This document shows, in pieces, positions 1-64,000 of a stretch of DNA of 64,000 bases. Positions within the stretch are counted from its first letter, which is position 1; every line of letters starts with the position of its first letter. The stretch spans positions 434,001 to 498,000 of the forward strand of contig JAKVNF010000002.1 of NCBI GenBank assembly GCA_022483465.1, written 5' to 3'. A program made the position numbers and the translations under genes. Source of the DNA: Lachnospiraceae bacterium. Its GTDB lineage: Bacteria > Bacillota > Clostridia > Lachnospirales > Lachnospiraceae. The notes under the pieces were generated by a model. The model was not told where the DNA came from and searched no databases. It was given only the letters and a program-made list of their open reading frames with translations.

Positions 1-32
1 CTGATCCGGCGCTCCCTCCTTTTGGCCGAGAA

Positions 33-61
33 GCGACTTCGGCCCATGAATGCGGTATAAT
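33..61 (+). promoter_or_regulatory. Probable promoter of the helicase gene
   Basis: A perfect TATAAT -10 box lies at 56-61, about 30 bases upstream of the helicase start. No good -35 box stands 16-18 bases upstream. A small hairpin (GGCCGA paired with TCGGCC, 24-45) overlaps that zone and may be the terminator of the gene to the left. The assignment rests on the -10 box alone. Confidence 0.4.
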
Positions 62-90
62 GTTCTGCAGCGGCAGGGAGCGCAGACGGT

Positions 91-2217
91 TTGACAAAAG
101 AAGCATTCTGGGGAACCTATGGAAAACAGCTGAACACGCAGCAGCGGCAGGCGGTGGAGACCACCGAGGGGCCGGTGCTGCTTCTTGCTGTCCCGGGAAG
201 CGGCAAGACCACCACGCTGGTGACAAGGCTCGGGTACCTGATCCTTGTCCGCGGCATCGCGCCGGAGCGCCTCTTGACGCTCACCTACACGGTCTCGGCG
301 GCGGGGGACATGGCGGAGCGCTTTGCCGCAATCTTCGGGGCGGAGCTTGCAGGCAGGCTCTCTTTCCGCACGATCAACGGCATCTGCGCCGGGATCATCG
401 CCTCCTTCGGGAAACAGATCGGGCGCCGCGCCTACACCCTGGTGACGGAGGATGCCGCCGCCATGGGTCTTCTTCGCCGGATCTACACGGATGTGGAGGA
501 GGAGTCCCCCACGGAGGGCGACCTGCAGGAAGTCCGCACCCTCATCTCGTATGTCAAAAACCAGATGCTCGAAGGGGAGGGAATCCAGGCACTCGGGGAG
601 GAGAACAACCTGAATCTCTCCGAGATCTACCGGCGCTACTGCGAGGCCATGCGCAGCCAAAAGTGCATGGACTACGACGACCAGATGATCTACGCGAGAA
701 TGCTCCTGTTGAAATTCCCGGACCTACTGTCGCGCTTTCAGGCAAGGTACCCGTACCTGTGCGTCGATGAGGCGCAGGACACCTCCCGGATCCAGCACGA
801 GATCCTCCACCTCCTTGCGGGGAAGGAGCGGAACCTCTTTCTTGTAGGGGATGAGGACCAGTCGATCTACGGCTTTCGGGCAGCCTGCCCGGAGGAGCTT
901 CTGCACTTCCAGGAGCGCTACCCCGGCGGGAAGGTCCTACTCATGGAGACAAACTTCCGGTCCAACGAAAAAATCGTCGCCGCGGCGGATGCCTTCATCC
1001 AGAAAAACACCCTGCGGCACGAAAAGCACATGAAGGCGGCAAGGCCCGCGGGGCCGGAGATCAAGTTCCTTGCCCTGCGGGCAAGGGGCGCCCAGTACAC
1101 CTACCTTGCCAAGGCCGCGCAGACGCCCAAAGGAAAGACCGCGGTCCTTTGCCGTGACAACGAGTCCCTCCTTCCCCTCATCGACCTCCTACAGGCCCAG
1201 GGGACGCCCTTTACGCTGCGGCGCCCCGACACCTCCTTTTTCACCTCCCGCACGGTGACGGACATCCGAAACATCATGGCCTATGCCAAAAATCCTCGGG
1301 ACACGGAGCTTTTCCGGAAGATCTATTACAAGCTCGGCACCTACCTGAACAAGCAGGCGGCCGCGGTGCTCTGCGAACAGGCAGCCAAAAAGGGAATGTC
1401 CCCGTTTGCCGCGGCAAAGGGGAGCCCCGCCCTTTCCACCTCGGTCCGCACCTCGATGGCAAAGATCGGGGCGAAGTTTCGTGAGCTCCCCCGCTGCACG
1501 GCGGTGGAGGCGCTGAACCTTGTCATGGGCTCCATGGGGTATGGGAGCTATTTAGAGCGGGCCGGCATCCGCCAGAGCAAGGTTCCGATCCTCTATCAGC
1601 TGGCGGGGCGCGCCGGGGACATGGAGGACTTTCTGGAGCGCCTCTCCTCCCTGGAGACCTACATCACCGAGAGGAGCAACCCCCGCACCGACTTTATCCT
1701 CTCCACGATCCACGCGAGCAAGGGCCTCGAGTACGACACGGTCTACCTCATCGACGCTGCCGACGGGCTCTTTCCGCAGCAGATGCCGGAGGACCCGAAT
1801 CACCCAACCGGCGCCGAGAGGAGCGCCTACGAGGAGGAGCGGCGGCTCTTTTACGTCGCGGTCACGAGGGCCCGGGACAATCTCATCCTGTTTGAATTTG
1901 GAAAGCCCGCGGCGCTTCTTGCCCAGTTCAAGGAGGCAGCCGGCGTCCTTCCGCCAAAGAACAGGGAGCGTGCCTATCCCAGGACGGTAAAACCCTCCCC
2001 GCCCACTTCGAAAGAAGTGGAGGAGAGGGATGCATCCGGGTATGCGGCCTTTGCGGAGAGTCTTACTGTCGGCCTGTCGGTCATTCATGTTCGGTACGGC
2101 CCGGGCGTCGTCGTCCGGCTCGAGGGACCCCGGATCTGGATCCGGTTTGAGGAGGATGCGGTGCGCAAGTTCTCGCTCCCCGTCCTGTACCAGAAGCACC
2201 TCCTGGTGCCGGAATAA
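91..2217 (+). CDS. UvrD/Rep-type superfamily 1 DNA helicase
   Basis: This is a 708-residue ATP-dependent 3'-5' DNA helicase of the UvrD/PcrA/Rep type, expected to act in DNA repair or replication restart. All SF1A motifs are visible in order: Walker A VPGSGKTT near residue 35, VDEAQDTSR (motif II) near 226, GDEDQSIYGF (III) near 253, NFRSNEKI (IV) near 287, STIHASKGLEYD (V) near 542 and YVAVTRARDNL (VI) near 590. The C-terminus carries the small beta-barrel tail (IHVRYGPGVVV) seen in many UvrD proteins. I place the start at a TTG codon because AGGGAG stands about ten bases upstream and no ATG fits in frame. The gene is shorter than canonical PcrA (about 740), which suggests a secondary UvrD paralog. 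It is monocistronic and ends at a strong hairpin. Confidence 0.93.
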   Translation: MTKEAFWGTYGKQLNTQQRQAVETTEGPVLLLAVPGSGKTTTLVTRLGYLILVRGIAPERLLTLTYTVSAAGDMAERFAAIFGAELAGRLSFRTINGICAGIIASFGKQIGRRAYTLVTEDAAAMGLLRRIYTDVEEESPTEGDLQEVRTLISYVKNQMLEGEGIQALGEENNLNLSEIYRRYCEAMRSQKCMDYDDQMIYARMLLLKFPDLLSRFQARYPYLCVDEAQDTSRIQHEILHLLAGKERNLFLVGDEDQSIYGFRAACPEELLHFQERYPGGKVLLMETNFRSNEKIVAAADAFIQKNTLRHEKHMKAARPAGPEIKFLALRARGAQYTYLAKAAQTPKGKTAVLCRDNESLLPLIDLLQAQGTPFTLRRPDTSFFTSRTVTDIRNIMAYAKNPRDTELFRKIYYKLGTYLNKQAAAVLCEQAAKKGMSPFAAAKGSPALSTSVRTSMAKIGAKFRELPRCTAVEALNLVMGSMGYGSYLERAGIRQSKVPILYQLAGRAGDMEDFLERLSSLETYITERSNPRTDFILSTIHASKGLEYDTVYLIDAADGLFPQQMPEDPNHPTGAERSAYEEERRLFYVAVTRARDNLILFEFGKPAALLAQFKEAAGVLPPKNRERAYPRTVKPSPPTSKEVEERDASGYAAFAESLTVGLSVIHVRYGPGVVVRLEGPRIWIRFEEDAVRKFSLPVLYQKHLLVPE

Positions 2218-2225
2218 GCGATAAA

Positions 2226-2255
2226 AGCGCAGGACAGCGATGTCCTGCGCTTTTT
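2226..2255. terminator. Bidirectional terminator between convergent genes
   Basis: AGCGCAGGACA (2226-2236) pairs perfectly with TGTCCTGCGCT (2241-2251) over a 4-base loop. T5 follows on the plus strand and an A-run precedes it, so it can serve the helicase and the convergent DUF457 gene. Confidence 0.9.
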
Positions 2256-2256
2256 A

Positions 2257-2886
2257 CTATCCGGGAAGAACCATCGAGACCGCATTCCGCACGGGGATGG
2301 AGGTGAGGATCAGGGCGGCACTGGCAAGGATCCCCAAAGCCAGAAGGAGCCGGTTGACAAGGCCCCGGGAAGAGCAGAGGGAAAAACAGATGCCGCGCCG
2401 GATGGGATAGAAGAGCTTCTCCCGCTTTCGGTTCAAAAGGTCGATCGCCAAATGGGAGGCAAAGCCCACCGCAAAGTACGCCGCCGCATCCGGAAAGATC
2501 TGGGCGATGCAGGCCGTGAGGATCAAAAGCGCCAGGATCGAGTGCATGAAGGAGCGGTGGGGCTGCTCCTTTCCAAAGGCGCAGACAAGCAAAAATACGA
2601 GGGACGCGATGACGGCCCTTGCGATGGCGCCGTTTTGCAGGATCTTCCCAAAGAGCCCCACGTGGAAGAAGGCCTCCGCCACGAAGGCGCCGCCCGCCGC
2701 CAGAATGGAGACCGCCATGATCTTATCCGCGTCCTTGTGCGCCTCCGAGGTGCCGGAGTCGATATCCGGCAAAACGCCTCCCAGGGCAGAGAGGCCGATC
2801 CCCGCCGCCAGCGCGGGGAAAGTCTTTGGCGGGATCAGCAATAGCCCTGCTGCCACCCCCACCGCAAAATGTGTTCTTCCCAGCAT
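2257..2886 (-). CDS. YdjM/DUF457-type membrane-bound metal-dependent hydrolase
   Basis: This 209-residue protein begins MLGRTHFAVGVAAGLLL and contains GVLPDIDSGTS near residue 40, the two conserved signatures of the YdjM/DUF457 family of inner-membrane putative hydrolases. A second conserved histidine/aspartate patch (FASHLAIDLLNRK, near 145) follows. Four to five hydrophobic stretches, including the very N-terminus, predict a multi-pass membrane protein. The family is LexA-controlled in E. coli but its reaction is not established, and no LexA box is evident here. The gene is divergent from the MocR-like gene and convergent with the helicase, with which it shares a terminator. Confidence 0.85.
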   Translation of the reverse strand: MLGRTHFAVGVAAGLLLIPPKTFPALAAGIGLSALGGVLPDIDSGTSEAHKDADKIMAVSILAAGGAFVAEAFFHVGLFGKILQNGAIARAVIASLVFLLVCAFGKEQPHRSFMHSILALLILTACIAQIFPDAAAYFAVGFASHLAIDLLNRKREKLFYPIRRGICFSLCSSRGLVNRLLLALGILASAALILTSIPVRNAVSMVLPG

Positions 2887-3103
2887 CGCATCTTCCTCCT
2901 TTTTCGGTCATGCCCCGCTATGATACACCCGATCGGCCTCCCATTTGTGACCACTTGCGGAACCCTGCGCTGGACAAGTTCGCTGATAAATGCCACCGTT
3001 GTCGACGTAACATGATCTTTTTACAGAAATCGTTCGCACAACGTGTGCAGATGTGGTAATCTAAACTAAAGATGGCAATTTGCCCTCGAAAGGAAGACCT
3101 GCT

Positions 3104-4570
3104 ATGTCAACACATCCGGACAATCGATACGAACTCACCACCATGACCTGGAAGCCGGCAAAGAGCCGCCTGTTCCGCCCCTACACGACCTGCATCGTGC
3201 AGCTTCTGGAGGAGGACATCGAGGCCGGGCGGCTGGTCCCCGGGACCAAGCTCCCGCCCCAGCGCCTGCTTGCGGACTGGCTCGGGGTCGATGTGGATAC
3301 GATCAGCAAGGCCTACGGCCTCTGTCGGGAAAAGGGGATCCTCCAGACCTTCCGGACCAAGGGGTCCTTCATCACGCTCCCGAAAAAAGACGCGGCGGGA
3401 GAGGATCGGACCGGAGAGGGGAGAGACCGGCGCAATGCCCCGGCGGATTTGGGGGAAGTGGTGCCGCTCTACAGCCAGAATGAGTGGATCCGGCAGTACA
3501 CGGAGCGCCTCCTGTCTGGGGCGGATGCCGCCGAGCTCTTTGGCACGAGAAGCGAGGAGGACACCGCCGCCCAGGAGAAGGCGGGCTCTGCCTTTTTGCA
3601 GGACTGCGGGCTCACGAAGGAGGCGGCGGAATCGCCCCTTATCACAGAGGGGTCTCAGAGCGCCCTGGCGGCCTGCCTGACGGCCCTCTTTGACCCGGGG
3701 GATGTGATCGCCTGCGACCGCTACACCGATGAGGGGTTTCTTCGCCTTGCCTTCCTCCTGCACCTTGTGGTGCTGCCCGTCGAGTCGGATGAAGAGGGCA
3801 TGAAGCCCTCCTCCCTGGCCTTTTTGTGCCGGGAGAAGAAGGTCCGGGGCATCTATCTGAACCCGGACTCCAACAACCCCACAGGGCTTCGCATCTCCAA
3901 GTCGAGGCGGTCCATCCTCATCAAGGTCATCCGGCGCCACGGCCTGCTCCTTCTCGAGGATGGGAGCTTCTCGCCGCTGTGCGCAGAGCCCATCCCGCCG
4001 ATGTCACTTGCCCTGCCGGACCAGGCGATCTACCTCTCCGGCTTTGCCAGCGCCGTGGGGCCGGGCCTTCTGACCTCGTATGCGGCGGTGCCAAAAGCCT
4101 ACCTGGAGAAGGTGGAGACCGCCTCCCGTTCCCTTGGGCGGCACTGCCTGCCCCTTCTTCCCAAGATCGCGGAGCAGCTCATCTCCTCCGGCACCAGCCG
4201 GATGATCACCGAGGACAAGAAGAAGGAGCTCGCCCTGCGCAATGAGACCTCCGGGGAGATCTTCCCGGAGCAGTCCACCCGTAAGGACACCCTCTACCAG
4301 TGGCTGCGCCTGCCAGAGAGCATGGACGGGGGCGATCTGGAGAAGTACCTCCTGACAAGGAACATCATCGTCTTCGGCGCGGAGCACTTCCTCGCCGATA
4401 CGGGGGCCGCCCGCAACTTCCTGCGGGTCTCCACGGGGACGCCGAAAACCAGGGAGCAGCTCCAGGAGAACCTGGCCCTGCTCAAGACCGGCATCGACGC
4501 CTACCGCAGCGGCGCCATGACCAAGCGCTATCCGGCAGGGAGCCTCGACTCCGACGAGACCACAGCCTGA
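3104..4570 (+). CDS. MocR-type GntR/aminotransferase-fold regulator lacking the PLP lysine
   Basis: This 488-residue protein has an N-terminal GntR-type winged helix (about residues 25-95, with the LPPQRLLADWLGVDVDTISKA core) joined to a fold-type I aminotransferase domain. The NPDSNNPTG motif is kept near residue 263 and the substrate-carboxylate arginine (NFLRVSTG) near the end. At the Schiff-base position, where family members read F-S-K-x-L-x-P-G-L-R, this protein reads F-A-S-A-V-G-P-G-L-L, so the lysine is Ser316 and the following arginine is leucine. It probably cannot form the internal aldimine and may bind a ligand non-covalently or only DNA. The ATG at 3104 is chosen over an upstream TTG because AGGAAG stands seven bases before it. 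The macro-domain gene follows 28 bases downstream, probably in the same operon. Confidence 0.88.
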   Translation: MSTHPDNRYELTTMTWKPAKSRLFRPYTTCIVQLLEEDIEAGRLVPGTKLPPQRLLADWLGVDVDTISKAYGLCREKGILQTFRTKGSFITLPKKDAAGEDRTGEGRDRRNAPADLGEVVPLYSQNEWIRQYTERLLSGADAAELFGTRSEEDTAAQEKAGSAFLQDCGLTKEAAESPLITEGSQSALAACLTALFDPGDVIACDRYTDEGFLRLAFLLHLVVLPVESDEEGMKPSSLAFLCREKKVRGIYLNPDSNNPTGLRISKSRRSILIKVIRRHGLLLLEDGSFSPLCAEPIPPMSLALPDQAIYLSGFASAVGPGLLTSYAAVPKAYLEKVETASRSLGRHCLPLLPKIAEQLISSGTSRMITEDKKKELALRNETSGEIFPEQSTRKDTLYQWLRLPESMDGGDLEKYLLTRNIIVFGAEHFLADTGAARNFLRVSTGTPKTREQLQENLALLKTGIDAYRSGAMTKRYPAGSLDSDETTA

Positions 4571-4598
4571 CAGGACAAAGGGGGAGGAGGATAGCAAA

Positions 4599-5096
4599 AT
4601 GAGCATCGTGCTCGAGAAGAAGAACATTGTCGCGGCCACCACAGACGCGGTGGTGAATGCTGCAAACGAACAGCTCCTTGCGGGCGGCGGGGTCTGCGGC
4701 GCGATCTTTGCGGCAGCAGGATACCAGGACCTCACGAAGGCCTGCCATGCCATCGGCCACTGCAGCACGGGGAGCGCCGTCATCACGCCGGGCTTTGCGC
4801 TTTCTGCCAGGTACATCATCCACGCGGTGGGGCCCGTCTGGCACGGCGGGAACCGGGGCGAGCGGCAGCTCCTTCGCTCCTGCTATACGGCTTCCTGCCA
4901 GCTTGCAGAGGAGCACCAGCTCTCCTCCATCACCTTCCCTTTGATCTCCGCCGGGATCTTCGGCGTCCCGATCGGGATCGCCTGGGAGGAGGCGCTGCAG
5001 GCGACGAAGGAGAGCAATCTTGCCGTGCACTTCGCGATTCTGGACGAGCGCATCCTGGCGGCCGGCAATGAGATCCGCAGACAGCTCGGCATCTGA
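4599..5096 (+). CDS. Macro-domain ADP-ribose-binding protein
   Basis: This 165-residue protein consists of a single macro domain. The signatures are DAVVNAANEQLLAGGGVCG (residues 15-33, with the ADP-ribose-binding Asn and Gly-rich loop) and the phosphate loop ISAGIFGVP near 119. Such proteins hydrolyse ADP-ribosylated proteins, nucleic acids or O-acetyl-ADP-ribose in the cytosol. The residue set suggests an MacroD/YmdB-like protein, but the exact substrate cannot be told. A strong GGGGGAGGAGG ribosome binding site lies 28 bases after the MocR-like gene, suggesting cotranscription and perhaps an NAD/ADP-ribose-linked signal for that regulator (inference). A terminator follows at 5202. Confidence 0.9.
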   Translation: MSIVLEKKNIVAATTDAVVNAANEQLLAGGGVCGAIFAAAGYQDLTKACHAIGHCSTGSAVITPGFALSARYIIHAVGPVWHGGNRGERQLLRSCYTASCQLAEEHQLSSITFPLISAGIFGVPIGIAWEEALQATKESNLAVHFAILDERILAAGNEIRRQLGI

Positions 5097-5201
5097 ATCA
5101 GGCAATATCGGAAGGGACATGCGGACCGGGCGCAGAGTCCCTCCGATCTATCGAAAACTGCATGCAGCATCCTCCGAAGTGACAATCCGGAGCAAAAAGT
5201 A

Positions 5202-5236
5202 GCATTTCCTGCCATCGAAGCGGGAAATGCCTTTTT
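5202..5236 (+). terminator. Terminator after the macro-domain gene
   Basis: GCATTTCC (5202-5209) pairs with GGAAATGC (5223-5230), followed directly by CTTTTT. It lies about 105 bases after the macro-domain stop codon. A weaker inverted repeat sits between (5107-5148). Confidence 0.75.
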
Positions 5237-5316
5237 ATACTGGAATCAGAACGAGGCGGGACAGACAGGGCTTTTCCGCTTTGTTCTGCTCCAGGTCGGC
5301 AGCGGAAAATACCTAA

Positions 5317-5374
5317 GCGAAGTATGAGGTGAGGAGCTGGGCGTAGCCCAGGATGGACGAACCTCATACTTCGC
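5317..5374. repeat. Large two-stem palindrome in the gap left of the nested transposons
   Basis: GCGAAGTATGAGGT (5317-5330) is exactly inverted at 5361-5374. The 30-base interior folds again through CTGGG (5337-5341) and CCCAG (5347-5351). The result is a long stem, an asymmetric internal loop and a short apical stem. It lies in the 5239-5624 gap, which holds no gene. It could be a folded single-strand end or recombination site of the IS91/tyrosine-recombinase element, or a structured RNA. No T-run follows, so it is not a simple terminator. Confidence 0.5.
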
Positions 5375-5411
5375 GTTTGTGGTAAGACGCTGAGCGGGCG
5401 GCCCCCGCTTT

Positions 5412-5441
5412 CCGTCTCCGGGAGCGAGCTCCCGGAGACGG
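5412..5441. repeat. Perfect 13-bp hairpin
   Basis: CCGTCTCCGGGAG (5412-5424) pairs with CTCCCGGAGACGG (5429-5441) over a 4-base loop; a T5 run follows 9 bases later. It could terminate plus-strand transcription or mark the end of the neighbouring mobile element. The rest of 5442-5624 shows nothing recognisable except a weak hairpin with T-run at about 5581-5625. Confidence 0.5.
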
Positions 5442-5624
5442 TGAAACTCAGTTTTTCGTATGTAGATTGTATTCAAATGTAACATCGTAGATGCAATGCT
5501 GATGTTTCTAAAATCCTGGAAATCAACTGCTTAGAGGCATAGTATCTGCATCTTCGAATTAAAAATGAGTACAACAAAAAGGCCCCATGGTTAGGAGCCG
5601 ATAAAAGATATTCGGCTTTGCTTT

Positions 5625-6582
5625 TTATGCGCTGTTGGATTTAGCTTCAGGCCTTGGCTTGAAATCTACTTTCACCATATCAGCGCCACACCTTGGACAA
5701 ATATGATAATCATCCGAAAATAGCTCAAGGTATCTCGCTTTTACCCATGCCAGCAAAACGTGAGACAAACCTCTGCTTCTTTTGCTGTTTCTGAATACGG
5801 GCTACATTCTTCTTCCTTTGAGAATTACTCAGATACCCATAGTATCGGATCTTCTGGAAGCCCTTAGGTAGGATATGAAGAAGAAATCTGCGAATGAATT
5901 CCTGTAAGCGGACTTTGATAACTACCCATTTTCCACCCTGCTTATTGTCTTTGGCTTTGAACGTTACTGTTTCTCTGTCATAGCTGAGAATCCTGCCCTC
6001 ACTGATTGCGACACGATTAACATATCTGCCGAGATACTGGATGGCATTGCCCTTGCCGCATAGTGTCTCTTTGATATCAATGTCCCAGGATTTTTTATAC
6101 ATGCTGTCCTTGAAAGCCTGCCAGTCCTGAGGAGTTCTGATGCTGTCATCACCGGGCATGATCAGTTTCCCGGCATCATAAAGCTCTTGCAGGCCGGCCA
6201 TGAACTTACCTCTGAACTTTGATTTCAGGACATTTACAGGGAGACAGAAGTGTTTCTTTTTCCCTTTAACAAATCGCTTTGGCTTTCCCTTCAGCCCGCC
6301 TCCGGAAACAATGCAGTGGATATGCGGATGGAACATCATGTTGTTTCCCCATGTATGAAGCACCTGAATGACACCGGGTGTTGCACCGAGAAACTTTTTA
6401 TTCTGCATCAGTTCCACAAGTGTCTGTCCTGAAGCCTTATGCAGCAGATCATAGAGCAGACTCTTGTTGGCAAAGATCAGAGGATTCAGCTCACATGGAG
6501 CGGTAAAGACGACATGAAAGTATGAGCAATCCACAAGCTCAGACTGGCGTTCATCAACCCAGATTTCCTTGTTGACATACTG
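5625..6582 (-). pseudogene. IS91-type transposase, C-terminal three quarters
   Basis: This fragment carries the HUH relicase-type core of an IS91/IS801-family transposase: the conserved SYFHVVFTAPCELNPL stretch, LHTWGNNMMFHPHIHC with the HUH histidines, and YLGRYVNRVAIS with the catalytic tyrosine region. Its N-terminal zinc-binding part lies across the inserted transposon at 11633-11755 and 15941-16092. The frame in use stops at 5725 (GKSEIP). One base fewer in the AAAA run near 5740 would extend it to 5625 with a zinc-ribbon tail containing CPRCGADM. That tail suggests a real frameshift late in the gene. The gene cannot now be expressed as one protein. Confidence 0.85.
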
Positions 6583-6619
6583 TGTCATGCGGCACGTTGC
6601 CAGCGGCGCAAACGGCAGT

Positions 6620-6814
6620 TTAATTTCGGTGTTCTCTCCGTTGGGATTGTGCCAGACCGTAACCTGCGGCACACTCTGAGCAGAAATGCGGCATGATCCT
6701 GCCAGGTCTCTTACCAGTTCCGCGCCGGTGCCTGTTATTAAGGCGAGATACGGAAAAAGGCCGCAGAGAGATCCCCTCCTCACGGTCTTTTGATCTGTTC
6801 TTCTGCTTCTTCAT
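6620..6814 (-). CDS. Small basic protein at the transposon end
   Basis: This 64-residue ORF begins with ATG inside the ATGA overlap with the ATPase stop codon, so it is translationally coupled. It ends 37 bases before the transposon end. It is strongly basic (MKKQKNRSKDREEG start) and has one CSEC pair, but I recognise no family. Coupling and position support a real gene. The alternative is chance open frame inside the end region, since it overlaps the putative transposase-binding repeat. Confidence 0.4.
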   Translation of the reverse strand: MKKQKNRSKDREEGISLRPFSVSRLNNRHRRGTGKRPGRIMPHFCSECAAGYGLAQSQRREHRN

Positions 6815-7623
6815 CCGAGCTGCCGGTTATTTGCGGCGGCCATGATAACTTCAGCGTCGATGACCTTTTTATCCATCTGGGCGCCGATAGTCAGGGCATC
6901 CGTCATCAGCGTATCGATGACCCGGGGATTACCCTGCGACAGGGAATGGACTGACGCCATAGCAGCATCGTCAATAATGGAATCGGCTCCTCCGGCGACA
7001 TGGATCTTATGCCGCACATATGCCGGGATCTCATCTGCAGTGAGCCCCTTAAAGTCATAGTGAACAGTGATCCGCTGACGGATCGCTTCGTGGATGGGAA
7101 GAGAGAGCTTTATGTTCAGCTGGGATTCTCCCACAAGGATGAGTGTGAAGCAGTTCAGGGAATCGTATCTGAAGTTCATGATCATCTTCAGATCGTTCAG
7201 GATCGAGGTGGAGAGCTCCTGCGCTTCATCTATCGCAAGGATCAGCGGCTGCCTCTTCTCTTTGTACAGGTAATAGATCTGCTCTTGGATCGCCTTGAAC
7301 AACGCCGGTTTGCTGCCTTTCTGGCTGACGCCAAGGATGCCGCAGAACTCTTTATAGAAATCTGTGACGCCTACGGTGGACAGGCAGATGTAAGCCATGT
7401 GGTACAGGTTTGGGTTGAGTCCGGCGGCGAAGCAGCGCAGGACAAAGGTCTTGCCCATCCCGGGACGCGCGGTAAAAACGCCGATCCCACGCACGTCCTT
7501 GAGATAATTCAGGCGGCTAGTCATTTCTTTGAAATCCGAGGACTCGAAATGATCCCTTTCCTTCAGTGACTGCTTGTCGAACGGATTGCAGGTAAGCCCG
7601 TAGTACGCTGTAAAACTGCTCAT
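6811..7623 (-). CDS. ExeA/TniB-family transposition AAA+ ATPase
   Basis: This 270-residue AAA+ ATPase resembles ExeA/TniB/MuB-type partners of rve transposases. It starts MSSFTAYYGLTCNPFD, the typical ExeA N-terminus. Walker A is ARPGMGKTF near residue 53, Walker B is LILAIDEAQEL near 128, and a sensor region follows (FTLILVGESQL). The C-terminus has the AAA lid with LSQGNPRVIDTLM. It would select target DNA and activate the integrase. Its start overlaps the integrase stop by 4 bases, and its stop overlaps the next small ORF by 4 bases, so the transposon genes form one coupled operon. The gene looks intact, but its integrase partner is broken. Confidence 0.88.
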   Translation of the reverse strand: MSSFTAYYGLTCNPFDKQSLKERDHFESSDFKEMTSRLNYLKDVRGIGVFTARPGMGKTFVLRCFAAGLNPNLYHMAYICLSTVGVTDFYKEFCGILGVSQKGSKPALFKAIQEQIYYLYKEKRQPLILAIDEAQELSTSILNDLKMIMNFRYDSLNCFTLILVGESQLNIKLSLPIHEAIRQRITVHYDFKGLTADEIPAYVRHKIHVAGGADSIIDDAAMASVHSLSQGNPRVIDTLMTDALTIGAQMDKKVIDAEVIMAAANNRQLG

Positions 7624-8887
7624 GATGCATCTCCGATCTTCGCGTAGTCGATCGTGATGTTATCACGCTTCGTGTGGCAGTTCTCTACACGGTTGGTCTG
7701 ACGGATCGGGAAGCGCTTTTTATCGTAAAGGATGAAGGCTGTGCTCATGTCGCTGGGCTGGAAGCGGATCTCAACGCTCTGCCCGATGAACTGCATGGGC
7801 ACGTCGTAACTGACTTTATCGATGGAGACAGTGGCATCTTTCTTCACGCGTCGGTTGATCCGGTTGAGAAAACATTCATCCAGCCATTCCTGTGAGGCAG
7901 GAGCCTTGATCTGGTCCTTTGTCTTCAGGTACCGGTCCATGGGCGTACAGCCGATCCCGGAATGGAAGGAAGTGTTATAAGAACGCATATATTCCCTGAG
8001 CATGCCGTTGAACTGCGCCAGGGAGTGGATGGACTCCATATCCAGCTTGTACAGCCAGGTCTCCTTGAGTGTTAACCAGCTGCGCTCGATCTTCGCTTTG
8101 GAGGCGCCGTCGCGTACTCTTGTGTGGAGCAGTACAACGCCGAGGCTGCCGCAGATGAGGGAAAGCTGTTCATTGGCATAGGAACAGCCGTTATCGACGT
8201 AGAGCTTTGAAGGGATGCCGTAGGCTGCGATGGCGTCTTTGAATACTTTCTGGAAGTTGGCGGCATTGTCACTGTAGAACAGTTCGCCGCCGACGAGGAG
8301 CCTCGAATGGTCATCGATGATCATGATGGCATAGACGCGGCGGACCTGCCCGTCCTCGGTGATGTGCGGCAGGTAACAGGTATCAGCCTGCCACATACGC
8401 CCGAAAGCGTCCTCCTCGAACTGTTTGCGGTCCCGTACGTTGGGATTTCTGGCCGACTTGAGATCGTTACGTCTGATGAAGCGCTGGACAGAGCAGACAT
8501 TGACTTTTGAGGAGAGAAGACCGTTGCCAACAAGGTGGTGATAGATCTGTGTGGCGTTCAGCCTCGGAAACTTCTCCTTGACCTTGTAGATCTCCTCGAT
8601 GGCCGCATCAGAGAGCGCTCTGGCAGAACCTTTGTCAGAACGGGCCTGGGGCATCAGTGCATCATAACCACCACGTTTGTACATCGATGCCCACTTTTCA
8701 ACGGTCTTGTAGCTGTATGTCACAGCAGTTCCGTCTGGAAGCTTCAGCGGTTTTTCCGTGATCCGTTTGTAATACTCCGTGGCACTGGCATCAGAATAAA
8801 GCCCCTGGATTACAGGAGCGATCAGTGCGAAACGGAACTGGGCAACAGCAGTAGCTTTTGCGAGTTCATCATTAGCATAAATATTAT
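7620..8887 (-). pseudogene. Rve-type (DDE) integrase of the Mu/Tn7-like transposon, main part
   Basis: This holds the transposase catalytic subunit from codon 4 onward. An N-terminal helix-turn-helix region (TYSYKTVEKWASMYKRGG) precedes an rve domain with the three acidic residues in WQADTCYLPH, LYVDNGCSYANEQ and SKAKIERSWLTLKE. A C-terminal beta-barrel of the Mu-transposase type follows. The gene is cut by the ISL3 element: the open frame continues to 8887, and the true start (ATG AAT AAT ATT) lies at 10653-10642 across the insertion. Joined, the gene would encode 423 residues. A GTG at 8723 could give a truncated 367-residue product lacking the first 56 residues. Confidence 0.88.
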
Positions 8888-10641
8888 GGCCCTTTCACTT
8901 TTTTTGTGGGATGAGCCCTTCCTGACCGTCTCCGAGGTCCTCTGCCCCCGGTCCTCCACAGGTGCCCTCTGCTCTCCGTGTATCTGTACTCCCGGGCGGA
9001 CCGTGGGAGCATCGCCGAGGGGCCCACGGTCTCGGAACAGCGTTCTCCATCAGATCCGCTTGTACGGATTTCTGGATGCATCCATGATCTTTAGGAAAAA
9101 GTACTCATCATCTGGAAGGCCATAGGCTTTCCTGCGGATGACCTTGATGTGTGCGTTGATCCCCTCTATCTTCCCGGAGCTGATCGGACAGAGCCCGTAT
9201 CCCACAATGCCGTCAAAGTGGTTCTCAATGAGCCTGGCAAACCAGAGAAAGTGCTCATTTTTCGTGCCCCTGCACCAGTCGATGATATCTGTAAACTTCT
9301 CGATCATCGTCGCCTGATTGGCTGAGGCATATGCTTCCTGCATGGCCTGCTTGATCAGATCACAGGTGAACAGCAGCTTGTTCGAGTTGATGATGTCGTC
9401 GTATCGCCGCTCGAAATCGTCATGGGTATGCCTGTAATCGGTCGTACCGAAGATCGCAGATCCCTTGCGGCACACCTTGCCCTCACGGGCTTCCTGATCG
9501 TGTTTCTGCAGGGACTCCCTGCTGGCACAGAGTATCTTCCTTGACCCCTTCAGAACAGTAGCTTCCTCGACCAGGCCTTCCTTCTTCAGGCGGATCTGTT
9601 CCTCCTTCCGAACCTCGGCAATGACCTTCTCGTTGAAGTTCTTGACGATGTGGAAATGATCATAAACGATCTGGATCCAACCGCATTTTGCCTTGAAAGC
9701 CTCCTGGAAGTCGCTGTTCATATCCATGGCAACGGCCTCTACATGATGCATCCAGTCGTCACCCACCAGCTCCATGAATTCTTCTACAACGGCCTTTGTT
9801 TTGCCTGCTCGGATGAACAGCACCGCACCGGTTATCAGGTCTATGATGTGCGTCGCATATTTGTGTCCGTTATGCAGCTTGAACTCGTCAATGGCAAGAT
9901 ACCTTGCATAGGCGGCAGGCTTTTTGAGCTTGCCATTCTCATCCGCGTAAAGACTCTTCAGACGCTTAAGATCGATCTTCTTGATCGTATTGATGTTGAC
10001 GCCAGTAATGATTGCCGTGTCCGTAAGGGTAAATTCATCCATAGAAAGATAGCGAATGATCAGCTGCTCAAGCTCCTTTGTAATCATCGAATCATCTGCC
10101 TTGAACGCGACATCCGGTGTGATGGTCTTGCCACAGAGATTGCATCTCCACTGGTACTTGTCGCACTCAATGATGGTTTGGCATGCCTGAAAGGGAATGT
10201 GTTTGATCTTCGTGTGGTAGGTCTGATTCTTGTACATTCTGCGCCCGCAGCAAGAGCATACAGGATGGTCCAGCTGGTCCAATTTACCGCGCAGAATATA
10301 AGCCCTTTTGAAGGTATTCTCACTCAGTTTGCTCTTCCGCATGGAGTGGAAGGGCCTGACGTCTCGAATAGGAACCTCTTCAACGCTCTCCTGATGGAAC
10401 CCCGTCAGGTGGCTTGGGAACATCAGATAGTCATTTTGAGTCCGGGCAGCAAAAGACATTTGCCCATTCGCCTCGGTGTATGTATAATTCTGATTCATAA
10501 GAGGTTTCCTTTTTATCCCGTATTGCATATCTTGGTCGACGTGCAATCGAGATGATATCAGGAAATCTCTTTTTGTAAATAGAAGATATTCTCTATAGGC
10601 TGCCTTCTTTTAGTGCATCACACAAGAAAAATGAAAGACCC
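8888..10641. mobile_element. ISL3-family insertion sequence
   Basis: This is a complete 1754-bp element. Inverted ends are GGCCCTTTCACTTTTTTTG (from 8888) and, inverted from 10641, GGGTCTTTCATTTTTCTTG. The 8-bp target duplication AATATTAT flanks it exactly at 8880-8887 and 10642-10649, the duplication length expected of ISL3. It sits in codon 4 of the integrase gene of the surrounding transposon. Confidence 0.95.
9050..10498 (-). CDS. ISL3-family transposase
   Basis: This 482-residue DDE transposase has the ISL3 layout: an N-terminal zinc ribbon (CSCCGRRMY, then CNLCGKTI), a helix-turn-helix, and the DDE domain with LAIDEFKLHNGHKYATHI, VAMDMNSDFQEAF, YDHFHIVKNFN and SGKIEGINAHIKVIRRKAYG. I choose the internal ATG at 10498 rather than 10546 because AGGAAA stands seven bases upstream. 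The gene is intact and occupies most of its element, so this copy may be active. It carries no passenger gene. Confidence 0.93.
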   Translation of the reverse strand: MNQNYTYTEANGQMSFAARTQNDYLMFPSHLTGFHQESVEEVPIRDVRPFHSMRKSKLSENTFKRAYILRGKLDQLDHPVCSCCGRRMYKNQTYHTKIKHIPFQACQTIIECDKYQWRCNLCGKTITPDVAFKADDSMITKELEQLIIRYLSMDEFTLTDTAIITGVNINTIKKIDLKRLKSLYADENGKLKKPAAYARYLAIDEFKLHNGHKYATHIIDLITGAVLFIRAGKTKAVVEEFMELVGDDWMHHVEAVAMDMNSDFQEAFKAKCGWIQIVYDHFHIVKNFNEKVIAEVRKEEQIRLKKEGLVEEATVLKGSRKILCASRESLQKHDQEAREGKVCRKGSAIFGTTDYRHTHDDFERRYDDIINSNKLLFTCDLIKQAMQEAYASANQATMIEKFTDIIDWCRGTKNEHFLWFARLIENHFDGIVGYGLCPISSGKIEGINAHIKVIRRKAYGLPDDEYFFLKIMDASRNPYKRI

Positions 10642-10653
10642 AATATTATTCAT
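10642..10653 (-). pseudogene. First four codons of the interrupted integrase
   Basis: The minus strand reads ATG AAT AAT ATT from 10653, preceded by a strong GGAGG ribosome binding site eight or nine bases upstream. The frame joins exactly to TAT GCT AAT at 8879 once the ISL3 element and one target copy are removed. This shows where the integrase gene began. Confidence 0.9.
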
Positions 10654-10758
10654 AGTACTCTTACCTCCTGATGGCTGTATCCTAAATCAGGCAGGAGGCC
10701 GGAACTATTCACACCTTATGGAATAAGAGCCATCAGCGGCGATAGAGGGTGTGGCCTG

Positions 10759-11334
10759 TCAGGAGTATGCCGGATTCCTGTGCAGCTGCAGGAATGAGGT
10801 AGCTGCCCTGAGAAAGAATGCGTGCAGGAAGGAAGAGAGATGCGGCTGATGATCGATGGATCTCAGAAAGTATGAGGGATCACTGTCCCGGCTGCGCAGG
10901 AGCCCCAGCCAGAGCTCTCGGTGTGCCAGAAAGACACGCTTCCACCGGTACAGGGTCGGCGCGGCGATGCAGAAGTCCCGACAGATCTGTGCTACGGTGC
11001 GGCTGTGGCGGAAATAGGCCTTCAGGACCGTGAGGATGAACCGCAGGGTGTACTGGGAGTAGGGAATGAGTGTGTCTTTCAGGAGAGCATGGGTATGCCC
11101 ACAGGTACATCTGACTCTGGGGACAGCGACCTGGAGTTCGTATATCTTTCCCCGATACACATCCACAACGTAGCGCTTGTAGCTGCCGTGGGGCTGATAC
11201 ATGCCTCTGGCGCGGCAGGCCGGGCAGTTGACAAGCGAAAGGTCTGGGAGTTCATCTCCGGGGTATGTGAACAGAAGATCATCTGGCTCTGAGATCCTCT
11301 GGGTATTGCAAAGTAACGAAATTCTCCTTATCAT
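10759..11334 (-). CDS. DUF6431-like zinc-binding protein of the transposon
   Basis: This 191-residue protein is the first gene of the Mu/Tn7-like transposon. It has a zinc-ribbon-like part (NCPACRARGMYQPHGSYKRYV near residue 35, then RVRCTCGHTHALL near 73), followed by helices resembling a helix-turn-helix (VAQICRDFCIAAPTLYRWK near 122). I recognise the pattern of DUF6431 proteins, which often lie beside transposase genes in Clostridia; their role is not established. Target-site recognition or transposase regulation is a guess. The start at 11334 has no good ribosome binding site; AAGGAG lies just inside the frame, so the start is uncertain. The ISL3 element separates it from the integrase by about 1.7 kb. 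Confidence 0.65.
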   Translation of the reverse strand: MIRRISLLCNTQRISEPDDLLFTYPGDELPDLSLVNCPACRARGMYQPHGSYKRYVVDVYRGKIYELQVAVPRVRCTCGHTHALLKDTLIPYSQYTLRFILTVLKAYFRHSRTVAQICRDFCIAAPTLYRWKRVFLAHRELWLGLLRSRDSDPSYFLRSIDHQPHLSSFLHAFFLRAATSFLQLHRNPAYS

Positions 11335-11420
11335 AATGTTAGCTTTACGTATATGTGGGACGGTGGTGTGTTCACTGGCAAGGTGAGAGCCCGGCGGTTC
11401 GCATTGCGTACATAGTGCTT

Positions 11421-11464
11421 AAGGAGAAGACCGGCTGTCTGGGCGTGGATCTTCTCCTTTTTCT
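11421..11464 (+). terminator. Terminator-like hairpin in the transposon right end
   Basis: AAGGAGAAGA (11421-11430) pairs with TCTTCTCCTT (11450-11459), followed by a T-run on the plus strand. It would block plus-strand read-through into the transposon. The rest of 11335-11632 holds the right end with its repeat motif but no gene. Confidence 0.6.
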
Positions 11465-11632
11465 TATCCTTCTTTCGGGAGACTATCATAATCGGATTGT
11501 TAGAATAGTCAACAGTATACGAAAAAAGCATGCCGCATAAGACAGCACGCTAGGATCATCATTTTTATGAACTTCAGAAATTAATCTGCCGCTATAGTGC
11601 GGTAGGTGGGGAGTTTAATTTGCTGCATGACA

Positions 11633-11755
11633 ATACTGATCCATTGGGCAGTTACGGTTACCACATGAGTTGTAGTGAATTTCGGTATAACCACAGCGGG
11701 GGCATTCTACTTTGTTATAGCCCATTGCTTCCGTCCGACACTTGGAAATACAATC
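11633..11755 (-). pseudogene. IS91-type transposase, middle fragment
   Basis: The minus strand encodes the zinc-binding knuckle of the IS91-type transposase: KVECPRCGYTEIHYNSCG and NRNCPMDQY. It continues in frame across the ATACTG duplication into VNKEIWVDERQSEL at 6576. On its other side it joins in frame, across the IS66 insertion, to EQYKAADCI at 15941. The last cysteine expected in the CPxC knuckle is aspartate. Confidence 0.85.
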
Positions 11756-11852
11756 GTAAGCGTAACAACGGACGTACCATGACCCGGATCAACCTCTTCT
11801 GTAGAATGAGGCTAGGAAACTACTAGCTGCGTTCTACAGAGGAGGCTTTTTT

Positions 11853-12371
11853 ATGGACAAGAGACAGCAGATGGTTCGTGAGGAGAAGCTTCGCTATTGG
11901 AGGCCGATCATCAATGCGTACGAGAACAGAGAAACGAAGCTGATGTCGATTGCACAATGGTGCAGGGAGCATGAGATCAACGCCTCACTCTTCTACTACT
12001 GGAAAAACGTGATCAGGGAGACGGACGCCAGTAACAGGAAGGCATCCTCTGGTTCAGTGCCAGAGACAGAGAACTTCGTAGACATCACCGACATCGTAAA
12101 CGGACAGGCACGCCCTGATGTCAATACAATAGGCTCGGAACCGGGTACTGCTGATGACTCGGGTTCCCGCAGCCGGTCGAACCACTCTGATCTTCCGCGG
12201 ATCACCGGTACACCGGAAGAAGGAAATGCCGGATCTGTTCCAGGCAGGCCGGGAGGGCCTGCCGTGTCTCCGGAAGTTATCCTGGAGACACGGTCCTGTC
12301 GGCTCTATCTCTACTCTTCTGTCCGGCGCGAGACCCTCTCCATGCTTAAGGAGGCTTTTCATGTTTGTTGA
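11853..12371 (+). CDS. tnpA: IS66 TnpA-like accessory protein
   Basis: This 172-residue protein is the first gene of the IS66 element. Its N-terminal 60 residues form the TnpA helix-turn-helix (LMSIAQWCREHEINASLFYYWK), and the C-terminal part resembles the usual low-complexity link and final strand (CRLYLY...ETLSMLKEAF). It is required with TnpB for IS66 transposition in characterised elements. It starts at ATG 11853 after GAGGAGG and overlaps tnpB by 11 bases, suggesting coupled translation. Confidence 0.85.
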   Translation: MDKRQQMVREEKLRYWRPIINAYENRETKLMSIAQWCREHEINASLFYYWKNVIRETDASNRKASSGSVPETENFVDITDIVNGQARPDVNTIGSEPGTADDSGSRSRSNHSDLPRITGTPEEGNAGSVPGRPGGPAVSPEVILETRSCRLYLYSSVRRETLSMLKEAFHVC

Positions 12372-12750
12372 CGGCATCGGCTTCAGGAAGATCATTCTCT
12401 GCACGAAGAGGGTGGATATGCGCCGCGGCGTTGATGGACTCTCCGCTTATGTCATGCTGAACTATCACCTGGATCCAACGGACCGTGGAGTTCTCTATCT
12501 TTTTCGTGGCAGATCTGCCAGAACGATCAAGGGGATCTGCTTCGAGGGAATCGGCACTGTGCTCTATACGCTTCGCCTTGCGCCGGGAAACTCATTCCAG
12601 TATCCCAGGAATGCGGACGAAGCCAGATCTCTTTCTCCGGAGCAGTACCGTCAGCTCATGAGCGGAATCGCACTTGACGGTACCATCCGCGAAGTATACC
12701 CGCACATCGACATGCCTGATCAGGTGGCCGCAGAATCCCAGAGATCCTGA
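12361..12750 (+). CDS. tnpB: IS66 TnpB (Orf2) accessory protein
   Basis: This 129-residue protein carries the Orf2 signature: a short N-terminus, KRVDMRRGVDGLSAYV near residue 15, and GVLYLFRGRSARTIKGICFEG near 40, in place of the usual LFLFCNRRRDRIKILYWD. The start is the ATG inside the tnpA tail, preceded by AAGGAGG. Its function in IS66 is essential but biochemically unclear. Confidence 0.85.
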   Translation: MFVDGIGFRKIILCTKRVDMRRGVDGLSAYVMLNYHLDPTDRGVLYLFRGRSARTIKGICFEGIGTVLYTLRLAPGNSFQYPRNADEARSLSPEQYRQLMSGIALDGTIREVYPHIDMPDQVAAESQRS

Positions 12751-12810
12751 AAACACGCGGTTTTTGAACTTTCAGGCTACTTCAGTGGGGAGTATAAATA
12801 TTCAGATATC

Positions 12811-12856
12811 TATACCCTTATTTTCGGTTGACAAGAGGGTATAGATATGTTACTAT
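12811..12856 (+). promoter_or_regulatory. Promoter with overlapping inverted repeat inside the IS66 element
   Basis: TTGACA (12828-12833) and TACTAT (12851-12856) are 17 bases apart, a good sigma-70-type promoter. TATACCCT (12811-12818) and its inverse AGGGTATA (12836-12843) flank and enter the promoter, so a repressor could bind there. It would drive the accessory gene and tnpC independently of tnpAB. Confidence 0.65.
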
Positions 12857-12895
12857 ACTCCTGAGAACTGATAAGCAGCTCTCAGGAGGTCTGAC

Positions 12896-13273
12896 ATGGG
12901 TACCATTCATCTGAGACAGGGGGATACGGTATACGTTTATTCTTCACACAGCTATTGGGACAAGGAGGCTAAACAGCACAAGACAGACCGGAAGCTGATC
13001 GGGAAGCTTGATCCCGTTACAGGGGAGGTTGTGCCCACCAGGAAGTACGTTCGAAAGCAGGCATCGGCCTCCGACGCACCAGCAGAGCAGGCAAACTCTG
13101 TTCGGGCTGAAGGTTCGACGAAAACTTTGATTTCCAGAATAACAGAGCTGGAGGAGGCAAATGCATCTCTGCGGAATGAGAATACACAGCTGAGGAAGGC
13201 TCTCCGCGCCTATCAGGATGCCGTTCAGAAGGCCAGCGCAAGCCTTGCTTCCGTAGACAAAGAGGCCCGGTGA
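12896..13273 (+). CDS. IS66-associated small protein with coiled coil
   Basis: This 125-residue protein has two parts. Residues 1-55 form a module with GDTVYVYSSHSYWDKEAKQ and RKLIGKLDPVTGEVVPTRK. Residues 75-120 form a coiled coil (ITELEEANASLRNENTQLRKAL). The N-terminal module also appears in the accessory protein of the IS4-like element at 21401-21805, and a related form starts both IS1634-like transposases in this window. Its role is unknown; DNA-end or transposase contact is plausible. It has its own promoter and overlaps tnpC by TGATG. Confidence 0.7.
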   Translation: MGTIHLRQGDTVYVYSSHSYWDKEAKQHKTDRKLIGKLDPVTGEVVPTRKYVRKQASASDAPAEQANSVRAEGSTKTLISRITELEEANASLRNENTQLRKALRAYQDAVQKASASLASVDKEAR

Positions 13274-15501
13274 TGGAAACCGAGATCCCTGTCCAGAGAC
13301 TTCATAAGTACAACCTCCTGTACCAGTGTGGCGCTTTCAGTCCGAGCGACATCTCGAACATCTTTAGTGAGGTTATCGTGGATGACATCGTCAAGACGAA
13401 CCGCATTGCAGCGCTGATAAAGGCAGCTGAAAAAGCAGCTGAAGATTATAAAGCGCTGCAAAAGGAAAATGAGGAACTCAAACAGAAGGAGCAGAATAAG
13501 GACGAGAACAACAAACTCGGACGTAGGAGAGCCTTTGGGGAAAAGGACGAGCAGCTCTCTGGGAAAGAACTCGAAACCGGGATTCCACAAGGCGGCAGCG
13601 AGGATGTGGAGACAGATCCGCTCACCGAAGAGTCTGACGCTGATGGAGAGCAGGCCAAAGACACGACAGGGACAGAAGAACCTGCAGAGCCAGCCAATGC
13701 AGACGAAAATGGGAAAGACAGTGACGGAAAAACTCAGGATGAGAATCCGTCCAGGAAAGGCGGAGCTGGCGAAAAAGGCAGGAAACCCAGGCGGAGCAGC
13801 CGTCCCCCGAGAAAACCGATACCCGATGAATCAAAGGAAAAACAGAAGCGCAAGCCGGGCATCTGGGAGCGTGATACGCAGAATCTCCCGCACAGAATCA
13901 GCTATGATGTGGATGATCTGACTCCGGAAATGATCGAAAAAGCAAAGTCTTTATCTAAGCTGGGATTCGAAGCAAGCGAAAAACTCAGTATAGAGGAGGC
14001 TCATGTCGTCGTGCTGACAATCATGAAACCAATCATCGCATACTCAGAGGATGTCAGCGACGAAGAAAAATCCGATTCTGACAGTCATGAGGTGAATCGT
14101 ACGCTATACCGGCCCTACAGCGAGGGATATATCATGCCGGGATCCCGGGCAACCCCGGAGATCGTCGCCTTCATGTACTACATGCTGACCAGCATGAGCA
14201 TCCCGTACAAGCGCATCGCTGCTCTGATCTGTCACATGGGCTATCCCATGAAAACACAGAAAACGGTTTACTGGTGCAATACCTGTGCCGCAAGATATCT
14301 GCTTCCCGTCTTCGATTATCTCGTCAGCTTCATCATAACAGGCAAGTACATTCAGATGGATGAAACCACCTGGAGATCTATCTATGATGCTGAGAAGCCG
14401 GGAGAAAAGTCCTATATCTGGCTGCTGATTACAAGTGAGCTGCGGGAAGGCCCCAAGGCTGCCGCATATTTCTTCAATCCCTCCAGGGCTGAGTCATTTC
14501 TGGATGGACTGTTTGCAGACTTTCTTCCGGATAAGGACGCGGATCGTTCGGATACCGCAGGCCAGACAACTCCGCCGGAACAGGAAACGGAGCCCGATCC
14601 TACGACAGTGACAGGAAATGCATCTGTCGTATGCAAGAACGACAAGTATGCTGCATATCCGGAACTGGAGCGCAAGTCTGAAGGAAAGATCGTGGTCTCA
14701 TTCTGCCTTGCGCATCTGAGAAGGCCGTTCTTTCTTGCCTGGCTTATTGTGAAGATGGCCTCAAAAGACCTCATGAAAACGGAGGAGGGCAGAAAACAGC
14801 TGGCACAGACCTGGGAATGGAAAATCCTGCGCGAGATCAGCCTTGCCGAGAGCGAGGATACGAAGCTCAAGCGCCTGTCCGGAGAGGAGCGGGTTGCTGG
14901 AAGAATCAAAAACGTAAAGCCGCACCTGGATCTGGCCTGGCAGTACGTCTGTGAGTATGAGGAGGCCTATCAGGCCTCGCTGCATGGTACTTCCTCTGAT
15001 CCATCAAAACGAGTAACGATGACCGCGACGATGCGCAAGGCGATGAACTACTTTGAGGATTGCAAGAAAGGCGGTCACATCGACAGCTTCCTCTACGATT
15101 CTAACGTACCTGCGGACAACACTTACTGCGAAAGAAACATCCGTAGGATTGCTTTGCAAAGAAACAGCAGTCTCTTTTCGTATTCAGATGAAGGTGCCAC
15201 CGACCGCATGATTGCGAACTCCATCGCAACAACAGCGGAATTGAATGATGCCGATCCGGAGTACTACTTCCAGTATCTCCTCATCGAGATACCCAAGCAT
15301 CAGAGGCGGGGAGACAACCCAGATGAATATCTTCCAAAGATGATGTGCTGGTCTGAAGAATACAGGGCGTACGAAGCGAAGCAGCGAGAAGCCACACAGG
15401 CCGGGAAAGGTATCAGTTTTCAATCTGAGACAGAGCCCATCCTGGTAAATGGCCGGTGGATGCGAGATGGAAAGGTGGTCGGCCCATACCCGGCAGCATG
15501 A
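13273..15501 (+). CDS. tnpC: IS66-family transposase (TnpC)
   Basis: This 742-residue transposase has an N-terminal coiled coil (residues 55-80), a long charged linker, and the IS66 catalytic domain from about residue 260. Signatures are TLYRPYSEGYIMPGS, the aspartates in YIQMDETTW and VCKNDKYAAYP, and the terminal glutamate in NTYCERNIRRIALQRN. The linker makes it longer than the usual 450-550 residues. The central domain also contains an extra acidic insertion (about 420-450). I choose ATG 13273, which overlaps the previous stop, over the adjacent GTG. The gene appears intact. Confidence 0.93.
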   Translation: METEIPVQRLHKYNLLYQCGAFSPSDISNIFSEVIVDDIVKTNRIAALIKAAEKAAEDYKALQKENEELKQKEQNKDENNKLGRRRAFGEKDEQLSGKELETGIPQGGSEDVETDPLTEESDADGEQAKDTTGTEEPAEPANADENGKDSDGKTQDENPSRKGGAGEKGRKPRRSSRPPRKPIPDESKEKQKRKPGIWERDTQNLPHRISYDVDDLTPEMIEKAKSLSKLGFEASEKLSIEEAHVVVLTIMKPIIAYSEDVSDEEKSDSDSHEVNRTLYRPYSEGYIMPGSRATPEIVAFMYYMLTSMSIPYKRIAALICHMGYPMKTQKTVYWCNTCAARYLLPVFDYLVSFIITGKYIQMDETTWRSIYDAEKPGEKSYIWLLITSELREGPKAAAYFFNPSRAESFLDGLFADFLPDKDADRSDTAGQTTPPEQETEPDPTTVTGNASVVCKNDKYAAYPELERKSEGKIVVSFCLAHLRRPFFLAWLIVKMASKDLMKTEEGRKQLAQTWEWKILREISLAESEDTKLKRLSGEERVAGRIKNVKPHLDLAWQYVCEYEEAYQASLHGTSSDPSKRVTMTATMRKAMNYFEDCKKGGHIDSFLYDSNVPADNTYCERNIRRIALQRNSSLFSYSDEGATDRMIANSIATTAELNDADPEYYFQYLLIEIPKHQRRGDNPDEYLPKMMCWSEEYRAYEAKQREATQAGKGISFQSETEPILVNGRWMRDGKVVGPYPAA

Positions 15502-15600
15502 TAACCTCCTGACAAACAGAACAACCCGAGTAGCCGACGTCTGCCGAACAGGCAGGCATCGGCCACTTGCAGTCGCATAAGTGAAACTGCAGAATTGACC

Positions 15601-15650
15601 GTCCGGCATGGTATTGTTCCCACCTGAGGAATCGCCATGCCGGACTTTCT
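15601..15650 (+). terminator. Terminator-like hairpin after IS66 tnpC
   Basis: GTCCGGCATGG (15601-15611) pairs perfectly with CCATGCCGGAC (15635-15645), followed by TTTCTTG. The 15502-15940 tail of the IS66 element contains no other recognisable feature before the inverted end. Confidence 0.65.
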
Positions 15651-15940
15651 TGTGTCTGGATCCATCGCTTCAGGGTGACAGGAGACTGGGACCCGGATGC
15701 CCAACCTATCCAGGTACACGGAGACGCCCCATCACAACCGACGTACCTGCAGTCCAGATCCGAACCTGCGCAGTTCATTCCCAGGAGATGCGTAGGCCGA
15801 AAGCAATACATCTGCAAAGAGATTCACCTCCACTGTCAACCGCGAATCTCTGAAGTATTTGCGGTTTCAACTGGAACCCTCCCCCTTAATGATAACGCCT
15901 CACGCAGGTTTCGTCAGCGTACGCTGGTTGTTATGCTTAC

Positions 15941-16092
15941 ATACAATCGGCAGCTTTGTACTGTTCGGAAGTGATGTGTCCTGCATAGTCTTTCTGATAC
16001 TGCGGCCATCCGAGCTGAAAGATCTTCTGAATGGGGTGAGTCTTCTTATTGGCAGCCTTTGCCTGCTCTCGTGATACGATCTTTATACTCAT
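15941..16092 (-). pseudogene. IS91-type transposase, N-terminal fragment
   Basis: The start of the IS91-type transposase is ATG 16092, preceded by GAGGT. It encodes MSIKIVSREQAKAANKKTH and runs to EQYKAADC, where the IS66 element cuts it. It begins 10 bases after the stop of the tyrosine recombinase, so the two genes formed an operon. Three segments together give a 372-residue transposase. Confidence 0.85.
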
Positions 16093-16102
16093 GATCGGTA
16101 CC

Positions 16103-16541
16103 TCAAAGAGTATCGATAGGGCTTGTGATTCCATTGAAATCCTGATGTGCCAGAGTAATGTAAATCAGGGTTGAAGTAATACTGTTATGCCCCATGAGCT
16201 CCTTCAGACGGAAAATATCTACGCCAGAGCGATAGCATTCCGTTCCAAAGGCGTGCCGCAGACTGTGGCAGGTCAGCTTATCCAGTCCAATTGAATCTGC
16301 GATCTTACGGACATAGGTCTGGACACTGGTTGTAGAGATCGGCATCGAAGGGATCATCGGAGACGGAAACAGATACTCGGTCTTATCCTCTATCTCCGGA
16401 CTGCCAAGAGATTTCCAGTAGTCAGTAAGAGCCTGAACGGTCGCTTTCCCAAGAATTGCATAACGATCAGATCTGTTCTTGGATACCGAAACATAAATAC
16501 GATGCTCTTTCACATGGATGTCACAGTATCTGAGATTACAG
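16103..16541 (-). pseudogene. Tyrosine recombinase, C-terminal half
   Basis: This part carries the catalytic C-terminus: CHSLRHAFGTECYRSG with the HxxR box, LKELMGHNSITSTLIYI with the second histidine and the nucleophile tyrosine. It begins NLRYCDIHVKEHRIYV and joins across the IS1634-like insertion to the N-terminal half at 18435. It belongs to the phage-integrase/XerC family. As it stands neither half can work. Confidence 0.9.
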
Positions 16542-18434
16542 CCCTAAATCGCAAGTTTTTATACTAGCAGCTTGATCTCAGTTGCCTGGTTGATTGCCTC
16601 GTCCTCTGTGAGGCCAACCTTGGAGACCAGTTCCTTCTGAATCCTGCTCATCGCATAGGACGGATACCAACTGCCATCAGACTGCAGTTCCACCTTATAC
16701 TTGTTTAGCTCCATCATCTCGAAGGCGATGGTTGCACTGGTCTTATCGTGAAGCACTTCCCTCAAATCCCATGTCAGCGTGGCAAAGAGAATGCTTGCGA
16801 TAAAGGCCGTGAACATCTTCCCCCGATATGTCTCGATGGAGTGGGTGTATGTGACCGACAGATCAAAGTGCCGCTTGATGGATTCGAAGACGTGCTCCAC
16901 AACATCACGTCGCCGGATAATCCGGATTGCCTCGGATGCCGTCATTTCAGTATCACTGACGAGAACAAAGAATCCGGCACGATCGACCATCGTCTGGATC
17001 ATTTCAGTGTCCTCCAGGATGGTGAAGTTCTTCCCTGTTTCTGGATCGGCCTTTTTAACGACAATGATCCCTTTTGGAGCGTAGTCCTGCGCCATCTTTT
17101 CCGTGTAGCGTTTTCTCTTGGATGCCTCATTGAAGTAATAGGAAATAGTGCTCCTTATGGACTGTTCCTCATCAAATTCCCGGGAGTGATCAAAGAAGAG
17201 GTAGGCAAAGCAAGCCTTTCCAGCCACTGTTACCGGGTACCGCTTTCCAAATACGTTGGGCTCCGTCGTCAGGTATTTCTGCTTTCCGCGGATCTCCGCT
17301 CCATGATCTTTGATGAGCGCATCTACCCAGTTGACATTGTCTGGACAGAGGACACCATATTCCAGATCCTTTACTTTCCGGAGGGCTTTGATGATGTCCT
17401 CTGAAAAGTATCCTCGATCGAACATTGCGAACAGCTTTTGATATCCTGCATCCACGATCTTTTTCAATGAGAAGGACGTCTGCACCTTATCCAGGAGAGA
17501 ACCGTCGTAGTGCTCATACCACATAGGAATGCCGGTCTCTTCATCCACAAACATAGCCGTGTTAATGATCTTCAGTCCAAAATCGGTCTTGGATTTTCCG
17601 AACTCTGCAAGATCTTCATTCTCGGACTGGGTGTTTTGATTGGTGGAGTCAAAGGCAATGACCCGATTGCTGTCCTTTCGGGGAAATCGTTTCTCGTATT
17701 CTTCCCGGAAAATCCGGAAGAACACATTGATATTTCCCTCATCTGACCCGATCAGACGGTATAGGCCGCTGACTTCACTGTCGTCGATGACACGATCCAG
17801 ACCGCAGTAGTGATCAAAACACCAACCGGGAAACAGCTGGGCAGTTGAACTTTCCGCAACAATGGAGTAGACGGCCAATGCAATGATTTTCCGCTCATAT
17901 TCAGGGTAGACCCGTGTCAGAGCGGTATAGCATCCGGATTGCTCTGCGGCCGCCTTTAGAACCAGGTACGGTCCAAAGGAGAGCTTCGAATCCGTTTTGC
18001 CGGCAGCTTTACGGGCCTTTGTGCCGAAGGTGTCCTTCAGTCGGTTCACCTCAGCATCGATGGGACCGAAGAACTGCTCATAGTTCTTGTTTGGATGCAT
18101 ATGAGAGCGATCGCCATCGACAATTTTTCCGATTGAGATCCGTTTGTCGACAGGACGCCGCTTCTCAGAGTCCCAATGATACTCTGTGGCGAGCAAGACA
18201 TAACCCGTGGTGAGGATATGGATAGTTCCCTTGTCGCTTGATTTCGGAGTTTTAACGAGTACATCTGTATTGCTGTACATGGCCGCCCTCTAAATTGCTA
18301 GTAAAATATCTATCAGTTATTATACTAGCATTTTACAGAGGTTACAATGTCGTTTTATGCCCTATTTCCAACGTCTATTGACATTTTAATGGAGTCATCC
18401 CGGGACGCCTAGTAAAAAACTTTGCGATTTTGGG
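16542..18434. mobile_element. IS1634-like insertion sequence, copy A
   Basis: This is a complete 1893-bp element. The ends are CCCTAAATCGCAAG (from 16542) and, inverted from 18434, CCCAAAATCGCAAAG, continuing as similar T-rich repeats to TACTAG. The 6-bp target duplication TTACAG lies at 16536-16541 and 18435-18440. It splits the tyrosine recombinase right after the catalytic arginine. Confidence 0.94.
16559..18280 (-). CDS. IS1634-family DDE transposase
   Basis: This 573-residue transposase of the IS4 superfamily shows RVIAFDSTNQNTQS (first D), KLFAMFDRGYFSEDII (second D) and RRDVVEHVFESIKRHFDL (E, in a Y-REK-like context). The N-terminal 70 residues hold a separate module (YVLLATEYHWDSEKRRPVDKR, then ISIGKIVDGD) that resembles accessory proteins of the other elements here. 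Its stop codon lies in the inverted end. It appears intact. Confidence 0.92.
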   Translation of the reverse strand: MYSNTDVLVKTPKSSDKGTIHILTTGYVLLATEYHWDSEKRRPVDKRISIGKIVDGDRSHMHPNKNYEQFFGPIDAEVNRLKDTFGTKARKAAGKTDSKLSFGPYLVLKAAAEQSGCYTALTRVYPEYERKIIALAVYSIVAESSTAQLFPGWCFDHYCGLDRVIDDSEVSGLYRLIGSDEGNINVFFRIFREEYEKRFPRKDSNRVIAFDSTNQNTQSENEDLAEFGKSKTDFGLKIINTAMFVDEETGIPMWYEHYDGSLLDKVQTSFSLKKIVDAGYQKLFAMFDRGYFSEDIIKALRKVKDLEYGVLCPDNVNWVDALIKDHGAEIRGKQKYLTTEPNVFGKRYPVTVAGKACFAYLFFDHSREFDEEQSIRSTISYYFNEASKRKRYTEKMAQDYAPKGIIVVKKADPETGKNFTILEDTEMIQTMVDRAGFFVLVSDTEMTASEAIRIIRRRDVVEHVFESIKRHFDLSVTYTHSIETYRGKMFTAFIASILFATLTWDLREVLHDKTSATIAFEMMELNKYKVELQSDGSWYPSYAMSRIQKELVSKVGLTEDEAINQATEIKLLV

Positions 18435-18862
18435 TTACAGGTCTCCTGACAGCGCAGACCAGCAGAATACATGATAATCAGCATGGTTTTGTATCTGATG
18501 TTATCTGCTGCATTGAGCAAAGTGCGGAACTGTTCTTTTGTAGGAACAAACGGGATATATTTATCGAACTTGCGCTTGGGAACCTGAGTTGGATCCCAAT
18601 GCTTATGGAGAACATAGATTATGAAGTTTTCCAGATGTGCAATGTCGCTGTTGATGGTACGGTCGCTCAGATTTTTTGTAGCTTTAAGCCGGTCAAAAAA
18701 GGCGCGTATTTCGCCCCATTCAAAACTGGCAGGATCCTTATGAAGCTGAGTATCGAAGTAGTCCAGAAACTGGGTAATTGTAGATGCATACTGATCACGA
18801 GTGTGTGGTGACAGGTTCCTGCAATCAAGCATCTTTTTGAATTGAGCAAGGTAATCGTCCAT
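18435..18862 (-). pseudogene. Tyrosine recombinase, N-terminal half
   Basis: The gene starts at ATG 18862 after an AGGAGG ribosome binding site (MDDYLAQFKKML). It encodes the SAM-like core-binding domain (LSPHTRDQYASTITQFLDYF) and the start of the catalytic domain up to YSAGLRCQET, which includes the first catalytic arginine. Joined to 16541-16103 it gives 286 residues in one frame. The longer open frame upstream to 19021 lacks a ribosome binding site and is not needed. Confidence 0.9.
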
Positions 18863-19136
18863 GGTAAAGCCTCCTGCATGAGTAAATTTGCTGGCAGAAA
18901 GCAAACCCGACAGGAGGATATGCCATTGTTGGTAATGATCGAGTGTGGTAATATAAACCCCGGCAGTTCTTCTGCGCTGGGTTTGTTTTGTGTCGTAACT
19001 TAACTTTACCACAGCCATCAAGGGCTGCTTTTTTTGATGCAGCGAAAATGTAAATCTTTAGCCGAAGACTTGAGGTAGCAACGCCGCCGCGAAGCGGCTT
19101 AGTACAATCTCAGGCAAAGACAGAGAGGGGGGAAGC

Positions 19137-19595
19137 ATGCAGTACAGACACTTTGACAACCAGGCGCGGGAGTATGTGATGGATCGCATTGATCTGCCCA
19201 CATCCTGGACCAACTACATCGGAACGGGCGACATGATGGGCGTATTCAACCAGATGGCCGGGGGCTATGTCATCTACCGGTCATCGGAGTATCACCGCAT
19301 CACGCGGTTTCGCGGCAACGGCGTGCCGATGGACACCCCCGGCCTTTACATTTACGTCCGGGACAATGCGGACGGCGACTATTGGAGCCTCAGCTGGCAG
19401 CCGGTTGGAAAGCCGAAGGAGTATTACTCCTGCTGCCACGGCCTCTCCTATATCCGGTACCTGTGCAGCTACTCCGGCATACGCGCGCAGCAGAAACTAT
19501 CCGTCGCGATGGATGATCCCGTGGAGATCATTGATGTCACGCTGACCAATACCTCCCAACGGCCCCGTGACCTCAGCGTCTTTTCCTACATGGAA
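19137..19595 (+). pseudogene. Cellobiose-phosphorylase-like (GH94) N-terminal remnant
   Basis: About 153 residues remain of a glycoside phosphorylase of family GH94, normally 800 residues or more. The start (MQYRHFDNQAREYVM after GGGGGGAA) and stretches such as PTSWTNYIGTGDMMG and ITRFRGNGVPMDTPG match the family N-terminal beta-sandwich. At about 19595 the sequence changes into the IscB-like tail. No catalytic domain is left. Intact homologs split cellobiose or related beta-glucosides with phosphate. Confidence 0.8.
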
Positions 19596-19596
19596 T

Positions 19597-19801
19597 TGTG
19601 CAGGCTGTCAAAGACTTGGATTCCAGTCTGACTGTGCATACCACGTATGGAGCATATACGAAGCTGTCACGTCGGGATCACTCCCTTGCCAAGTCGCATG
19701 CAAATGATGCCTATTGTATGGGAGCGTTTCAGCCGGGGCACAGAGCAGCGGAACGGCTTCTGAAAAAGAAACGCCGCAATCATCGTGTGTTGTCCAAATT
19801 C
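19597..19801 (+). pseudogene. IscB-type nuclease, C-terminal remnant, first part
   Basis: The frame starting near 19597 reads VQAVKDLDSSLTVHTTYG, then AYTKLSRRDHSLAKSHANDA and KKKRRNHRVLSKF. This matches my recollection of the RuvC-III region and following part of RRXRR/HNH nucleases of the IscB family, in which KxHxxDA carries the last RuvC aspartate. The N-terminal RuvC and HNH parts are absent: the sequence abuts the GH94 remnant. It continues across the IS4-like insertion at 21975. Confidence 0.68.
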
Positions 19802-19907
19802 TGGAGAGTTGAAAGTTTGACTTGAAAAAGCGCAAACGTCTCCAGCTCTTTTAAAAGTAGTGTTATTGCTTCTATTGTAAAAGCTAAGTTATTGCTTGCT
19901 TTTTCGC

Positions 19908-21350
19908 CTATGAGACCAGGTCTTCATCCGAATAGTGGGCCTGCAGTGCAGAAATATACCGGGTTAGGAAGGACTCCGGCCTCGAGAGCAAACTGCCCAA
20001 AAATGTGTGGCGCAGATAGTACAACAACGTAGCTTCTGAGATGTACCCATCTCTCTGTGTCCTCACATACCGGAAGTCCTGTATCTTCCTGACGTCCTGG
20101 ATCCGATACGTCATCAGCTGAACAAGCCCCATGGCGATCTCTGCAAACAGAACGAAGCGCTCTATCGCGTCGACGGTATTCAGGATCTTCTTCTGCGCTG
20201 CCGGATCCTTTACATGGCTGAGACGATCAGGCTCATCTTTCTTCTTGAAGTGGTTGAGCTTCGCAATGCTTCTGGTCCAGAAGTGGTACCCGAAGCCTTC
20301 AAAGCGTTGCTTGAATTCGCGGAAGAATTCTTCAATCGAAAATCTGTATGCGTACAGTGTAATGATGAGATTGGGTGCATACTTTTCGGTGCATACAAGA
20401 ATTCCCCGCTTGGGGCCTCCATCATCTTCGTACTCTACGAGGACAAAGCGGAGCTCCTGGTAAAGCTTTGTTCCCCAGAGAAGATCCAGATACATATGGC
20501 GCACGGTCCGTTTTCTCCCGTAAAGGTACATGACCTCGGTCTCGAAATGACTTTTCTTCGAATCAAACAGGTCGTTCAGTTTGACGGGTGTTCCCTTCTT
20601 ACGGGGGCGGCCGCGGGTTTTCCGGAGTGTCGGGATTGGCTGGCGGTAAGCGATGACATTCCTCTTTGCTTTGGTGATGATGGCAATCCGATTGCCTCCA
20701 TCTGACGAGTTCAGCTCATTCATCGCGCTGATGGCAGGTACAGTCAGGAAGTAACGGTCCAGGATCAGAAAGCTTCTTCCCAGTGTCCTGGCGGCATCAT
20801 AAGCGTTACGGATGATCTGAACCACATGGCTTTCTGCACTGATGCCGCTGTTCTCCCAGCCTGCAGCATCTCGAAGTCCGTCCTGAATGCTCATGTGGAG
20901 TGGCAGGCACAGGTGATGCTGTTTGGTGCCAATGAGGACGCCGATGGCGCCAAACATGTGGCCGAAGATGTACTCTCCCTTGGAGGAATCTTCCGACTCC
21001 TGATGAAGCTTCTTTACTCCCGGCATGTATCTTGCTTCCTTGGACTGCTTGACTCCATCACCTATGAGAATCGTACGGCCGTCTGCCAGGAGAAAGTTTG
21101 CCGAGTCACGGACAAAACGATACCACGCCAGCCTCACCATCTGCGTCTGATAGGCTGATGAATGGAAAAAGTGGATGAGCGTGTCGTAGCATCCATGGTT
21201 TAGTGACAAAGCTCGGATGGTTGAAGTTACTCCGAGGTGATCCTCCCTCAGGATAAACATGAGGATGACGAGGACGAACCAGCGGAAAGCCCTCTCCTTG
21301 AAGAAGCAGGAGCGGAACGACTGCAGTGACTTTTCCAGATATTCGGCCAT
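19908..21350 (-). CDS. DDE transposase of the IS4-like element
   Basis: This 480-residue transposase shows LIGDGVKQSKEARYMPG (first D), SFLILDRYFLTVPA (second D) and YAYRFSIEEFFREFKQRF (E with the Y-REK-like spacing). The long DDE domain with an extra beta-rich insert resembles IS4/IS701-type enzymes. I call it IS4-like on the basis of the catalytic pattern and the 10-bp duplication; the subgroup needs a database search. It is intact. Confidence 0.88.
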   Translation of the reverse strand: MAEYLEKSLQSFRSCFFKERAFRWFVLVILMFILREDHLGVTSTIRALSLNHGCYDTLIHFFHSSAYQTQMVRLAWYRFVRDSANFLLADGRTILIGDGVKQSKEARYMPGVKKLHQESEDSSKGEYIFGHMFGAIGVLIGTKQHHLCLPLHMSIQDGLRDAAGWENSGISAESHVVQIIRNAYDAARTLGRSFLILDRYFLTVPAISAMNELNSSDGGNRIAIITKAKRNVIAYRQPIPTLRKTRGRPRKKGTPVKLNDLFDSKKSHFETEVMYLYGRKRTVRHMYLDLLWGTKLYQELRFVLVEYEDDGGPKRGILVCTEKYAPNLIITLYAYRFSIEEFFREFKQRFEGFGYHFWTRSIAKLNHFKKKDEPDRLSHVKDPAAQKKILNTVDAIERFVLFAEIAMGLVQLMTYRIQDVRKIQDFRYVRTQRDGYISEATLLYYLRHTFLGSLLSRPESFLTRYISALQAHYSDEDLVS

Positions 21351-21400
21351 GAGTTGTCAGCCGCGTGGCACAAACCCAGGAGAGCAATGCTTTCCTAGTG

Positions 21401-21805
21401 TCAATGGTACTTTCTGAAAAAGGACTCCAGATCAGCCTTGAACTTCTCAACTTCTGCACGGTATGCGTCTGCCTGACTTCGAGCCTTTGCCAGTTCCGCC
21501 TGTGTTTCAAGAAGCTGACGTCGGCATTCCTCATATTGATAGCGGAGATCATCAGAGTTTTGTGAACCTGATCCAGAGGCCTTTGGTGCTGATGAAGCAG
21601 TGGTAACTGCAACAGTAGTGCTGTCTGGCTGGACTTTGCGCTTTCTGCCTCTTCCGGAGGTAGGAATGATTTCGCCTGTATCCGGGTCGAGTTTGCCAAT
21701 CAGTTTACGCTTCGAGCGAGGCTGTTTGATGTCCTTACGCCAATAGCTTACATTGTCATAAACATACGTTGTTCCATTTTTGGTTTTTTTGTAAATATAG
21801 CCCAC
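21401..21805 (-). CDS. Accessory protein of the IS4-like element
   Basis: This 134-residue protein starts, I think, at GTG 21805 after GGAGGT, giving VGYIYKKTKNGTTYVYDNVS. The module continues with YWRKDIKQ and RKLIGKLDPDTGEIIPT, followed by a Ser/Thr-rich linker and a coiled coil (YQYEECRRQLLETQAELAKA). It is similar in layout to the IS66-associated protein at 12896-13273. It precedes the transposase gene by about 50 bases, in the same direction. The role is unknown. Confidence 0.7.
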   Translation of the reverse strand: MGYIYKKTKNGTTYVYDNVSYWRKDIKQPRSKRKLIGKLDPDTGEIIPTSGRGRKRKVQPDSTTVAVTTASSAPKASGSGSQNSDDLRYQYEECRRQLLETQAELAKARSQADAYRAEVEKFKADLESFFRKYH

Positions 21806-21974
21806 GCGGCACCTCCATAGTGGTATTGTATCATATTCACTATTCATAGCGCTACTACAAAATAGTGACCATTAGTCATTCATTTACCACTATAATTGTA
21901 CCATCCGCGTGTCTATTTGTCGTCAAAATGGAGTTGCTTTATTCACTTACAAAGGGAGAACTTTCAACTCTCCA

Positions 21975-22304
21975 GTCCAAATTCTACGACGCGAAATACA
22001 TCGACATCCGGGATGGTGTCAAAAAGTCCGGATCAGATCTGTCCTGTGGCAGAACAAACCGTTCAGAGCCTCGAAATGGAAAAAAGAACTTTCGGATCTT
22101 TCGTGGCAAAAAGGTAAGCAAAGGACGTATCGCCGTTCGAAAGCAGCGTTACCCGATTCAGCGGGGACACAGGTAATGTATAAAAAGCACAACTATGTTG
22201 CGGTTGGAGCACACAACAACGGTAGAGCGGTTGTACTGAATTCAGGCAAAAGCGTATCTGTCAGTAAGCTGCGGATATTGCATCATGCCGGAGCTTTTAT
22301 TTGA
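21975..22304 (+). pseudogene. IscB-type nuclease, C-terminal remnant, second part
   Basis: Continuing from 19801, the frame reads YDAKYIDIRDGVKKSGSDLS and FRIFRGKKVSKGRIAVRKQR. It breaks near 22170, where one frame ends (QRGHR) and another continues as VMYKKHNYVAVGAHNNGRAV to AGAFI at 22304. The joined sequence matches the tail of IscB-like proteins, which recognises target-adjacent DNA. With its N-terminus lost, a frameshift and an IS inside it, it is dead. Confidence 0.68.
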
Positions 22305-22323
22305 GAAAGGGGGACGGCGCTCC

Positions 22324-22343
22324 TCCCCGCTGCAAGCGGCGGG
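22324..22343. repeat. IS605-like right-end hairpin
   Basis: CCCCGCTG (22324-22331) pairs with CGGCGGGG (22336-22343) around CAAG. Such a GC-rich foldback shortly after the nuclease stop is typical of the right end of IS200/IS605 and IscB-carrying elements. It supports the view that the IscB remnant came with such an element. Confidence 0.6.
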
Positions 22344-22349
22344 GTTTCC

Positions 22350-22493
22350 GCGCCTGTATTCATCATGACCTTTGGGATCTTCGGTCTGTTCTTTGTCGAT
22401 CCCTACAAGTCGACTGCCGATGCAGAGCTCTACGCCCAGATCCGCGACGGGTACCTTGGACGCGGACCGAGGGCCCAGGAAGAGGCCTTCTGA
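22350..22493 (+). pseudogene. Possible transporter C-terminal remnant
   Basis: An open frame ending at 22493 encodes a hydrophobic run (FIMTFGIFGLFFVDPY) followed by a polar tail (ADAELYAQIRDGYLGRGP). The pattern resembles the last helix and tail of GPH/MFS sugar symporters, which would suit a neighbour of cellobiose phosphorylase. No start is present. The call is tentative. Confidence 0.35.
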
Positions 22494-22527
22494 GGCGGGA
22501 AAAAACCGAAGATCTTTTGGCAGCAGC

Positions 22528-22566
22528 ACAGCCTGTGCAGGGTGCAGTTCTGCACAGGCTGTCTTT
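22528..22566 (+). terminator. Terminator
   Basis: ACAGCCTGTGCA (22528-22539) pairs perfectly with TGCACAGGCTGT (22551-22562), followed by CTTTG. It closes the region of gene remnants before the beta-CASP gene. Confidence 0.7.
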
Positions 22567-22647
22567 GTGTCTGCCATCTGTGTTACAATGTCAGCCGGAC
22601 TGCGCCTGCAGTCTGAAACTTTGTATGACAACGAAATGGAGTGACCG

Positions 22648-25236
22648 ATGATATCTGAAAATACTGCCCAACCAAACCAGACGCCTGCAGGGCTGTCCCT
22701 CGAGTTTCTCGGCGGAGCCATGGAGGTCGGTGCAAGCTGCATCCTCTTGGAGATTGCTGGCTGGAAGATCCTGATGGACTGCGGCATCCGCCAGAAGACG
22801 GGGAAAGACACCCTGCCGGATCTTCGCCGCATTCAGGAGGCAGGCGGCGTGGACTGCATAATCGTGAGCCATGCCCACATGGACCACACGGGATCGCTCC
22901 CGATTATCTCCGCGGAGTATCCCTTTGCCCCGATCTACATGACCCCGATGACAATGGACCTCTCGCGGGTTCTCCTCTATGACTCCATCAAGCTGATGCA
23001 GCATGCGGAGGATGGGATCCCGCTCTATGCGGAGAAGCAGGTCCTGGACATGCTGGACCGGGTGCGCCCGGTCCGCTTCGGGGAGCCGCTGGAGATCCTC
23101 CCGGAGGTGACGCTGACCATGTACCCCGCAGGCCACATCGCGGGCGCTGCCTGCATCTATCTGCAGACCCCGGCGGGGTCCCTGTTCTACTCCGGTGATT
23201 TCTCCTCCTTTGCACAGAATACGATCGAGGGCGCCATGGTGCCGAAGCTCCGCCCCGACGTCTCCATCCTCGAGTCGACCTACGGCGACAGGCTCCATGC
23301 AAACCGGGAGATCGAGGAGGACCGGCTTCTTGAAATTGTGCGGGAGTGCGCAGACAGGCGCGGGAAGATGCTGATTCCCGCCTTTGCCCTGGGCCGTGCC
23401 CAGGAGGTTCTCCTAATCTTAAAGCGCGGCATGGCAAAGGGCGCCATCCCGAAGATCCGGGTCTATGCCGACGGCATGGTGCGCCAGATCTGCGGGGTGT
23501 ACGAGCGTTATCCGGAGTTCCTGAAGAGAAACCTCGCAAGACAGGCCCAGAAGGGAAAGCCCCTGTTCTGGACCGATGAGATCCAGCCGGTGCCGCTGAA
23601 TGCGGACCGGAAGGAACTTCTGAACACGGCAGAGCCGGAGATCTTCGTCTCGAGCTCCGGCATGCTGACCGGCGGCCCCTCTGTGGAGTACGCCTCCCGG
23701 ATCGCGCCCATGGAGAACGGCTACATCGTGATCACGGGCTATCAGGACGAGGAGGCCCCCGGCCGCCAGATCCAGAACCTGATGTCGGTGGCACCGGATG
23801 CGGAGCGGATCCTGCGCCTCGACGGAAAGCCCGTGCATGTCTCCTGCCGGCTCTGCCAGGTGGGCCTGTCCGCCCACGGCGACCGCTCGGAGATCCAGGG
23901 CCTTGCCCAGCGCCTAGACTCCCGGGACCTGTTCCTCGTCCACGGGGATCCGGAGGTCATCCCGGTTCTCGCCTCGTCACTGGACTTGTCCTACCGGACC
24001 AGGATCTACGCCCCGAAGGACGGGGAGAAGTTTGACATCGTGCTGCGCGCGCCGAGAAAGCAGCTGAAGAAGTCGTTCCCCTACACCCTGCAGGAGAGCA
24101 GAGACCTCTGGGAGATCGAAGATCCCAGCCTGCGGGAGGATCTGGAGCAGCGCTTCCGGGAGTACCTGCTCGAGCACTATCCGAACCAGCGCTTTTCCCT
24201 CCCGGACCTTGCCTTTGTCTACTACGGAAAAGCAGTCACGGAGGAGGAAAAACTCGGCGCCTTCCAGAAGGCGGTGCAGGAATCCCCGTATTTTTCCACG
24301 GACCGCAGGAGGCTGTTTCTCTATGTTCCTGCCTCCGATGAGGACGTGGCAGAGGCAAGAAAAAAGGCCCAGCCCACCCAGCAGGATCTTGCGGATGCGG
24401 CAGAGGAGCTCTTTGCGGGCATCCCCGTCCGGAAGATCGGCTACCACATGGATCAGAAGAAGATCACCCTGACCCTGGACTTCCCAAGACCCTATCTGGA
24501 GGCCCTGAAGGAGCCCATGAAGGCCTTTCAGGAGAGGACCGGCTGCACGGCAGAGGTGTCCCAGCAGCCAAATGAGCACGCTATGCAGGAGCTTTTGCAG
24601 AAGGAGCTCGGAAATGCCGTCCAGAAGATCTCCATCAACAGGTCCCAGCAGTGCGTCACAGTGAAACTTTCCAGCAGGCCGGATGCGGAGAAGCTCCCTG
24701 CGCTGAAGAAGCAGTGGGAGGACCTCACCGGATACGGCCTCGCCTTTACCGGTGCCCTGGAGGAGAGTGCCGTCGGCAATGGGCCGGCGGCAGCAGAAGA
24801 GAATGCGTTTGACAGGGCGAATTCTGAGCCCATGGAACAGAACGCGGCCTTTCAGAGAATCCGCGACCGCTTTGCGGGACGGCAGGATGCGCCGTACAAG
24901 CTCGGCCTCGCCAATGATCAGCACGGCAAGTGCATCAAGCTGTACTTCCTCTCCCCTGCCCAGGGAAGGAGAAATGCGGACTTTTTGAATGCACTCTCCG
25001 AGGAGATCGGCTGGCGCCTTTTGATCGCCGACAGCGTCAACCAGAATGGGCTCATGGCAGCAGCCCGTGCCGCAATGGAGGACAACGGCATCGCCTTTTG
25101 CAAGAACCCCTCCTGGCAGCCGGGACGGGGCGTTCTGCAGGTTCCGGTGGACCCGGGAGTTTCGGAGGAGACCTTTGCCGCCTTTGCCAGGGAGGTGGAG
25201 GAAAAGACCGCAGTCCCCGTGGAGCGGAAGTCATGA
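22648..25236 (+). CDS. MBL-fold beta-CASP ribonuclease-like protein with long C-terminal extension
   Basis: Residues 10-460 form a metallo-beta-lactamase/beta-CASP/RMMBL nuclease of the kind that processes RNA. The zinc motif is VSHAHMDHTG near 75, with PAGHIAGAACIY near 160, YSGDFS near 180, ESTYGDR near 211, and RMMBL residues GLSAHGDRSEI near 410 and FLVHGDPE near 432. Typical proteins of this group end near residue 540. This one has about 320 more residues without a domain I recognise: several alpha/beta stretches rich in Glu and Gln, with repeats of a pattern like QKKITLTLDF, QQCVTVKLSS and HGKCIKLYFL. That repetition suggests three copies of a small beta-alpha module. ATG 22648 is the only reasonable start. 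The EamA gene follows 31 bases later. Confidence 0.88.
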   Translation: MISENTAQPNQTPAGLSLEFLGGAMEVGASCILLEIAGWKILMDCGIRQKTGKDTLPDLRRIQEAGGVDCIIVSHAHMDHTGSLPIISAEYPFAPIYMTPMTMDLSRVLLYDSIKLMQHAEDGIPLYAEKQVLDMLDRVRPVRFGEPLEILPEVTLTMYPAGHIAGAACIYLQTPAGSLFYSGDFSSFAQNTIEGAMVPKLRPDVSILESTYGDRLHANREIEEDRLLEIVRECADRRGKMLIPAFALGRAQEVLLILKRGMAKGAIPKIRVYADGMVRQICGVYERYPEFLKRNLARQAQKGKPLFWTDEIQPVPLNADRKELLNTAEPEIFVSSSGMLTGGPSVEYASRIAPMENGYIVITGYQDEEAPGRQIQNLMSVAPDAERILRLDGKPVHVSCRLCQVGLSAHGDRSEIQGLAQRLDSRDLFLVHGDPEVIPVLASSLDLSYRTRIYAPKDGEKFDIVLRAPRKQLKKSFPYTLQESRDLWEIEDPSLREDLEQRFREYLLEHYPNQRFSLPDLAFVYYGKAVTEEEKLGAFQKAVQESPYFSTDRRRLFLYVPASDEDVAEARKKAQPTQQDLADAAEELFAGIPVRKIGYHMDQKKITLTLDFPRPYLEALKEPMKAFQERTGCTAEVSQQPNEHAMQELLQKELGNAVQKISINRSQQCVTVKLSSRPDAEKLPALKKQWEDLTGYGLAFTGALEESAVGNGPAAAEENAFDRANSEPMEQNAAFQRIRDRFAGRQDAPYKLGLANDQHGKCIKLYFLSPAQGRRNADFLNALSEEIGWRLLIADSVNQNGLMAAARAAMEDNGIAFCKNPSWQPGRGVLQVPVDPGVSEETFAAFAREVEEKTAVPVERKS

Positions 25237-25267
25237 AAAAGCAACAACAGACGAAACAAGGAGAGAT

Positions 25268-26260
25268 ATGAAGGACACCACCCAAAAGAATGCACCGGTC
25301 CTCTGGGAGAAGCTCCCGGTTGTGATCCTGACCGCCTTTTTCTGCTGTACCCTCTGGGGCAGTGCCTCACCGTCCATCAAGATCGGCTACCAGCTCTTTG
25401 GCATCGGCGCGGACGACACGCCGGCGAGAATCCTGTTCGCCGGCATCCGCTTTACAGTTGCGGGCCTCATGGTCCTTGCCGCGGGGAGTGCCGCAGCAAA
25501 GAAACCCCTCGTCCCGAAGAGGACTTCCTGGAGGTATGTCCTTGTCCTGGCGCTCTGTCAGACCGTGATCCAGTACATCTTCTTCTACATGGGCCTTGCG
25601 CACACCTCGGGGGTCCGGGGCTCCATTGTCAACGCGGCGGGCACGTTCTTCTCGATCTTCCTGTCGGTCTTTGCCTTTCGCTTTGAGAAGCTGACAAGGA
25701 ACAAGGTGATCGGCAGCATCCTGGGCTTTGTCGGGGTTGCCATCATCGTCTCCGGCGGCCAGGGCATTGCCGCGGCGGCGAAGGGGAGCTTCACCCTGCA
25801 GGGAGAGGGTGCCCTCCTCCTTGCCGCATTTTCCAGCGCCCTTGCGGGGTGCCTCATCAAGCGCTATTCCCAGAGGGAGGACCCGGTCACCCTCTCCGGC
25901 TGGCAGTTCCTCCTCGGGGGCCTTGTGATGACGGCGCTCGGGGCTGCAGCGGGAGGAAAGCTCCATCCGCAGGGGAGCCTTGGCATCCCGCTCCTTTTCT
26001 ACATGGGCTTTATCTCCGCGGGTGCCTACACGTTCTGGGGGATCCTCCTGAAGTACAACCCGGTGAGCAGGGTCTCGGTCCTTGGCTTTATCAACCCGGT
26101 GATGGGCGTTCTCCTCTCCGCCCTGTTCCTGCACGAGGGGACGGAGGCCTTTCACGGGATCACGATCCTGGCCCTTCTTCTCGTCTGCCTTGGCATCGCC
26201 ATCGTGAACAGGAGCCCTGCGGAGGAAAAGAAAAGCGCTGTGGACGCAGAGCGCGCATAA
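25268..26260 (+). CDS. EamA-family (DMT) transporter
   Basis: This 330-residue integral membrane protein of the drug/metabolite transporter superfamily has about ten transmembrane helices and two EamA repeats (residues 15-160 and 180-320). Visible signatures are CCTLWGSASPSIKIGYQ near the N-terminus and the VSVLGFINPVMGVLLSALFL helix near 275. The substrate cannot be predicted. ATG 25268 is chosen because AAGGAGAG lies five bases upstream; the longer frame to 25046 overlaps the beta-CASP gene. It probably shares that gene's transcript and ends at a terminator at 26292. Confidence 0.88.
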   Translation: MKDTTQKNAPVLWEKLPVVILTAFFCCTLWGSASPSIKIGYQLFGIGADDTPARILFAGIRFTVAGLMVLAAGSAAAKKPLVPKRTSWRYVLVLALCQTVIQYIFFYMGLAHTSGVRGSIVNAAGTFFSIFLSVFAFRFEKLTRNKVIGSILGFVGVAIIVSGGQGIAAAAKGSFTLQGEGALLLAAFSSALAGCLIKRYSQREDPVTLSGWQFLLGGLVMTALGAAAGGKLHPQGSLGIPLLFYMGFISAGAYTFWGILLKYNPVSRVSVLGFINPVMGVLLSALFLHEGTEAFHGITILALLLVCLGIAIVNRSPAEEKKSAVDAERA

Positions 26261-26291
26261 GAGGCAAAGAGTACAAACGAAGAGAAAAGAA

Positions 26292-26333
26292 GGCGGACCA
26301 GCCCCGGGCAGCCCCGGAGGCGGTCCGCCCCTT
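26292..26333 (+). terminator. Terminator after the EamA gene
   Basis: GGCGGACC (26292-26299) pairs with GGTCCGCC (26322-26329) with further GC-rich pairing inside, followed by CCTTTG. Confidence 0.65.
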
Positions 26334-26352
26334 TGTGATTCAGGGAATCGCA

Positions 26353-26580
26353 TCAGCTGAAGACGATGTTGCGCAGCTTCCTCGTGCAGGGCCCGGTGCC
26401 GTAGTCATAGCGCTGGATGCCGAGAAGAAGGGTGGCATCGTCTTCTGGGTCATTGGCAAAGTAGGTGCCAAGCCAGCCGTCCCACCCGTACTCGCCGTCT
26501 CTTCCGAGGATCCCGGCCTGCCTGCTGTCGACTAGGACCCGCATCAGGTTCCCGTAGCTGTGCCCGTCGAGGCAGATGGC
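26353..26580 (-). pseudogene. Serine hydrolase (class C beta-lactamase-like) C-terminal remnant
   Basis: About 75 residues match the C-terminus of beta-lactamase-family serine hydrolases: HSYGNLMRVLVDSRQAG, EYGWDGWLGTYFANDPEDD and TRKLRNIVFS. At about 26580 the sequence changes to a plus-strand transposase remnant. The N-terminal catalytic part (SxxK) is missing. Confidence 0.72.
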
Positions 26581-26584
26581 AGGA

Positions 26585-27302
26585 TCTATCGGATTCACCA
26601 TGTAAAGGAGCATTCGGCATACAAGCAGCTCCTTGCTTTCCTGATCCGCAATGGTCTTCTGGGAAGATATCTTGTCTTCTTTATCGACGGCGAGACCAAG
26701 CTTTCCGATTCCATCGAGAAGTACTTCTCTGCGTGGGATCATGCCGTCTATCTGGACTACCATCACCTTCAGGAGAAGATTTATGACTACATGAGCAGCA
26801 TGATCATCGCAAAGCGGGTGGATGATCCATCGGCTCCGGTGGAATACTACAAGAACGGCGATCGCAAAGGGCAGCCAAAGCCAAGGGCAAAGACTTCTCT
26901 GCGCCTGTTGTTTGCCAAGGAGGCAAGTTTGATTGCCTGGGTGGGGAATACCGCCGCGCTGATTTCCTATATCCGGCTGTTTCCTGCTGAATACGTAAAA
27001 AATAAGAGGGTTCGGGATGATTTCTCACCTACATACGAAACAAGCAGGCGTGGATCACCTGCTACGCATTGCGCAAAAAGATCGGTCTCAAGAACTCCAG
27101 CAACAGTGTCGAGCTGACGAATCAGCTTCTTGTAAGTCAGCGGAAAAAGAACTGGCTGATGAGTTGGCGGGATTACAGCAGTTTCGCTGTAGCCTCCGTC
27201 ACTTCGGTGTATCTGAACGGGGAGGCAGACCTCTGGTTTCATGAAGGCAGGCTCAGGTTCGAGCCGTCATCCTGGAAGGAAACCTTAAAGGAGGCAGTAT
27301 GA
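26585..27302 (+). pseudogene. Frameshifted transposase remnant
   Basis: The first frame (to about 27010) encodes FFIDGETKLSDSIEKYFSAW and LDYHHLQEKIYDYMSSM, with the acidic residues of a DDE domain. After a one-base shift near 27023 another frame encodes WITCYALRKKIGLKNSSNSV and LMSWRDYSSFAVASVTSVYL and stops at 27302. The NSSNSVE-to-SW layout is one I associate with a Firmicute transposase family whose name I am unsure of. The N-terminus is missing at the junction with the serine-hydrolase remnant. Confidence 0.65.
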
Positions 27303-27312
27303 TCATACGTAA

Positions 27313-27582
27313 AAGTTCTGTGCCGCAAACTGGATTAGCGGCTCAGACAGACAGCTCGCAATATATCGGCAGCTTTCCCGCCTGCTGGATGCTGCTCCCG
27401 ATGAGGTCCATCCTATTTTCAAAAGAGCCGGCAAATATCATTGCGGCGTCTGTAACGAGAAAGTAAACTTTACAGAGAGACAAATTGAAATCTGGCAGGA
27501 GATACGGTGTGCCCTGGATCCGGCTGCCAAAACAGATGAAACAGCCGCCGGAAGCGGGAGGGAAGCTGCTGTCAGGACTTGA
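27313..27582 (+). other. Open frame with zinc-knuckle motif just upstream of jetD
   Basis: An 89-codon open frame without a start codon ends 24 bases before the jetD start. It contains RLLDAAPDEVHPIFKRAG, then YHCGVCNEKVNF and TERQIEIWQEIRCALDP. It may be the tail of a small gene that led the Wadjet operon, or part of the transposase wreckage to its left. I do not recognise it. Confidence 0.35.
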
Positions 27583-27606
27583 TTCCGGGAACTCATGGGA
27601 GGAGAA

Positions 27607-27619
27607 ATGCTTATTACAA
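27607..27619 (+). pseudogene. jetD: First codons of interrupted jetD
   Basis: GGGAGGAGAA precedes ATG CTT ATT ACA A (27607-27619). With the IS and one target copy removed, the next bases from 29336 give MLITKRVKRTLEQILEEEH in frame. This is the true start of jetD. Confidence 0.85.
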
Positions 27620-29329
27620 CATGGTTTCCCACATTTTTACGTAGATAGAAATGCTCCATACGGTGCAGAAAAATTTCGTGCACTGGGTTTTATGTCAGTA
27701 GTAATTCCAAAAACAGCTCTGTGAGCTCATTTTGAGGTCCAAATTGCTTGATTTAGCGCTCATATAGGACTAAAATATACGTAGTTTACGGATATATGCA
27801 CGTATATTTACGGAGGCCGATATGAGTATACCAGAAGCCATTCGGAACCAGCGCCCTACACAGTTCGGAGCTTGTGAAATACGGCTCCTTAATAATCACT
27901 ACTATGTTTACCAGATCACGTCCGAGTATAGCCGGGTAACCAAGCGCTCTCGGAAGAAAACCGGTAAGTGCATTGGCAAGATCTCGGAACAGGATGGATT
28001 CATTCCCAACCGCTATGCAATTGAACTTATGCAGCAGAATGGTATGCTTCCACCTGCCACTGGAGCCGTCACATATCGCTCCAAGACCTTCGGGGCCTAT
28101 GAGATGCTGTCGCAGCTGTCTCCAAACCTCGAAACGGATTTGAAGAAATGCTTCCCGGATTGCTACCGGGAGATCCGTACGATTGCACTTCTACGACTGG
28201 TGGAAGGAGTCGCCTCTACCAGAGCATTGCAGTCGGTCTTCGAACAGTCCTACCTGAGCGATCTTGCTCCGGATCTTTCCATATCAGAAGGAACGGTGCA
28301 GAGGTTTATCCTCCGTCTGGGAACTATGCAGGAACGTGCTGAGTCGTTTATGCGGCTTCACGTCACCGAAAACACAACTCTCCTGTTTGATGGGACGTCA
28401 ATCTTTCTGGACTTTGGAGATTCACTTGCTGCATCCGGGTACAACGCAGAGCATTCAAGGGATCCCCAGGCAAGGCTGCTCTATGTCTTCGAGAAGGATA
28501 CCCACTGCCCGCTGTTCTATGTTGTGATTCAGGGATCTATCGTTGACAAGTCAGAGTTTCTGGATGTCGTTCAAAGATCCGGCTGCAAGGATGTCATCAT
28601 TCTCGGAGACAAGGGGTTCTACTCCAAAAAGAACGTTTCCGCCCTGATGGAAAGCCACCTGAAATACATTCTGCCGCTTCAGGAAAACACAAAGGCCGTG
28701 AAGCAGGAGTTCTTCGAAAGAGAAGGTCTGGATAAGTTCGACGGAACCTTTGCTTATCATGGCCGTGCCATCTGGTATCACAAGCAGAAAAGCGGCAATC
28801 TCGGAGACTACATCTACATCTTTATGGATGAACAGCGGCGGGCACAGGAGCACGCACACTTCATTGAGCGGTGCGAAGATGATTATGATGAATCTGCCAA
28901 TACCCCTATGGATCTGGCCAAAAAGCCCCGTATGGGTTACTTCTGTTTCTGCAGTAATCTGGACGCAGTGCCAAAGGAGATATATCTGGATTACAAGGAA
29001 CGCTGGGACATTGAGGAGTGTTTTGATTACCTGAAGAACAGTGTCAGGGCGGAAGCTTCACACGCCCACAACGATGAGTACTTTCGCGGGTGGGCATTTC
29101 TGAATCACATCAGTCTTCTTTACTACTATGGGCTGATCAATGCAATCAATGTTCATCATCTGTCCGAGAAGCTGACTCCCAAGGAGGCAATCCTGATGAC
29201 GAAGGATATATGCAGAATCACGGACCCGAATGGGACACAGCACCTGACCCATATCAGGAAGGAGACTCAGGAAATACTGGATACACTGGGGGTCGTGTTG
29301 TCTGCTACGTAAAAATCATGGAATCCATG
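27620..29329. mobile_element. IS1634-like insertion sequence, copy B
   Basis: This is a complete 1710-bp element. The ends are CATGGTTTCCCACATTTTTA (from 27620) and, inverted from 29329, CATGGATTCCATGATTTTTA, both continuing CGTAG. The 6-bp target duplication TTACAA lies at 27614-27619 and 29330-29335. The target resembles the TTACAG used by copy A. It interrupts jetD after codon 4. Confidence 0.9.
27822..29312 (+). CDS. IS1634-family DDE transposase
   Basis: This 496-residue transposase has TLLFDGTSIFLDFGD (first D), DVIILGDKGFYSKKNV (second D) and YKERWDIEECFDYLKNSVRA (E). The N-terminus has the module YYVYQITSEYSRVTKRSRKK followed by CIGKISEQDG, related to that of the other IS1634-like transposase. 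It is intact. It is transcribed in the same direction as jetDABC and could add read-through transcription to the operon. Confidence 0.92.
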   Translation: MSIPEAIRNQRPTQFGACEIRLLNNHYYVYQITSEYSRVTKRSRKKTGKCIGKISEQDGFIPNRYAIELMQQNGMLPPATGAVTYRSKTFGAYEMLSQLSPNLETDLKKCFPDCYREIRTIALLRLVEGVASTRALQSVFEQSYLSDLAPDLSISEGTVQRFILRLGTMQERAESFMRLHVTENTTLLFDGTSIFLDFGDSLAASGYNAEHSRDPQARLLYVFEKDTHCPLFYVVIQGSIVDKSEFLDVVQRSGCKDVIILGDKGFYSKKNVSALMESHLKYILPLQENTKAVKQEFFEREGLDKFDGTFAYHGRAIWYHKQKSGNLGDYIYIFMDEQRRAQEHAHFIERCEDDYDESANTPMDLAKKPRMGYFCFCSNLDAVPKEIYLDYKERWDIEECFDYLKNSVRAEASHAHNDEYFRGWAFLNHISLLYYYGLINAINVHHLSEKLTPKEAILMTKDICRITDPNGTQHLTHIRKETQEILDTLGVVLSAT

Positions 29330-30372
29330 TTACAAAAAGAGTAAAGCGCACCTTGGAGCAGATCCTGGAGGAAGAGCATGTATCGCGCAGCTCCTATGAT
29401 GTACAGGTGGACTGCATCCGCTCGCTTCTTGCAAAGGGTGCTCTCACAGAAATCCGGAGTTCTCCCAAAAACGGAAGGATCCCGCCCCTTCGGACCGGCT
29501 ATTACAGATGTCTGCAGGAGGAGGATTACCGCGAATACCTCCCCGAGATTCTGAACCGGCTGGATGTCCGGCTGGATCCCGGCTATTACGCAAAGCATCC
29601 GGACCGGTACGCAAAGGACCGGAACTACGTTCTTCTGCTCTCGGATTATCTGAAACGCCGCCCGGTGTTTTCCGGGGAGACGGTCTCCATGAATGAGCGC
29701 GCCGAGGAGATCTTCGGATACGAAAAGTTCTTCGACCGGGGTGATGAGAACCGCGGCGGCTCCTCAACCGGCTTCGACATTCTGCGGCGCCTCGGGCACC
29801 CGGACCGGAACGAAGCGGCAGCGCTTCTCCACTTTCACTTCACGGCCGAACCCTTTGCCTACGCCGTCATCAGCAGAGAGACGCCTCAGAATCTCCTGAT
29901 TCTCGAGAACAAGGATCCCTTCTGCGGCATGCGGGCACACCTGCTTGATCCAAAGGCAGACAGTGCCATCTGCGGTCTTCCCGTCTCCACGCTGATCTTT
30001 GGCGGCGGGGCGTCCAAGGAGCCCGCCTTCCGTGACTTTGACCTCAATGCGGAACCCTACATGAAAGCTCCCGGCAATACCTACTACTACGCGGGGGATC
30101 TCGATTATGCCGGCATCCGTATCTATGGAAGCTTCCGGGACAATGCGCGGGCGCTCTCGATCCGGCCATGCCTGCCCGTCTACCGCGCCATGCTCCGGAA
30201 AGCAGAGGGCCGAAGGCTCTGCCCCGCAAAGGCGGGCCAGAGGCCCTTTTCCGGGGGAGAGGAAGAGGAGTTTTTCTCCTGGTTTTCCCAAAAGGAGCGG
30301 GATATGATTCTTTTGATTCTCCGCGCAGGGAATTACATCCCGCAGGAGATTCTCAGCATAACGGATTACTGA
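29330..30372 (+). pseudogene. jetD: Wadjet JetD (Toprim nuclease subunit), 5' end displaced by an IS
   Basis: JetD is the DNA-cleaving subunit of Wadjet (MksG/EptD), with a winged-helix N-terminal part and a topoisomerase-VI-like Toprim domain (DUF2220). Catalytic motifs are visible: LLILENKDPF near residue 195 of the restored protein, and YYAGDLDYAGIRI near 250. The restored gene encodes 349 residues. The IS has removed the ribosome binding site and first codons; what remains open begins after the IS, with TTG at 29353 as the first usable start, ten residues short. Because only the extreme N-terminus is lost, weak expression from within the IS is possible. The jetA gene follows after 154 bases. 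Confidence 0.85.
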
Positions 30373-30526
30373 AGGATTTCATTCAGGCTTAAATCGACCC
30401 AAAACCGCTAATGACAGTCCGGAATCAGAAACTGAGCTGTTTGTGCATCAGGTAACACAACATTTTTCGGAAATAAAATTCAGGATTTGATATTTACCGA
30501 TCGGAAATTTACGTCAGGAGGGATAC

Positions 30527-32155
30527 ATGAGCACCTATACGGACAGTCTGTTTCATCGCATGAAGACCGCTTCCCCGCTGTTTCTTCTTGACAGGCTCTG
30601 CATGAAGGATCTCCAGTTCTGGAAGAATTACGGCTATCAGGACCCGGATGCAAGACTGAATCTTGTGATGGCGCTGTTTCTGCGTCTGTGGGAACACGAG
30701 GCGGAAAACGGCTCACAGAGCGGCTGCCCTCTGGAGCAGATCGGTACCTTCATTGCATCATACGAAACGGATCACCTGCACCTTCCTGTCAGACCCCAGA
30801 ACGACTATACGGAGTTTGCAAGAAGCATTGTCATCATGCTCAGCGGAAACGGTCTTGGCTGCAGCGTGAATGCCTTCGATACGAAAACAGACGCCTATCG
30901 CGCGGTCAGCGTCCTGTATCTCAAGTTTCTCGAGGGCGGCTACCTTCTCGACAGCGACGGCGACTTCGTCGTTCTCTCCACGTTTGAGATGGAAGAATCG
31001 CTGAAGATTTCCGTCATGTCCTTCATCGCGGAGCAGAAGCTCGCAAAGGCCAATTATGGCGGAGTCGCGGATACCTCGCAGAGCATCCTCCAGGGCCTTC
31101 TCATGCGGGAGCGCAGCATCGACAACCAGCTCTCGCTCATGCGAAGATCCCCCGTGACCTTCGACTACGAGGGCTACCGGCAGATCTATGCAGATCTCGG
31201 GGAGGAGCTGAAGGAGAGCAGAATCCGGCTTCTGCACATACAGGACAGGATCCGCTCTGATGATGAGGCTTCGGCAGACGGTTTCCCGCAAAGCGGCGAT
31301 CCGGAGAGCCTGAAGAACCTCCATCTTCTGGGGAAGATCCGGACCACCATCTCTCGCTGTATCGGAGAAATCAGCGTGCTCCTGGAAAAGATCAACGGCT
31401 TCAGCAGAAGCTACCAGGAGGAGCTCCTTGCCTCCTTCTCCGTCATTGCAGAGCGCAGGATTGACCTCGAAAATCTCGTGGAGACCCAGATCTTCCCGCA
31501 CCCGGAGACCCTTTACAACCTGGCCGATGTCCTGCGTCCGCTCTTTGTCAGGCCTCCGGAGCCCATCTTTCAGCTCTCTCTCGCCTTCGAGCCGCAAGAG
31601 GCAGAGAAGGAGAGGGTTGAAGAGACCGGTGTGCTGCTCGAGGAAGAAGACGACGGATCGCAGAGAGAAAAGGATCTGAAACTTGCCCGCAAGAGAAAAA
31701 GTCACCTTGAGAAGGTGCTCACGGTGATCCTCCGGGAGATCGCAGCCTATGGCGGAAGCGCCCGCCTCAGTGTCATGCGGGAGGATCTCGACAGGGGATG
31801 CTTTTCTGCATTCGATCTGTGCCCCGATCCTGTCAGCTTCAAGCACCTGTTCTCCATTGCGATCTGCAACGGCCTTGAACGGACAAAGGACCCGGAGCAC
31901 ATCCTCGATCAGTCCGCAGAGCTCCACGAGGGAATGCTTCTGGACAGAGTCTGCAGCAATCTTGGGATCCCGGAGGAGCTGAATGTTCTGTCCGCATCCC
32001 CTGTCTATGACGAAGGCGGCCTTACCAGGCAGTCTGTCATCTTTGTTCCCCCGCAGCCGGACGAAGAGGGGACGCCGCCGTCCCCCGTCATCTGTGTTGA
32101 GGACGCAGAATTCACCCTGGAACACAGGGACAAAAAGGAGGAGGCTCCCACATGA
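30527..32155 (+). CDS. jetA: Wadjet JetA (kleisin-like subunit)
   Basis: This 542-residue protein is in the JetA/MksF kleisin position of the operon. It is mostly helical, with an N-terminal winged-helix-like part, a helical middle (about 170-330) and an acidic linker (VEETGVLLEEEDDGS near 367). The C-terminal part resembles a second winged helix. I assign it by order and neighbours more than by motif, since kleisins diverge strongly. It has an AGGAGGG ribosome binding site. Its stop overlaps the jetB start (ATGA). The 154-base gap before it may hold an independent promoter. Confidence 0.78.
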   Translation: MSTYTDSLFHRMKTASPLFLLDRLCMKDLQFWKNYGYQDPDARLNLVMALFLRLWEHEAENGSQSGCPLEQIGTFIASYETDHLHLPVRPQNDYTEFARSIVIMLSGNGLGCSVNAFDTKTDAYRAVSVLYLKFLEGGYLLDSDGDFVVLSTFEMEESLKISVMSFIAEQKLAKANYGGVADTSQSILQGLLMRERSIDNQLSLMRRSPVTFDYEGYRQIYADLGEELKESRIRLLHIQDRIRSDDEASADGFPQSGDPESLKNLHLLGKIRTTISRCIGEISVLLEKINGFSRSYQEELLASFSVIAERRIDLENLVETQIFPHPETLYNLADVLRPLFVRPPEPIFQLSLAFEPQEAEKERVEETGVLLEEEDDGSQREKDLKLARKRKSHLEKVLTVILREIAAYGGSARLSVMREDLDRGCFSAFDLCPDPVSFKHLFSIAICNGLERTKDPEHILDQSAELHEGMLLDRVCSNLGIPEELNVLSASPVYDEGGLTRQSVIFVPPQPDEEGTPPSPVICVEDAEFTLEHRDKKEEAPT

Positions 32156-32931
32156 ACTATACCCGTGAACAGACGGATCTTGCGGACGACATCTTTGCAA
32201 GCCTAGCCACGTCGCCCGATCATGCCGTACCGAGAAGCAGCAGTTCCCTGTACTCCGCCTATCTCAACGACACCGACGTCCAGAGCCTTGTCGATGCAAG
32301 GGCGGAAAAATACGGCTGCCGGATCATTCAGACAAGAAACGGGATGTACCTTGCACCGGTTTCCCAGGACTCCTTCTTCGGATTTACCCGCTATGAGCTC
32401 GTGCAGAAACTCACCGTATACCGAAACAATGATACGACCCCGTCAACTCTCCGCTACTGCTTTGCGATGAGCGTCATCCTGAAGCTTTGCCTTGAGTTCT
32501 ACAGCGGCCGGGGAGAACAGATGAAAATCCGAAGCTCCCTGCCCGTGGAGGATCTGATCCGGGATCTGACGGAATTCTACAATGAGGGCGCAGAGCGGGA
32601 GAAACATGAGAGGGAAGAGGGCGGAGAGACTTCCACTGGAATCCGCTTTACCGATATCAAAAACTACTGGGATCCCATGCTCAATGAGGACCGGGGCAGC
32701 AACGGCACGCTCTCCAAAAAGCAGGCTGTGGATAAGGTGCTCCGCTTTCTCTCCTCACAGCATCTCATCACCTACGATTCAAAGGTGGCCCGGCAGATTG
32801 GCACCACGCTCCGCTTTGACGAGCTGATGACAGCCCTGATTCTCGGACAGAGCAACTACAGGAACCTGATTGCAGAACTGTTTAAGCCAAGCGATGCAGG
32901 ACTTTCGGAGGAAGACCATGAGCAGCATTAA
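32152..32931 (+). CDS. jetB: Wadjet JetB (MksE-like subunit)
   Basis: This 259-residue protein sits between the kleisin and SMC subunits, where JetB/MksE (KITE protein) belongs. It has the winged-helix look of this group: a conserved-looking GFTRYELVQKLTVY segment near 82 and KKQAVDKVLRFLSSQHLITYD near 190. It resembles DUF6063-type JetB proteins. It starts inside the jetA stop codon and overlaps jetC by 14 bases, so translation is coupled. Confidence 0.8.
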   Translation: MNYTREQTDLADDIFASLATSPDHAVPRSSSSLYSAYLNDTDVQSLVDARAEKYGCRIIQTRNGMYLAPVSQDSFFGFTRYELVQKLTVYRNNDTTPSTLRYCFAMSVILKLCLEFYSGRGEQMKIRSSLPVEDLIRDLTEFYNEGAEREKHEREEGGETSTGIRFTDIKNYWDPMLNEDRGSNGTLSKKQAVDKVLRFLSSQHLITYDSKVARQIGTTLRFDELMTALILGQSNYRNLIAELFKPSDAGLSEEDHEQH

Positions 32932-35900
32932 CCGCGCACGTCTTGTCAACATTCACTTCAACGGCGGAGAACGCGTCATCGGGAACAAAATGCTGGATTT
33001 CCACGGCGAGTCCCTCCTGATTCTGTTAAAGAACGGCGGTGGAAAAACCGTCATGATTCAGCTCCTCACAGCGCCGATGATGCACAGGAAATACTGGGAC
33101 CGCCCGGACCGTCCCTTTTTGGGCCTTTCCGGAAAGGATGCATCCCTCACCATGATTGAGTGGCAGCTCGACGGCGGTGCCGGCTTCATGACCTGTGGGA
33201 TTCTGTTCCGGAAGGCGCAGCATACCGCGGACAGCGAGAGCCGGGACCTGCTCGACGTATACGGCTTTATCAGCGAGTATCAGACCGGGGACTGCGCCGC
33301 CGGCATCGAGATGGCGGTTACCTATAAAAACAGCGATGGGAAGCCCTGCATGAAGAGCTTTGAGGAATGCCGGAACCTGTTCGCCTCTCTCCGGAATGAC
33401 GGGCGCTACCGCTTTTCCTTCTACAACATGAATACCGGGAAGTCCTACGCAGAATACTTCCGGGTTCTCCGGACCTACGGCGTAGACTGCACCTACTGGG
33501 AGACCGTGATGACGAGAATCAATTCGTCCGAAGGCGGTCTCACGCGCTTTTTCGAGGGAGTTAAAACCCAGCAGCTTCTCTGCAGCCGCTGGCTCTTTCC
33601 CTCCATCGAGGCAAAGCTGAAGGAAAGTGCCGGTGTTGACCAGATGTGCGTCATGCAGGAAGCCTTGACGGACATCCTCCTGAAGCGCAACAGCCGCGCC
33701 ACAGATCTTGCAGACATCGCGCAGTATAAAAAACTCCGGGAGCGCCTGGACGATGCAGCTCCGCTCCTTTTGGAGACCGGAGATTTCTATCAGACGGCGG
33801 TTTCCTCCCTTCGGCGGCTCTCTGCGGTCGGAGAAGCCGCCGCAGGCGAGAGCAAAACCCGCAGGGAAAAAGCCGGTGCGCAGGAGCTCTCCCTCTCCCT
33901 CATGGCAGAGAAGGAAAAGGATCTCAAATACCGGCGGTATTCTGCAAGGGTGCTCCAGAGCAGAGAAGCCCTCCATGCAGCCAGGCAGGAGCAGGAGAGC
34001 GCCGAAGAGGAAACAAAGCGTGCTTCTTCTGACAGAGAGGAAAAGCAGCAGTGTGTCCTCCTTCTTGAGGCAGCACACTACCAAAAAGCAAAGGACCGCG
34101 CTGAGGCGGACCTTGCGGCGGCAAAGGCCGATCTTGAGGCATTCAGCCTCGAAGCGGGAGAAAAGGAGGCGGAACTCTCATACCTTGGCGGATACCTCCA
34201 TGGAATCTCAGACAGAAAGACCGCCGCAGATGAGGCCTCCCTCGAAGATACCGCCGAAAAAAAGAGTGCAGCGCAAGAACGGCTGCAGGAAGCACGGAGG
34301 ACGCAGGAGGAAACAAAGACACAGCTCGGTGAGCTGGACCTGCGGCTTGGCAGAGTATCCCAGATCGTCGATTCCTATCTTGGGGAGTACGAGCCCGAAT
34401 ACATCCAGAAATACGGGGCAGACAGTCTCAACCGCAACCTCCTTGGTGCCTATCTGGACGAGGATCTTAAAAAGGAGGAGAGAAGAATCCGCGCTTGCGG
34501 GGACAGGGCAAAGAAGGAAGCAGAGGAGATCCAAAAGGAGCGGGAGCGCCTCCGGGCAGAAGAGGATGAAGTTTCCCGGGATCTGGATGCGCAAAAAGAG
34601 CAGAAGGCGCGCTGTGATGCGGATCTTGCCGGCAGAAAGAATGAGCTTTTGCAGTACAGCAGCGAGATGGATTCAAGAGAGCGCATCGCGGCAGAGGTCT
34701 CCTATACGGGGGATCGCTGCGAGAAGGCCGCTCTGCTAAATGCGATCGGAGTTCAGAAGACAAAGCTTAAGGATGGCATCTCGGAGACAAAGCAGCGGAT
34801 CAGCGCCCTGGACCTTGCCATCCATCCCCTCGAAAGCAAACATCCGTTTGACATTCCGGAGGAGCTGGATGATGTCCTCATGCGCCGCGGCATCCGCTAC
34901 ACCTACGGCTTTACCTGGCTCGGGGAGCAGACACCGCAGGCACGGAAGGCGTACATCGGCCGCTTTCCACTCCTTCCGCAGTCGGTTCTGATGGACGGAA
35001 AGGACCTTGAAAAGCTCCGCAGGGAGAAGATCCGGCTCTCCTCGCCCTGCCTTCTCCCCGTAATCGTCCGCGGAAAACTGGGGGAAAAGGACGATACAGC
35101 GCCCCTGCCGGATGCCTCCATCATCCTGCAGACAGATACGGCAGAACTCCTCCATGTCTGCGATCTCGATCTCCTTGATCCCCAGAAGCGAAAAGAGCGC
35201 CTCGAGCAGCTGCAGGCTGATCGGGAGGCTGAAAAAAGGAACCTCGCATCCGCAGAAGACAGTCTGAGACTCCTTGAGGCGGATGAGAGAAAGCTCTATC
35301 CGCAGCGGCTCGAGAGCAGTGCGCAGTATGAAAAGCTCCAGGCGAAAGTCCAGGCACTTGAGAGCGATCTGCAGGATGCCATGGCGCGGATGGAGGAAGA
35401 CAGGAAAAAGAGGGATGCGCTGCAGCAGAAGGACAGCAGCCTTGCCGAAAGGGAAAAGGCCCTCGAAGAGGAACTGCGGCGATGCGGAATCTGGGAGAAG
35501 GATTTTTCCGACCTCAAAAAGCGCTACGCCGTATACCTCGATGCCTTCACCAAAAAGCAGCAGGATGAATCCTTAAAAAAGGAGCTGGAGGAAAAGGCAG
35601 CACAGGCAGAGCGGGCAGAAGAGGCGGAAAACAGGACCATCCTCTTTGCAGAGCGTGAAATCGCAGATCTGAATCACGCGGTCCAGAGGGACCGGGAAGA
35701 AGCGGCAAAATATGCGGTCTATGAAACAGGCACTCCGTGTCCCGAACAATGTGAGCCCGCTTCTTCGCAGGAGACGGCAGCAGCCCGCTTTGACGCTCTC
35801 GGAAAGGAAATCTCAGGTACTTTCGCAGAGCTGCAGAAAAGGCAGTCCCGCTGTGCAGAGGATCTTCAAAGATGTGCCGGCGATCTTACCGGGTTCGCCA

Positions 35901-37423
35901 GAAGAAAAGGACTGCAGGAGGACAGCTGGAAGGAGATTGCCTATTCTGCCAAGGAGCAGGACCTGGCAGAGCACGCCCTGAAGGAGGCAGAAGCTTCGCT
36001 CGAGAAGGCAAGAGCGCAGGAGACCGCCTGCAGCAATACCTGCGCCGCGTGCGAACAGAATTATGAAAACACCATGCAGGTACTTCTTGAGAATACCGGA
36101 GAGACTTCCCCCATGGAACTTGCGCCGGAGGAGATCCTTGCAGATTCCGTCTACAAAAAGGAACTCACAGACCTTGCCCGAACCATCCGGGACCTCTCGA
36201 AGGAAACGCAAAAACTTGCGGCCGATGCGAAGACTCTTCAGGACTGCGCGGATCACACGCGGGCGGATGTCATGGAGCTTCTGGAAAAACTCGGGCTGGA
36301 CGCTGTGCCGGAAGGGGAGCCGTACGTCTTCCCGGACCGCTCCCCGGAAGCGATCGGGGATATTGCAGCCAGGGCAAGAGCAGCCTGCCAGAATGCCTCC
36401 CAGCAATATGAGCAGGGAAGGCAGAATCTCCGGCAGGAATATGAACACATCAACAGTGAGAGTTTTCAGGGCAGCGAAGACGTGCAGCGCTACCTCGCCA
36501 TTCGGACAGGCCTTGAAAAGATCGCAGCCAAGGCGGGAAACAGCCGGGCAAATCTCAAAGATATCGAGAACGATGTCCAGACCATCTGCATGGCTCTCGA
36601 CAATATGATTCAGAAACTGGAGGGCAACACCCAGGAGCTCATTCATGACAGAAACGGCGTCCTCGACAACTGGTATCTGTATATCCGCCAGGTGCATGAT
36701 CAGCTCTTACTCTTTGACCGCAATTCCTCTGTCCGCATGGGAGACAGGCTGCAACAGATGTTCCGGATCACACTGCCATCCATGGAAAAATACGGGGACA
36801 GCACAGAGCGGCATCTCGGAGAGTTCTTCGACAGGATGAGCTCGGAGTGTACAGCTTACGGCTCAGACCGGGCGATGGTTTCCAAATATGTCACCTCAAA
36901 CCTCTCCACGGAGGCGCTGTTCCAGGAGGCCTTTGGCTTTACCGGCCTTCGGATCCACGTCTGCAAGATCGAGGCAACGGGTACCACTTCCATGAAATCC
37001 TATGAGGAAGTCGCATCGCTTTCCGGCGCAGAGACGTTCTGCAGCGCATTCATCATTCTGTGCTGCATCCTGGACTATCAGCAGCGCGATGAGAATGATC
37101 CCACCGCAGCAAGGACGAGAACGCTCATCATGGACAACCCGTTCGCAACCATCACTTCCAGAGAGCTTCTTTCCGCGATGATGCAGCTTGCGCTGAAGAT
37201 GAAGACACAGCTCATCTGCTTTACCGCGGTGGAGGATGTCAATGTCTTTGCCGTCTTTGGCAACTGCTATGAGTGCACCGTGCATGATATCGAAGGGACG
37301 CGTCAGTCCAAGCTGGATTTCTACAACCGAAACCAGACACAGGCAAAGAGCGCCATGGAGACCACACACTGGCAGGAAGCTGCTGCCGACAAGGACGGGC
37401 AGTATACCTTCAATTTCAGTTGA
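32918..37423 (+). CDS. jetC: Wadjet JetC (SMC/MukB-like ATPase)
   Basis: This 1501-residue SMC-type ATPase is the DNA-loop-extruding motor of Wadjet. The head has Walker A LLKNGGGKT at residues 37-45. A long coiled coil runs from about 290 to 1180, with a hinge-like globular part near 610-760. The C-terminal head has an ABC signature-like SLSGAETF near 1368 and Walker B RTLIMDNPFA near 1403. Wadjet complexes compact and cut small circular DNA such as plasmids. I choose ATG 32918 (MSSINRARLVNIHF) after GGAGGAAG rather than an upstream codon inside jetB. The protein is intact, so only jetD in the operon is damaged. Confidence 0.9.
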   Translation: MSSINRARLVNIHFNGGERVIGNKMLDFHGESLLILLKNGGGKTVMIQLLTAPMMHRKYWDRPDRPFLGLSGKDASLTMIEWQLDGGAGFMTCGILFRKAQHTADSESRDLLDVYGFISEYQTGDCAAGIEMAVTYKNSDGKPCMKSFEECRNLFASLRNDGRYRFSFYNMNTGKSYAEYFRVLRTYGVDCTYWETVMTRINSSEGGLTRFFEGVKTQQLLCSRWLFPSIEAKLKESAGVDQMCVMQEALTDILLKRNSRATDLADIAQYKKLRERLDDAAPLLLETGDFYQTAVSSLRRLSAVGEAAAGESKTRREKAGAQELSLSLMAEKEKDLKYRRYSARVLQSREALHAARQEQESAEEETKRASSDREEKQQCVLLLEAAHYQKAKDRAEADLAAAKADLEAFSLEAGEKEAELSYLGGYLHGISDRKTAADEASLEDTAEKKSAAQERLQEARRTQEETKTQLGELDLRLGRVSQIVDSYLGEYEPEYIQKYGADSLNRNLLGAYLDEDLKKEERRIRACGDRAKKEAEEIQKERERLRAEEDEVSRDLDAQKEQKARCDADLAGRKNELLQYSSEMDSRERIAAEVSYTGDRCEKAALLNAIGVQKTKLKDGISETKQRISALDLAIHPLESKHPFDIPEELDDVLMRRGIRYTYGFTWLGEQTPQARKAYIGRFPLLPQSVLMDGKDLEKLRREKIRLSSPCLLPVIVRGKLGEKDDTAPLPDASIILQTDTAELLHVCDLDLLDPQKRKERLEQLQADREAEKRNLASAEDSLRLLEADERKLYPQRLESSAQYEKLQAKVQALESDLQDAMARMEEDRKKRDALQQKDSSLAEREKALEEELRRCGIWEKDFSDLKKRYAVYLDAFTKKQQDESLKKELEEKAAQAERAEEAENRTILFAEREIADLNHAVQRDREEAAKYAVYETGTPCPEQCEPASSQETAAARFDALGKEISGTFAELQKRQSRCAEDLQRCAGDLTGFARRKGLQEDSWKEIAYSAKEQDLAEHALKEAEASLEKARAQETACSNTCAACEQNYENTMQVLLENTGETSPMELAPEEILADSVYKKELTDLARTIRDLSKETQKLAADAKTLQDCADHTRADVMELLEKLGLDAVPEGEPYVFPDRSPEAIGDIAARARAACQNASQQYEQGRQNLRQEYEHINSESFQGSEDVQRYLAIRTGLEKIAAKAGNSRANLKDIENDVQTICMALDNMIQKLEGNTQELIHDRNGVLDNWYLYIRQVHDQLLLFDRNSSVRMGDRLQQMFRITLPSMEKYGDSTERHLGEFFDRMSSECTAYGSDRAMVSKYVTSNLSTEALFQEAFGFTGLRIHVCKIEATGTTSMKSYEEVASLSGAETFCSAFIILCCILDYQQRDENDPTAARTRTLIMDNPFATITSRELLSAMMQLALKMKTQLICFTAVEDVNVFAVFGNCYECTVHDIEGTRQSKLDFYNRNQTQAKSAMETTHWQEAAADKDGQYTFNFS

Positions 37424-37698
37424 ATCAGGCTGTACAGAACAGCAGCAGGGAAAACTGTGCCCCTGCAGTATTCCGAGGAGAAGGGAATACGCCGCAGCGT
37501 AAAACTGGCTTGAAAAAGCCGACCTTATGCAACCGCCTTCTGGAGGCAGGACAATCTGGGCGCGTATTCTTTTTCCTTTCTTTGCAGAAAAGCAGAAGTG
37601 TCAGAAGAGCAGGCGAAAGAGTACCGGGCAGTACCCGTGGCGCCTGGCAACAGGGGAAGTTACGCCCTCGTCTGCCGGGATGAACGAAATAACACTTT

Positions 37699-37975
37699 CC
37701 ATGAATTGGAACCGATACATCCTGAAATGGCTGTGTTGGTTCCAATTTTGTCATGGCCTGCAAAGAGGTTCCAATATTGTCATAGATTTACATGCGTATT
37801 GATATCTATACAAGTGTAATTTTGACTGCGAAGTTTCCGTGTGAGAGCGGCATATATTTATTCGGCAAACCCATGTTTTCCGAATAAATACGCCAAAATT
37901 CGGTTTACCACCCCTGATCCCCGCATCCGTTCCAAATTTGTCATGGCTTTTCCGGCCATCCCAGATTTGTCATGG
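37699..37975. repeat. Clustered TTCCAAATTTGTCATGG repeats, transposon-end-like
   Basis: Four similar direct motifs lie at 37738-37757 (GGTTCCAATTTTGTCATGGC), 37767-37785, 37928-37947 and 37958-37975. An inverted one lies at 37699-37713 (CCATGAATTGGAACC). A hairpin (ATTTATTCGG, 37857-37866, inverted at 37879-37888) lies among them. This resembles the tandem transposase-binding sites at IS21-type ends, but no transposase is present. It is probably a remnant or a non-autonomous end. The rest of the 37424-38570 gap shows no supported gene. Confidence 0.5.
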
Positions 37976-38573
37976 TTCTCCTGGTAAAAGCATGCATTTG
38001 CGTGTCACCCTGATCATCGATCATCAGGCCATCCTGCATCGCCGCATCACCAACAATCTTTCCTGCAAGTCCTCCTGTAAATCCAATTTCTGTTTCTTCG
38101 TTGCCAGTGCATCACCACATTCATAGACCCGGTTATCGCCGCCTTGTTGGATCCTGATGCACTGATGCATTCTGTGATCCTGTAATCCCGTCACCGTCGC
38201 CCGGATCTGGCGGCATCCAAATCCACCATCAATCATCCACCGGGCACGTGGCTTACGCACCAGCTCTCCAGAGCCTTTCCAGCGGCCTGCTGCCAGGCCC
38301 AGGCCGCCTGCGCATCTCCCTGACATCTGCTGCCCACAGGCAGGCTTTCTGCGTCGCGCATCGGTCCCAACCTGCCACGGAATAGATCAAAAAATGTAAT
38401 CTATCCTATTGTATTGTTAACTTTTTAACAAATTTATTGTTGATACTGTTCCCGTTGTTCCGCATGTATGGGCAGATCCCCGAATTTCCTGTTTCAGCCG
38501 ACGTACATCAGGACCTGATCTGAATTGCCCCCTCTGTGCATGACGTTATAAAATATCTTTTGGACATCAAAAA

Positions 38574-38602
38574 GCGCAGCAGGGTTTCCCGCCTTGCTGC
38601 GC
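38574..38602 (-). terminator. Terminator of the ACGX operon
   Basis: Read on the minus strand, GCGCAGCA (38602-38595) pairs with TGCTGCGC (38581-38574) and is followed by TTTTTG. It closes the nitroreductase-PNPOx-radical SAM operon about 75 bases after the last stop. Confidence 0.7.
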
Positions 38603-38676
38603 CATGTCCGCAGGGGAAATGCATTTGCTGTGCGCTTCTCTCCTGCCGATATGCTGTTCTACTCTGCTGCCCTCTT

Positions 38677-39285
38677 CTACATCTCCATAGGAGCTGCCGT
38701 CTCCATTCCCTCTGCCACAAGGGCCCGCCCCGGACGGCGCTGCTTTGGTTTCGGCGCAGGACCTTCCCGATAGCCAAGAAGCACAAATACGCTGCACAGA
38801 TAATTCTCCGGGACGCCCCAGCGGCGAAGGAGTTTTTCTCCCTCCGGATTGGCAAAGGTCTCCTCACCCCGTACCACAATGCAGGAGGAAATGCCGAGGT
38901 TTTCTGCCATCAGGACCATATTTTCCGCAGCGCAGAAAGAATCCGGGACGCGGTATAAAAAATCCTGCTGCCCAAAGACCGCCACCACGGTCGGCGCCCC
39001 GTAAAATCCGCTGCGGATCGTCGGGTCATCAATGAGGCTTGGCTGCTCGGCGGAGACATAGGATCCGGCAAGATGGGTCCGGTCCATGCAGGCCGCATTC
39101 CACCGGCCCACCCGGTCGGAGAGCTCCCGCCCCCGCAGGGCAACCACCATGCTCCGCTGACCGCCGCCTGCGTTGGGTGCATAGAGTCCCGCCTCCAGTA
39201 TCGTTCTCAGTTCCGACTCTGGGACCTGCCGGTCCTGATAGCGGCGGATCGAGTGCCGCGTCTTCATAAGTTCCAGTAATTCCAT
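38677..39285 (-). CDS. Nitroreductase-family flavoprotein
   Basis: This 202-residue protein has the FMN-dependent nitroreductase fold: an N-terminal MKTRHSIRRYQDRQVPE motif for FMN contact, LEAGLYAPNAGGGQRSM near residue 31, and NLGISSCIVVRGEE near 133. Such enzymes reduce or dehydrogenate small molecules, and some act on RiPPs as dehydrogenases. It is the last gene of the ACGX cluster, 11 bases after the PNPOx gene. A tailoring or redox-supply role is an inference from position. Confidence 0.85.
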   Translation of the reverse strand: MELLELMKTRHSIRRYQDRQVPESELRTILEAGLYAPNAGGGQRSMVVALRGRELSDRVGRWNAACMDRTHLAGSYVSAEQPSLIDDPTIRSGFYGAPTVVAVFGQQDFLYRVPDSFCAAENMVLMAENLGISSCIVVRGEETFANPEGEKLLRRWGVPENYLCSVFVLLGYREGPAPKPKQRRPGRALVAEGMETAAPMEM

Positions 39286-39296
39286 CTCCCTGCCTC

Positions 39297-39908
39297 TTAA
39301 ATCCTGTGGATTGCCCCCACCGGACAGTTCTCAAAGCAGTTTCCGCACTGCAGACAGTGCTCCGGGTCGATCGAAAACGGCGTCCCCTCGGTGATGTCCT
39401 CCTGGGGACACACGGTCTGACACACGCCGCATCCGATGCAGTCATCCGCAATGAAATATCCCTTCCGGATAGGCTCTGCCTCTCCCACCACAAAGTACTG
39501 CCTTGTGATCGGCCGGGCGGAGAGACAGAAGTACTCGATGCGGTAATCCTTCAGACAAAAGATCGTGTCAATTTTCTTCGTATCCCCGGGATAGACATTT
39601 GCAAGGTACGGCTGCTCCTCATAGATCCGGTCCATCCATTTTTGCTGCTCTTGCGCCGGGACCTCAAAGGCACGGCCGGAGAGCCGGATCGTTTCTTTAT
39701 ACATCGTGTAGGCCAGAATCTGCACCCTGCCGTCTGCCCGAAGTTCATCGGCAAAGTACTTGCCCCGGGCCGTCAGAAAGTAGAGCGCCATCCCCTCATA
39801 GTGGATGGCGGAAATGTTCCGGACCTGGGGCGCACCGGAGGCATCCACTGTCGCAAAGTCCAGCACACCCACACGCTTACATTTCTCAATGCATCCTGCT
39901 GCATCCAT
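39297..39908 (-). CDS. PNPOx-like flavin domain fused to a 2[4Fe-4S] ferredoxin
   Basis: Residues 1-130 form a pyridoxamine 5'-phosphate oxidase-like split barrel (GVLDFATVDASGAPQVRN start, FFLTARGKYF-like core read as YFLTARGKYFADEL). Residues 150-203 hold two ferredoxin motifs, CIGCGVCQTVCP and CLQCGNCFENCP. The pairing suggests an electron carrier between flavin and iron-sulfur clusters, fitting the needs of the radical SAM enzyme encoded just upstream. It lies 21 bases after that gene and 11 before the nitroreductase. Confidence 0.88.
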   Translation of the reverse strand: MDAAGCIEKCKRVGVLDFATVDASGAPQVRNISAIHYEGMALYFLTARGKYFADELRADGRVQILAYTMYKETIRLSGRAFEVPAQEQQKWMDRIYEEQPYLANVYPGDTKKIDTIFCLKDYRIEYFCLSARPITRQYFVVGEAEPIRKGYFIADDCIGCGVCQTVCPQEDITEGTPFSIDPEHCLQCGNCFENCPVGAIHRI

Positions 39909-39929
39909 GAAAGTCTCCCCTCTGCCTGA

Positions 39930-40991
39930 TCATGCCAGACGCTCCCCCGTCACATCGTTTTTCGTCTTCCAGCACTGAGGATCCGGTGCGTAGAAGCTCC
40001 CATAGGTTCCTTTTGCCACCGCAGGACACCCCCGGCACCAGGCAAGGAGCTCACACTTGCTGCATTTGTCAAATCGGGTGTAGTCTCGGTAGTCCTCCAT
40101 CTCATGAATCCAGATCTTGGAGAGATCATCCGTGATGGCGTTTCCGACAAGGCTTCCAGCCACCCGCCGGCAGGCATAGACCTCTCCGGTGGGGAGGATC
40201 GTGAGGTGGCAGTTGCCGCAGTTGCAGCCGCCGTAGATCATGCCGGGCTTTGCCCCGTCTGGGATTTGAAAAGTTCCCGTCTCATACTCGTAGAGCGTCC
40301 ACAGATGGTCCTTCCGATTGAAGAAGGTGACACAGTCGGGGTCTGCCTCATAATGGCGGAATTTCGCATCACAGGCGGCCAAGAGGGCCCGGTACTGGAG
40401 CGGCGTAATCCCCGTCGACTTCTCGCAGGAGGTGGGGACGTACCGGGCAAACGCAAAGACGTCCGCCTTCGCCGCAACCACGGTGTCGATGATGTCAGGA
40501 ATCTCTTCGATGTTCACGCCGGAGACCGTCGTCATGATGACGGAGGTGATGCCAGCGCGCCGAATCATCGGGATCTTTGCCAGGGTCTCCCGGAAGGAAC
40601 CGGGCTTTCGGAACCAGTCGTGGGTCTTTTCCATCCCGTCAATCGAGAGCTGGTACTTATCGCAGCCAAGCACCCGGAGCCTTCTGCACACGTCATCCGT
40701 GAGGTGGAAGGGATTGCCCAGGATCGTGAACGGAATGTCCTTTTCCTTCAGGAGCTCCAGAAGACGCCAGAAGTCGGGGTGCAGAATCGGGTCTCCGCCA
40801 GTCAGGTAAAAATAGGGGAGGCGCCCAAATGTATTGCAGAACACCTCCGCGTTCTGCACCACCTTCTGCATATTTTCAAACGACATGGAAGCGGGCTTTT
40901 TGTCCGCATTCTCCGCAAAGATATAGCAGTGCTTGCAGCGCTGGTCACAGTCCTCGGTAATATGCCACTGGAAGGCAAAGTATTCGCTCAT
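39930..40991 (-). CDS. Radical SAM/SPASM maturase, ACGX system
   Basis: This 353-residue radical SAM enzyme has the CxxxCxxC cluster motif at Cys15, Cys19 and Cys22 (ITEDCDQRCKHCYIF) and the FYLTGGDPILHPDF glycine-rich SAM site. A C-terminal SPASM domain has many cysteines for auxiliary clusters (GGCNCGNCHL, ACRR, KCSKCELLAWCRGCP, DPQCW). It matches my recollection of the ACGX-system maturase described by comparative genomics, which acts on a neighbouring ACGX-repeat peptide. The modification made is unknown; Cys-to-alpha-carbon thioethers are typical of related SPASM enzymes. It starts at ATG 40991 after GGAGG, directly behind a hairpin that separates it from the precursor gene. Confidence 0.92.
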   Translation of the reverse strand: MSEYFAFQWHITEDCDQRCKHCYIFAENADKKPASMSFENMQKVVQNAEVFCNTFGRLPYFYLTGGDPILHPDFWRLLELLKEKDIPFTILGNPFHLTDDVCRRLRVLGCDKYQLSIDGMEKTHDWFRKPGSFRETLAKIPMIRRAGITSVIMTTVSGVNIEEIPDIIDTVVAAKADVFAFARYVPTSCEKSTGITPLQYRALLAACDAKFRHYEADPDCVTFFNRKDHLWTLYEYETGTFQIPDGAKPGMIYGGCNCGNCHLTILPTGEVYACRRVAGSLVGNAITDDLSKIWIHEMEDYRDYTRFDKCSKCELLAWCRGCPAVAKGTYGSFYAPDPQCWKTKNDVTGERLA

Positions 40992-41003
40992 CGCGTTCCT
41001 CCA

Positions 41004-41041
41004 TAAAAAAACAGGAGCCGTCAGAAAGATCCCGGCTCCTG
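41004..41041 (-). terminator. Intercistronic hairpin between precursor and maturase
   Basis: On the minus strand CAGGAGCCG (41041-41033) pairs with CGGCTCCTG (41020-41012), followed by T7. It lies after the precursor stop and just before the maturase ribosome binding site. It should end most transcripts, giving much precursor and little enzyme. Confidence 0.8.
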
Positions 41042-41066
41042 CTGCCCTGCGAGAATGCGGGGTCTT

Positions 41067-41303
41067 TCAGTTCTTCCCGGCGCCGCAGGCACTTCCGCAA
41101 GCTGTGGGTTTGGACTCAGGCTTTCCCGCGCCGCAGGCACTTCCGCAGGCCGTGGGTTTCGACTCAGGCTTTCCTGCGCCGCAAGCGCTTCCGCAGGCCG
41201 TGGGCTTCTCCTCAGGCTTTTCCGCGCCACAGGCGCTTCCACAGGCCGCTGCCGGTGCCTGGCTGTTGGTTCCATTCCATGCATACAGATTTTTCAGTGA
41301 CAT
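41067..41303 (-). CDS. ACGX-repeat RiPP precursor peptide
   Basis: This 78-residue peptide has a 19-residue leader-like start (MSLKNLYAWNGTNSQAPAA) followed by four copies of ACGSACGA at residues 20-27, 36-43, 52-59 and 68-75. The copies are separated by GKPESKPT or, in the first spacer, EKPEEKPT. All eight cysteines lie in ACGx units, the hallmark of ACGX-repeat peptides. It is the first gene of the cluster, with a GGGAGG ribosome binding site. The repeat is 48 bases long in DNA and nearly identical between copies, so the unit number may vary between strains. Confidence 0.92.
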   Translation of the reverse strand: MSLKNLYAWNGTNSQAPAAACGSACGAEKPEEKPTACGSACGAGKPESKPTACGSACGAGKPESKPTACGSACGAGKN

Positions 41304-41445
41304 TCTGTCCTCCCTTTCTGCCTCCGCGAAGGGGCCTTGCGCTGTTATTTGATCTGTATTCAGACTATCGCTGGGGATGAAAAAAGGGAAATGAATTTAT
41401 GCTATAATTTATAATCAAACGTAATAAATCAAGGAGGCCCTCATC
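41304..41445. promoter_or_regulatory. Divergent promoter region of the ACGX cluster and LysR gene
   Basis: This 142-base region separates the precursor gene (minus) from a LysR gene (plus). TATAAT at 41402-41407 is a likely -10 box of lysR. The AT-rich stretch 41390-41440 has short dyads suited to LysR binding. LysR proteins usually control the divergent neighbour, so control of the RiPP operon is likely (inference). Confidence 0.5.
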
Positions 41446-42360
41446 ATGAATACCGCACAGCTGGAATGCTTTGTCAGCCTGGCAGGCACCCTGAACTTCA
41501 TGCGGACGGCAGAGGAGCTGCACCTGTCCCAGCCCGCCGTCTCCAAGCAGATCCGGAGTCTCGAGAGCGAGCTCGGAGCGCAGCTCTTTACCCGCACCAC
41601 CCGCTCTGTCACCCTCACGCAGGTCGGTGAGCGGTTTCTTGCCGATGCCGAGGATATGCTCCGAATCTCCTACCACTCCATGGAGTGGATCAGCAGCTTT
41701 CAGAGCAGGCTCCAACAGGTCATCCGGATCGGCTACGGGGATCCCCATTGCAGCGCCAAGATCAGCGAGATTCTCACCCCGATCCTGGCGGAGCATCCCG
41801 ACCTATCCCCGCGCCTTGTGATGGACCAGACGGACAGCAACTTAAACCGTCTCCAGCACGGCCAGCTCGACCTCATCATCGGAATGCGGGATGCGACCTT
41901 CGCAGGCGGGGACATCACCTTCCGGCGCCTGTTCGATGACACCTTCACCTGCGTCATGCGAAAAGACCATCCCCTGGCAAAGGCGCTCTCGGAAAAGACA
42001 GCCCGGGAGGGCGGCATCTCCACCAAAGACGTCTGGGACTGCCGACAGGTGCTCTCCATCCCCTCCTATCTCCTGAAGGGGTTCTTCTCCCGCGGGGAGC
42101 GGATCATTCCCGTCAACAATGCCCTCGACAACCTGATCCTTGCCAATGCGAACGAAGCCTACAGCATGGTCCTGGCAGGCTTTGGCTACGCCATGCTCCC
42201 GGGGCACCTTTTGATGCCTCATCCGGACCTGGTCTTTTTCCCCTGGCCGGAATCCCCTTCCTGTCCCTTCGGAATCTACTACCGGCAGGAGGGCGCAAGG
42301 CAGGCACCGGTCATCCGGGCTTTTCTGGAATCGGCGGCACGCGTCTATCGGAAGGCATAA
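41446..42360 (+). CDS. LysR-family transcriptional regulator
   Basis: This 304-residue protein has the N-terminal LysR winged helix (MNTAQLECFVSLAGTLNFM, then QPAVSKQIRSLESELG) and a C-terminal periplasmic-binding-type effector domain from about residue 90 (IRIGYGDPHCSAKI). It would bind DNA as a tetramer and respond to a small molecule of unknown identity. It starts after AAGGAGG. It is divergent from the ACGX precursor, which is the likely target. A terminator follows at 42366. Confidence 0.9.
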   Translation: MNTAQLECFVSLAGTLNFMRTAEELHLSQPAVSKQIRSLESELGAQLFTRTTRSVTLTQVGERFLADAEDMLRISYHSMEWISSFQSRLQQVIRIGYGDPHCSAKISEILTPILAEHPDLSPRLVMDQTDSNLNRLQHGQLDLIIGMRDATFAGGDITFRRLFDDTFTCVMRKDHPLAKALSEKTAREGGISTKDVWDCRQVLSIPSYLLKGFFSRGERIIPVNNALDNLILANANEAYSMVLAGFGYAMLPGHLLMPHPDLVFFPWPESPSCPFGIYYRQEGARQAPVIRAFLESAARVYRKA

Positions 42361-42395
42361 AAAAACTGCCTGCGTCATGTCTTTGCCGCAGGCAG
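42361..42395. terminator. Terminator after lysR
   Basis: CTGCCTGCG (42366-42374) pairs with CGCAGGCAG (42387-42395). Its T-run side lies on the minus strand, so it was probably the terminator of the ArsC-like gene end copied next to it. It may still end lysR transcripts. Confidence 0.6.
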
Positions 42396-42410
42396 TGTGA
42401 TTACAGTTCT

Positions 42411-42485
42411 TTCCAGTCATCCGGCCGGTATCCCACGAAGGCCTTTTCCCATCCCGCACGATCGGCTTGGCGCAGAAGGAGCGGA
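42411..42485 (-). pseudogene. 3'-end remnant of an ArsC-like gene (direct repeat, left copy)
   Basis: This stretch matches 44160-44234, the 3' end of the intact ArsC-like gene. About 35 bases are identical in a row, and the rest has one-base indels. It would encode the tail GKKAFVGYRPDDWK. Together the two copies bracket the toxin-antitoxin module. Confidence 0.8.
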
Positions 42486-42540
42486 AGAACCCCTGCTGCG
42501 TAATGTGGCGTTTTTCCGTGCACTGGGAAAACTTGTTGCT

Positions 42541-43587
42541 TCAGGCAGTAATCTTTTCTTTCAGGTTATTCAACCTGCTGTGCGGAATCAAACCCTCAGA
42601 CTGCATTCTTCCCACGACAATTCCTGGCGCAATTCCCTGCTCTCTGGCAAATTGAAGGACGCTTTTTTCCGAATAATCCGAAGCCCTTCTGAACGCCTCA
42701 AACGCATCTGGAGAGATCAGCGTGTCCCTCGACCATTGATCTGCCGCCTTCTCCTCTTCTTCTGTGGTACCATTCGGCTGTCCGACATGGCCAAGAATAA
42801 TATGTGCCAGCTCATGAAACAGACTGAACCAAAACCTGTCGGCATCCCTGCCTCTTGTAGTAAGTCCTACCACAATCTTTTTCCCATCCTGAAAGGTTGC
42901 CCCCTCCAGGTAGGATCCTTTCAGATGCGGAAGAATAATGAGTGCAATTCCATAATCCGCCAGATGTCTGCGGATCTGAGGGCAAATTGATTCATAAGGC
43001 TGCACGGTCAGCTTCCGAATCTCGGAGACTTGAGATGCAAGTCCCCTGATATTGATCGGAGCGATTTCCGCCTCCCGTGCCTGAATCTTTGCTTCCTGTG
43101 CCCATGCCATCAGGGCCAGATCACTCTTTTGGGTTATGGCCAGACGTCTGCAGGCAATTCTTGTAATCTGTTCATTCCCAAGAAGGGAGAGTTTCACAAC
43201 TCCAAAGTACTTCCTGAGGTTGACAATCTTCTCGTTTGCTTCCTGCGTCTCCGGAATCCATCCCAGCTCTGCCATTTCATGATACGGAAACTGTTTTGCC
43301 AGCTCAGCATCCGCATCCATGGCGTTTTCTTCTTCCGCTTTAACGATCTTTTCCCGATAGACAGCCTCAAGATGATTCCAGAAGGAAGCCGGAATCCCCA
43401 AAACCATCTCCAGTTTCACTGCCGTTTCGGGCGTGAGCAGTACTTCCCCATGAATGAGATTGCTGATATGCTTCTCAGACATATCCATTCTGGCTGCGAA
43501 CTCCTTCTGACTCATGCCTCTGTCTTTCAATTGCTCTTTGATTGTCGCACCTGGCGGTGTTGCAATAAAACTGCGGCTTCTCACCAT
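42541..43587 (-). CDS. HigA-type antitoxin with ImmA/IrrE protease domain
   Basis: This 348-residue protein has an N-terminal XRE/HigA helix-turn-helix (MSQKEFAARMDMSEKHISNL, residues 25-44) and a C-terminal ImmA/IrrE (DUF955) metalloprotease domain with FHELAHIILGH near 258 (HExxH). Such proteins repress their operon and neutralise a HigB-type RNase. ATG 43587 is chosen over 43629 because GGGAGG precedes it. It lies 25 bases after the toxin frame. Two inverted ACCTATTAGGT sites upstream are likely operators. Confidence 0.88.
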   Translation of the reverse strand: MVRSRSFIATPPGATIKEQLKDRGMSQKEFAARMDMSEKHISNLIHGEVLLTPETAVKLEMVLGIPASFWNHLEAVYREKIVKAEEENAMDADAELAKQFPYHEMAELGWIPETQEANEKIVNLRKYFGVVKLSLLGNEQITRIACRRLAITQKSDLALMAWAQEAKIQAREAEIAPINIRGLASQVSEIRKLTVQPYESICPQIRRHLADYGIALIILPHLKGSYLEGATFQDGKKIVVGLTTRGRDADRFWFSLFHELAHIILGHVGQPNGTTEEEEKAADQWSRDTLISPDAFEAFRRASDYSEKSVLQFAREQGIAPGIVVGRMQSEGLIPHSRLNNLKEKITA

Positions 43588-43612
43588 TGTGCTGCCTCCC
43601 AACTGATCAATC

Positions 43613-43910
43613 TCAATGATAATCAACAATTTCCAGGATCTTTGCTACCTGAATTTCCTCACCAGTCTTCTCAAATACCAATCTGTACGGTTGAACAAGA
43701 TCCATCGCATACTCTCCCTTCCTGTTTAGCAAAAGGGGGATGACACCGTCCGATATGAAACTGCACCAGCATCTCGACCGTGTCCGATGCACGAATTTCA
43801 TCGATTCTCTGTTGAATTTTTTCCGCCATTTTGCGGCCATAAGCTTTTTCAGCTGCCGCAGCGTTTGTACAGATCTTTTCTATTTTCCTGCTCCGGTAGC
43901 TGATCTCCAA
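43613..43910 (-). pseudogene. HigB-type toxin, frameshifted
   Basis: The first frame from ATG 43910 encodes MEISYRSRKIEKICTNAAAA and VEMLVQFHIGRCHP. A second frame then gives NRKGEYAMDLVQPYRLVFE and VAKILEIVDYH to 43613. Both halves match HigB/RelE-type plasmid-maintenance toxins. They are joined by one base too many in the run of five C (plus strand G, 43735-43739). With four, the gene would encode about 98 residues. The toxin is therefore probably dead, or phase-variable through the homopolymer. Confidence 0.82.
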
Positions 43911-43928
43911 GTTGTCACCTCTCTGCAG

Positions 43929-44003
43929 AATTTACCTATTAGGTAAATTTATATTAGCACGGTGATGTCTCTCAGACAAGAAAAATTAACCTAATAGGTA
44001 AAC
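43929..44003. promoter_or_regulatory. Paired operators upstream of the toxin-antitoxin genes
   Basis: TTTACCTATTAGGTAAA (43931-43947) and TTAACCTAATAGGTAAAC (43986-44003) contain the same core in opposite orientation, ACCTATTAGGT and ACCTAATAGGT. They lie just upstream of higB, where HigA-type repressors bind. Confidence 0.75.
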
Positions 44004-44109
44004 TATCTGATATTTGTCTGCGTGTCCGGCCTTTCTGAAAAGGACGGACGTCATGGCCCTCCAGGCAATTTGAGATATCACCCAGTGCCTTCCCAACGGC
44101 ATAAAAATA

Positions 44110-44140
44110 CCTGCGGCGTCCCCATGAGGTTTGCCGCAGG
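44110..44140 (-). terminator. Terminator of the ArsC-like gene
   Basis: Minus strand CCTGCGGC (44140-44133) pairs with GCCGCAGG (44117-44110), followed by TATTTTTAT. It lies just after the ArsC-like stop codon. Confidence 0.75.
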
Positions 44141-44143
44141 CGA

Positions 44144-44488
44144 TTATCCGATTATCTCCTTCCAGTCATCCGGCCGGTATCCCACGAAGGCCTTCTTCCC
44201 ATCCCGCACGATCGGCTGGCGCAGAAGCAGCGGATGCTCCAGCACCTTCTCAAACCGGTCCTCCTCCGAGAGGTACTGCACAAGAAGATAGGCCTCCTTC
44301 TCCTTCGTTTTCGGATCCAGCAGCTCCTCGAGAGGCCCTGCTGCCCGAATGACCGAGGTCAGCTCCCCCCGGCTGATCCCCTTGTCCGCCAGGTCCACGA
44401 ACTGGTAGGACTTTCCCCGCTCCTTGAAGAAGCGCTCCGCCTTCTTCGTGTCCTGACTCTTTTTGCTCCCGAAGATCTGAAGTGCCAT
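44144..44488 (-). CDS. ArsC/Spx-like thioredoxin-fold protein without the catalytic cysteine
   Basis: This 114-residue protein has the ArsC/Spx/YffB fold: MALQIFGSKKSQDTKKAERF at the start, the GISRGELTSVI segment near 37, and LLLRQPIVRDGKKAFVGYRP near 84 with the RQPIV signature. The N-terminal active-site cysteine of ArsC (TxxCxxxR/K) is Ser11 here, so arsenate reduction is unlikely. It could be a regulator of the Spx type or an orphan. It lies 7 bases after the stop of the recombinase gene and is probably cotranscribed with it. Confidence 0.82.
   Translation of the reverse strand: MALQIFGSKKSQDTKKAERFFKERGKSYQFVDLADKGISRGELTSVIRAAGPLEELLDPKTKEKEAYLLVQYLSEEDRFEKVLEHPLLLRQPIVRDGKKAFVGYRPDDWKEIIG
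44160..44234 (-). repeat. Direct repeat, right copy (3' end of the ArsC-like gene)
   Basis: This is the intact counterpart of 42411-42485. The two copies bracket about 1.7 kb with the HigBA-like module. This could be the footprint of integration at a gene 3' end, or of a tandem duplication followed by decay. Confidence 0.75.
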
Positions 44489-44495
44489 AGTTCAT

Positions 44496-45563
44496 TCAAT
44501 CCTTTCTGAGTTTCACCGCATTGGCGGTGCGCCTTCGGTTCTCCTCCGGCATCTGGGCGTAGTAAGTCTTGGTGGTCTCCACCGAGGTGTGCCCCAGCGT
44601 ATCCGCGACAAGGTAGATGTCCCCCGTCGCCTGATAGAGGCTCGAGCCGTAGGTTGCCCGGAGTTTGTGGGGAGTGATGTGCTTGCCGGTCACGTTGGCC
44701 GCATACTTGGACACCATCTTCTCCACCGCCCGGGTGCTGATCCGCTTTTTCTGCAGGGAGAGAAACAGGGCATTCTCATTTCCCGGCGCCGGCGTGATTT
44801 TCTCCCGCTCCGCAAGGTATGCGGTGAGTGCCTCCTCCACCTCGCTCCCGAAGTAGACCGCTGAGTCATAGCCTCCCTTTCGGTGGATCATCAGGCACCC
44901 GTCGTCGAAGTTGATGTCGGTCAGGTCCAGGCCCACCAGCTCCGAGACGCGAAGCCCGGTGCCCAGAAACACGGTGCAGATCGCGGCATCCCTTACCTGT
45001 GTCTTTTTGTTAAAGGCCTGCTGCCGTTTGGTGAGTCCCTCTGCGCTGTCCACCTCGTCGAGAAGATTAGCGGTCTCCGCGGCATCGAGGCGGATGATGG
45101 CCTTGTTGTCCTTCTTGCGAAGGGACACCGGAGTCACCAGAATCGACACGTCCCGGTCGAGCTTTTCCTCCCGGAAATAGTAGCCGAACAGCCCGTGGAG
45201 GGCGGCAAGCTTTCTCTTCTTGCCGGAGCCGCGCTCTGCGTTCTTCCGCACCTTTCCATCGTACTCGTACTTGGTGATGTACTCCATGTAGGACTCCAGG
45301 TCCTCCTTCGTCACCCGGTTCAGCATGCCCACGGTGTAGTCGTGAATCGGCGTCTCCGCCCATTCCCCGCTCCCGGAGTCATGCAGGTAGGTGAAGAAGG
45401 TCTTCAGGTCCTTGGCGTATTCCAGGCGGGTGCGGGGCTCGGTGCCGTTTTTCATGCTCCGGAAGTACTCCGTGCAGAACGCCGGGAGCTCCTGCAGAAG
45501 GAGCCGCAGCCGGTCCGTATTCTCATCCGCCAGTTTTTCATAGTATTTTTCTTCCTTGGCCAT
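44496..45563 (-). CDS. Tyrosine recombinase (XerC/phage-integrase family)
   Basis: This 355-residue recombinase has a long core-binding domain (residues 20-150) and a catalytic domain with the arginine in GTGLRVSELVGLDL, a lysine in MIHRKGGYD, HKLRATYGSSL (HxxR), and DTLGHTSVETTKTYYAQ (H and nucleophile Tyr). Length and conservation resemble chromosomal recombinases of Clostridia rather than the short recombinase of the nested element. It is followed closely by the ArsC-like gene. It might have acted at the duplicated ArsC end, but this is speculation. Confidence 0.9.
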   Translation of the reverse strand: MAKEEKYYEKLADENTDRLRLLLQELPAFCTEYFRSMKNGTEPRTRLEYAKDLKTFFTYLHDSGSGEWAETPIHDYTVGMLNRVTKEDLESYMEYITKYEYDGKVRKNAERGSGKKRKLAALHGLFGYYFREEKLDRDVSILVTPVSLRKKDNKAIIRLDAAETANLLDEVDSAEGLTKRQQAFNKKTQVRDAAICTVFLGTGLRVSELVGLDLTDINFDDGCLMIHRKGGYDSAVYFGSEVEEALTAYLAEREKITPAPGNENALFLSLQKKRISTRAVEKMVSKYAANVTGKHITPHKLRATYGSSLYQATGDIYLVADTLGHTSVETTKTYYAQMPEENRRRTANAVKLRKD

Positions 45564-45605
45564 GCAGTATCCTCAATCCGTTAGTGCACTTTTTAATTGG
45601 TGCAC

Positions 45606-46265
45606 TCATCCCTTCGGCAGGTTCAGGTTCCCGAAGTTGAACACATCCCCCATCGTGAAGCGGTGGGGCGAAAAGGCATCCGCCACGATGTCCTGGAGCT
45701 TTTGAAACTCCTCCTTGTCCTGGGTCTTCTGGTAGAGGTAGGCGGTGTTGCGCGCATCCGTCAGCCCGTCATGGGCGCGGCCCGCAAAGTCGAGCCCCGC
45801 AAGGCTCACCGCCTTCTCCAGCTTCATCGCCTTGGTGATATGCATCATGCTCCCGAACTCCTGCTGAAAGTCCCGCCAGTGGTTGAGCATGTATTTGACC
45901 TCGGGCGTATCCGGGATCTTCTTTAAGTCCGTCTCCTTCAGGATCTGCCAGATGTCCGAATCGCTCCAGGACCAGACGGTGTAGGGCTCCTCCCCGCACC
46001 AGGCGGCAAAGCGGGCCAGCACCTCCCGGAAGGGCGATGCCCCTGCCACCATATCGGTGGTGATGCCGGTCAGCTTCTCGTACTTTGGCTGAATCGCCTC
46101 GCTGTACTGGGGCTTGACGTACTCGCAGAAGTTTCCGATCTCCTGGTTATCCTCCCCCAGGCAGATGGCGCCGATCTCGATCGTCTCCATCGTGCAGGTC
46201 TCCCGCTCCTTGACATAGGTCCTGTCAATCGGGTTCATCTCCAGATCCACAAAAATCTTTCTCAT
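45606..46265 (-). CDS. DEDD-family 3'-5' exonuclease
   Basis: This 219-residue protein is a DnaQ-like exonuclease. The acidic residues lie in FVDLEMNP (DxE, residues 6-8), WSWSDSDIWQI near 97 and AHDGLTDARNTAYLY near 162. It would act on DNA or RNA with two metal ions; similar proteins include KapD-type exonucleases. The neighbouring recombinase gene lies 42 bases downstream. Confidence 0.9.
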   Translation of the reverse strand: MRKIFVDLEMNPIDRTYVKERETCTMETIEIGAICLGEDNQEIGNFCEYVKPQYSEAIQPKYEKLTGITTDMVAGASPFREVLARFAAWCGEEPYTVWSWSDSDIWQILKETDLKKIPDTPEVKYMLNHWRDFQQEFGSMMHITKAMKLEKAVSLAGLDFAGRAHDGLTDARNTAYLYQKTQDKEEFQKLQDIVADAFSPHRFTMGDVFNFGNLNLPKG

Positions 46266-46330
46266 CTCTTTGCTCCCTCAGATCGTTCGCTTTTGAGTAT
46301 AACCCATTTTCAAGCGGCAGACACGAAAAA

Positions 46331-46354
46331 ACCGCGCCGGGCAGCCGGCGCGGT
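46331..46354 (-). terminator. Terminator
   Basis: ACCGCGCCGG (46331-46340) pairs with CCGGCGCGGT (46345-46354). The minus-strand copy is followed by T6, so it ends the operon of the membrane protein, dehydrogenase and esterase. Confidence 0.85.
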
Positions 46355-46373
46355 CCATCCTATTTTGTTTTGT

Positions 46374-46775
46374 TCAGCGGCGTCTTCGCCGCACCAGATA
46401 CGCGATCAGGTGGATGATGCCCCGGATCAGGGCAAAGATCGCAAAGAAGACCACGAAGCCGAAGATGCCGAAGACGATGTCGTCGAAGTCCATGGTCCCC
46501 GTGTGGGTGAATCCCTGGCCGATCTCAATGGCAAAGGTGATCACGATGAGCACTGTGAAGACGTAGATCCAGGTGATGGTCAGCGTCTTCCCGTGTCTGA
46601 CCAGTGCCTTGAACAGGGGATACAGGACCAGGGTGAGCCCAAGGCCCAGAAGCCCGATCACGAAAAAGTGCAGCCCCTTGTCGGTAAAGCCGTACTGCTT
46701 CGTGTCGTTGATCCGGTTGATCGCATCGTGAATCCGCGCAATCGTCTCAACGGCAGAATAGAGCATTTCTTTCAT
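46374..46775 (-). CDS. Small membrane protein, VanZ-like
   Basis: This 133-residue protein has four predicted membrane helices and ends in a run of arginines. The central part (IEIGQGFTHTGTMDFDDIVF near residue 83) resembles the E-x-x-Q...D-x-x-x-N core of VanZ-like proteins, with the last position altered. No function can be stated. Its start overlaps the stop of the dehydrogenase gene by 4 bases. Confidence 0.6.
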   Translation of the reverse strand: MKEMLYSAVETIARIHDAINRINDTKQYGFTDKGLHFFVIGLLGLGLTLVLYPLFKALVRHGKTLTITWIYVFTVLIVITFAIEIGQGFTHTGTMDFDDIVFGIFGFVVFFAIFALIRGIIHLIAYLVRRRRR

Positions 46776-47767
46776 AAATCGTTGACAACTCTTTCCGGGC
46801 GTCTGCCCGCAAGGACCGACGAGATGTCGTCCCAGATCATGGCGTAGCTTCTCTGAAAGCTTGCGCCGGTAACACCCCCGATGTGGGGGCTGTAGAGGAT
46901 TTTCTCCTGCAGATCCTCCTGCCGGAGCAGGTAGTGGTCGGGGCCGACGGGCTCGCCGTCCAGGGTATCAAGGCCCGCCATAGTGAGTCTCCCGCTGCGA
47001 AGGGCCCCTGCCAGTGCCGCGTCGTCCACCAGCTCCCCGCGGGAGGTGTTGATGAAGTAGGCCCCGTCCTGCATCTTCGCAAAAAAGTCCGCATCTGCAA
47101 GGCGAGCGGTCTCCCGCGTGACCGGGAGGTGGAGACTGACGATCCGGCTCTTTGCAAGAAGCTCCGAAAGGTCCACAAGCTGCACGCCGTAAGTTTCCTC
47201 CTCCTCTTTCGTCAGCGGATGGCGCCTTGTGCAGAAGATTCTCCGAACGCCAAAGGCGCGAAGCAGCGCTGCCGTCCTCTTTGCGATGTCCCCAAAGCCC
47301 ACAAGGCCCACAGAGAGGCCAGAGAGCTCCAGAAGATTCCCCCGCTCGATATAGCCCATCTTGACCGCCATCTGACGGCCCTCTCGGACCGCCTTATCAT
47401 TTCCCGCGATATTCCGAAGGCACCCCAGCATCAGAAGGATCGTCTGCTCCGCCACCGCCCCGGCGTTCATTCCGCGGCTGTTGCAGACATAGATGCCGCG
47501 CGCGCTGGCCGCCTCACAGTCGATCCGGTTGTAGGCAACGCCCTCCGAGTGGATCAGGCGAAGGTTCGGCATGCCGTCTATGAGGGCAGCCGGCACCTCC
47601 TGGATGGCGTCCACGATGAGAAAGGACGCATCCCGCCCCGCCGCGAGGTATTCTGCCACGGGGTGCCCGGCCGGGGCCTCCGTGACCGCTGCCTCCCGGT
47701 AGAGCGGGCAGTTTGCGGAGTAGCGTGCCACCGCTCTGGGATCTCCGATGTGCAGCACCTGGATCAT
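46772..47767 (-). CDS. D-isomer-specific 2-hydroxyacid dehydrogenase
   Basis: This 331-residue NAD(P)-dependent dehydrogenase has the NAD-binding motif GLVGFGDIAKRTA near residue 145, the catalytic arginine/glutamate region INTSRGELVDDAAL near 235 and SPHIGG near 291 with the catalytic histidine. It would reduce or oxidise an alpha-keto/hydroxy acid; the substrate is unknown. ATG 47767 is chosen because the longer frame to 47938 overlaps the esterase gene. It forms an operon with the esterase (8-base gap) and the VanZ-like gene. Confidence 0.9.
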   Translation of the reverse strand: MIQVLHIGDPRAVARYSANCPLYREAAVTEAPAGHPVAEYLAAGRDASFLIVDAIQEVPAALIDGMPNLRLIHSEGVAYNRIDCEAASARGIYVCNSRGMNAGAVAEQTILLMLGCLRNIAGNDKAVREGRQMAVKMGYIERGNLLELSGLSVGLVGFGDIAKRTAALLRAFGVRRIFCTRRHPLTKEEEETYGVQLVDLSELLAKSRIVSLHLPVTRETARLADADFFAKMQDGAYFINTSRGELVDDAALAGALRSGRLTMAGLDTLDGEPVGPDHYLLRQEDLQEKILYSPHIGGVTGASFQRSYAMIWDDISSVLAGRRPERVVNDL

Positions 47768-47775
47768 CTGACGCC

Positions 47776-48963
47776 TCACTTCCTGTTCCCTGCTTTCACC
47801 AGGGCGGCGAGGTTCTTTGCCGTATCCCTTCCGATCTGGGAGAGGGCTGCACCGTTTAAGTGCACCCGGTTCCAGGAGAGTGTGTCCACGTACCAGCTCG
47901 CCATCTGGTAGGCGCTCTCGTAGGAGGCACCGCCCCACTTGGTCTGCACCGCATCCTGCGCCTCGTAGGTCGTCTCATCGGGCAGGTAGCGGTCGTAGTC
48001 CAAAGTGGAGCCCAGGCAGATGTCAGCGCTCTCGGTGCCCAACGTCTCCTGGTAGGTGTGCATCGTCTCCACGTAGGGGTAGTACACAGCCTCCCCGATG
48101 GTGCTGGAGGTCTCCACCAGGGCGCCCTCAGTAAAGCCCAGGGCATCGAGGCAGTCGGTCACCTCCCGGTAGTAGGTCTCATAGGAGGGGTTGCCGATGT
48201 CCCCCTCCCCCTGGCAGCTGACCCAGTAGGAGCCGCCGATCTTGTATCCGGACCGGGCCGCCAGGTTCTTCGCCCCCTGATAGGAGGCGGCGATGTACTC
48301 AAAGATGTGGGAGTACTGGACCGTGCTGTCCGCGACCGGCGGCAGGTAGTCCGCGTGGTCCATCGGCAGAAAGGCCTGTATCCCGACGCCGCCCACGGCG
48401 GCAAAGAGGAAAATCACGTCGTGCCCGGTCAGCTGCTTCCAGGCGGCGCAGAAGGCGGGGATCATGTTGGTGGAGGCAGAGGTCTTGGCGGCCGGCTTGT
48501 CGGCGAGCTCCTCATGGTAGCCGCGGAACGCCCCGGCCTCCTCATCCCAGGTGATCCCGGAGTAGGCGCCGTTTGCATCCGTCCCGGTGATGCCGGTCAG
48601 GTCCCCGGTGTGCAGCTCCTCCAGGGAGTCGGTGAGAAGGTTGTACTCGTACACGCTGTCCTCCGGCACCGCGATGTTCGCGCGGCGTGCGGAGACCGTC
48701 GCCTCCAGGATGTCCTCGTCGATCCCGCTGGCACTGCTGAGCGCTGTAAGATCCGTCTCCCCCGCAAACGGGGACTGCGTGCCGGCCGCACAGCCGAGCA
48801 TGTTGGACTGCCCCCAGAAAAGGAGAATGTCATACACTTTTGAGGCAGCAGCTGTCTTTTTCTTTGCCGCTGTCTTTTTGGAAGCCGCCTGCACCGGCAG
48901 GGCCGCACTAAGTAAAAGAGCCAGCAGCAGGGCTGCTCCTCTTTGGATCCATCCAGCTCTCAT
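47776..48963 (-). CDS. Secreted SGNH/SASA-type carbohydrate esterase
   Basis: This 395-residue protein starts with a signal peptide (MRAGWIQRG, hydrophobic run, cut near PVQA-ASKK) and a lysine-rich linker. The catalytic domain has LFWGQSNMLG near residue 50 (block I with the nucleophile serine), FLFAAVGGVGIQAF near 187, SCQGEGDIGN near 247 and a histidine in WNRVHLNG near the end. This matches the SASA family of sialate O-acetylesterases and xylan or sugar acetylesterases. ATG 48963 is preferred to 48975 because GGGAAGG lies at the right distance. It probably deacetylates polysaccharides outside the cell. Confidence 0.85.
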   Translation of the reverse strand: MRAGWIQRGAALLLALLLSAALPVQAASKKTAAKKKTAAASKVYDILLFWGQSNMLGCAAGTQSPFAGETDLTALSSASGIDEDILEATVSARRANIAVPEDSVYEYNLLTDSLEELHTGDLTGITGTDANGAYSGITWDEEAGAFRGYHEELADKPAAKTSASTNMIPAFCAAWKQLTGHDVIFLFAAVGGVGIQAFLPMDHADYLPPVADSTVQYSHIFEYIAASYQGAKNLAARSGYKIGGSYWVSCQGEGDIGNPSYETYYREVTDCLDALGFTEGALVETSSTIGEAVYYPYVETMHTYQETLGTESADICLGSTLDYDRYLPDETTYEAQDAVQTKWGGASYESAYQMASWYVDTLSWNRVHLNGAALSQIGRDTAKNLAALVKAGNRK

Positions 48964-49134
48964 GAACCTTCCCATCCCATCACAATTACTATGCCTAATG
49001 ATAATTCAGGCAAACTTTTGCTGGCAAGAGGGAAATCGACTGCATTTTTGCACCAATGACCGCCGATTTCCGGCAACCTGCCAAGACAGAAAAAAGGGGC
49101 AGGCAGGAGTCCCCTGTCTGCCGCCCGGCAGTAT

Positions 49135-49599
49135 CTACTTCTCGTTCGGCCCGAACATCTCATCCGAGTCGAGCAGGATCGTGAAGGGTCCGTCATTCAG
49201 GAGCCGAATCTTCATGTCCGCGCCGAAGATCCCCTGTTGGACGTTCGGAACGCTCTCCCTGCACTTTGCAATCAGGTACTCGTACAGGGCCTTTGCCCTT
49301 CCGGGCTCCCCCGCTCGGATGAAGGAGGGGCGGTTGCCGTGATGGCAGTCCGCATAGAGCGTGAACTGGGAGATGAGAAGGAGGGACCCGCCCACTGCAG
49401 CAAGATTTAAGTTCGTCTTGCCATTTTCATCCTCAAAGATCCGAAGACCGATGAGCTTGGCCGCCATCCGGTCCGCCAGGGCCTCGTCGTCCGTATCCTC
49501 TATGCCGATGAGAACCAGAAATCCCTTTCCGATCTCTCCCGTCACCTTCCCGTCCACCGTACAGGATGCCTGCTGTACCCGCTGCACCACCATTCTCAC
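49135..49599 (-). CDS. dtd: D-aminoacyl-tRNA deacylase
   Basis: This 154-residue enzyme removes D-amino acids (and glycine from tRNA-Ala) from mischarged tRNA. Family signatures are MRMVVQRVQQASCTVDG at the start, GGSLLLISQFTLYADCHHGN near 77 with the SQxT motif, and LNDGPFTILLDS near the end with the GP motif. I place the start at GTG 49599: it lies nine bases after AGGAGG and gives the canonical N-terminus, while the ATG at 49608 touches the ribosome binding site. Confidence 0.95.
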   Translation of the reverse strand: MRMVVQRVQQASCTVDGKVTGEIGKGFLVLIGIEDTDDEALADRMAAKLIGLRIFEDENGKTNLNLAAVGGSLLLISQFTLYADCHHGNRPSFIRAGEPGRAKALYEYLIAKCRESVPNVQQGIFGADMKIRLLNDGPFTILLDSDEMFGPNEK

Positions 49600-49670
49600 T
49601 GCGCTCATCCTCCTTTTCTTCGCTGCAACGGGCTCATTGTAGCAAAGGATTCCGGGGATTTGCAATCCAG

Positions 49671-50453
49671 TCAGTCCAGAGCATAGACCGCAGTGACGCT
49701 AGCCTGGACCTCCAGCTTTCCGGGATCCAGGCTGATGGAACCTGTGGAGGCCGTATCCTCCATTGTGGCATAGGAGTTCGTCGACTGATAGCGGGCCGAG
49801 GTGTCCTGGTATCCCTCCTGGACGGAGATCAGCTCTCCCAGGGTCCTGTCCTCGGCAGCTGCCATGGTCTGCGCCTTGGTCTGTGCCTCCCCCGCTGCCC
49901 TGGTCAGCGCCTTTGCGTAGACCTCATCGTAGCTGCTGCTGGTGTAGCTCAGGTCAATGACCTGGGTTGCCCCGGCCTTGGTCGCCTGGGTGAGCACCTC
50001 TCCCACCTGGTCCATGGCAGCGTCCCGGACCGTCAGGTTCACATTGACCGTGTAGCCCGTCACCTTCGTGCCGTCATAGTTGTACTGGGGGTACATGCTG
50101 TAGGAGGAGGTGCTGATGCTGTCTTCGCTGATGCCGAGCTTCTCAATGGCGGCCTTCACCGCATCGGTCTTGGCGCTGGCATTTTCCTGTGCCTTCTCGG
50201 CCGTATCCTCGCTCTGCTCCACGCCCAGGATGATCTGAGCGGTGTCGGGATCCGCGTAGTCAGTCACCTCGGCAGTGACCGTCACGCTGGCAGAGGCCGT
50301 GTCCGCTGCCGCGGCAGTCTCCTCTGCCTGCGGCTGGGTCACCGCCGCCGCACTTTCTGTGGCTGCCGCCGTCTGTGCACAGCCCGCACACAGCATTGCC
50401 GCTGCAGCGCCTGCTGCCAGCAGGAGGATCCGCTTCTGATTTCTCGTTTTCAT
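49671..50453 (-). CDS. SIMPL-domain (DUF541) lipoprotein
   Basis: This 260-residue protein has a lipoprotein signal (LLLAAGAAAAMLCAGC, lipobox cysteine near residue 25), an Ala/Thr/Glu-rich linker and a SIMPL domain (about 60-255) with VTVTAEVTDYADPDTAQI and repeated EQSEDTAEKAQ-type helices. It should sit on the outer face of the membrane. SIMPL proteins have no settled function. It appears monocistronic. Confidence 0.85.
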   Translation of the reverse strand: MKTRNQKRILLLAAGAAAAMLCAGCAQTAAATESAAAVTQPQAEETAAAADTASASVTVTAEVTDYADPDTAQIILGVEQSEDTAEKAQENASAKTDAVKAAIEKLGISEDSISTSSYSMYPQYNYDGTKVTGYTVNVNLTVRDAAMDQVGEVLTQATKAGATQVIDLSYTSSSYDEVYAKALTRAAGEAQTKAQTMAAAEDRTLGELISVQEGYQDTSARYQSTNSYATMEDTASTGSISLDPGKLEVQASVTAVYALD

Positions 50454-50565
50454 ACCTGTCTCCTTTCAAGCTAAGGCTGCCGCACCGGAATGCCGGGGCA
50501 GCAAACTTTTGTCCACCTATCATAAAAGACAGCTTTTTGCCCCCGCGCGTCACAAGGATTCGGGA

Positions 50566-51747
50566 TTAATTTTCTTTTTCCTCCCTCGTCTGCGCCATGT
50601 GGAGAATCCCGATCGCGATCAGGTACTCCATCCGATGCTCCGCATCCTTCAGATCGTCCCCCAGGAGGGTCCGGATCTCCCCCATTCGGTACAGTACCGT
50701 GTTGCGGTGGACAAAGAGCTTTTCCGCCGCCTCCTGCACGCTCCCGTCGCAGAGCAGGTACTGCTCGAGCGTTGCCACGTAGTCCCCATGGTGCGCCTTG
50801 TCATACGCAAGGAGCGGGCGGAGCTTTCCGGGGCCCATCTCACCAAGAAGGAGTGGGTCCTCGATGGTGTAGAGAAGGCGCCTTGTTCCCGCATCGTCAA
50901 AGTTGACGATGGGCACCCGGTCCGCCTCGGCCATCCTGGCAGCCGCTCTGGCTCTCTTGTAAGAAAGGCGCAGGGACCGGATCCCGTCGAGCCGGCTTCC
51001 CATCCCGCAGAAAAAGGGCTCCTCCCCCCGCAGGCGCTTTTTCACGTTCCGCACAAAGCCCTCCGCAATATCCATGGCCTGCCGGCTCTCCAGCTCGTTC
51101 ATGATGACCACAAAGGAGCTGTCGTAGTAGAAAAAGTGGCCGTTGTGGGTCAGGTTTTCGATACAGAGCTGCAGCCGGTAGGACAGATGCTTTCGCTCCA
51201 CCGTGTCCATCCGCCCCAGATCCTCCCGGTAGATCACCAGGACCTGGAAGGACCCCGTGAGGTGAAAGACGGGAAGGAGGTTCTCCCGGTACCGCTCCTC
51301 ATCCTCCGGGTTCTCGATCGCCGCGATGAGCGCCTGGCTGGTCTGCTCGTCGGTGGCACCCTGCAGGAAGATCCGGATGGAGAGGTCCTTGATCATATCC
51401 GCCAGGTAGACGCTCCAGGGCACGGTGAGCAGCGGCAGGCTGTTTTCATTGCAGTAGTTCCGGAGCGCCTCTGGAACTTCCTTCAGGTACATCCCGGTAT
51501 TCAGGACCAGCCCGGAGGCGCTGTGTTCCACGAGCTTTTCGGCCAGGGACAGGAGCTGCTCCTCCCTGGGAAAGCCAAGGCCCGTGGTCACCGCCATCTC
51601 TTTCCCGGTGAACCGGGAGACGATGGCCGCGTCCTCGAGGAGCATCATCCAGCTGATCGAATTGGACCAGCCGGTCCCCCCTGCCACCATCTCCATACCG
51701 TACTTTTCCCGGGACACGAGCAGCATATCCTCCACCGTAAATCCCAT
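50566..51747 (-). CDS. PucR-family transcriptional regulator
   Basis: This 393-residue regulator has the PucR N-terminal domain (MGFTVEDMLLVSREKYGMEM, with SGLVLNTGMYLKEVP near 78), a GGDEF-like central domain, and the C-terminal HTH_30 (GSVQEAAEKLFVHRNTVLYRM near residue 337). Relatives control purine or amino-acid catabolism. The gene is divergent from a 57-residue small protein. A shortened remnant of a similar gene lies at 63200-63460. Confidence 0.9.
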   Translation of the reverse strand: MGFTVEDMLLVSREKYGMEMVAGGTGWSNSISWMMLLEDAAIVSRFTGKEMAVTTGLGFPREEQLLSLAEKLVEHSASGLVLNTGMYLKEVPEALRNYCNENSLPLLTVPWSVYLADMIKDLSIRIFLQGATDEQTSQALIAAIENPEDEERYRENLLPVFHLTGSFQVLVIYREDLGRMDTVERKHLSYRLQLCIENLTHNGHFFYYDSSFVVIMNELESRQAMDIAEGFVRNVKKRLRGEEPFFCGMGSRLDGIRSLRLSYKRARAAARMAEADRVPIVNFDDAGTRRLLYTIEDPLLLGEMGPGKLRPLLAYDKAHHGDYVATLEQYLLCDGSVQEAAEKLFVHRNTVLYRMGEIRTLLGDDLKDAEHRMEYLIAIGILHMAQTREEKEN

Positions 51748-51910
51748 ACTTTACCCCCTTCCACAGCGTATTCCGGTACACCGCGGACACGCGTATACAT
51801 TTGTGCTGTGAGCATAGTTATTATGCCGCATTTTCGGGCCGTGCGTCCATAGGAATCTTTCCGGAATATGCTATGCTGATCATAGAGAAAGGAAGAGGAG
51901 GTGCGCAAAG

Positions 51911-52084
51911 ATGAGAACCATTTCTTTCGATTTTACCCCTGAAATGTTGAACAGCTACAGTGTAGAGAACGAGATCAAGCCCTCCTGGTACCGCGGAGAG
52001 CGCTATGATTACGTGGAGCAGGTTCCGCTCAAGAATGTGTCGAAGAAAAACGAGACCCGTTTCTTCTGGAACCGCAGAAAGTAA
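51911..52084 (+). CDS. Small conserved-looking protein, 57 residues
   Basis: An ORF starting ATG 51911 after GGAAGAGGAGG encodes MRTISFDFTPEMLNSYSVEN, continuing with KPSWYRGERYDYVEQVPL and ending KNETRFFWNRRK. Its excellent ribosome binding site, good codon use and own terminator support a real gene. I do not recognise it. It has no membrane helix and no cysteine. It is divergent from the PucR gene and could be its target. Confidence 0.65.
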   Translation: MRTISFDFTPEMLNSYSVENEIKPSWYRGERYDYVEQVPLKNVSKKNETRFFWNRRK

Positions 52085-52108
52085 GCCATACATTATGCTA
52101 AGGGTATA

Positions 52109-52149
52109 AAAAAAACCCTGTCGACAGTTCACTGTCGGCAGGGTTTTTT
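52109..52149. terminator. Bidirectional terminator
   Basis: CCCTGTCGACAGT (52116-52128) pairs with ACTGTCGGCAGGG (52131-52143) with one mismatch, and is flanked by A-run and T-run. It serves the small-protein gene and the convergent ABC exporter operon. Confidence 0.9.
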
Positions 52150-52156
52150 GTCGTCT

Positions 52157-53968
52157 TTACGCAAGGTCTGCGGCGGTCTCCTCGAACTGCCTCGTAAACA
52201 GCTCGCGGTAATAGCCGTGCTTTCGAAGGAGCTCCCGGTGGGTCCCCCGCTCCACGATCTTGCCGTCCCGCACCACGAGGATGAGGTCCGCATCCACCAC
52301 CGTGGAGAGCCGGTGGGCGATCACAAAGGAGGTCCTTCCTCGGATGATCTTGCGGATCGCGTCCTGGATCTTCTTCTCCGTCACGGTGTCCACCGAGGCC
52401 GTCGCCTCATCGAGGATCAGGATTTTCGGATCGGACAGGAGCGCTCTTGCAAAGGAGAGGAGCTGCTTTTCCCCGAGGGACAACAGGTCTCCGCCCTCTC
52501 CCACCTCGCTGTCGAGGCCGTGCTCCATGCGCCGCACCACATCCCCCGCAGACACGATGTCCAGCGCCTGCCAGATCTCCTCATCCGTCGCGTCCGGCTT
52601 TCCATAGCAGAGGTTTTCCCGGACCGACCCCGAGAAGAGATGGGGCGTCTGCAGCACGCACCCGATGTTCGAGTGAAGCCACATCTGGGATCTCTCCCGC
52701 ACATCCCGCCCATCGATCAGGATCTGCCCGCTTGTTGGCTCATAAAACCTGCAGACGAGGTTTGCCAGCGTGCTCTTTCCCGCGCCGGTCTCCCCGACAA
52801 TCGCCACGTTCATCCCCCTTGGAACGGTCAGGTTGAAGTGGGACAGGACCATCTCCTCCCCGTCGGGATAGTGAAACGACACGTCCCGAAACTCCACGTC
52901 CCCGAAAAGAGGCTCAAAGTTCTCGCGCCTTGGATGAAACACATCCCCGTATCTGGCAATCACCTCCGGCGTGTCTGTGACATCGGACTTAACCTGCAGC
53001 AGATCGGTCAGACGCTCGATGTTTGCCTGGATGGCGATCAGCTGGGAGAAGGTGTGGATCAGGTTTTGGATGGGCTCCATCATGCCGACAGCATAACTCA
53101 TGAACGCGGAGAGCGTGCCGACCTTAAGGAGCCCTGAGAGCGTCAGCTTCCCGCCCTGGTAGAGGACCACCGCAAGGGCAAACATCGAAAACATGGTGAC
53201 CGTGGAGACAAAGAGGGAGGAGGTTCTTCCCGCGCGGATGCCGAGCGAGCGCATCTCGTCCGCATCCTCCTCAAAGTGTCCCTGTATGGTGTCGCCGATG
53301 GCAAGGGAGCGGATCGTTGACGCCCCAGTGATGCCCTCGTTGAAGTCCCCGGTGATCTTTCCGTTTGCCTCCCGGATCTTTCGGTTCAGCGCGATGAGGC
53401 GCTTTTGAAAGAACCAGATGAAGAGCGCCGCGATCGGCACCAGGGGGAGAATCCGAAGGGCCAGCCCCGCATTCAGGACAAACATCAGGATCAGCACGCA
53501 GACGACATAGGCGCCGTTCCACACGATGTCCATCAGGTGCCAGGCGCAGAGGCCTCCGATCGTCTCCGTATCGCTCATGATTCTGGCGTGCAGGTAGCCC
53601 ACGCTGTACCGCGAAAAATACGAGAAAGAGAGCGTCTGCAGGTGGGAGAAGGCGGCATTGCGCAGGGTCTCATCGACGCCCATCTCCACCTTTCCGCACC
53701 AGTAGGTCGTGACATAGTTGTCCAGAACCTGCAGGATGAGGACCACGGCATAGAGGGCAAGAAAGATGCCCAGCGTACCCAGCGTTTTTCCCACCACGAA
53801 GTGGTCCAGGGCATAGCGGTTGAACAGGGGATAGACCGCATCCACCAGGCTGCTCAAGACGCCGAGGATGACCATCGCCAGCATGCGCTTTCGAAACGGG
53901 ACCAGCCAGGGCAGAAGCCGCGGGATCCCGAAGAAGCGAAGCGAGCGTTCTTTGTTCTGTTTTTTCAT
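52157..53968 (-). CDS. ABC exporter half-transporter, subunit 2
   Basis: This 603-residue protein combines six membrane helices (residues 20-320) with an ABC ATPase. Walker A is IVGETGAGKSTL near 395, the signature LSLGEKQLLSFARAL near 492, and Walker B ILILDEATASVD near 516. The signature LSLGE differs from LSGGQ but keeps the catalytic Glu after Walker B. It pairs with the product of the overlapping gene upstream (ATGA). Heterodimers of this kind export drugs, lipids or peptides. Confidence 0.9.
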   Translation of the reverse strand: MKKQNKERSLRFFGIPRLLPWLVPFRKRMLAMVILGVLSSLVDAVYPLFNRYALDHFVVGKTLGTLGIFLALYAVVLILQVLDNYVTTYWCGKVEMGVDETLRNAAFSHLQTLSFSYFSRYSVGYLHARIMSDTETIGGLCAWHLMDIVWNGAYVVCVLILMFVLNAGLALRILPLVPIAALFIWFFQKRLIALNRKIREANGKITGDFNEGITGASTIRSLAIGDTIQGHFEEDADEMRSLGIRAGRTSSLFVSTVTMFSMFALAVVLYQGGKLTLSGLLKVGTLSAFMSYAVGMMEPIQNLIHTFSQLIAIQANIERLTDLLQVKSDVTDTPEVIARYGDVFHPRRENFEPLFGDVEFRDVSFHYPDGEEMVLSHFNLTVPRGMNVAIVGETGAGKSTLANLVCRFYEPTSGQILIDGRDVRERSQMWLHSNIGCVLQTPHLFSGSVRENLCYGKPDATDEEIWQALDIVSAGDVVRRMEHGLDSEVGEGGDLLSLGEKQLLSFARALLSDPKILILDEATASVDTVTEKKIQDAIRKIIRGRTSFVIAHRLSTVVDADLILVVRDGKIVERGTHRELLRKHGYYRELFTRQFEETAADLA

Positions 53969-55806
53969 CCCGCGTTCTCCTCCTCTCTGCCCGCAGCCTG
54001 CAGGTCGTAAATGCGCCGGTACAGGCCGTTTTTCTCATAGAGCTCTTCGGGCGTGCCAAACTCCTCCACCTTCCCGTGGTCGAGGACAAGGATCCGGTCT
54101 GCCCCGGCAAGCGTCGTGATCCTGTGGGAGACCAAGAGCACCGTGGTGCCCTTGCTCTTTTTCTGAAGCTCCCGCCGGATTTTTGCGTCCGTCGCCGCAT
54201 CCACCGCGGAGAGCGCATCGTCAAAGATCATGATGGCGGGATTTTTGAGGAGCATCTGTGCGATGGCGGTGCGCTGCTTCTGCCCGCCGGAGAGCGTAAC
54301 GCCCCGCTCACCGACCACCGTGTTGTAGCCCTCCTCAAACTTTTCGGCTGCCTCGTCAAGGCAGGAGATCCGGGCCGCCTCCAGCACGTCCTGCTTTGTG
54401 GCAGCAGGGCTTGCGAGGGTTAAGTTGTGGAGGAGAGTCCCGGAAAATAGGTACGGCTCCTGCTGCACAAAGCCGATGTTCTCGCGAAGATAGTGGCGGT
54501 TGATGTCCCGAATGTCGGTATCCCCGATCCGGATGCCCCCGGAGCCTCTCGGAAGGTCGTAGAGGGCATCTAAGAGCTCCGCCGCAGTCGACTTGCCGGA
54601 GCCGGTTCCCCCAAGAATCCCCAGCGTCTGTCCTGCGCGGGCCGTGAAGGAGACATCGGTAAGAACCTCGGGAGATCCCTCCCGGTATCGGAACGAAACG
54701 TGGGAGAAGGTGATGTCCTGGTGAAGATCGGGCTTTGCGCCCTCCTCTCTTGCCTCCTCCGCCGGGGCAAGTAGGATCTCCCTGATGCGTCCGATGGAGA
54801 TCCCCGCCTTGGACATCTCAGCGATGACACGGCCAAGACTCCGCACCGGCCAGGTCAGCATCGAGTTGTAGGTAATAAAGGCGATGTAGTCCCCTGCGCT
54901 GAGCCTTCCTCGGACGCAGAAGACCGCGCCCACCACGACCACTGCCATCACCTGGAGGCCGGAGATGAGATCTCCCGATGCCCAGAACGCGGAGAGCAGC
55001 TTCATGAGGTGCACCCAGAGCTCCGTGTAGGAGCGGTTTTTCGTCTCAAACCGGTCCCGCTCCTGCGCCTCCCGCCCGAAGGCCCGGACGACCCGGACGC
55101 CGGTCAGGTTCTCCTGGACGATGGAGGAGAGCTTTCCCTCCTCCTCGTCGGCCTTCTGGAAGGCCACGCCGATCCTCGTGTGGAAGAACAGGGAATACAG
55201 GACGATGACCGGGATAAACGCAAAGGCAAGGAGAGTCAGCTCCCCGCTGATGCCCGACATGAAGACGAGCGCCAGCACGATCAGGAGGATGGTCCGAAAC
55301 AGCTGGGTCAGCTGCTCAGAGACAAAGTTCTTGACGGTCTCCACGTCCGAGGTGCAGCGCTGGATGATGTCCCCCGTCTGGTTCTCGCTGTACCAGGCAC
55401 AGGGAAGGCGCAGGAGGTGGGAAAAGAGAAGCTCCCGCATCCGGCGCACCAACGTCTCCGCCCCTTTTGCATTAAAGGTCCCTGCAAGGAAGCGAAAGAG
55501 CGCGGCGGCAAGCGCAAGAACGCACACGGTCAGGGCCGCCGTCCCCACCCCTGCAAAGAGGCGGGAAAAGCCAGGCAGCAATTGAAATACCAAAGGCAGC
55601 TGCGCATCGCTTCCGATCACCGTGTCCACGGCATAGCCGATGATCCGCGGGTTGACGAGGTCAAGGACGGAGACGCACAGCGAGCAGAGGATGCTGATGA
55701 CAAACAGGTGGAAAGATCCCTGCAGAAAGCAGCGAAGAAGCCCCGCGTTGGACCCGGCCGCCGCCCGCTGTAAGGATGTTGTTGAATTGGTGTCTTCTCT
55801 CTTCAC
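53965..55806 (-). CDS. ABC exporter half-transporter, subunit 1
   Basis: This 613-residue half-transporter has six membrane helices followed by an ATPase. Walker A is GILGGTGSGKST, the signature TLSGGQKQRTAIAQML, and Walker B IMIFDDALSAVD, where Asp replaces the catalytic Glu. With subunit 2 (altered signature) this gives one consensus and one degenerate ATP site, as in BmrCD or TM287/288. I place the start at GTG 55806 (after AAAGGGAG), as the longer frame to 55854 has no binding site. The operon diverges from the siderophore importer genes. Confidence 0.88.
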   Translation of the reverse strand: MKREDTNSTTSLQRAAAGSNAGLLRCFLQGSFHLFVISILCSLCVSVLDLVNPRIIGYAVDTVIGSDAQLPLVFQLLPGFSRLFAGVGTAALTVCVLALAAALFRFLAGTFNAKGAETLVRRMRELLFSHLLRLPCAWYSENQTGDIIQRCTSDVETVKNFVSEQLTQLFRTILLIVLALVFMSGISGELTLLAFAFIPVIVLYSLFFHTRIGVAFQKADEEEGKLSSIVQENLTGVRVVRAFGREAQERDRFETKNRSYTELWVHLMKLLSAFWASGDLISGLQVMAVVVVGAVFCVRGRLSAGDYIAFITYNSMLTWPVRSLGRVIAEMSKAGISIGRIREILLAPAEEAREEGAKPDLHQDITFSHVSFRYREGSPEVLTDVSFTARAGQTLGILGGTGSGKSTAAELLDALYDLPRGSGGIRIGDTDIRDINRHYLRENIGFVQQEPYLFSGTLLHNLTLASPAATKQDVLEAARISCLDEAAEKFEEGYNTVVGERGVTLSGGQKQRTAIAQMLLKNPAIMIFDDALSAVDAATDAKIRRELQKKSKGTTVLLVSHRITTLAGADRILVLDHGKVEEFGTPEELYEKNGLYRRIYDLQAAGREEENAG

Positions 55807-56113
55807 GCAAAACTCCCTTTCCTGCGGGCTATCAGGGCGAAAAAGAAGGCCCATCTGCCAAGATGGACCAACCTGGTATGCAGCGCCTGCAGTTGTCCTA
55901 TTATTGTACCCGGCGCCAGGCCGGTAGGCAATACAGGGACCTGCCGGGAAAAAGGCAAATCAAACCCAAATCAAACAGGGGACCCTTCTTTCTGCCCCAC
56001 TCTTTTTGGAATGTCCATCAATCTCTTCTTGTCTGGGATCAAATTTATATGTATGATACTTCAATGTCGTTAATCTAACTACCTTTACGTCCATCTATAT
56101 GCAAGGAGATATT
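55807..56113. promoter_or_regulatory. Divergent intergenic region: ABC exporter and siderophore importer
   Basis: This region of about 300 bases contains the promoters of two divergent operons. The half next to the importer (56020-56100) is AT-rich with TATGATAC-type sequences. I see no convincing Fur or DtxR box by eye, though iron control of the importer is expected. Confidence 0.35.
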
Positions 56114-57205
56114 ATGAAAAAGAGCCTTTGCACCATTGCCCTCGTCCCCGCACTCGCCGCTTCCATGCTGGTCGGCTGCCAGAGTGCCGACAGTTCCGCA
56201 GCAGCCACTGCAGCAGAAACCGCCCCGGAAGCGGCCACAGAGGTTACCACAGAGAAAACAGCCGAAGCAGGGACCACCGAAGCAGACGCCGGTGACGCGT
56301 TCCCGGTCACAATCGAGCACACCTTCGGTTCCACTACCATCGAATCACAGCCGGAAAATGTTGCCGTCATCGGCTGGGCAACCCAGGATGCGGTACTCGC
56401 CCTCGGGAAGGTCCCGGTTGGCATGTCCGCCATCACGTTTGGCCCCACAAATGACAACGGTCTCTACAGTTGGGAGCAGGACGCGCTGGATGGACTCGGC
56501 GCAAGTTCAATCAATATCTATGATGACACGGACGGCATCGACTTTGAGGCGGTCTCCGACTCCGCGCCGGATGTGATCCTTGCCCCCTATTCCGGACTCT
56601 CCCAGGAGGATTATGACACCCTGCGCCAGATCGCGCCGACGATTGCCTACAGCGAAACCGCCTGGAAGTGCGATTGGCGGACAGAGATGAATGTGACCGC
56701 CAAGGCCCTCGGGATGGAGTATGCCGGTGACGAGGTCATCTCCTCTGTGGAATCGGCCATCCAGGACGCGGTGGACGCCCACCCCGAGATCAAGGGTAAA
56801 AAGGCCGTTTTCACTTGGATCACGGCAGACGACCTCTCCTCCATCAATGTCTACAACCTGGAGGATCCCAGAGAGCAGTTCCTGTCGGATCTCTCCCTTG
56901 CGCAGCCGGACTATATCCAAAACCTCTCCAATCCCTCCAACTTCTTTGAGACGGTCAGCGCGGAAAACGCGGTGGACGTGCTCTCCGATGCGGACGTCAT
57001 TCTGACCTATGGAGATGATGCCTTCCTGGCACAGGTACAGGCAGACCCGCTGCTTGGCAAGATTCCGGCCATCGTAAAAGGAAATGTGGTTTTGATGGAT
57101 TATGACACGGATGTCTATGCGGCTTCCTCAGAGCCCACCGTGCTCTCGATCCCCGCCACAGTGGACACCTACGTCGGCATGATCGCTGACGCCCTTGCAA
57201 AGTGA
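56114..57205 (+). CDS. Iron-siderophore ABC importer, substrate-binding lipoprotein
   Basis: This 363-residue protein has a lipoprotein signal (MKKSLCTIALVPALAASMLVGC) and a FecB/FepB-type binding domain: VTIEHTFGSTTIESQPENVA near residue 60, VAVIGWATQDAVLALG near 80, and ILAPYSGLSQEDYDTLRQIA near 157. It should bind a ferric siderophore outside the membrane. ATG 56114 follows AAGGAGAT. The next gene overlaps its stop by 4 bases. Confidence 0.92.
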   Translation: MKKSLCTIALVPALAASMLVGCQSADSSAAATAAETAPEAATEVTTEKTAEAGTTEADAGDAFPVTIEHTFGSTTIESQPENVAVIGWATQDAVLALGKVPVGMSAITFGPTNDNGLYSWEQDALDGLGASSINIYDDTDGIDFEAVSDSAPDVILAPYSGLSQEDYDTLRQIAPTIAYSETAWKCDWRTEMNVTAKALGMEYAGDEVISSVESAIQDAVDAHPEIKGKKAVFTWITADDLSSINVYNLEDPREQFLSDLSLAQPDYIQNLSNPSNFFETVSAENAVDVLSDADVILTYGDDAFLAQVQADPLLGKIPAIVKGNVVLMDYDTDVYAASSEPTVLSIPATVDTYVGMIADALAK

Positions 57206-58206
57206 TGCACACAGGAAAGCGCACCGCGCTCTATACCGCTGTGATTCTGGTGTTTCTTGCCCTCACCTGCTTTGCCAGCATCCTGCTTGGCTCCCGGCGC
57301 GTCCCGTTTCACTTTCTGATCGACCTCATCACGGGAAAGGACCGGACATCGCTGGAGGCGGCTGTTCTGCTCCGCCGCGTTCCGCGGACTGTGTTCGGCC
57401 TTCTTGCCGGCGCGGCACTGGGCGTCTCCGGCGCCCTGATGCAGGCCATCACCAAAAATCCGGTCGCGGACCCCAGCATTCTGGGCGTCAATACCGGTGC
57501 CTCCCTCTTTGTAGTCTGCGGCATCTCTTTTCTGCACATCACCACAGCCAGCCAATACATCTGGCTGGCACTGGCAGGCGCGGGTCTGACTGCCGTACTC
57601 GTCTACGGGATCGCCTCCCTGGGCAATGGCGGTGCCACGCCGCTCAAGCTGGTTCTTGCCGGCTCTGCCGCCTCGGTGGCGCTGGGATCCCTGGTCAGTA
57701 CGGTGATGCTGCCAAACTCCAACGTGATGAACAGCTTTCGTTTCTGGCAGGTCGGCAGCATCGGCGGAGCCACCTGGGACAGCATCATGCTGATGCTTCC
57801 GTTCCTGGCGGTAGGGCTTGTCCTTGCCTTTGTCATGGCGCCGTTTCTGAATACGCTCCTTCTCGGGGATGAGATGGCAGCAGGGCTCGGTGTCAATCCC
57901 GGGGTGGTCCGCGGACTCAGTGCCCTTTCCGGCATCGTCCTTTGCGGGGCGACAACCGCCCTGGCAGGTCCGATCGGCTTTGTCGGGCTCATGGTGCCCC
58001 ATGTCCTGCGGATGTGCCTTGGTTCCGATCTGCGCAGACTGATTCCGCTCTCCGCGCTGACCGGCGCCGTACTTCTGCTCTTTTCCGATATCATCGGACG
58101 GCTCATCGGGTATCCCGGGGAGACCGAGGCGGGGATCGTCATGGCGATGATTGGCGCGCCGGTTTTCATTGCAATCGTGAGAAAAGTCAGGATAAGAAGT
58201 TTATGA
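57202..58206 (+). CDS. FecCD-family siderophore permease 1
   Basis: This 334-residue permease has nine or ten membrane helices and the FecCD signatures RVPRTVFGLLAGAALGVSGA near 50 and GPIGFVGLMVPH near 258. It forms the membrane channel with the next protein. It is translationally coupled on both sides. Confidence 0.93.
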   Translation: MMHTGKRTALYTAVILVFLALTCFASILLGSRRVPFHFLIDLITGKDRTSLEAAVLLRRVPRTVFGLLAGAALGVSGALMQAITKNPVADPSILGVNTGASLFVVCGISFLHITTASQYIWLALAGAGLTAVLVYGIASLGNGGATPLKLVLAGSAASVALGSLVSTVMLPNSNVMNSFRFWQVGSIGGATWDSIMLMLPFLAVGLVLAFVMAPFLNTLLLGDEMAAGLGVNPGVVRGLSALSGIVLCGATTALAGPIGFVGLMVPHVLRMCLGSDLRRLIPLSALTGAVLLLFSDIIGRLIGYPGETEAGIVMAMIGAPVFIAIVRKVRIRSL

Positions 58207-59276
58207 ACAATATCAAAGATAAGACCCTGCAGGGCACGCAGACCGGCAGCAAAACAACAGAACGCATCTTTCGCGGCTCCAAAAAGCGGCGTGCAAGGTG
58301 GAAGCTTGTCTCTTTTTTCCTTGCCCTTGCCGTCGTGGTTCTGTGCCTTCTGACACTCACGGTGGGGAATACCTTTTATTCTCTTCCGGAGGTATTCCGC
58401 GTCCTCACAGCAGGCGGCGGCACGGATGCCATGCGCTTTACCATCCTGACACTCCGCCTGCCCCGCATGATCTGCGGGCTTCTTGCCGGACTCTCGTTTG
58501 GCGTTGCCGGATATCTGTTTCAGACAATCCTTCGCAACCCGCTTGCCTCGCCGGATATCATCGGCATCTCCAGTGCGACCTCCACGGCGGCAGTCTTCTG
58601 CCTTTTGATTCTGAATCTCCCGAATTCCGTGGTCCCCGCCATTGCCGTGCTGACAGGACTTCTGGTGACGCTCCTCATCTATCTGCTGAGTGTCACAAAC
58701 GGTGCATTTTCCCAGAGTCGCATGATTCTCATCGGCATCGGTGTACAGGCCATCGCAAACGCCTTCACGAACTATCTGCTGAGCCGTGCTGCCGAATATG
58801 ACACCGCCGCCACGCTCCAGTGGCTGAGCGGGAGTCTCAGCGGCAGCACAATGGAAAAAGTCCCTGTCTTTGCCGTCTGCAGCGGCGTCCTGTTCGTTGT
58901 TGTCGCGCTGCTTAGGCATCAGCTCCCCGTCATCTTACTCGGAGATGCGTTTGCCACAGGCCTTGGCGTAAACCTCAGGAAGATGTATCCGGCGCTGCTT
59001 GCGTCCGGCGTCATCCTGACCGCCACAGCCACCGCCATCACCGGGCCGATCGCCTCCGTCGCCTTTCTGGCAGGTCCCATCGCCTCCGGGATTGCCGGCA
59101 GAGGACAGAACAACCTTCTGCCATCCGGTCTGATGGGTGCTGTCCTGGTTCTCGGCGCAGACTTGGTGGGACAAAATCTTTTGCCCGCCCGGTATCCCGT
59201 CGGCGTCATCACAGGACTTCTGGGCGCGCCCTATCTGATTCTGATTCTGCTCCGGCTCGGAGCAAAGGGAAGATGA
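58203..59276 (+). CDS. FecCD-family siderophore permease 2
   Basis: This 357-residue permease has a basic N-terminus (MNNIKDKTLQGTQTG) and the FecCD signatures LRLPRMICGLLAGLSFGVAG near 88 and GPIASVAFLAGPIASG near 282. ATG 58203 overlaps the previous stop; the longer frame to 57942 lies inside the neighbour. It partners the first permease. Confidence 0.93.
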   Translation: MNNIKDKTLQGTQTGSKTTERIFRGSKKRRARWKLVSFFLALAVVVLCLLTLTVGNTFYSLPEVFRVLTAGGGTDAMRFTILTLRLPRMICGLLAGLSFGVAGYLFQTILRNPLASPDIIGISSATSTAAVFCLLILNLPNSVVPAIAVLTGLLVTLLIYLLSVTNGAFSQSRMILIGIGVQAIANAFTNYLLSRAAEYDTAATLQWLSGSLSGSTMEKVPVFAVCSGVLFVVVALLRHQLPVILLGDAFATGLGVNLRKMYPALLASGVILTATATAITGPIASVAFLAGPIASGIAGRGQNNLLPSGLMGAVLVLGADLVGQNLLPARYPVGVITGLLGAPYLILILLRLGAKGR

Positions 59277-59358
59277 ACCGCCCCTCATCAGAAACGCAGC
59301 TATCTTTGGCCGGCGCCGGATACTCGTCCGGTGCCGGATCGTCACAGGAAAGGGTACT

Positions 59359-60168
59359 ATGCAAGAACATGTATTACGGCTGGAACACCTGAAGACTGGA
59401 TATGAAAAGCGCATCATCTCGGAGGATGTCACGCTTGCGATCCCGCCTCACCAGGTCACGGTGCTCATCGGCAGCAATGGCTGCGGAAAATCCACGCTCC
59501 TCAAGACGATGTGCAGGCTGAATCCGGCACTTGGCGGAGAGGTGCTCCTGAATGAGAAGCCCCTCTCTGCCTACCCCTCGAAAAAACTCGCCCGTATCAT
59601 CGGCATGCTGCCGCAGTCTCCGGAGGTTCCGGAGGGCATCAGTGTCACGGATCTGGTCAGCCGCGGCAGGTTTCCCTACCGGCAGTTTCTGAAACCGCTC
59701 TCCGAGGAGGACCGCCGTGCAGTATCGGAGGCGATTGAGGAGATGCACATCGAAGATCTCGCTGACCGGAACGTGGACGAACTCTCCGGAGGGCAGCGCC
59801 AGAGGGTCTGGATCGCCCTGGCGCTGGCCCAGGAGACAGATATCCTGTTTCTCGATGAGCCCACCACGTACCTGGACGTCGCCTACCAGGTGGAAATCCT
59901 GGAGATCGTCCGGCAGATCTGCCGAAAAAAGGGGATCACCGTTGTGATGGTGCTGCACGACATCAATCTCTCCGCCCGCTATGCCGACTATATGGTCGCC
60001 ATGAAAAAGGGCAGCATCCAGGCACAGGGAACGCCGGAGCAGATCATCACAGAGCAGAACCTGCGCGAAGTGTTCGGCCTCTCGGCAAAGGTCATGACGG
60101 ATCCGGTCTTCCAAACGCCCATGATCATCCCACTGGGCGTGGATATCCCAGGCAGCGCATCCTCATAA
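59359..60168 (+). CDS. FecE-type siderophore ABC ATPase
   Basis: This 269-residue ATPase has Walker A VLIGSNGCGKSTLLKTM near residue 35, signature ELSGGQRQRVWIALALAQ near 141, and Walker B ILFLDEPTTYLD near 163. It would power the two permeases. It starts 82 bases after the permease gene with GGAAAGG as ribosome binding site, and ends at a strong terminator. Confidence 0.94.
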   Translation: MQEHVLRLEHLKTGYEKRIISEDVTLAIPPHQVTVLIGSNGCGKSTLLKTMCRLNPALGGEVLLNEKPLSAYPSKKLARIIGMLPQSPEVPEGISVTDLVSRGRFPYRQFLKPLSEEDRRAVSEAIEEMHIEDLADRNVDELSGGQRQRVWIALALAQETDILFLDEPTTYLDVAYQVEILEIVRQICRKKGITVVMVLHDINLSARYADYMVAMKKGSIQAQGTPEQIITEQNLREVFGLSAKVMTDPVFQTPMIIPLGVDIPGSASS

Positions 60169-60192
60169 GAAGCCGCCATTTGGGATATGCCG

Positions 60193-60221
60193 AAAAAGAG
60201 CAGGGCCCCCTGCTCTTTTTC
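60193..60221. terminator. Terminator of the siderophore operon
   Basis: AAAAAGAGCAGGG pairs with CCCTGCTCTTTTT (60193-60221) around a short C-rich loop. Confidence 0.9.
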
Positions 60222-60334
60222 GTATGCTTTCTTTTCTGATCTTTCCCTGTGACAGGTGGCCGGTGCCTTCTTAGCTGTGGATTTTTCAGTATGCCGGTTT
60301 CTGTGCGGTCCCCGCAGAGCGCACTTTTTCAAAA

Positions 60335-61548
60335 GGCGTTAGTAAGAAAACGGGTTGATAAGCCCCAAGGCATTTTAGTAGAAGTATAAAATATGCCGTT
60401 TTGTACATTCTGCTGTACAACGGCCTTCTCTAACTTGAACTACAATAGTCTTGCCAGGAGGGCAAGACTATGAGCTGCATTGAGCGCATACTGACCGAAG
60501 CCAGAGATCTTTCCAGGGACGACCTGATTCTTCTTGTTAACAAGCTCATGGAGGGCTTCTCCCATGAGAGTGCAACCTCTTCTCCGAAGAAGATGATTGC
60601 TCCCCGTTTGGATTGTCCGATCTGCCATTCCAATGCTCATGTTGTTAGGAATGGACACAAACATGGAAAACAGGCATACATCTGCAGGCAATGTGGAACG
60701 TCATTTGTTACAACGAGCAACACTTTGCTCTCAGGCTCACACTTTGGTACTGAGATCTGGACCAAGGTTCTGGAAGAGACGCTCAGGGGGACCTCTCTGG
60801 ATAAGACGGTCAAGTCACTTGCCAGCCATGGATGCAAGATCAGCCATAGCAGTCTGTTCTTCATGCGGCATAAGATCATGCTTGCTCTCGAGGACATGCA
60901 GGTGGAGCAGCCAGCCACGGTGGAAGATGTCGTGGAAGCGGATGAAACCTACGTTCCGGAGTCCAAAAAAGGTACGAAATTTGGCCCTGATGCCAGTCGA
61001 AAGCCCCGCAAGCGTGGCACTCCCGCATCCAAACGCGGCCTTTCAGACGAGCAGATCTGTATCTGCACCGCAGTACAGCGCAAGACTGGCGATCTGATCG
61101 TGAAATCCGAGAACCGGGCAAGGCCTTCCAGTGCGGATGTTGTTGATATCTATACTGGTCATGTCCAGAAGGGAACACTTTTCCTGACGGACGGCATGAA
61201 TGTGTATCCGAGGCTGGGCAAGATCCTGGGAATCACGGTCATGAATGTGAAGAAGGAGTCGGCAAGTTTCTTCAATCTGAACACTGTGAACAACCTTCAC
61301 TCTTTTATCAAGCGCCGATATATCGAATATCGCGGCGTGGCTACCAAGTATTTGAACCGTTACAACCTCGTATTCCGGGCAGCGTACAGGCAGAGGACCA
61401 CGATTGGGGAACTTGCGGACGCTCTCTTTGCATCCAGGAATCCCAAGAAGGTACACCATTATGGAGATGTTAAGGAGCTCAATCTGCTTGCAATTTGATG
61501 ACTACAAGATGCACTTATTGCTTATCAACCCGTTTTCTTACTAACGCT
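60335..61548. mobile_element. IS1595-family insertion sequence
   Basis: This is a complete 1214-bp element. GTTAGTAAGAAAACGGGTTG (from 60338) continues as a perfect inverted repeat of about 26 bases with the other end. The 8-bp duplication TTTCAAAA lies at 60327-60334 and 61549-61556, as expected of IS1595. It lies between genes and disrupts none. Confidence 0.94.
60470..61498 (+). CDS. IS1595-family transposase
   Basis: This 342-residue transposase has the N-terminal zinc ribbon typical of IS1595 (CPICHSNAHVVRNG, then YICRQCGTSF), a helix-turn-helix, and an ISXO2-like catalytic domain with VVEADETYVPESKKG (first D) and TLFLTDGMNVYPRL (second D). The NLHSFIKRRYIEYRGVATKY segment replaces the usual final acid motif with the family pattern. 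It starts after GCCAGGAGGGC. It is intact. Confidence 0.93.
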   Translation: MSCIERILTEARDLSRDDLILLVNKLMEGFSHESATSSPKKMIAPRLDCPICHSNAHVVRNGHKHGKQAYICRQCGTSFVTTSNTLLSGSHFGTEIWTKVLEETLRGTSLDKTVKSLASHGCKISHSSLFFMRHKIMLALEDMQVEQPATVEDVVEADETYVPESKKGTKFGPDASRKPRKRGTPASKRGLSDEQICICTAVQRKTGDLIVKSENRARPSSADVVDIYTGHVQKGTLFLTDGMNVYPRLGKILGITVMNVKKESASFFNLNTVNNLHSFIKRRYIEYRGVATKYLNRYNLVFRAAYRQRTTIGELADALFASRNPKKVHHYGDVKELNLLAI

Positions 61549-61685
61549 TTTCAAAATTTCATCAGGCAGACAAAAGGAAACTGCACCTGTACTTTTTCGC
61601 AGGATTTGGTATACTTCGCTCATCAGATACTCTGCAGAGTCAGCCGGGAAGTCCCCGGCATCCGGCAGCGGAGCTTTGGATCGGA

Positions 61686-61740
61686 GGATGTCCGGTACCA
61701 GGCTGCGCTGTTTTTTGTGTCTTCGCAGAACCGGACATCC
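61686..61740 (+). promoter_or_regulatory. Inverted repeat in the leader of the MATE gene
   Basis: GGATGTCCGGT (61686-61696) is exactly inverted as ACCGGACATCC (61730-61740), 35 bases before the MATE start. The loop contains a T6 run. It could be an attenuator or a protein-binding dyad. It does not match a riboswitch I know. Confidence 0.5.
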
Positions 61741-61775
61741 GGCAGTTCGTTTTATGATTGCCAGGGAGGTTCATC

Positions 61776-63146
61776 ATGCAGCAAAACATGACCAAGGGAA
61801 GCATCGCAGGAAATCTTTTCCGGTTTGCAGGACCGTTTCTCGTCTCGAGCTTTCTGCAGACGTTCTACGGTCTTGCCGATCTCTTCATCACGGGGCAGTT
61901 CAACGGAGCCGCCTCCATCTCCGGGGTTGCCATCGGCTCCCAGGTCATGCACATGCTGACCGTCGTCATCGTCGGGCTCTCCGTCGGGCCCACCGTGCTG
62001 ATCGCAAGGGCCGTCGGCGCAAAGAAAAAGGAGATGCTGCAGCGCCTTGTCGGCAACAGCATCTGCCTGTTTTCCGTCTTTGCGGCGGTCATGACCGTCC
62101 TTCTTCTGCTTCTCAAAGGCCCCATCATGCAGGCGCTCTCCACGCCGTCTGAGGCTGTGGGAGAGACAGCAGCCTACATGGTGATCTGCTTTCTCGGCAT
62201 TCCCTTCATCACGGCCTACAACGTTGCCTCTGCCATCTTCCGCGGCCTTGGCGATACGAAAAGTCCCATGAAATACGTCGCAGCGGCCGGCGTGATCAAC
62301 GTCGGTCTCGATCTTCTTCTCATCGGTCCTGCCGGGATGGGCGCCGCGGGGGCAGCGCTTGCGACCGTGCTCTCCCAGGCAATCAGCGACATCCTTGCAG
62401 TCCGCGCCCTCTTTCGGATGAAGGACATCGTCCCGGCGCGGAGAGATATTCATTTTGACCGGGACATCTTTCCGGATATACTCCGGATCGGCGTCCCCGT
62501 GGCCCTGCAGGAGGGGGTTATCCAGATCTCGTTTCTTGCCATCACCGCCATCGCAAACGGCCGCGGCCTGGAGGTCTCCGCAGCGGTCGGTGTGGTCGAG
62601 AAGATCATCAGCTTCCTGTTCCTTGTCCCCTCTGCCATGTTGTCGACTGTCTCCGCCGTTGCGGCGCAGAATGCGGGCGCCGGCCAGCATGAGAGGAGCA
62701 GGCAGGCGCTCTTTACCTCCATCCTCTTCTGCTGCATTTACGGCGCCTGTGTCTTTGTGCTGTGCCAGTTTGTCTCCGAACAGCTGGTGTCCCTGTTTCT
62801 CCATGACGATCCTGTGGCTGTCACACTGGGCGGACAATACCTGCGCTCCTATTCCCTGGACACGCTGTTTGCCGGAATCCAGTTCTGCTTCAGCGGCTTT
62901 TTCAGCGCCTACGGGAAGGCGTTCTATTCCTTTATCCACAACCTCATTTCGATTCTCCTTGTCCGGATTCCAGGCGCTGCCCTGGCCTCCCGGTACTTCC
63001 CGGACACGCTCTACCCGATGGGCCTTGCGGCACCACTTGGCTCGCTTCTCTCGTCTGTCATCTGTGTGTTCCTGTATATCAGAGGGAGAAGGTTCTGGAT
63101 TCCCGCTGCTCAGGAGCAGGAGGAACACAGATCAAGTTCCTTCTGA
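61776..63146 (+). CDS. MATE-family multidrug efflux pump
   Basis: This 456-residue protein has twelve predicted membrane helices and two homologous halves, as in NorM/DinF-type antiporters. The first half begins NLFRFAGPFLVSSFLQTFYG and has the GLADLFITG motif; the second has IGVPVALQEGVIQ near residue 244 and FCFSGFFSAYGKA near 377. It would export cationic drugs or metabolites using Na+ or H+. ATG 61776 follows AGGGAGG; an earlier ATG at 61758 lacks one. Confidence 0.93.
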   Translation: MQQNMTKGSIAGNLFRFAGPFLVSSFLQTFYGLADLFITGQFNGAASISGVAIGSQVMHMLTVVIVGLSVGPTVLIARAVGAKKKEMLQRLVGNSICLFSVFAAVMTVLLLLLKGPIMQALSTPSEAVGETAAYMVICFLGIPFITAYNVASAIFRGLGDTKSPMKYVAAAGVINVGLDLLLIGPAGMGAAGAALATVLSQAISDILAVRALFRMKDIVPARRDIHFDRDIFPDILRIGVPVALQEGVIQISFLAITAIANGRGLEVSAAVGVVEKIISFLFLVPSAMLSTVSAVAAQNAGAGQHERSRQALFTSILFCCIYGACVFVLCQFVSEQLVSLFLHDDPVAVTLGGQYLRSYSLDTLFAGIQFCFSGFFSAYGKAFYSFIHNLISILLVRIPGAALASRYFPDTLYPMGLAAPLGSLLSSVICVFLYIRGRRFWIPAAQEQEEHRSSSF

Positions 63147-63199
63147 AGCGGGGAAACGTGCCCGCCTCCGGAACTTGTCTCACATCTCCCCGTCTTCCT

Positions 63200-63460
63200 T
63201 CCCTCCCATGTCTTATGGATGCTTCCGCCTGGGAGCAGGTACTGCTCCAGGATTGCGACATCGTCCCAGTGGTGTGCCCTGTTATACGCAAGGAGGTATC
63301 GGAGTTTTTCCTCCGGCACCTCCTTCAGATACATGCAGGTGTGTAGGGACCAGTCCCGCAGCGCAGTACTCAGAGCGCTTCTGAGCAAGGGTGCGTATCG
63401 TTTCTCCTCTGTCGGAAGGCCGAGCATGAATGATTTCATCATGAGTACAAAAAAAGACAC
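63200..63460 (-). pseudogene. PucR-family regulator remnant with internal deletion
   Basis: The minus strand encodes HTCMYLKEVPEEKLRYLLAY, then NRAHHWDDVAILEQYLLPGG. In the intact PucR gene at 50566-51747 the matching pieces (NTGMYLKEVPE and GKLRPLLAYDKAHHGDYVATL) lie about 220 residues apart. The remnant therefore has lost the middle, and its helix-turn-helix is absent. Confidence 0.7.
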
Positions 63461-63478
63461 GGACGATCAGCCCGTGTC
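63450..63478 (-). terminator. Terminator of the rRNA operon
   Basis: On the minus strand GACACGG (63478-63472) pairs with CCGTGTC (63462-63456), followed by TTTTTTTG. It lies about 85 bases past the 23S 3' end. Confidence 0.8.
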
Positions 63479-63560
63479 GTATCTCATACCTTCAAAACCG
63501 AATACAAAAATCACTCTGTGACGCAGAACGGATCGTTCTGCCAAGCAAATCAAAGCGTTT

Positions 63561-64000
<440 letters not shown>

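Follow-up and report, generated by a model that had tools for sequence, protein, structure and literature searches.

We describe here a nest of transposons in the genome of a Lachnospiraceae bacterium (4.30 Mb, 4 contigs, 99.8% complete) in which, in all probability, one copy of an IS91-type element was struck three times by other transposons and an ISL3-family element entered one of the three, a Mu-like transposon, all of the inserts having arrived by separate transpositions. The nest lies within what we call the window, that is, the whole stretch of 64,000 nucleotides that was analysed (C2:434001-498000), and it is genuine, recent and made up of transposons of known kinds. The boundaries of the inserts, their target duplications, the empty sites in paralogous copies and the two-level order of the nest were all observed directly. 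Altogether, the genome holds a clean record of a transposon burst that brings its own controls, with 8 copies of the host element, 12 direct insertions into them and sites that are still empty in other copies.

The host element and its relatives

The element that received the inserts, hereafter the host element, combines an IS91-type (Y2) transposase gene with an upstream tyrosine recombinase gene (Table 1) and measures ~2.65 kb without its inserts. Its extent in the window is wider than the 5625-18862 of the first-pass annotation, position 5625 being the place where the stop codon of the full-length Y2 transposase would fall. The Y2 protein scores 401.8 bits on the NCBIfam IS91 model (cut-off 125), and its translation contains HPHIHC and YLGRY, which we take to be the HUH and Y2 motifs; on the Pfam zinc-finger model, the window Y2 piece, which is without most of that region, reaches 21.9 against a cut-off of 26.3. 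In the recombinase, residues R137, K162, H233, R236, H259 and Y268 are invariant in 11/11 aligned sequences and presumably constitute the catalytic R-K-H-R-H/W-Y set.

The sole uninterrupted host copy, L017, encodes a recombinase that is 286 aa long when read from the ATG used here and 339 aa when read from a TTG farther upstream; its Y2 protein has 406 aa, or 420 aa if an earlier ATG is taken. The 286-residue recombinase that the first-pass annotation had rejoined from the window agrees with this copy, and its statement that no junction carries a frame error holds as well, the one frame error lying elsewhere in the Y2 gene. Its 372-residue IS91-type transposase is indeed in frame at the junctions, but it is a truncated product, 372 and not 406 aa long because of a 2-base deletion near 5730, which is absent in 7/7 paralogs and may be an assembly error. 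The suggestion that the host was intact when struck could not be upheld, as this deletion in the Y2 gene may precede or follow the inserts.

Members of the IS91 family are marked by a hairpin near the 3' end, which is the rolling-circle end, by the absence of a target duplication and by a short fixed target. At the 3' end of the host element, folded in the L017 copy, there is a hairpin that 0/200 shuffles fold as well as (z -5.7), and the 5' end folds no better than shuffles (z -0.3). AATAC stands at the 3' boundary in 8/8 copies and TTGTA at the 5' boundary in 6/7 of the copies keeping that end; target bases and element bases are inseparable at these boundaries, because no pre-insertion site of the host element was found. 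The element is probably foreign, in view of its low G+C content (45.6% vs 55.5% for the window) and of the lack of any long DNA match in 61 other genomes of the same genus (56 without a match and 5 with short weak matches only).

Among 298 other genomes sampled from the family, Y2 relatives (E <=1e-20) occur in 33, the best of them ~50% identical, and the host lineage itself was seen only here. The recombinase lies directly upstream of Y2 at 13 of the 18 loci with a Y2 identity of at least about 39%, the five loci without it comprising three that end at a contig edge and two (L049 and L050) with partial Y2 genes, and it was found at 0/11 of the loci with more distant Y2 (<34% identity). Since the pair is present at most of the closer Y2 loci and at none of the distant ones, it marks one branch of IS91-type elements in the family. 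When the named genome collection was scanned with the recombinase alone, 0 relatives were returned (the genome under study may be excluded there); a scan with an 11-sequence alignment returned at least 583 candidates, with an IS91-type Y2 gene at 10 of the best 80, so that the pair extends to distant phyla, in Dorea, Acidobacteria, Synechococcus, Desulfopila, Endozoicomonas, Croceicoccus, Sphingomonas, Devosia and Roseivivax. By eye, some relatives of the host carry an inverted repeat near the 3' end.

Table 1. The host element, its four inserts and their target duplications, in window positions
Feature	Position	Strand	Remarks
Host element, IS91-type (Y2) transposon with upstream tyrosine recombinase	5308..19108	-	Boundaries common to genomic copies
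Host piece 1: 5' end and N-terminal tyrosine recombinase, ATG 18862	18435..19108	-	Pfam Phage_int_SAM_4 1.6e-11
Host piece 2: Y2 gene start (16092) and recombinase C-terminal half (to 16103)	15941..16541	-	Pfam Phage_integrase 7.9e-22
Host piece 3: Y2 codons ~48-87, flanked by the Mu-like and IS66 inserts	11633..11755	-	Matches host copies at 100%
Host piece 4: larger part of the Y2 gene and 3' end with terminal hairpin; 2-base deletion ~5730	5308..6582	-	Pfam Y2_Tnp 3.5e-54
Mu/Tn552-like transposon: DDE transposase, AAA ATPase, DUF6431 protein; TGTCATGC ends	6583..11632	-	6-bp duplication ATACTG
ISL3-family element, 1754 bp, transposase 498 aa, inside the Mu-like transposon	8888..10641	-	8-bp duplication AATATTAT
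IS66-type element, 4185 bp, TnpB and TnpC	11756..15940	+	8-bp duplication ATACAATC
IS1634-family element, 1893 bp, transposase 573 aa	16542..18434	-	6-bp duplication TTACAG
Mu-like target duplication ATACTG	6577-6582 / 11633-11638		Exact
ISL3 target duplication AATATTAT	8880-8887 / 10642-10649		Exact
IS66 target duplication ATACAATC	11748-11755 / 15941-15948		Exact
IS1634-type target duplication TTACAG	16536-16541 / 18435-18440		Exact

The inserts and their target duplications

Once the ISL3 element and its extra copy of the duplication are discounted, the Mu-like transposon is 3288 bp long, with ends of the TG...CA type (TGTCATGC... / ...GCATGACA) and Pfam matches to rve (1.4e-12), Mu-transpos_C (8.4e-08) and AAA_22 (1.3e-19); its DDE protein, searched as the 367-aa piece in the window, reached no NCBIfam cut-off, the best being IS481 (173 of 224). 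The ISL3 transposase matches Pfam DDE_Tnp_ISL3 (7.6e-46) and scores 222.7 on its NCBIfam model against a cut-off of 180, the corresponding NCBIfam values being 169.1 vs 100 for the IS1634 transposase and 65.9 vs 50 for the IS66 TnpB. The IS66 TnpC has a Pfam match of 9.6e-37 and an NCBIfam score of 146.6, under the cut-off of 180. In each of the four inserts, the two ends are alike in inverted orientation (by eye). The insertion points fall at codons ~48 (IS66) and ~87 (Mu-like) of the Y2 gene and at codon ~140 of the recombinase gene (IS1634), and the ISL3 insert splits the Mu-like DDE gene after its first codons.

The perfect target duplications that had been reported around each insert were recovered exactly in 4/4 cases. 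Of 100,000 draws at random places of the window, with fixed ends, 0.046% gave a chance match of 6 bases or more and 0.005% one of 8 bases or more. The lengths of the window duplications are the usual ones for the ISL3, IS66, IS1634 and Tn552/Mu-type families. Elsewhere in the genome, with the ends left free by 2 bases, a duplication of at least 8 bp accompanies 18/18 complete ISL3 copies and 12/13 of the IS66 copies listed (chance 0.04%), the copy L198 being the one in which it is absent; a duplication of at least 6 bp accompanies 7/9 IS1634 copies, the other two (L178 and L202) being themselves interrupted near one end.

The first-pass annotation had seen four transposons stacked in the host element. 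The ISL3 element within the Mu-like transposon within the host is a true stack, but the Mu-like, IS66 and IS1634-type elements are siblings that inserted in parallel, and the nesting is two-deep only.

Empty sites and relative age

Eight near-identical copies of the host element, the window copy included, were found in the genome, and the check for empty sites was run within the same genome: the Mu-like, IS66 and IS1634 sites are empty in 7/7 other host copies, where the duplicated bases are single. The ISL3 site, likewise, is empty in 5/5 other Mu-like copies, in keeping with the order proposed earlier, that ISL3 came after or with the Mu-like transposon. Three of the six Mu-like copies are uninterrupted, and the one that was translated, L063, encodes a 423-aa DDE protein with which the 423-residue integrase rejoined from the window agrees.

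The claim that the insertions are recent is borne out by the small divergence among copies. Among the host copies there are 5 substitutions in 21.0 kb together with two 2-base deletions (window and L021), among the Mu-like copies 4 substitutions in 18.9 kb, and the window copy of IS66 is identical to 5 others, making 6 identical copies among the 13 listed. A further window indel in the host alignment was discarded as an alignment effect at a duplication. The ISL3 copies are more diverse (185 substitutions in 43.9 kb) and the IS66 copies fall mainly into two groups ~1.4% apart; because of this diversity within each, neither family is young as a whole.

The record also permits a tentative relative dating of the families. 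At none of the 8 host copies does any of the 11 surveyed element types stand on both flanks, from which we infer that the host family was in place earlier than its inserts. IS66 occurs within host and Mu-like copies, and no insert was found within IS66 in the 13 copies listed (54 kb); it was probably the last family to move, and ISL3, IS1634 and the Mu-like transposon would, tentatively, have been both struck and spreading.

Insertions across the host copies

Interruptions were found in 7/8 host copies, amounting to 12 direct insertions that represent ten types of element: 3 each in the window copy and L020, 2 in L022, 1 each in L018, L019, L021 and L023, and 0 in L017. The inserts include a MITE-like element of 310 bp and an element of 1214 bp, of which the window copy is IS1595-type, and no two direct host inserts share a site. 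At 10/12 direct insertions the duplication is perfect and 6 bp or longer; that of L021 has a perfect duplication of 4 bp only, and at the 1573-bp element in L020 a perfect duplication is absent. The 5' ends of L018 and L022 are altered or lost, and these changes were left out of the insertion count.

The resulting density is 0.57 insertions per kb in the host (12 in 21.2 kb) vs 0.12 in four other families pooled (16 in 138.8 kb). Among the copies listed, ISL3 has 7 in 43.9 kb (at least 25 copies), IS1634 has 4 in 20.8 kb (11 copies), the Mu-like transposon has 5 in 19.7 kb (6 copies) and IS66 has 0 in 54.4 kb (at least 13 copies). With insertions treated as independent and age uncorrected, the binomial p of the host excess is 1.1e-4, and on the same terms it is 0.005 when IS66 is left out (comparison 16 in 84.4 kb). 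The tallies were made by hand on small counts, and two doubtful cases that were rechecked, IS1214 in a Mu-like copy and ISL3 near an IS1634 end, hold. The copy counts of ISL3 and IS66 may be low because only part of the candidates was scored (40 of 76 and 40 of 45, respectively). Two ISL3 halves on different contigs, L185 and L188, were counted as one insertion; a simple reciprocal exchange at IS1214 copies was considered for this split and rejected, as the outer flanks mismatch.

Discussion

Taken together, these observations point to a history in which an IS91-type element with a tyrosine recombinase and a Y2/HUH transposase spread to 8 genomic places. The window copy was very probably struck by three separate transpositions, those of the Mu-like and IS66 elements into the Y2 gene and that of the IS1634-type element into the recombinase gene. 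Each insert left a target duplication of the length usual for its family, and the enzyme that moved it was most likely its own transposase. The ISL3 element entered the Mu-like transposon at a time when, most likely, the Mu-like family had already multiplied, and the inserts may have accumulated because the host has, as it seems, no function under selection.

A nest of this kind might raise the suspicion of an assembly artefact of repeated sequence, the more so as it consists wholly of multicopy parts with many near-identical copies; with a genome in 4 contigs that is 99.8% complete, with exact duplications at all four window inserts and with no insert site common to any two host copies, we consider this highly improbable. 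Another course of events would have the Mu-like transposon already carrying ISL3 on entering the host, in which case three and not four events struck the window copy. The nesting allows it, and the uninterrupted Mu-like copies (3/6) could give transposase in trans, but the insert is present in 0/5 other Mu-like copies and interrupts the Mu-like transposase gene close to the start, and we regard this order as unlikely.

The excess of insertions in the host could reflect either its greater age or an attraction of transposons to AT-rich foreign DNA. That the host is an attractive target, so that the pile-up does not come just from age and lack of selection, is an idea worth entertaining, though we lean against it. 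The density above that of the four other families (12 in 21.2 vs 16 in 138.8 kb), the low G+C content of the host and the ISL3 duplications, which appear A+T-rich by eye, all speak for it. However, the same excess could come from age alone, and 10/13 IS66 copies and 16/18 complete ISL3 copies are unflagged as lying within a surveyed element, even though one of those 16 (L178) does sit in an IS1634 copy, these being again hand tallies with small counts. The fuller version, in which the host spread to 8 sites and then served as a landing pad, drawing transposons at a several-fold rate and sparing the surrounding genes, seems to us doubtful. The record lends itself to testing directly whether transposons are attracted to foreign DNA of high A+T content.

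Nested IS elements and IS91-XerD pairs are both already published, and the nest brings no new mechanism to light, being ordinary transposon biology with an unusually good documentation. In their transposase families and duplication lengths, the inserts resemble ISL3, IS66, IS1634 and Tn552/Mu-type elements; they differ in that the Mu-like DDE protein stays under every NCBIfam cut-off and the IS66 TnpC under its own, the latter with a Pfam match. On how IS91 elements use tyrosine recombinases, we found no study in a literature search that covered few subscription papers. According to the survey in PMC9208149, IS91-XerD couples occur in 15 phyla, and our host shares their two-gene pairing, its own lineage having been seen only in this genome.

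Transient expansions of IS elements under near-neutral dynamics are described in PMC4072520, and the many near-identical copies of several families found here fit such a recent expansion; that work models copy numbers and, in the passages at hand, leaves nesting order untreated. Nested IS elements have earlier been called Russian dolls (PMC3852290), and the phenomenon is the same as ours, one step in the method of that paper being to take nested elements apart and rebuild them; here, by comparison, seven paralogous copies supply the empty sites within one genome. This paralogous control, together with the excess of insertions in one AT-rich and probably foreign element, is what makes the record worth keeping.

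A repeatedly used insertion site in ISL3, and short ISL3-like pieces

Within the ISL3 copies of this genome, a single 8-base site (ISL3 positions 1601-1608) has been used repeatedly as an insertion target, at the ISL3 loci L182, L184, L185 and L188. In L182 and L184 the site is occupied by the MITE-like element, both orientations being represented, and the 1214-bp IS1595-type element is likewise inserted there, its flanking ISL3 halves (L185 and L188) now lying on separate contigs, C3 and C1. The termini of the 310-bp element closely resemble those of the 1214-bp one, and the latter may be its mobiliser.

Short pieces with 78-86% likeness to both ISL3 ends were also seen, at C4:152496-152754 and in eight similar places; these are probably a MITE derived from a relative of ISL3, and one of them sits immediately outside the host copy L021.

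Features outside the nest, in the window and in L022
Feature	Position	Remark
ORF, truncated-looking	window 19137-19631	resembles the start of a sugar phosphorylase, by eye
IS701-like transposase	window 19908-21350	116.8 bits, below the model cut-off of 170
1214-bp IS1595-family element	window 60335-61548	
310-bp MITE-like element	L022 (host copy) 4685-4994	

Surroundings and related copies

Beyond the nest, the phosphorylase-like ORF, which had zero NCBIfam matches, breaks off suddenly close to the IS701-like gene. Adjoining that gene is an ORF (21401-21847) which, by eye, is like the small additional ORF (12896-13273) within the window's IS66 element; perhaps this likeness marks a remnant of a different IS66 variant. 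Among the IS66 matches listed in this genome, none of 13 copies (54 kb) was interrupted; six are identical, and another five cluster separately, at a distance of about 1.4%.

At host copy L018 (C1:1479000-1490000) the 5' end lacks TTGTA, which stands at the boundary in the other six copies retaining that end. Elsewhere, L201 (C4:764720-769711) holds a tandem pair of IS1634-type elements in the same orientation, separated by a 6-base gap.
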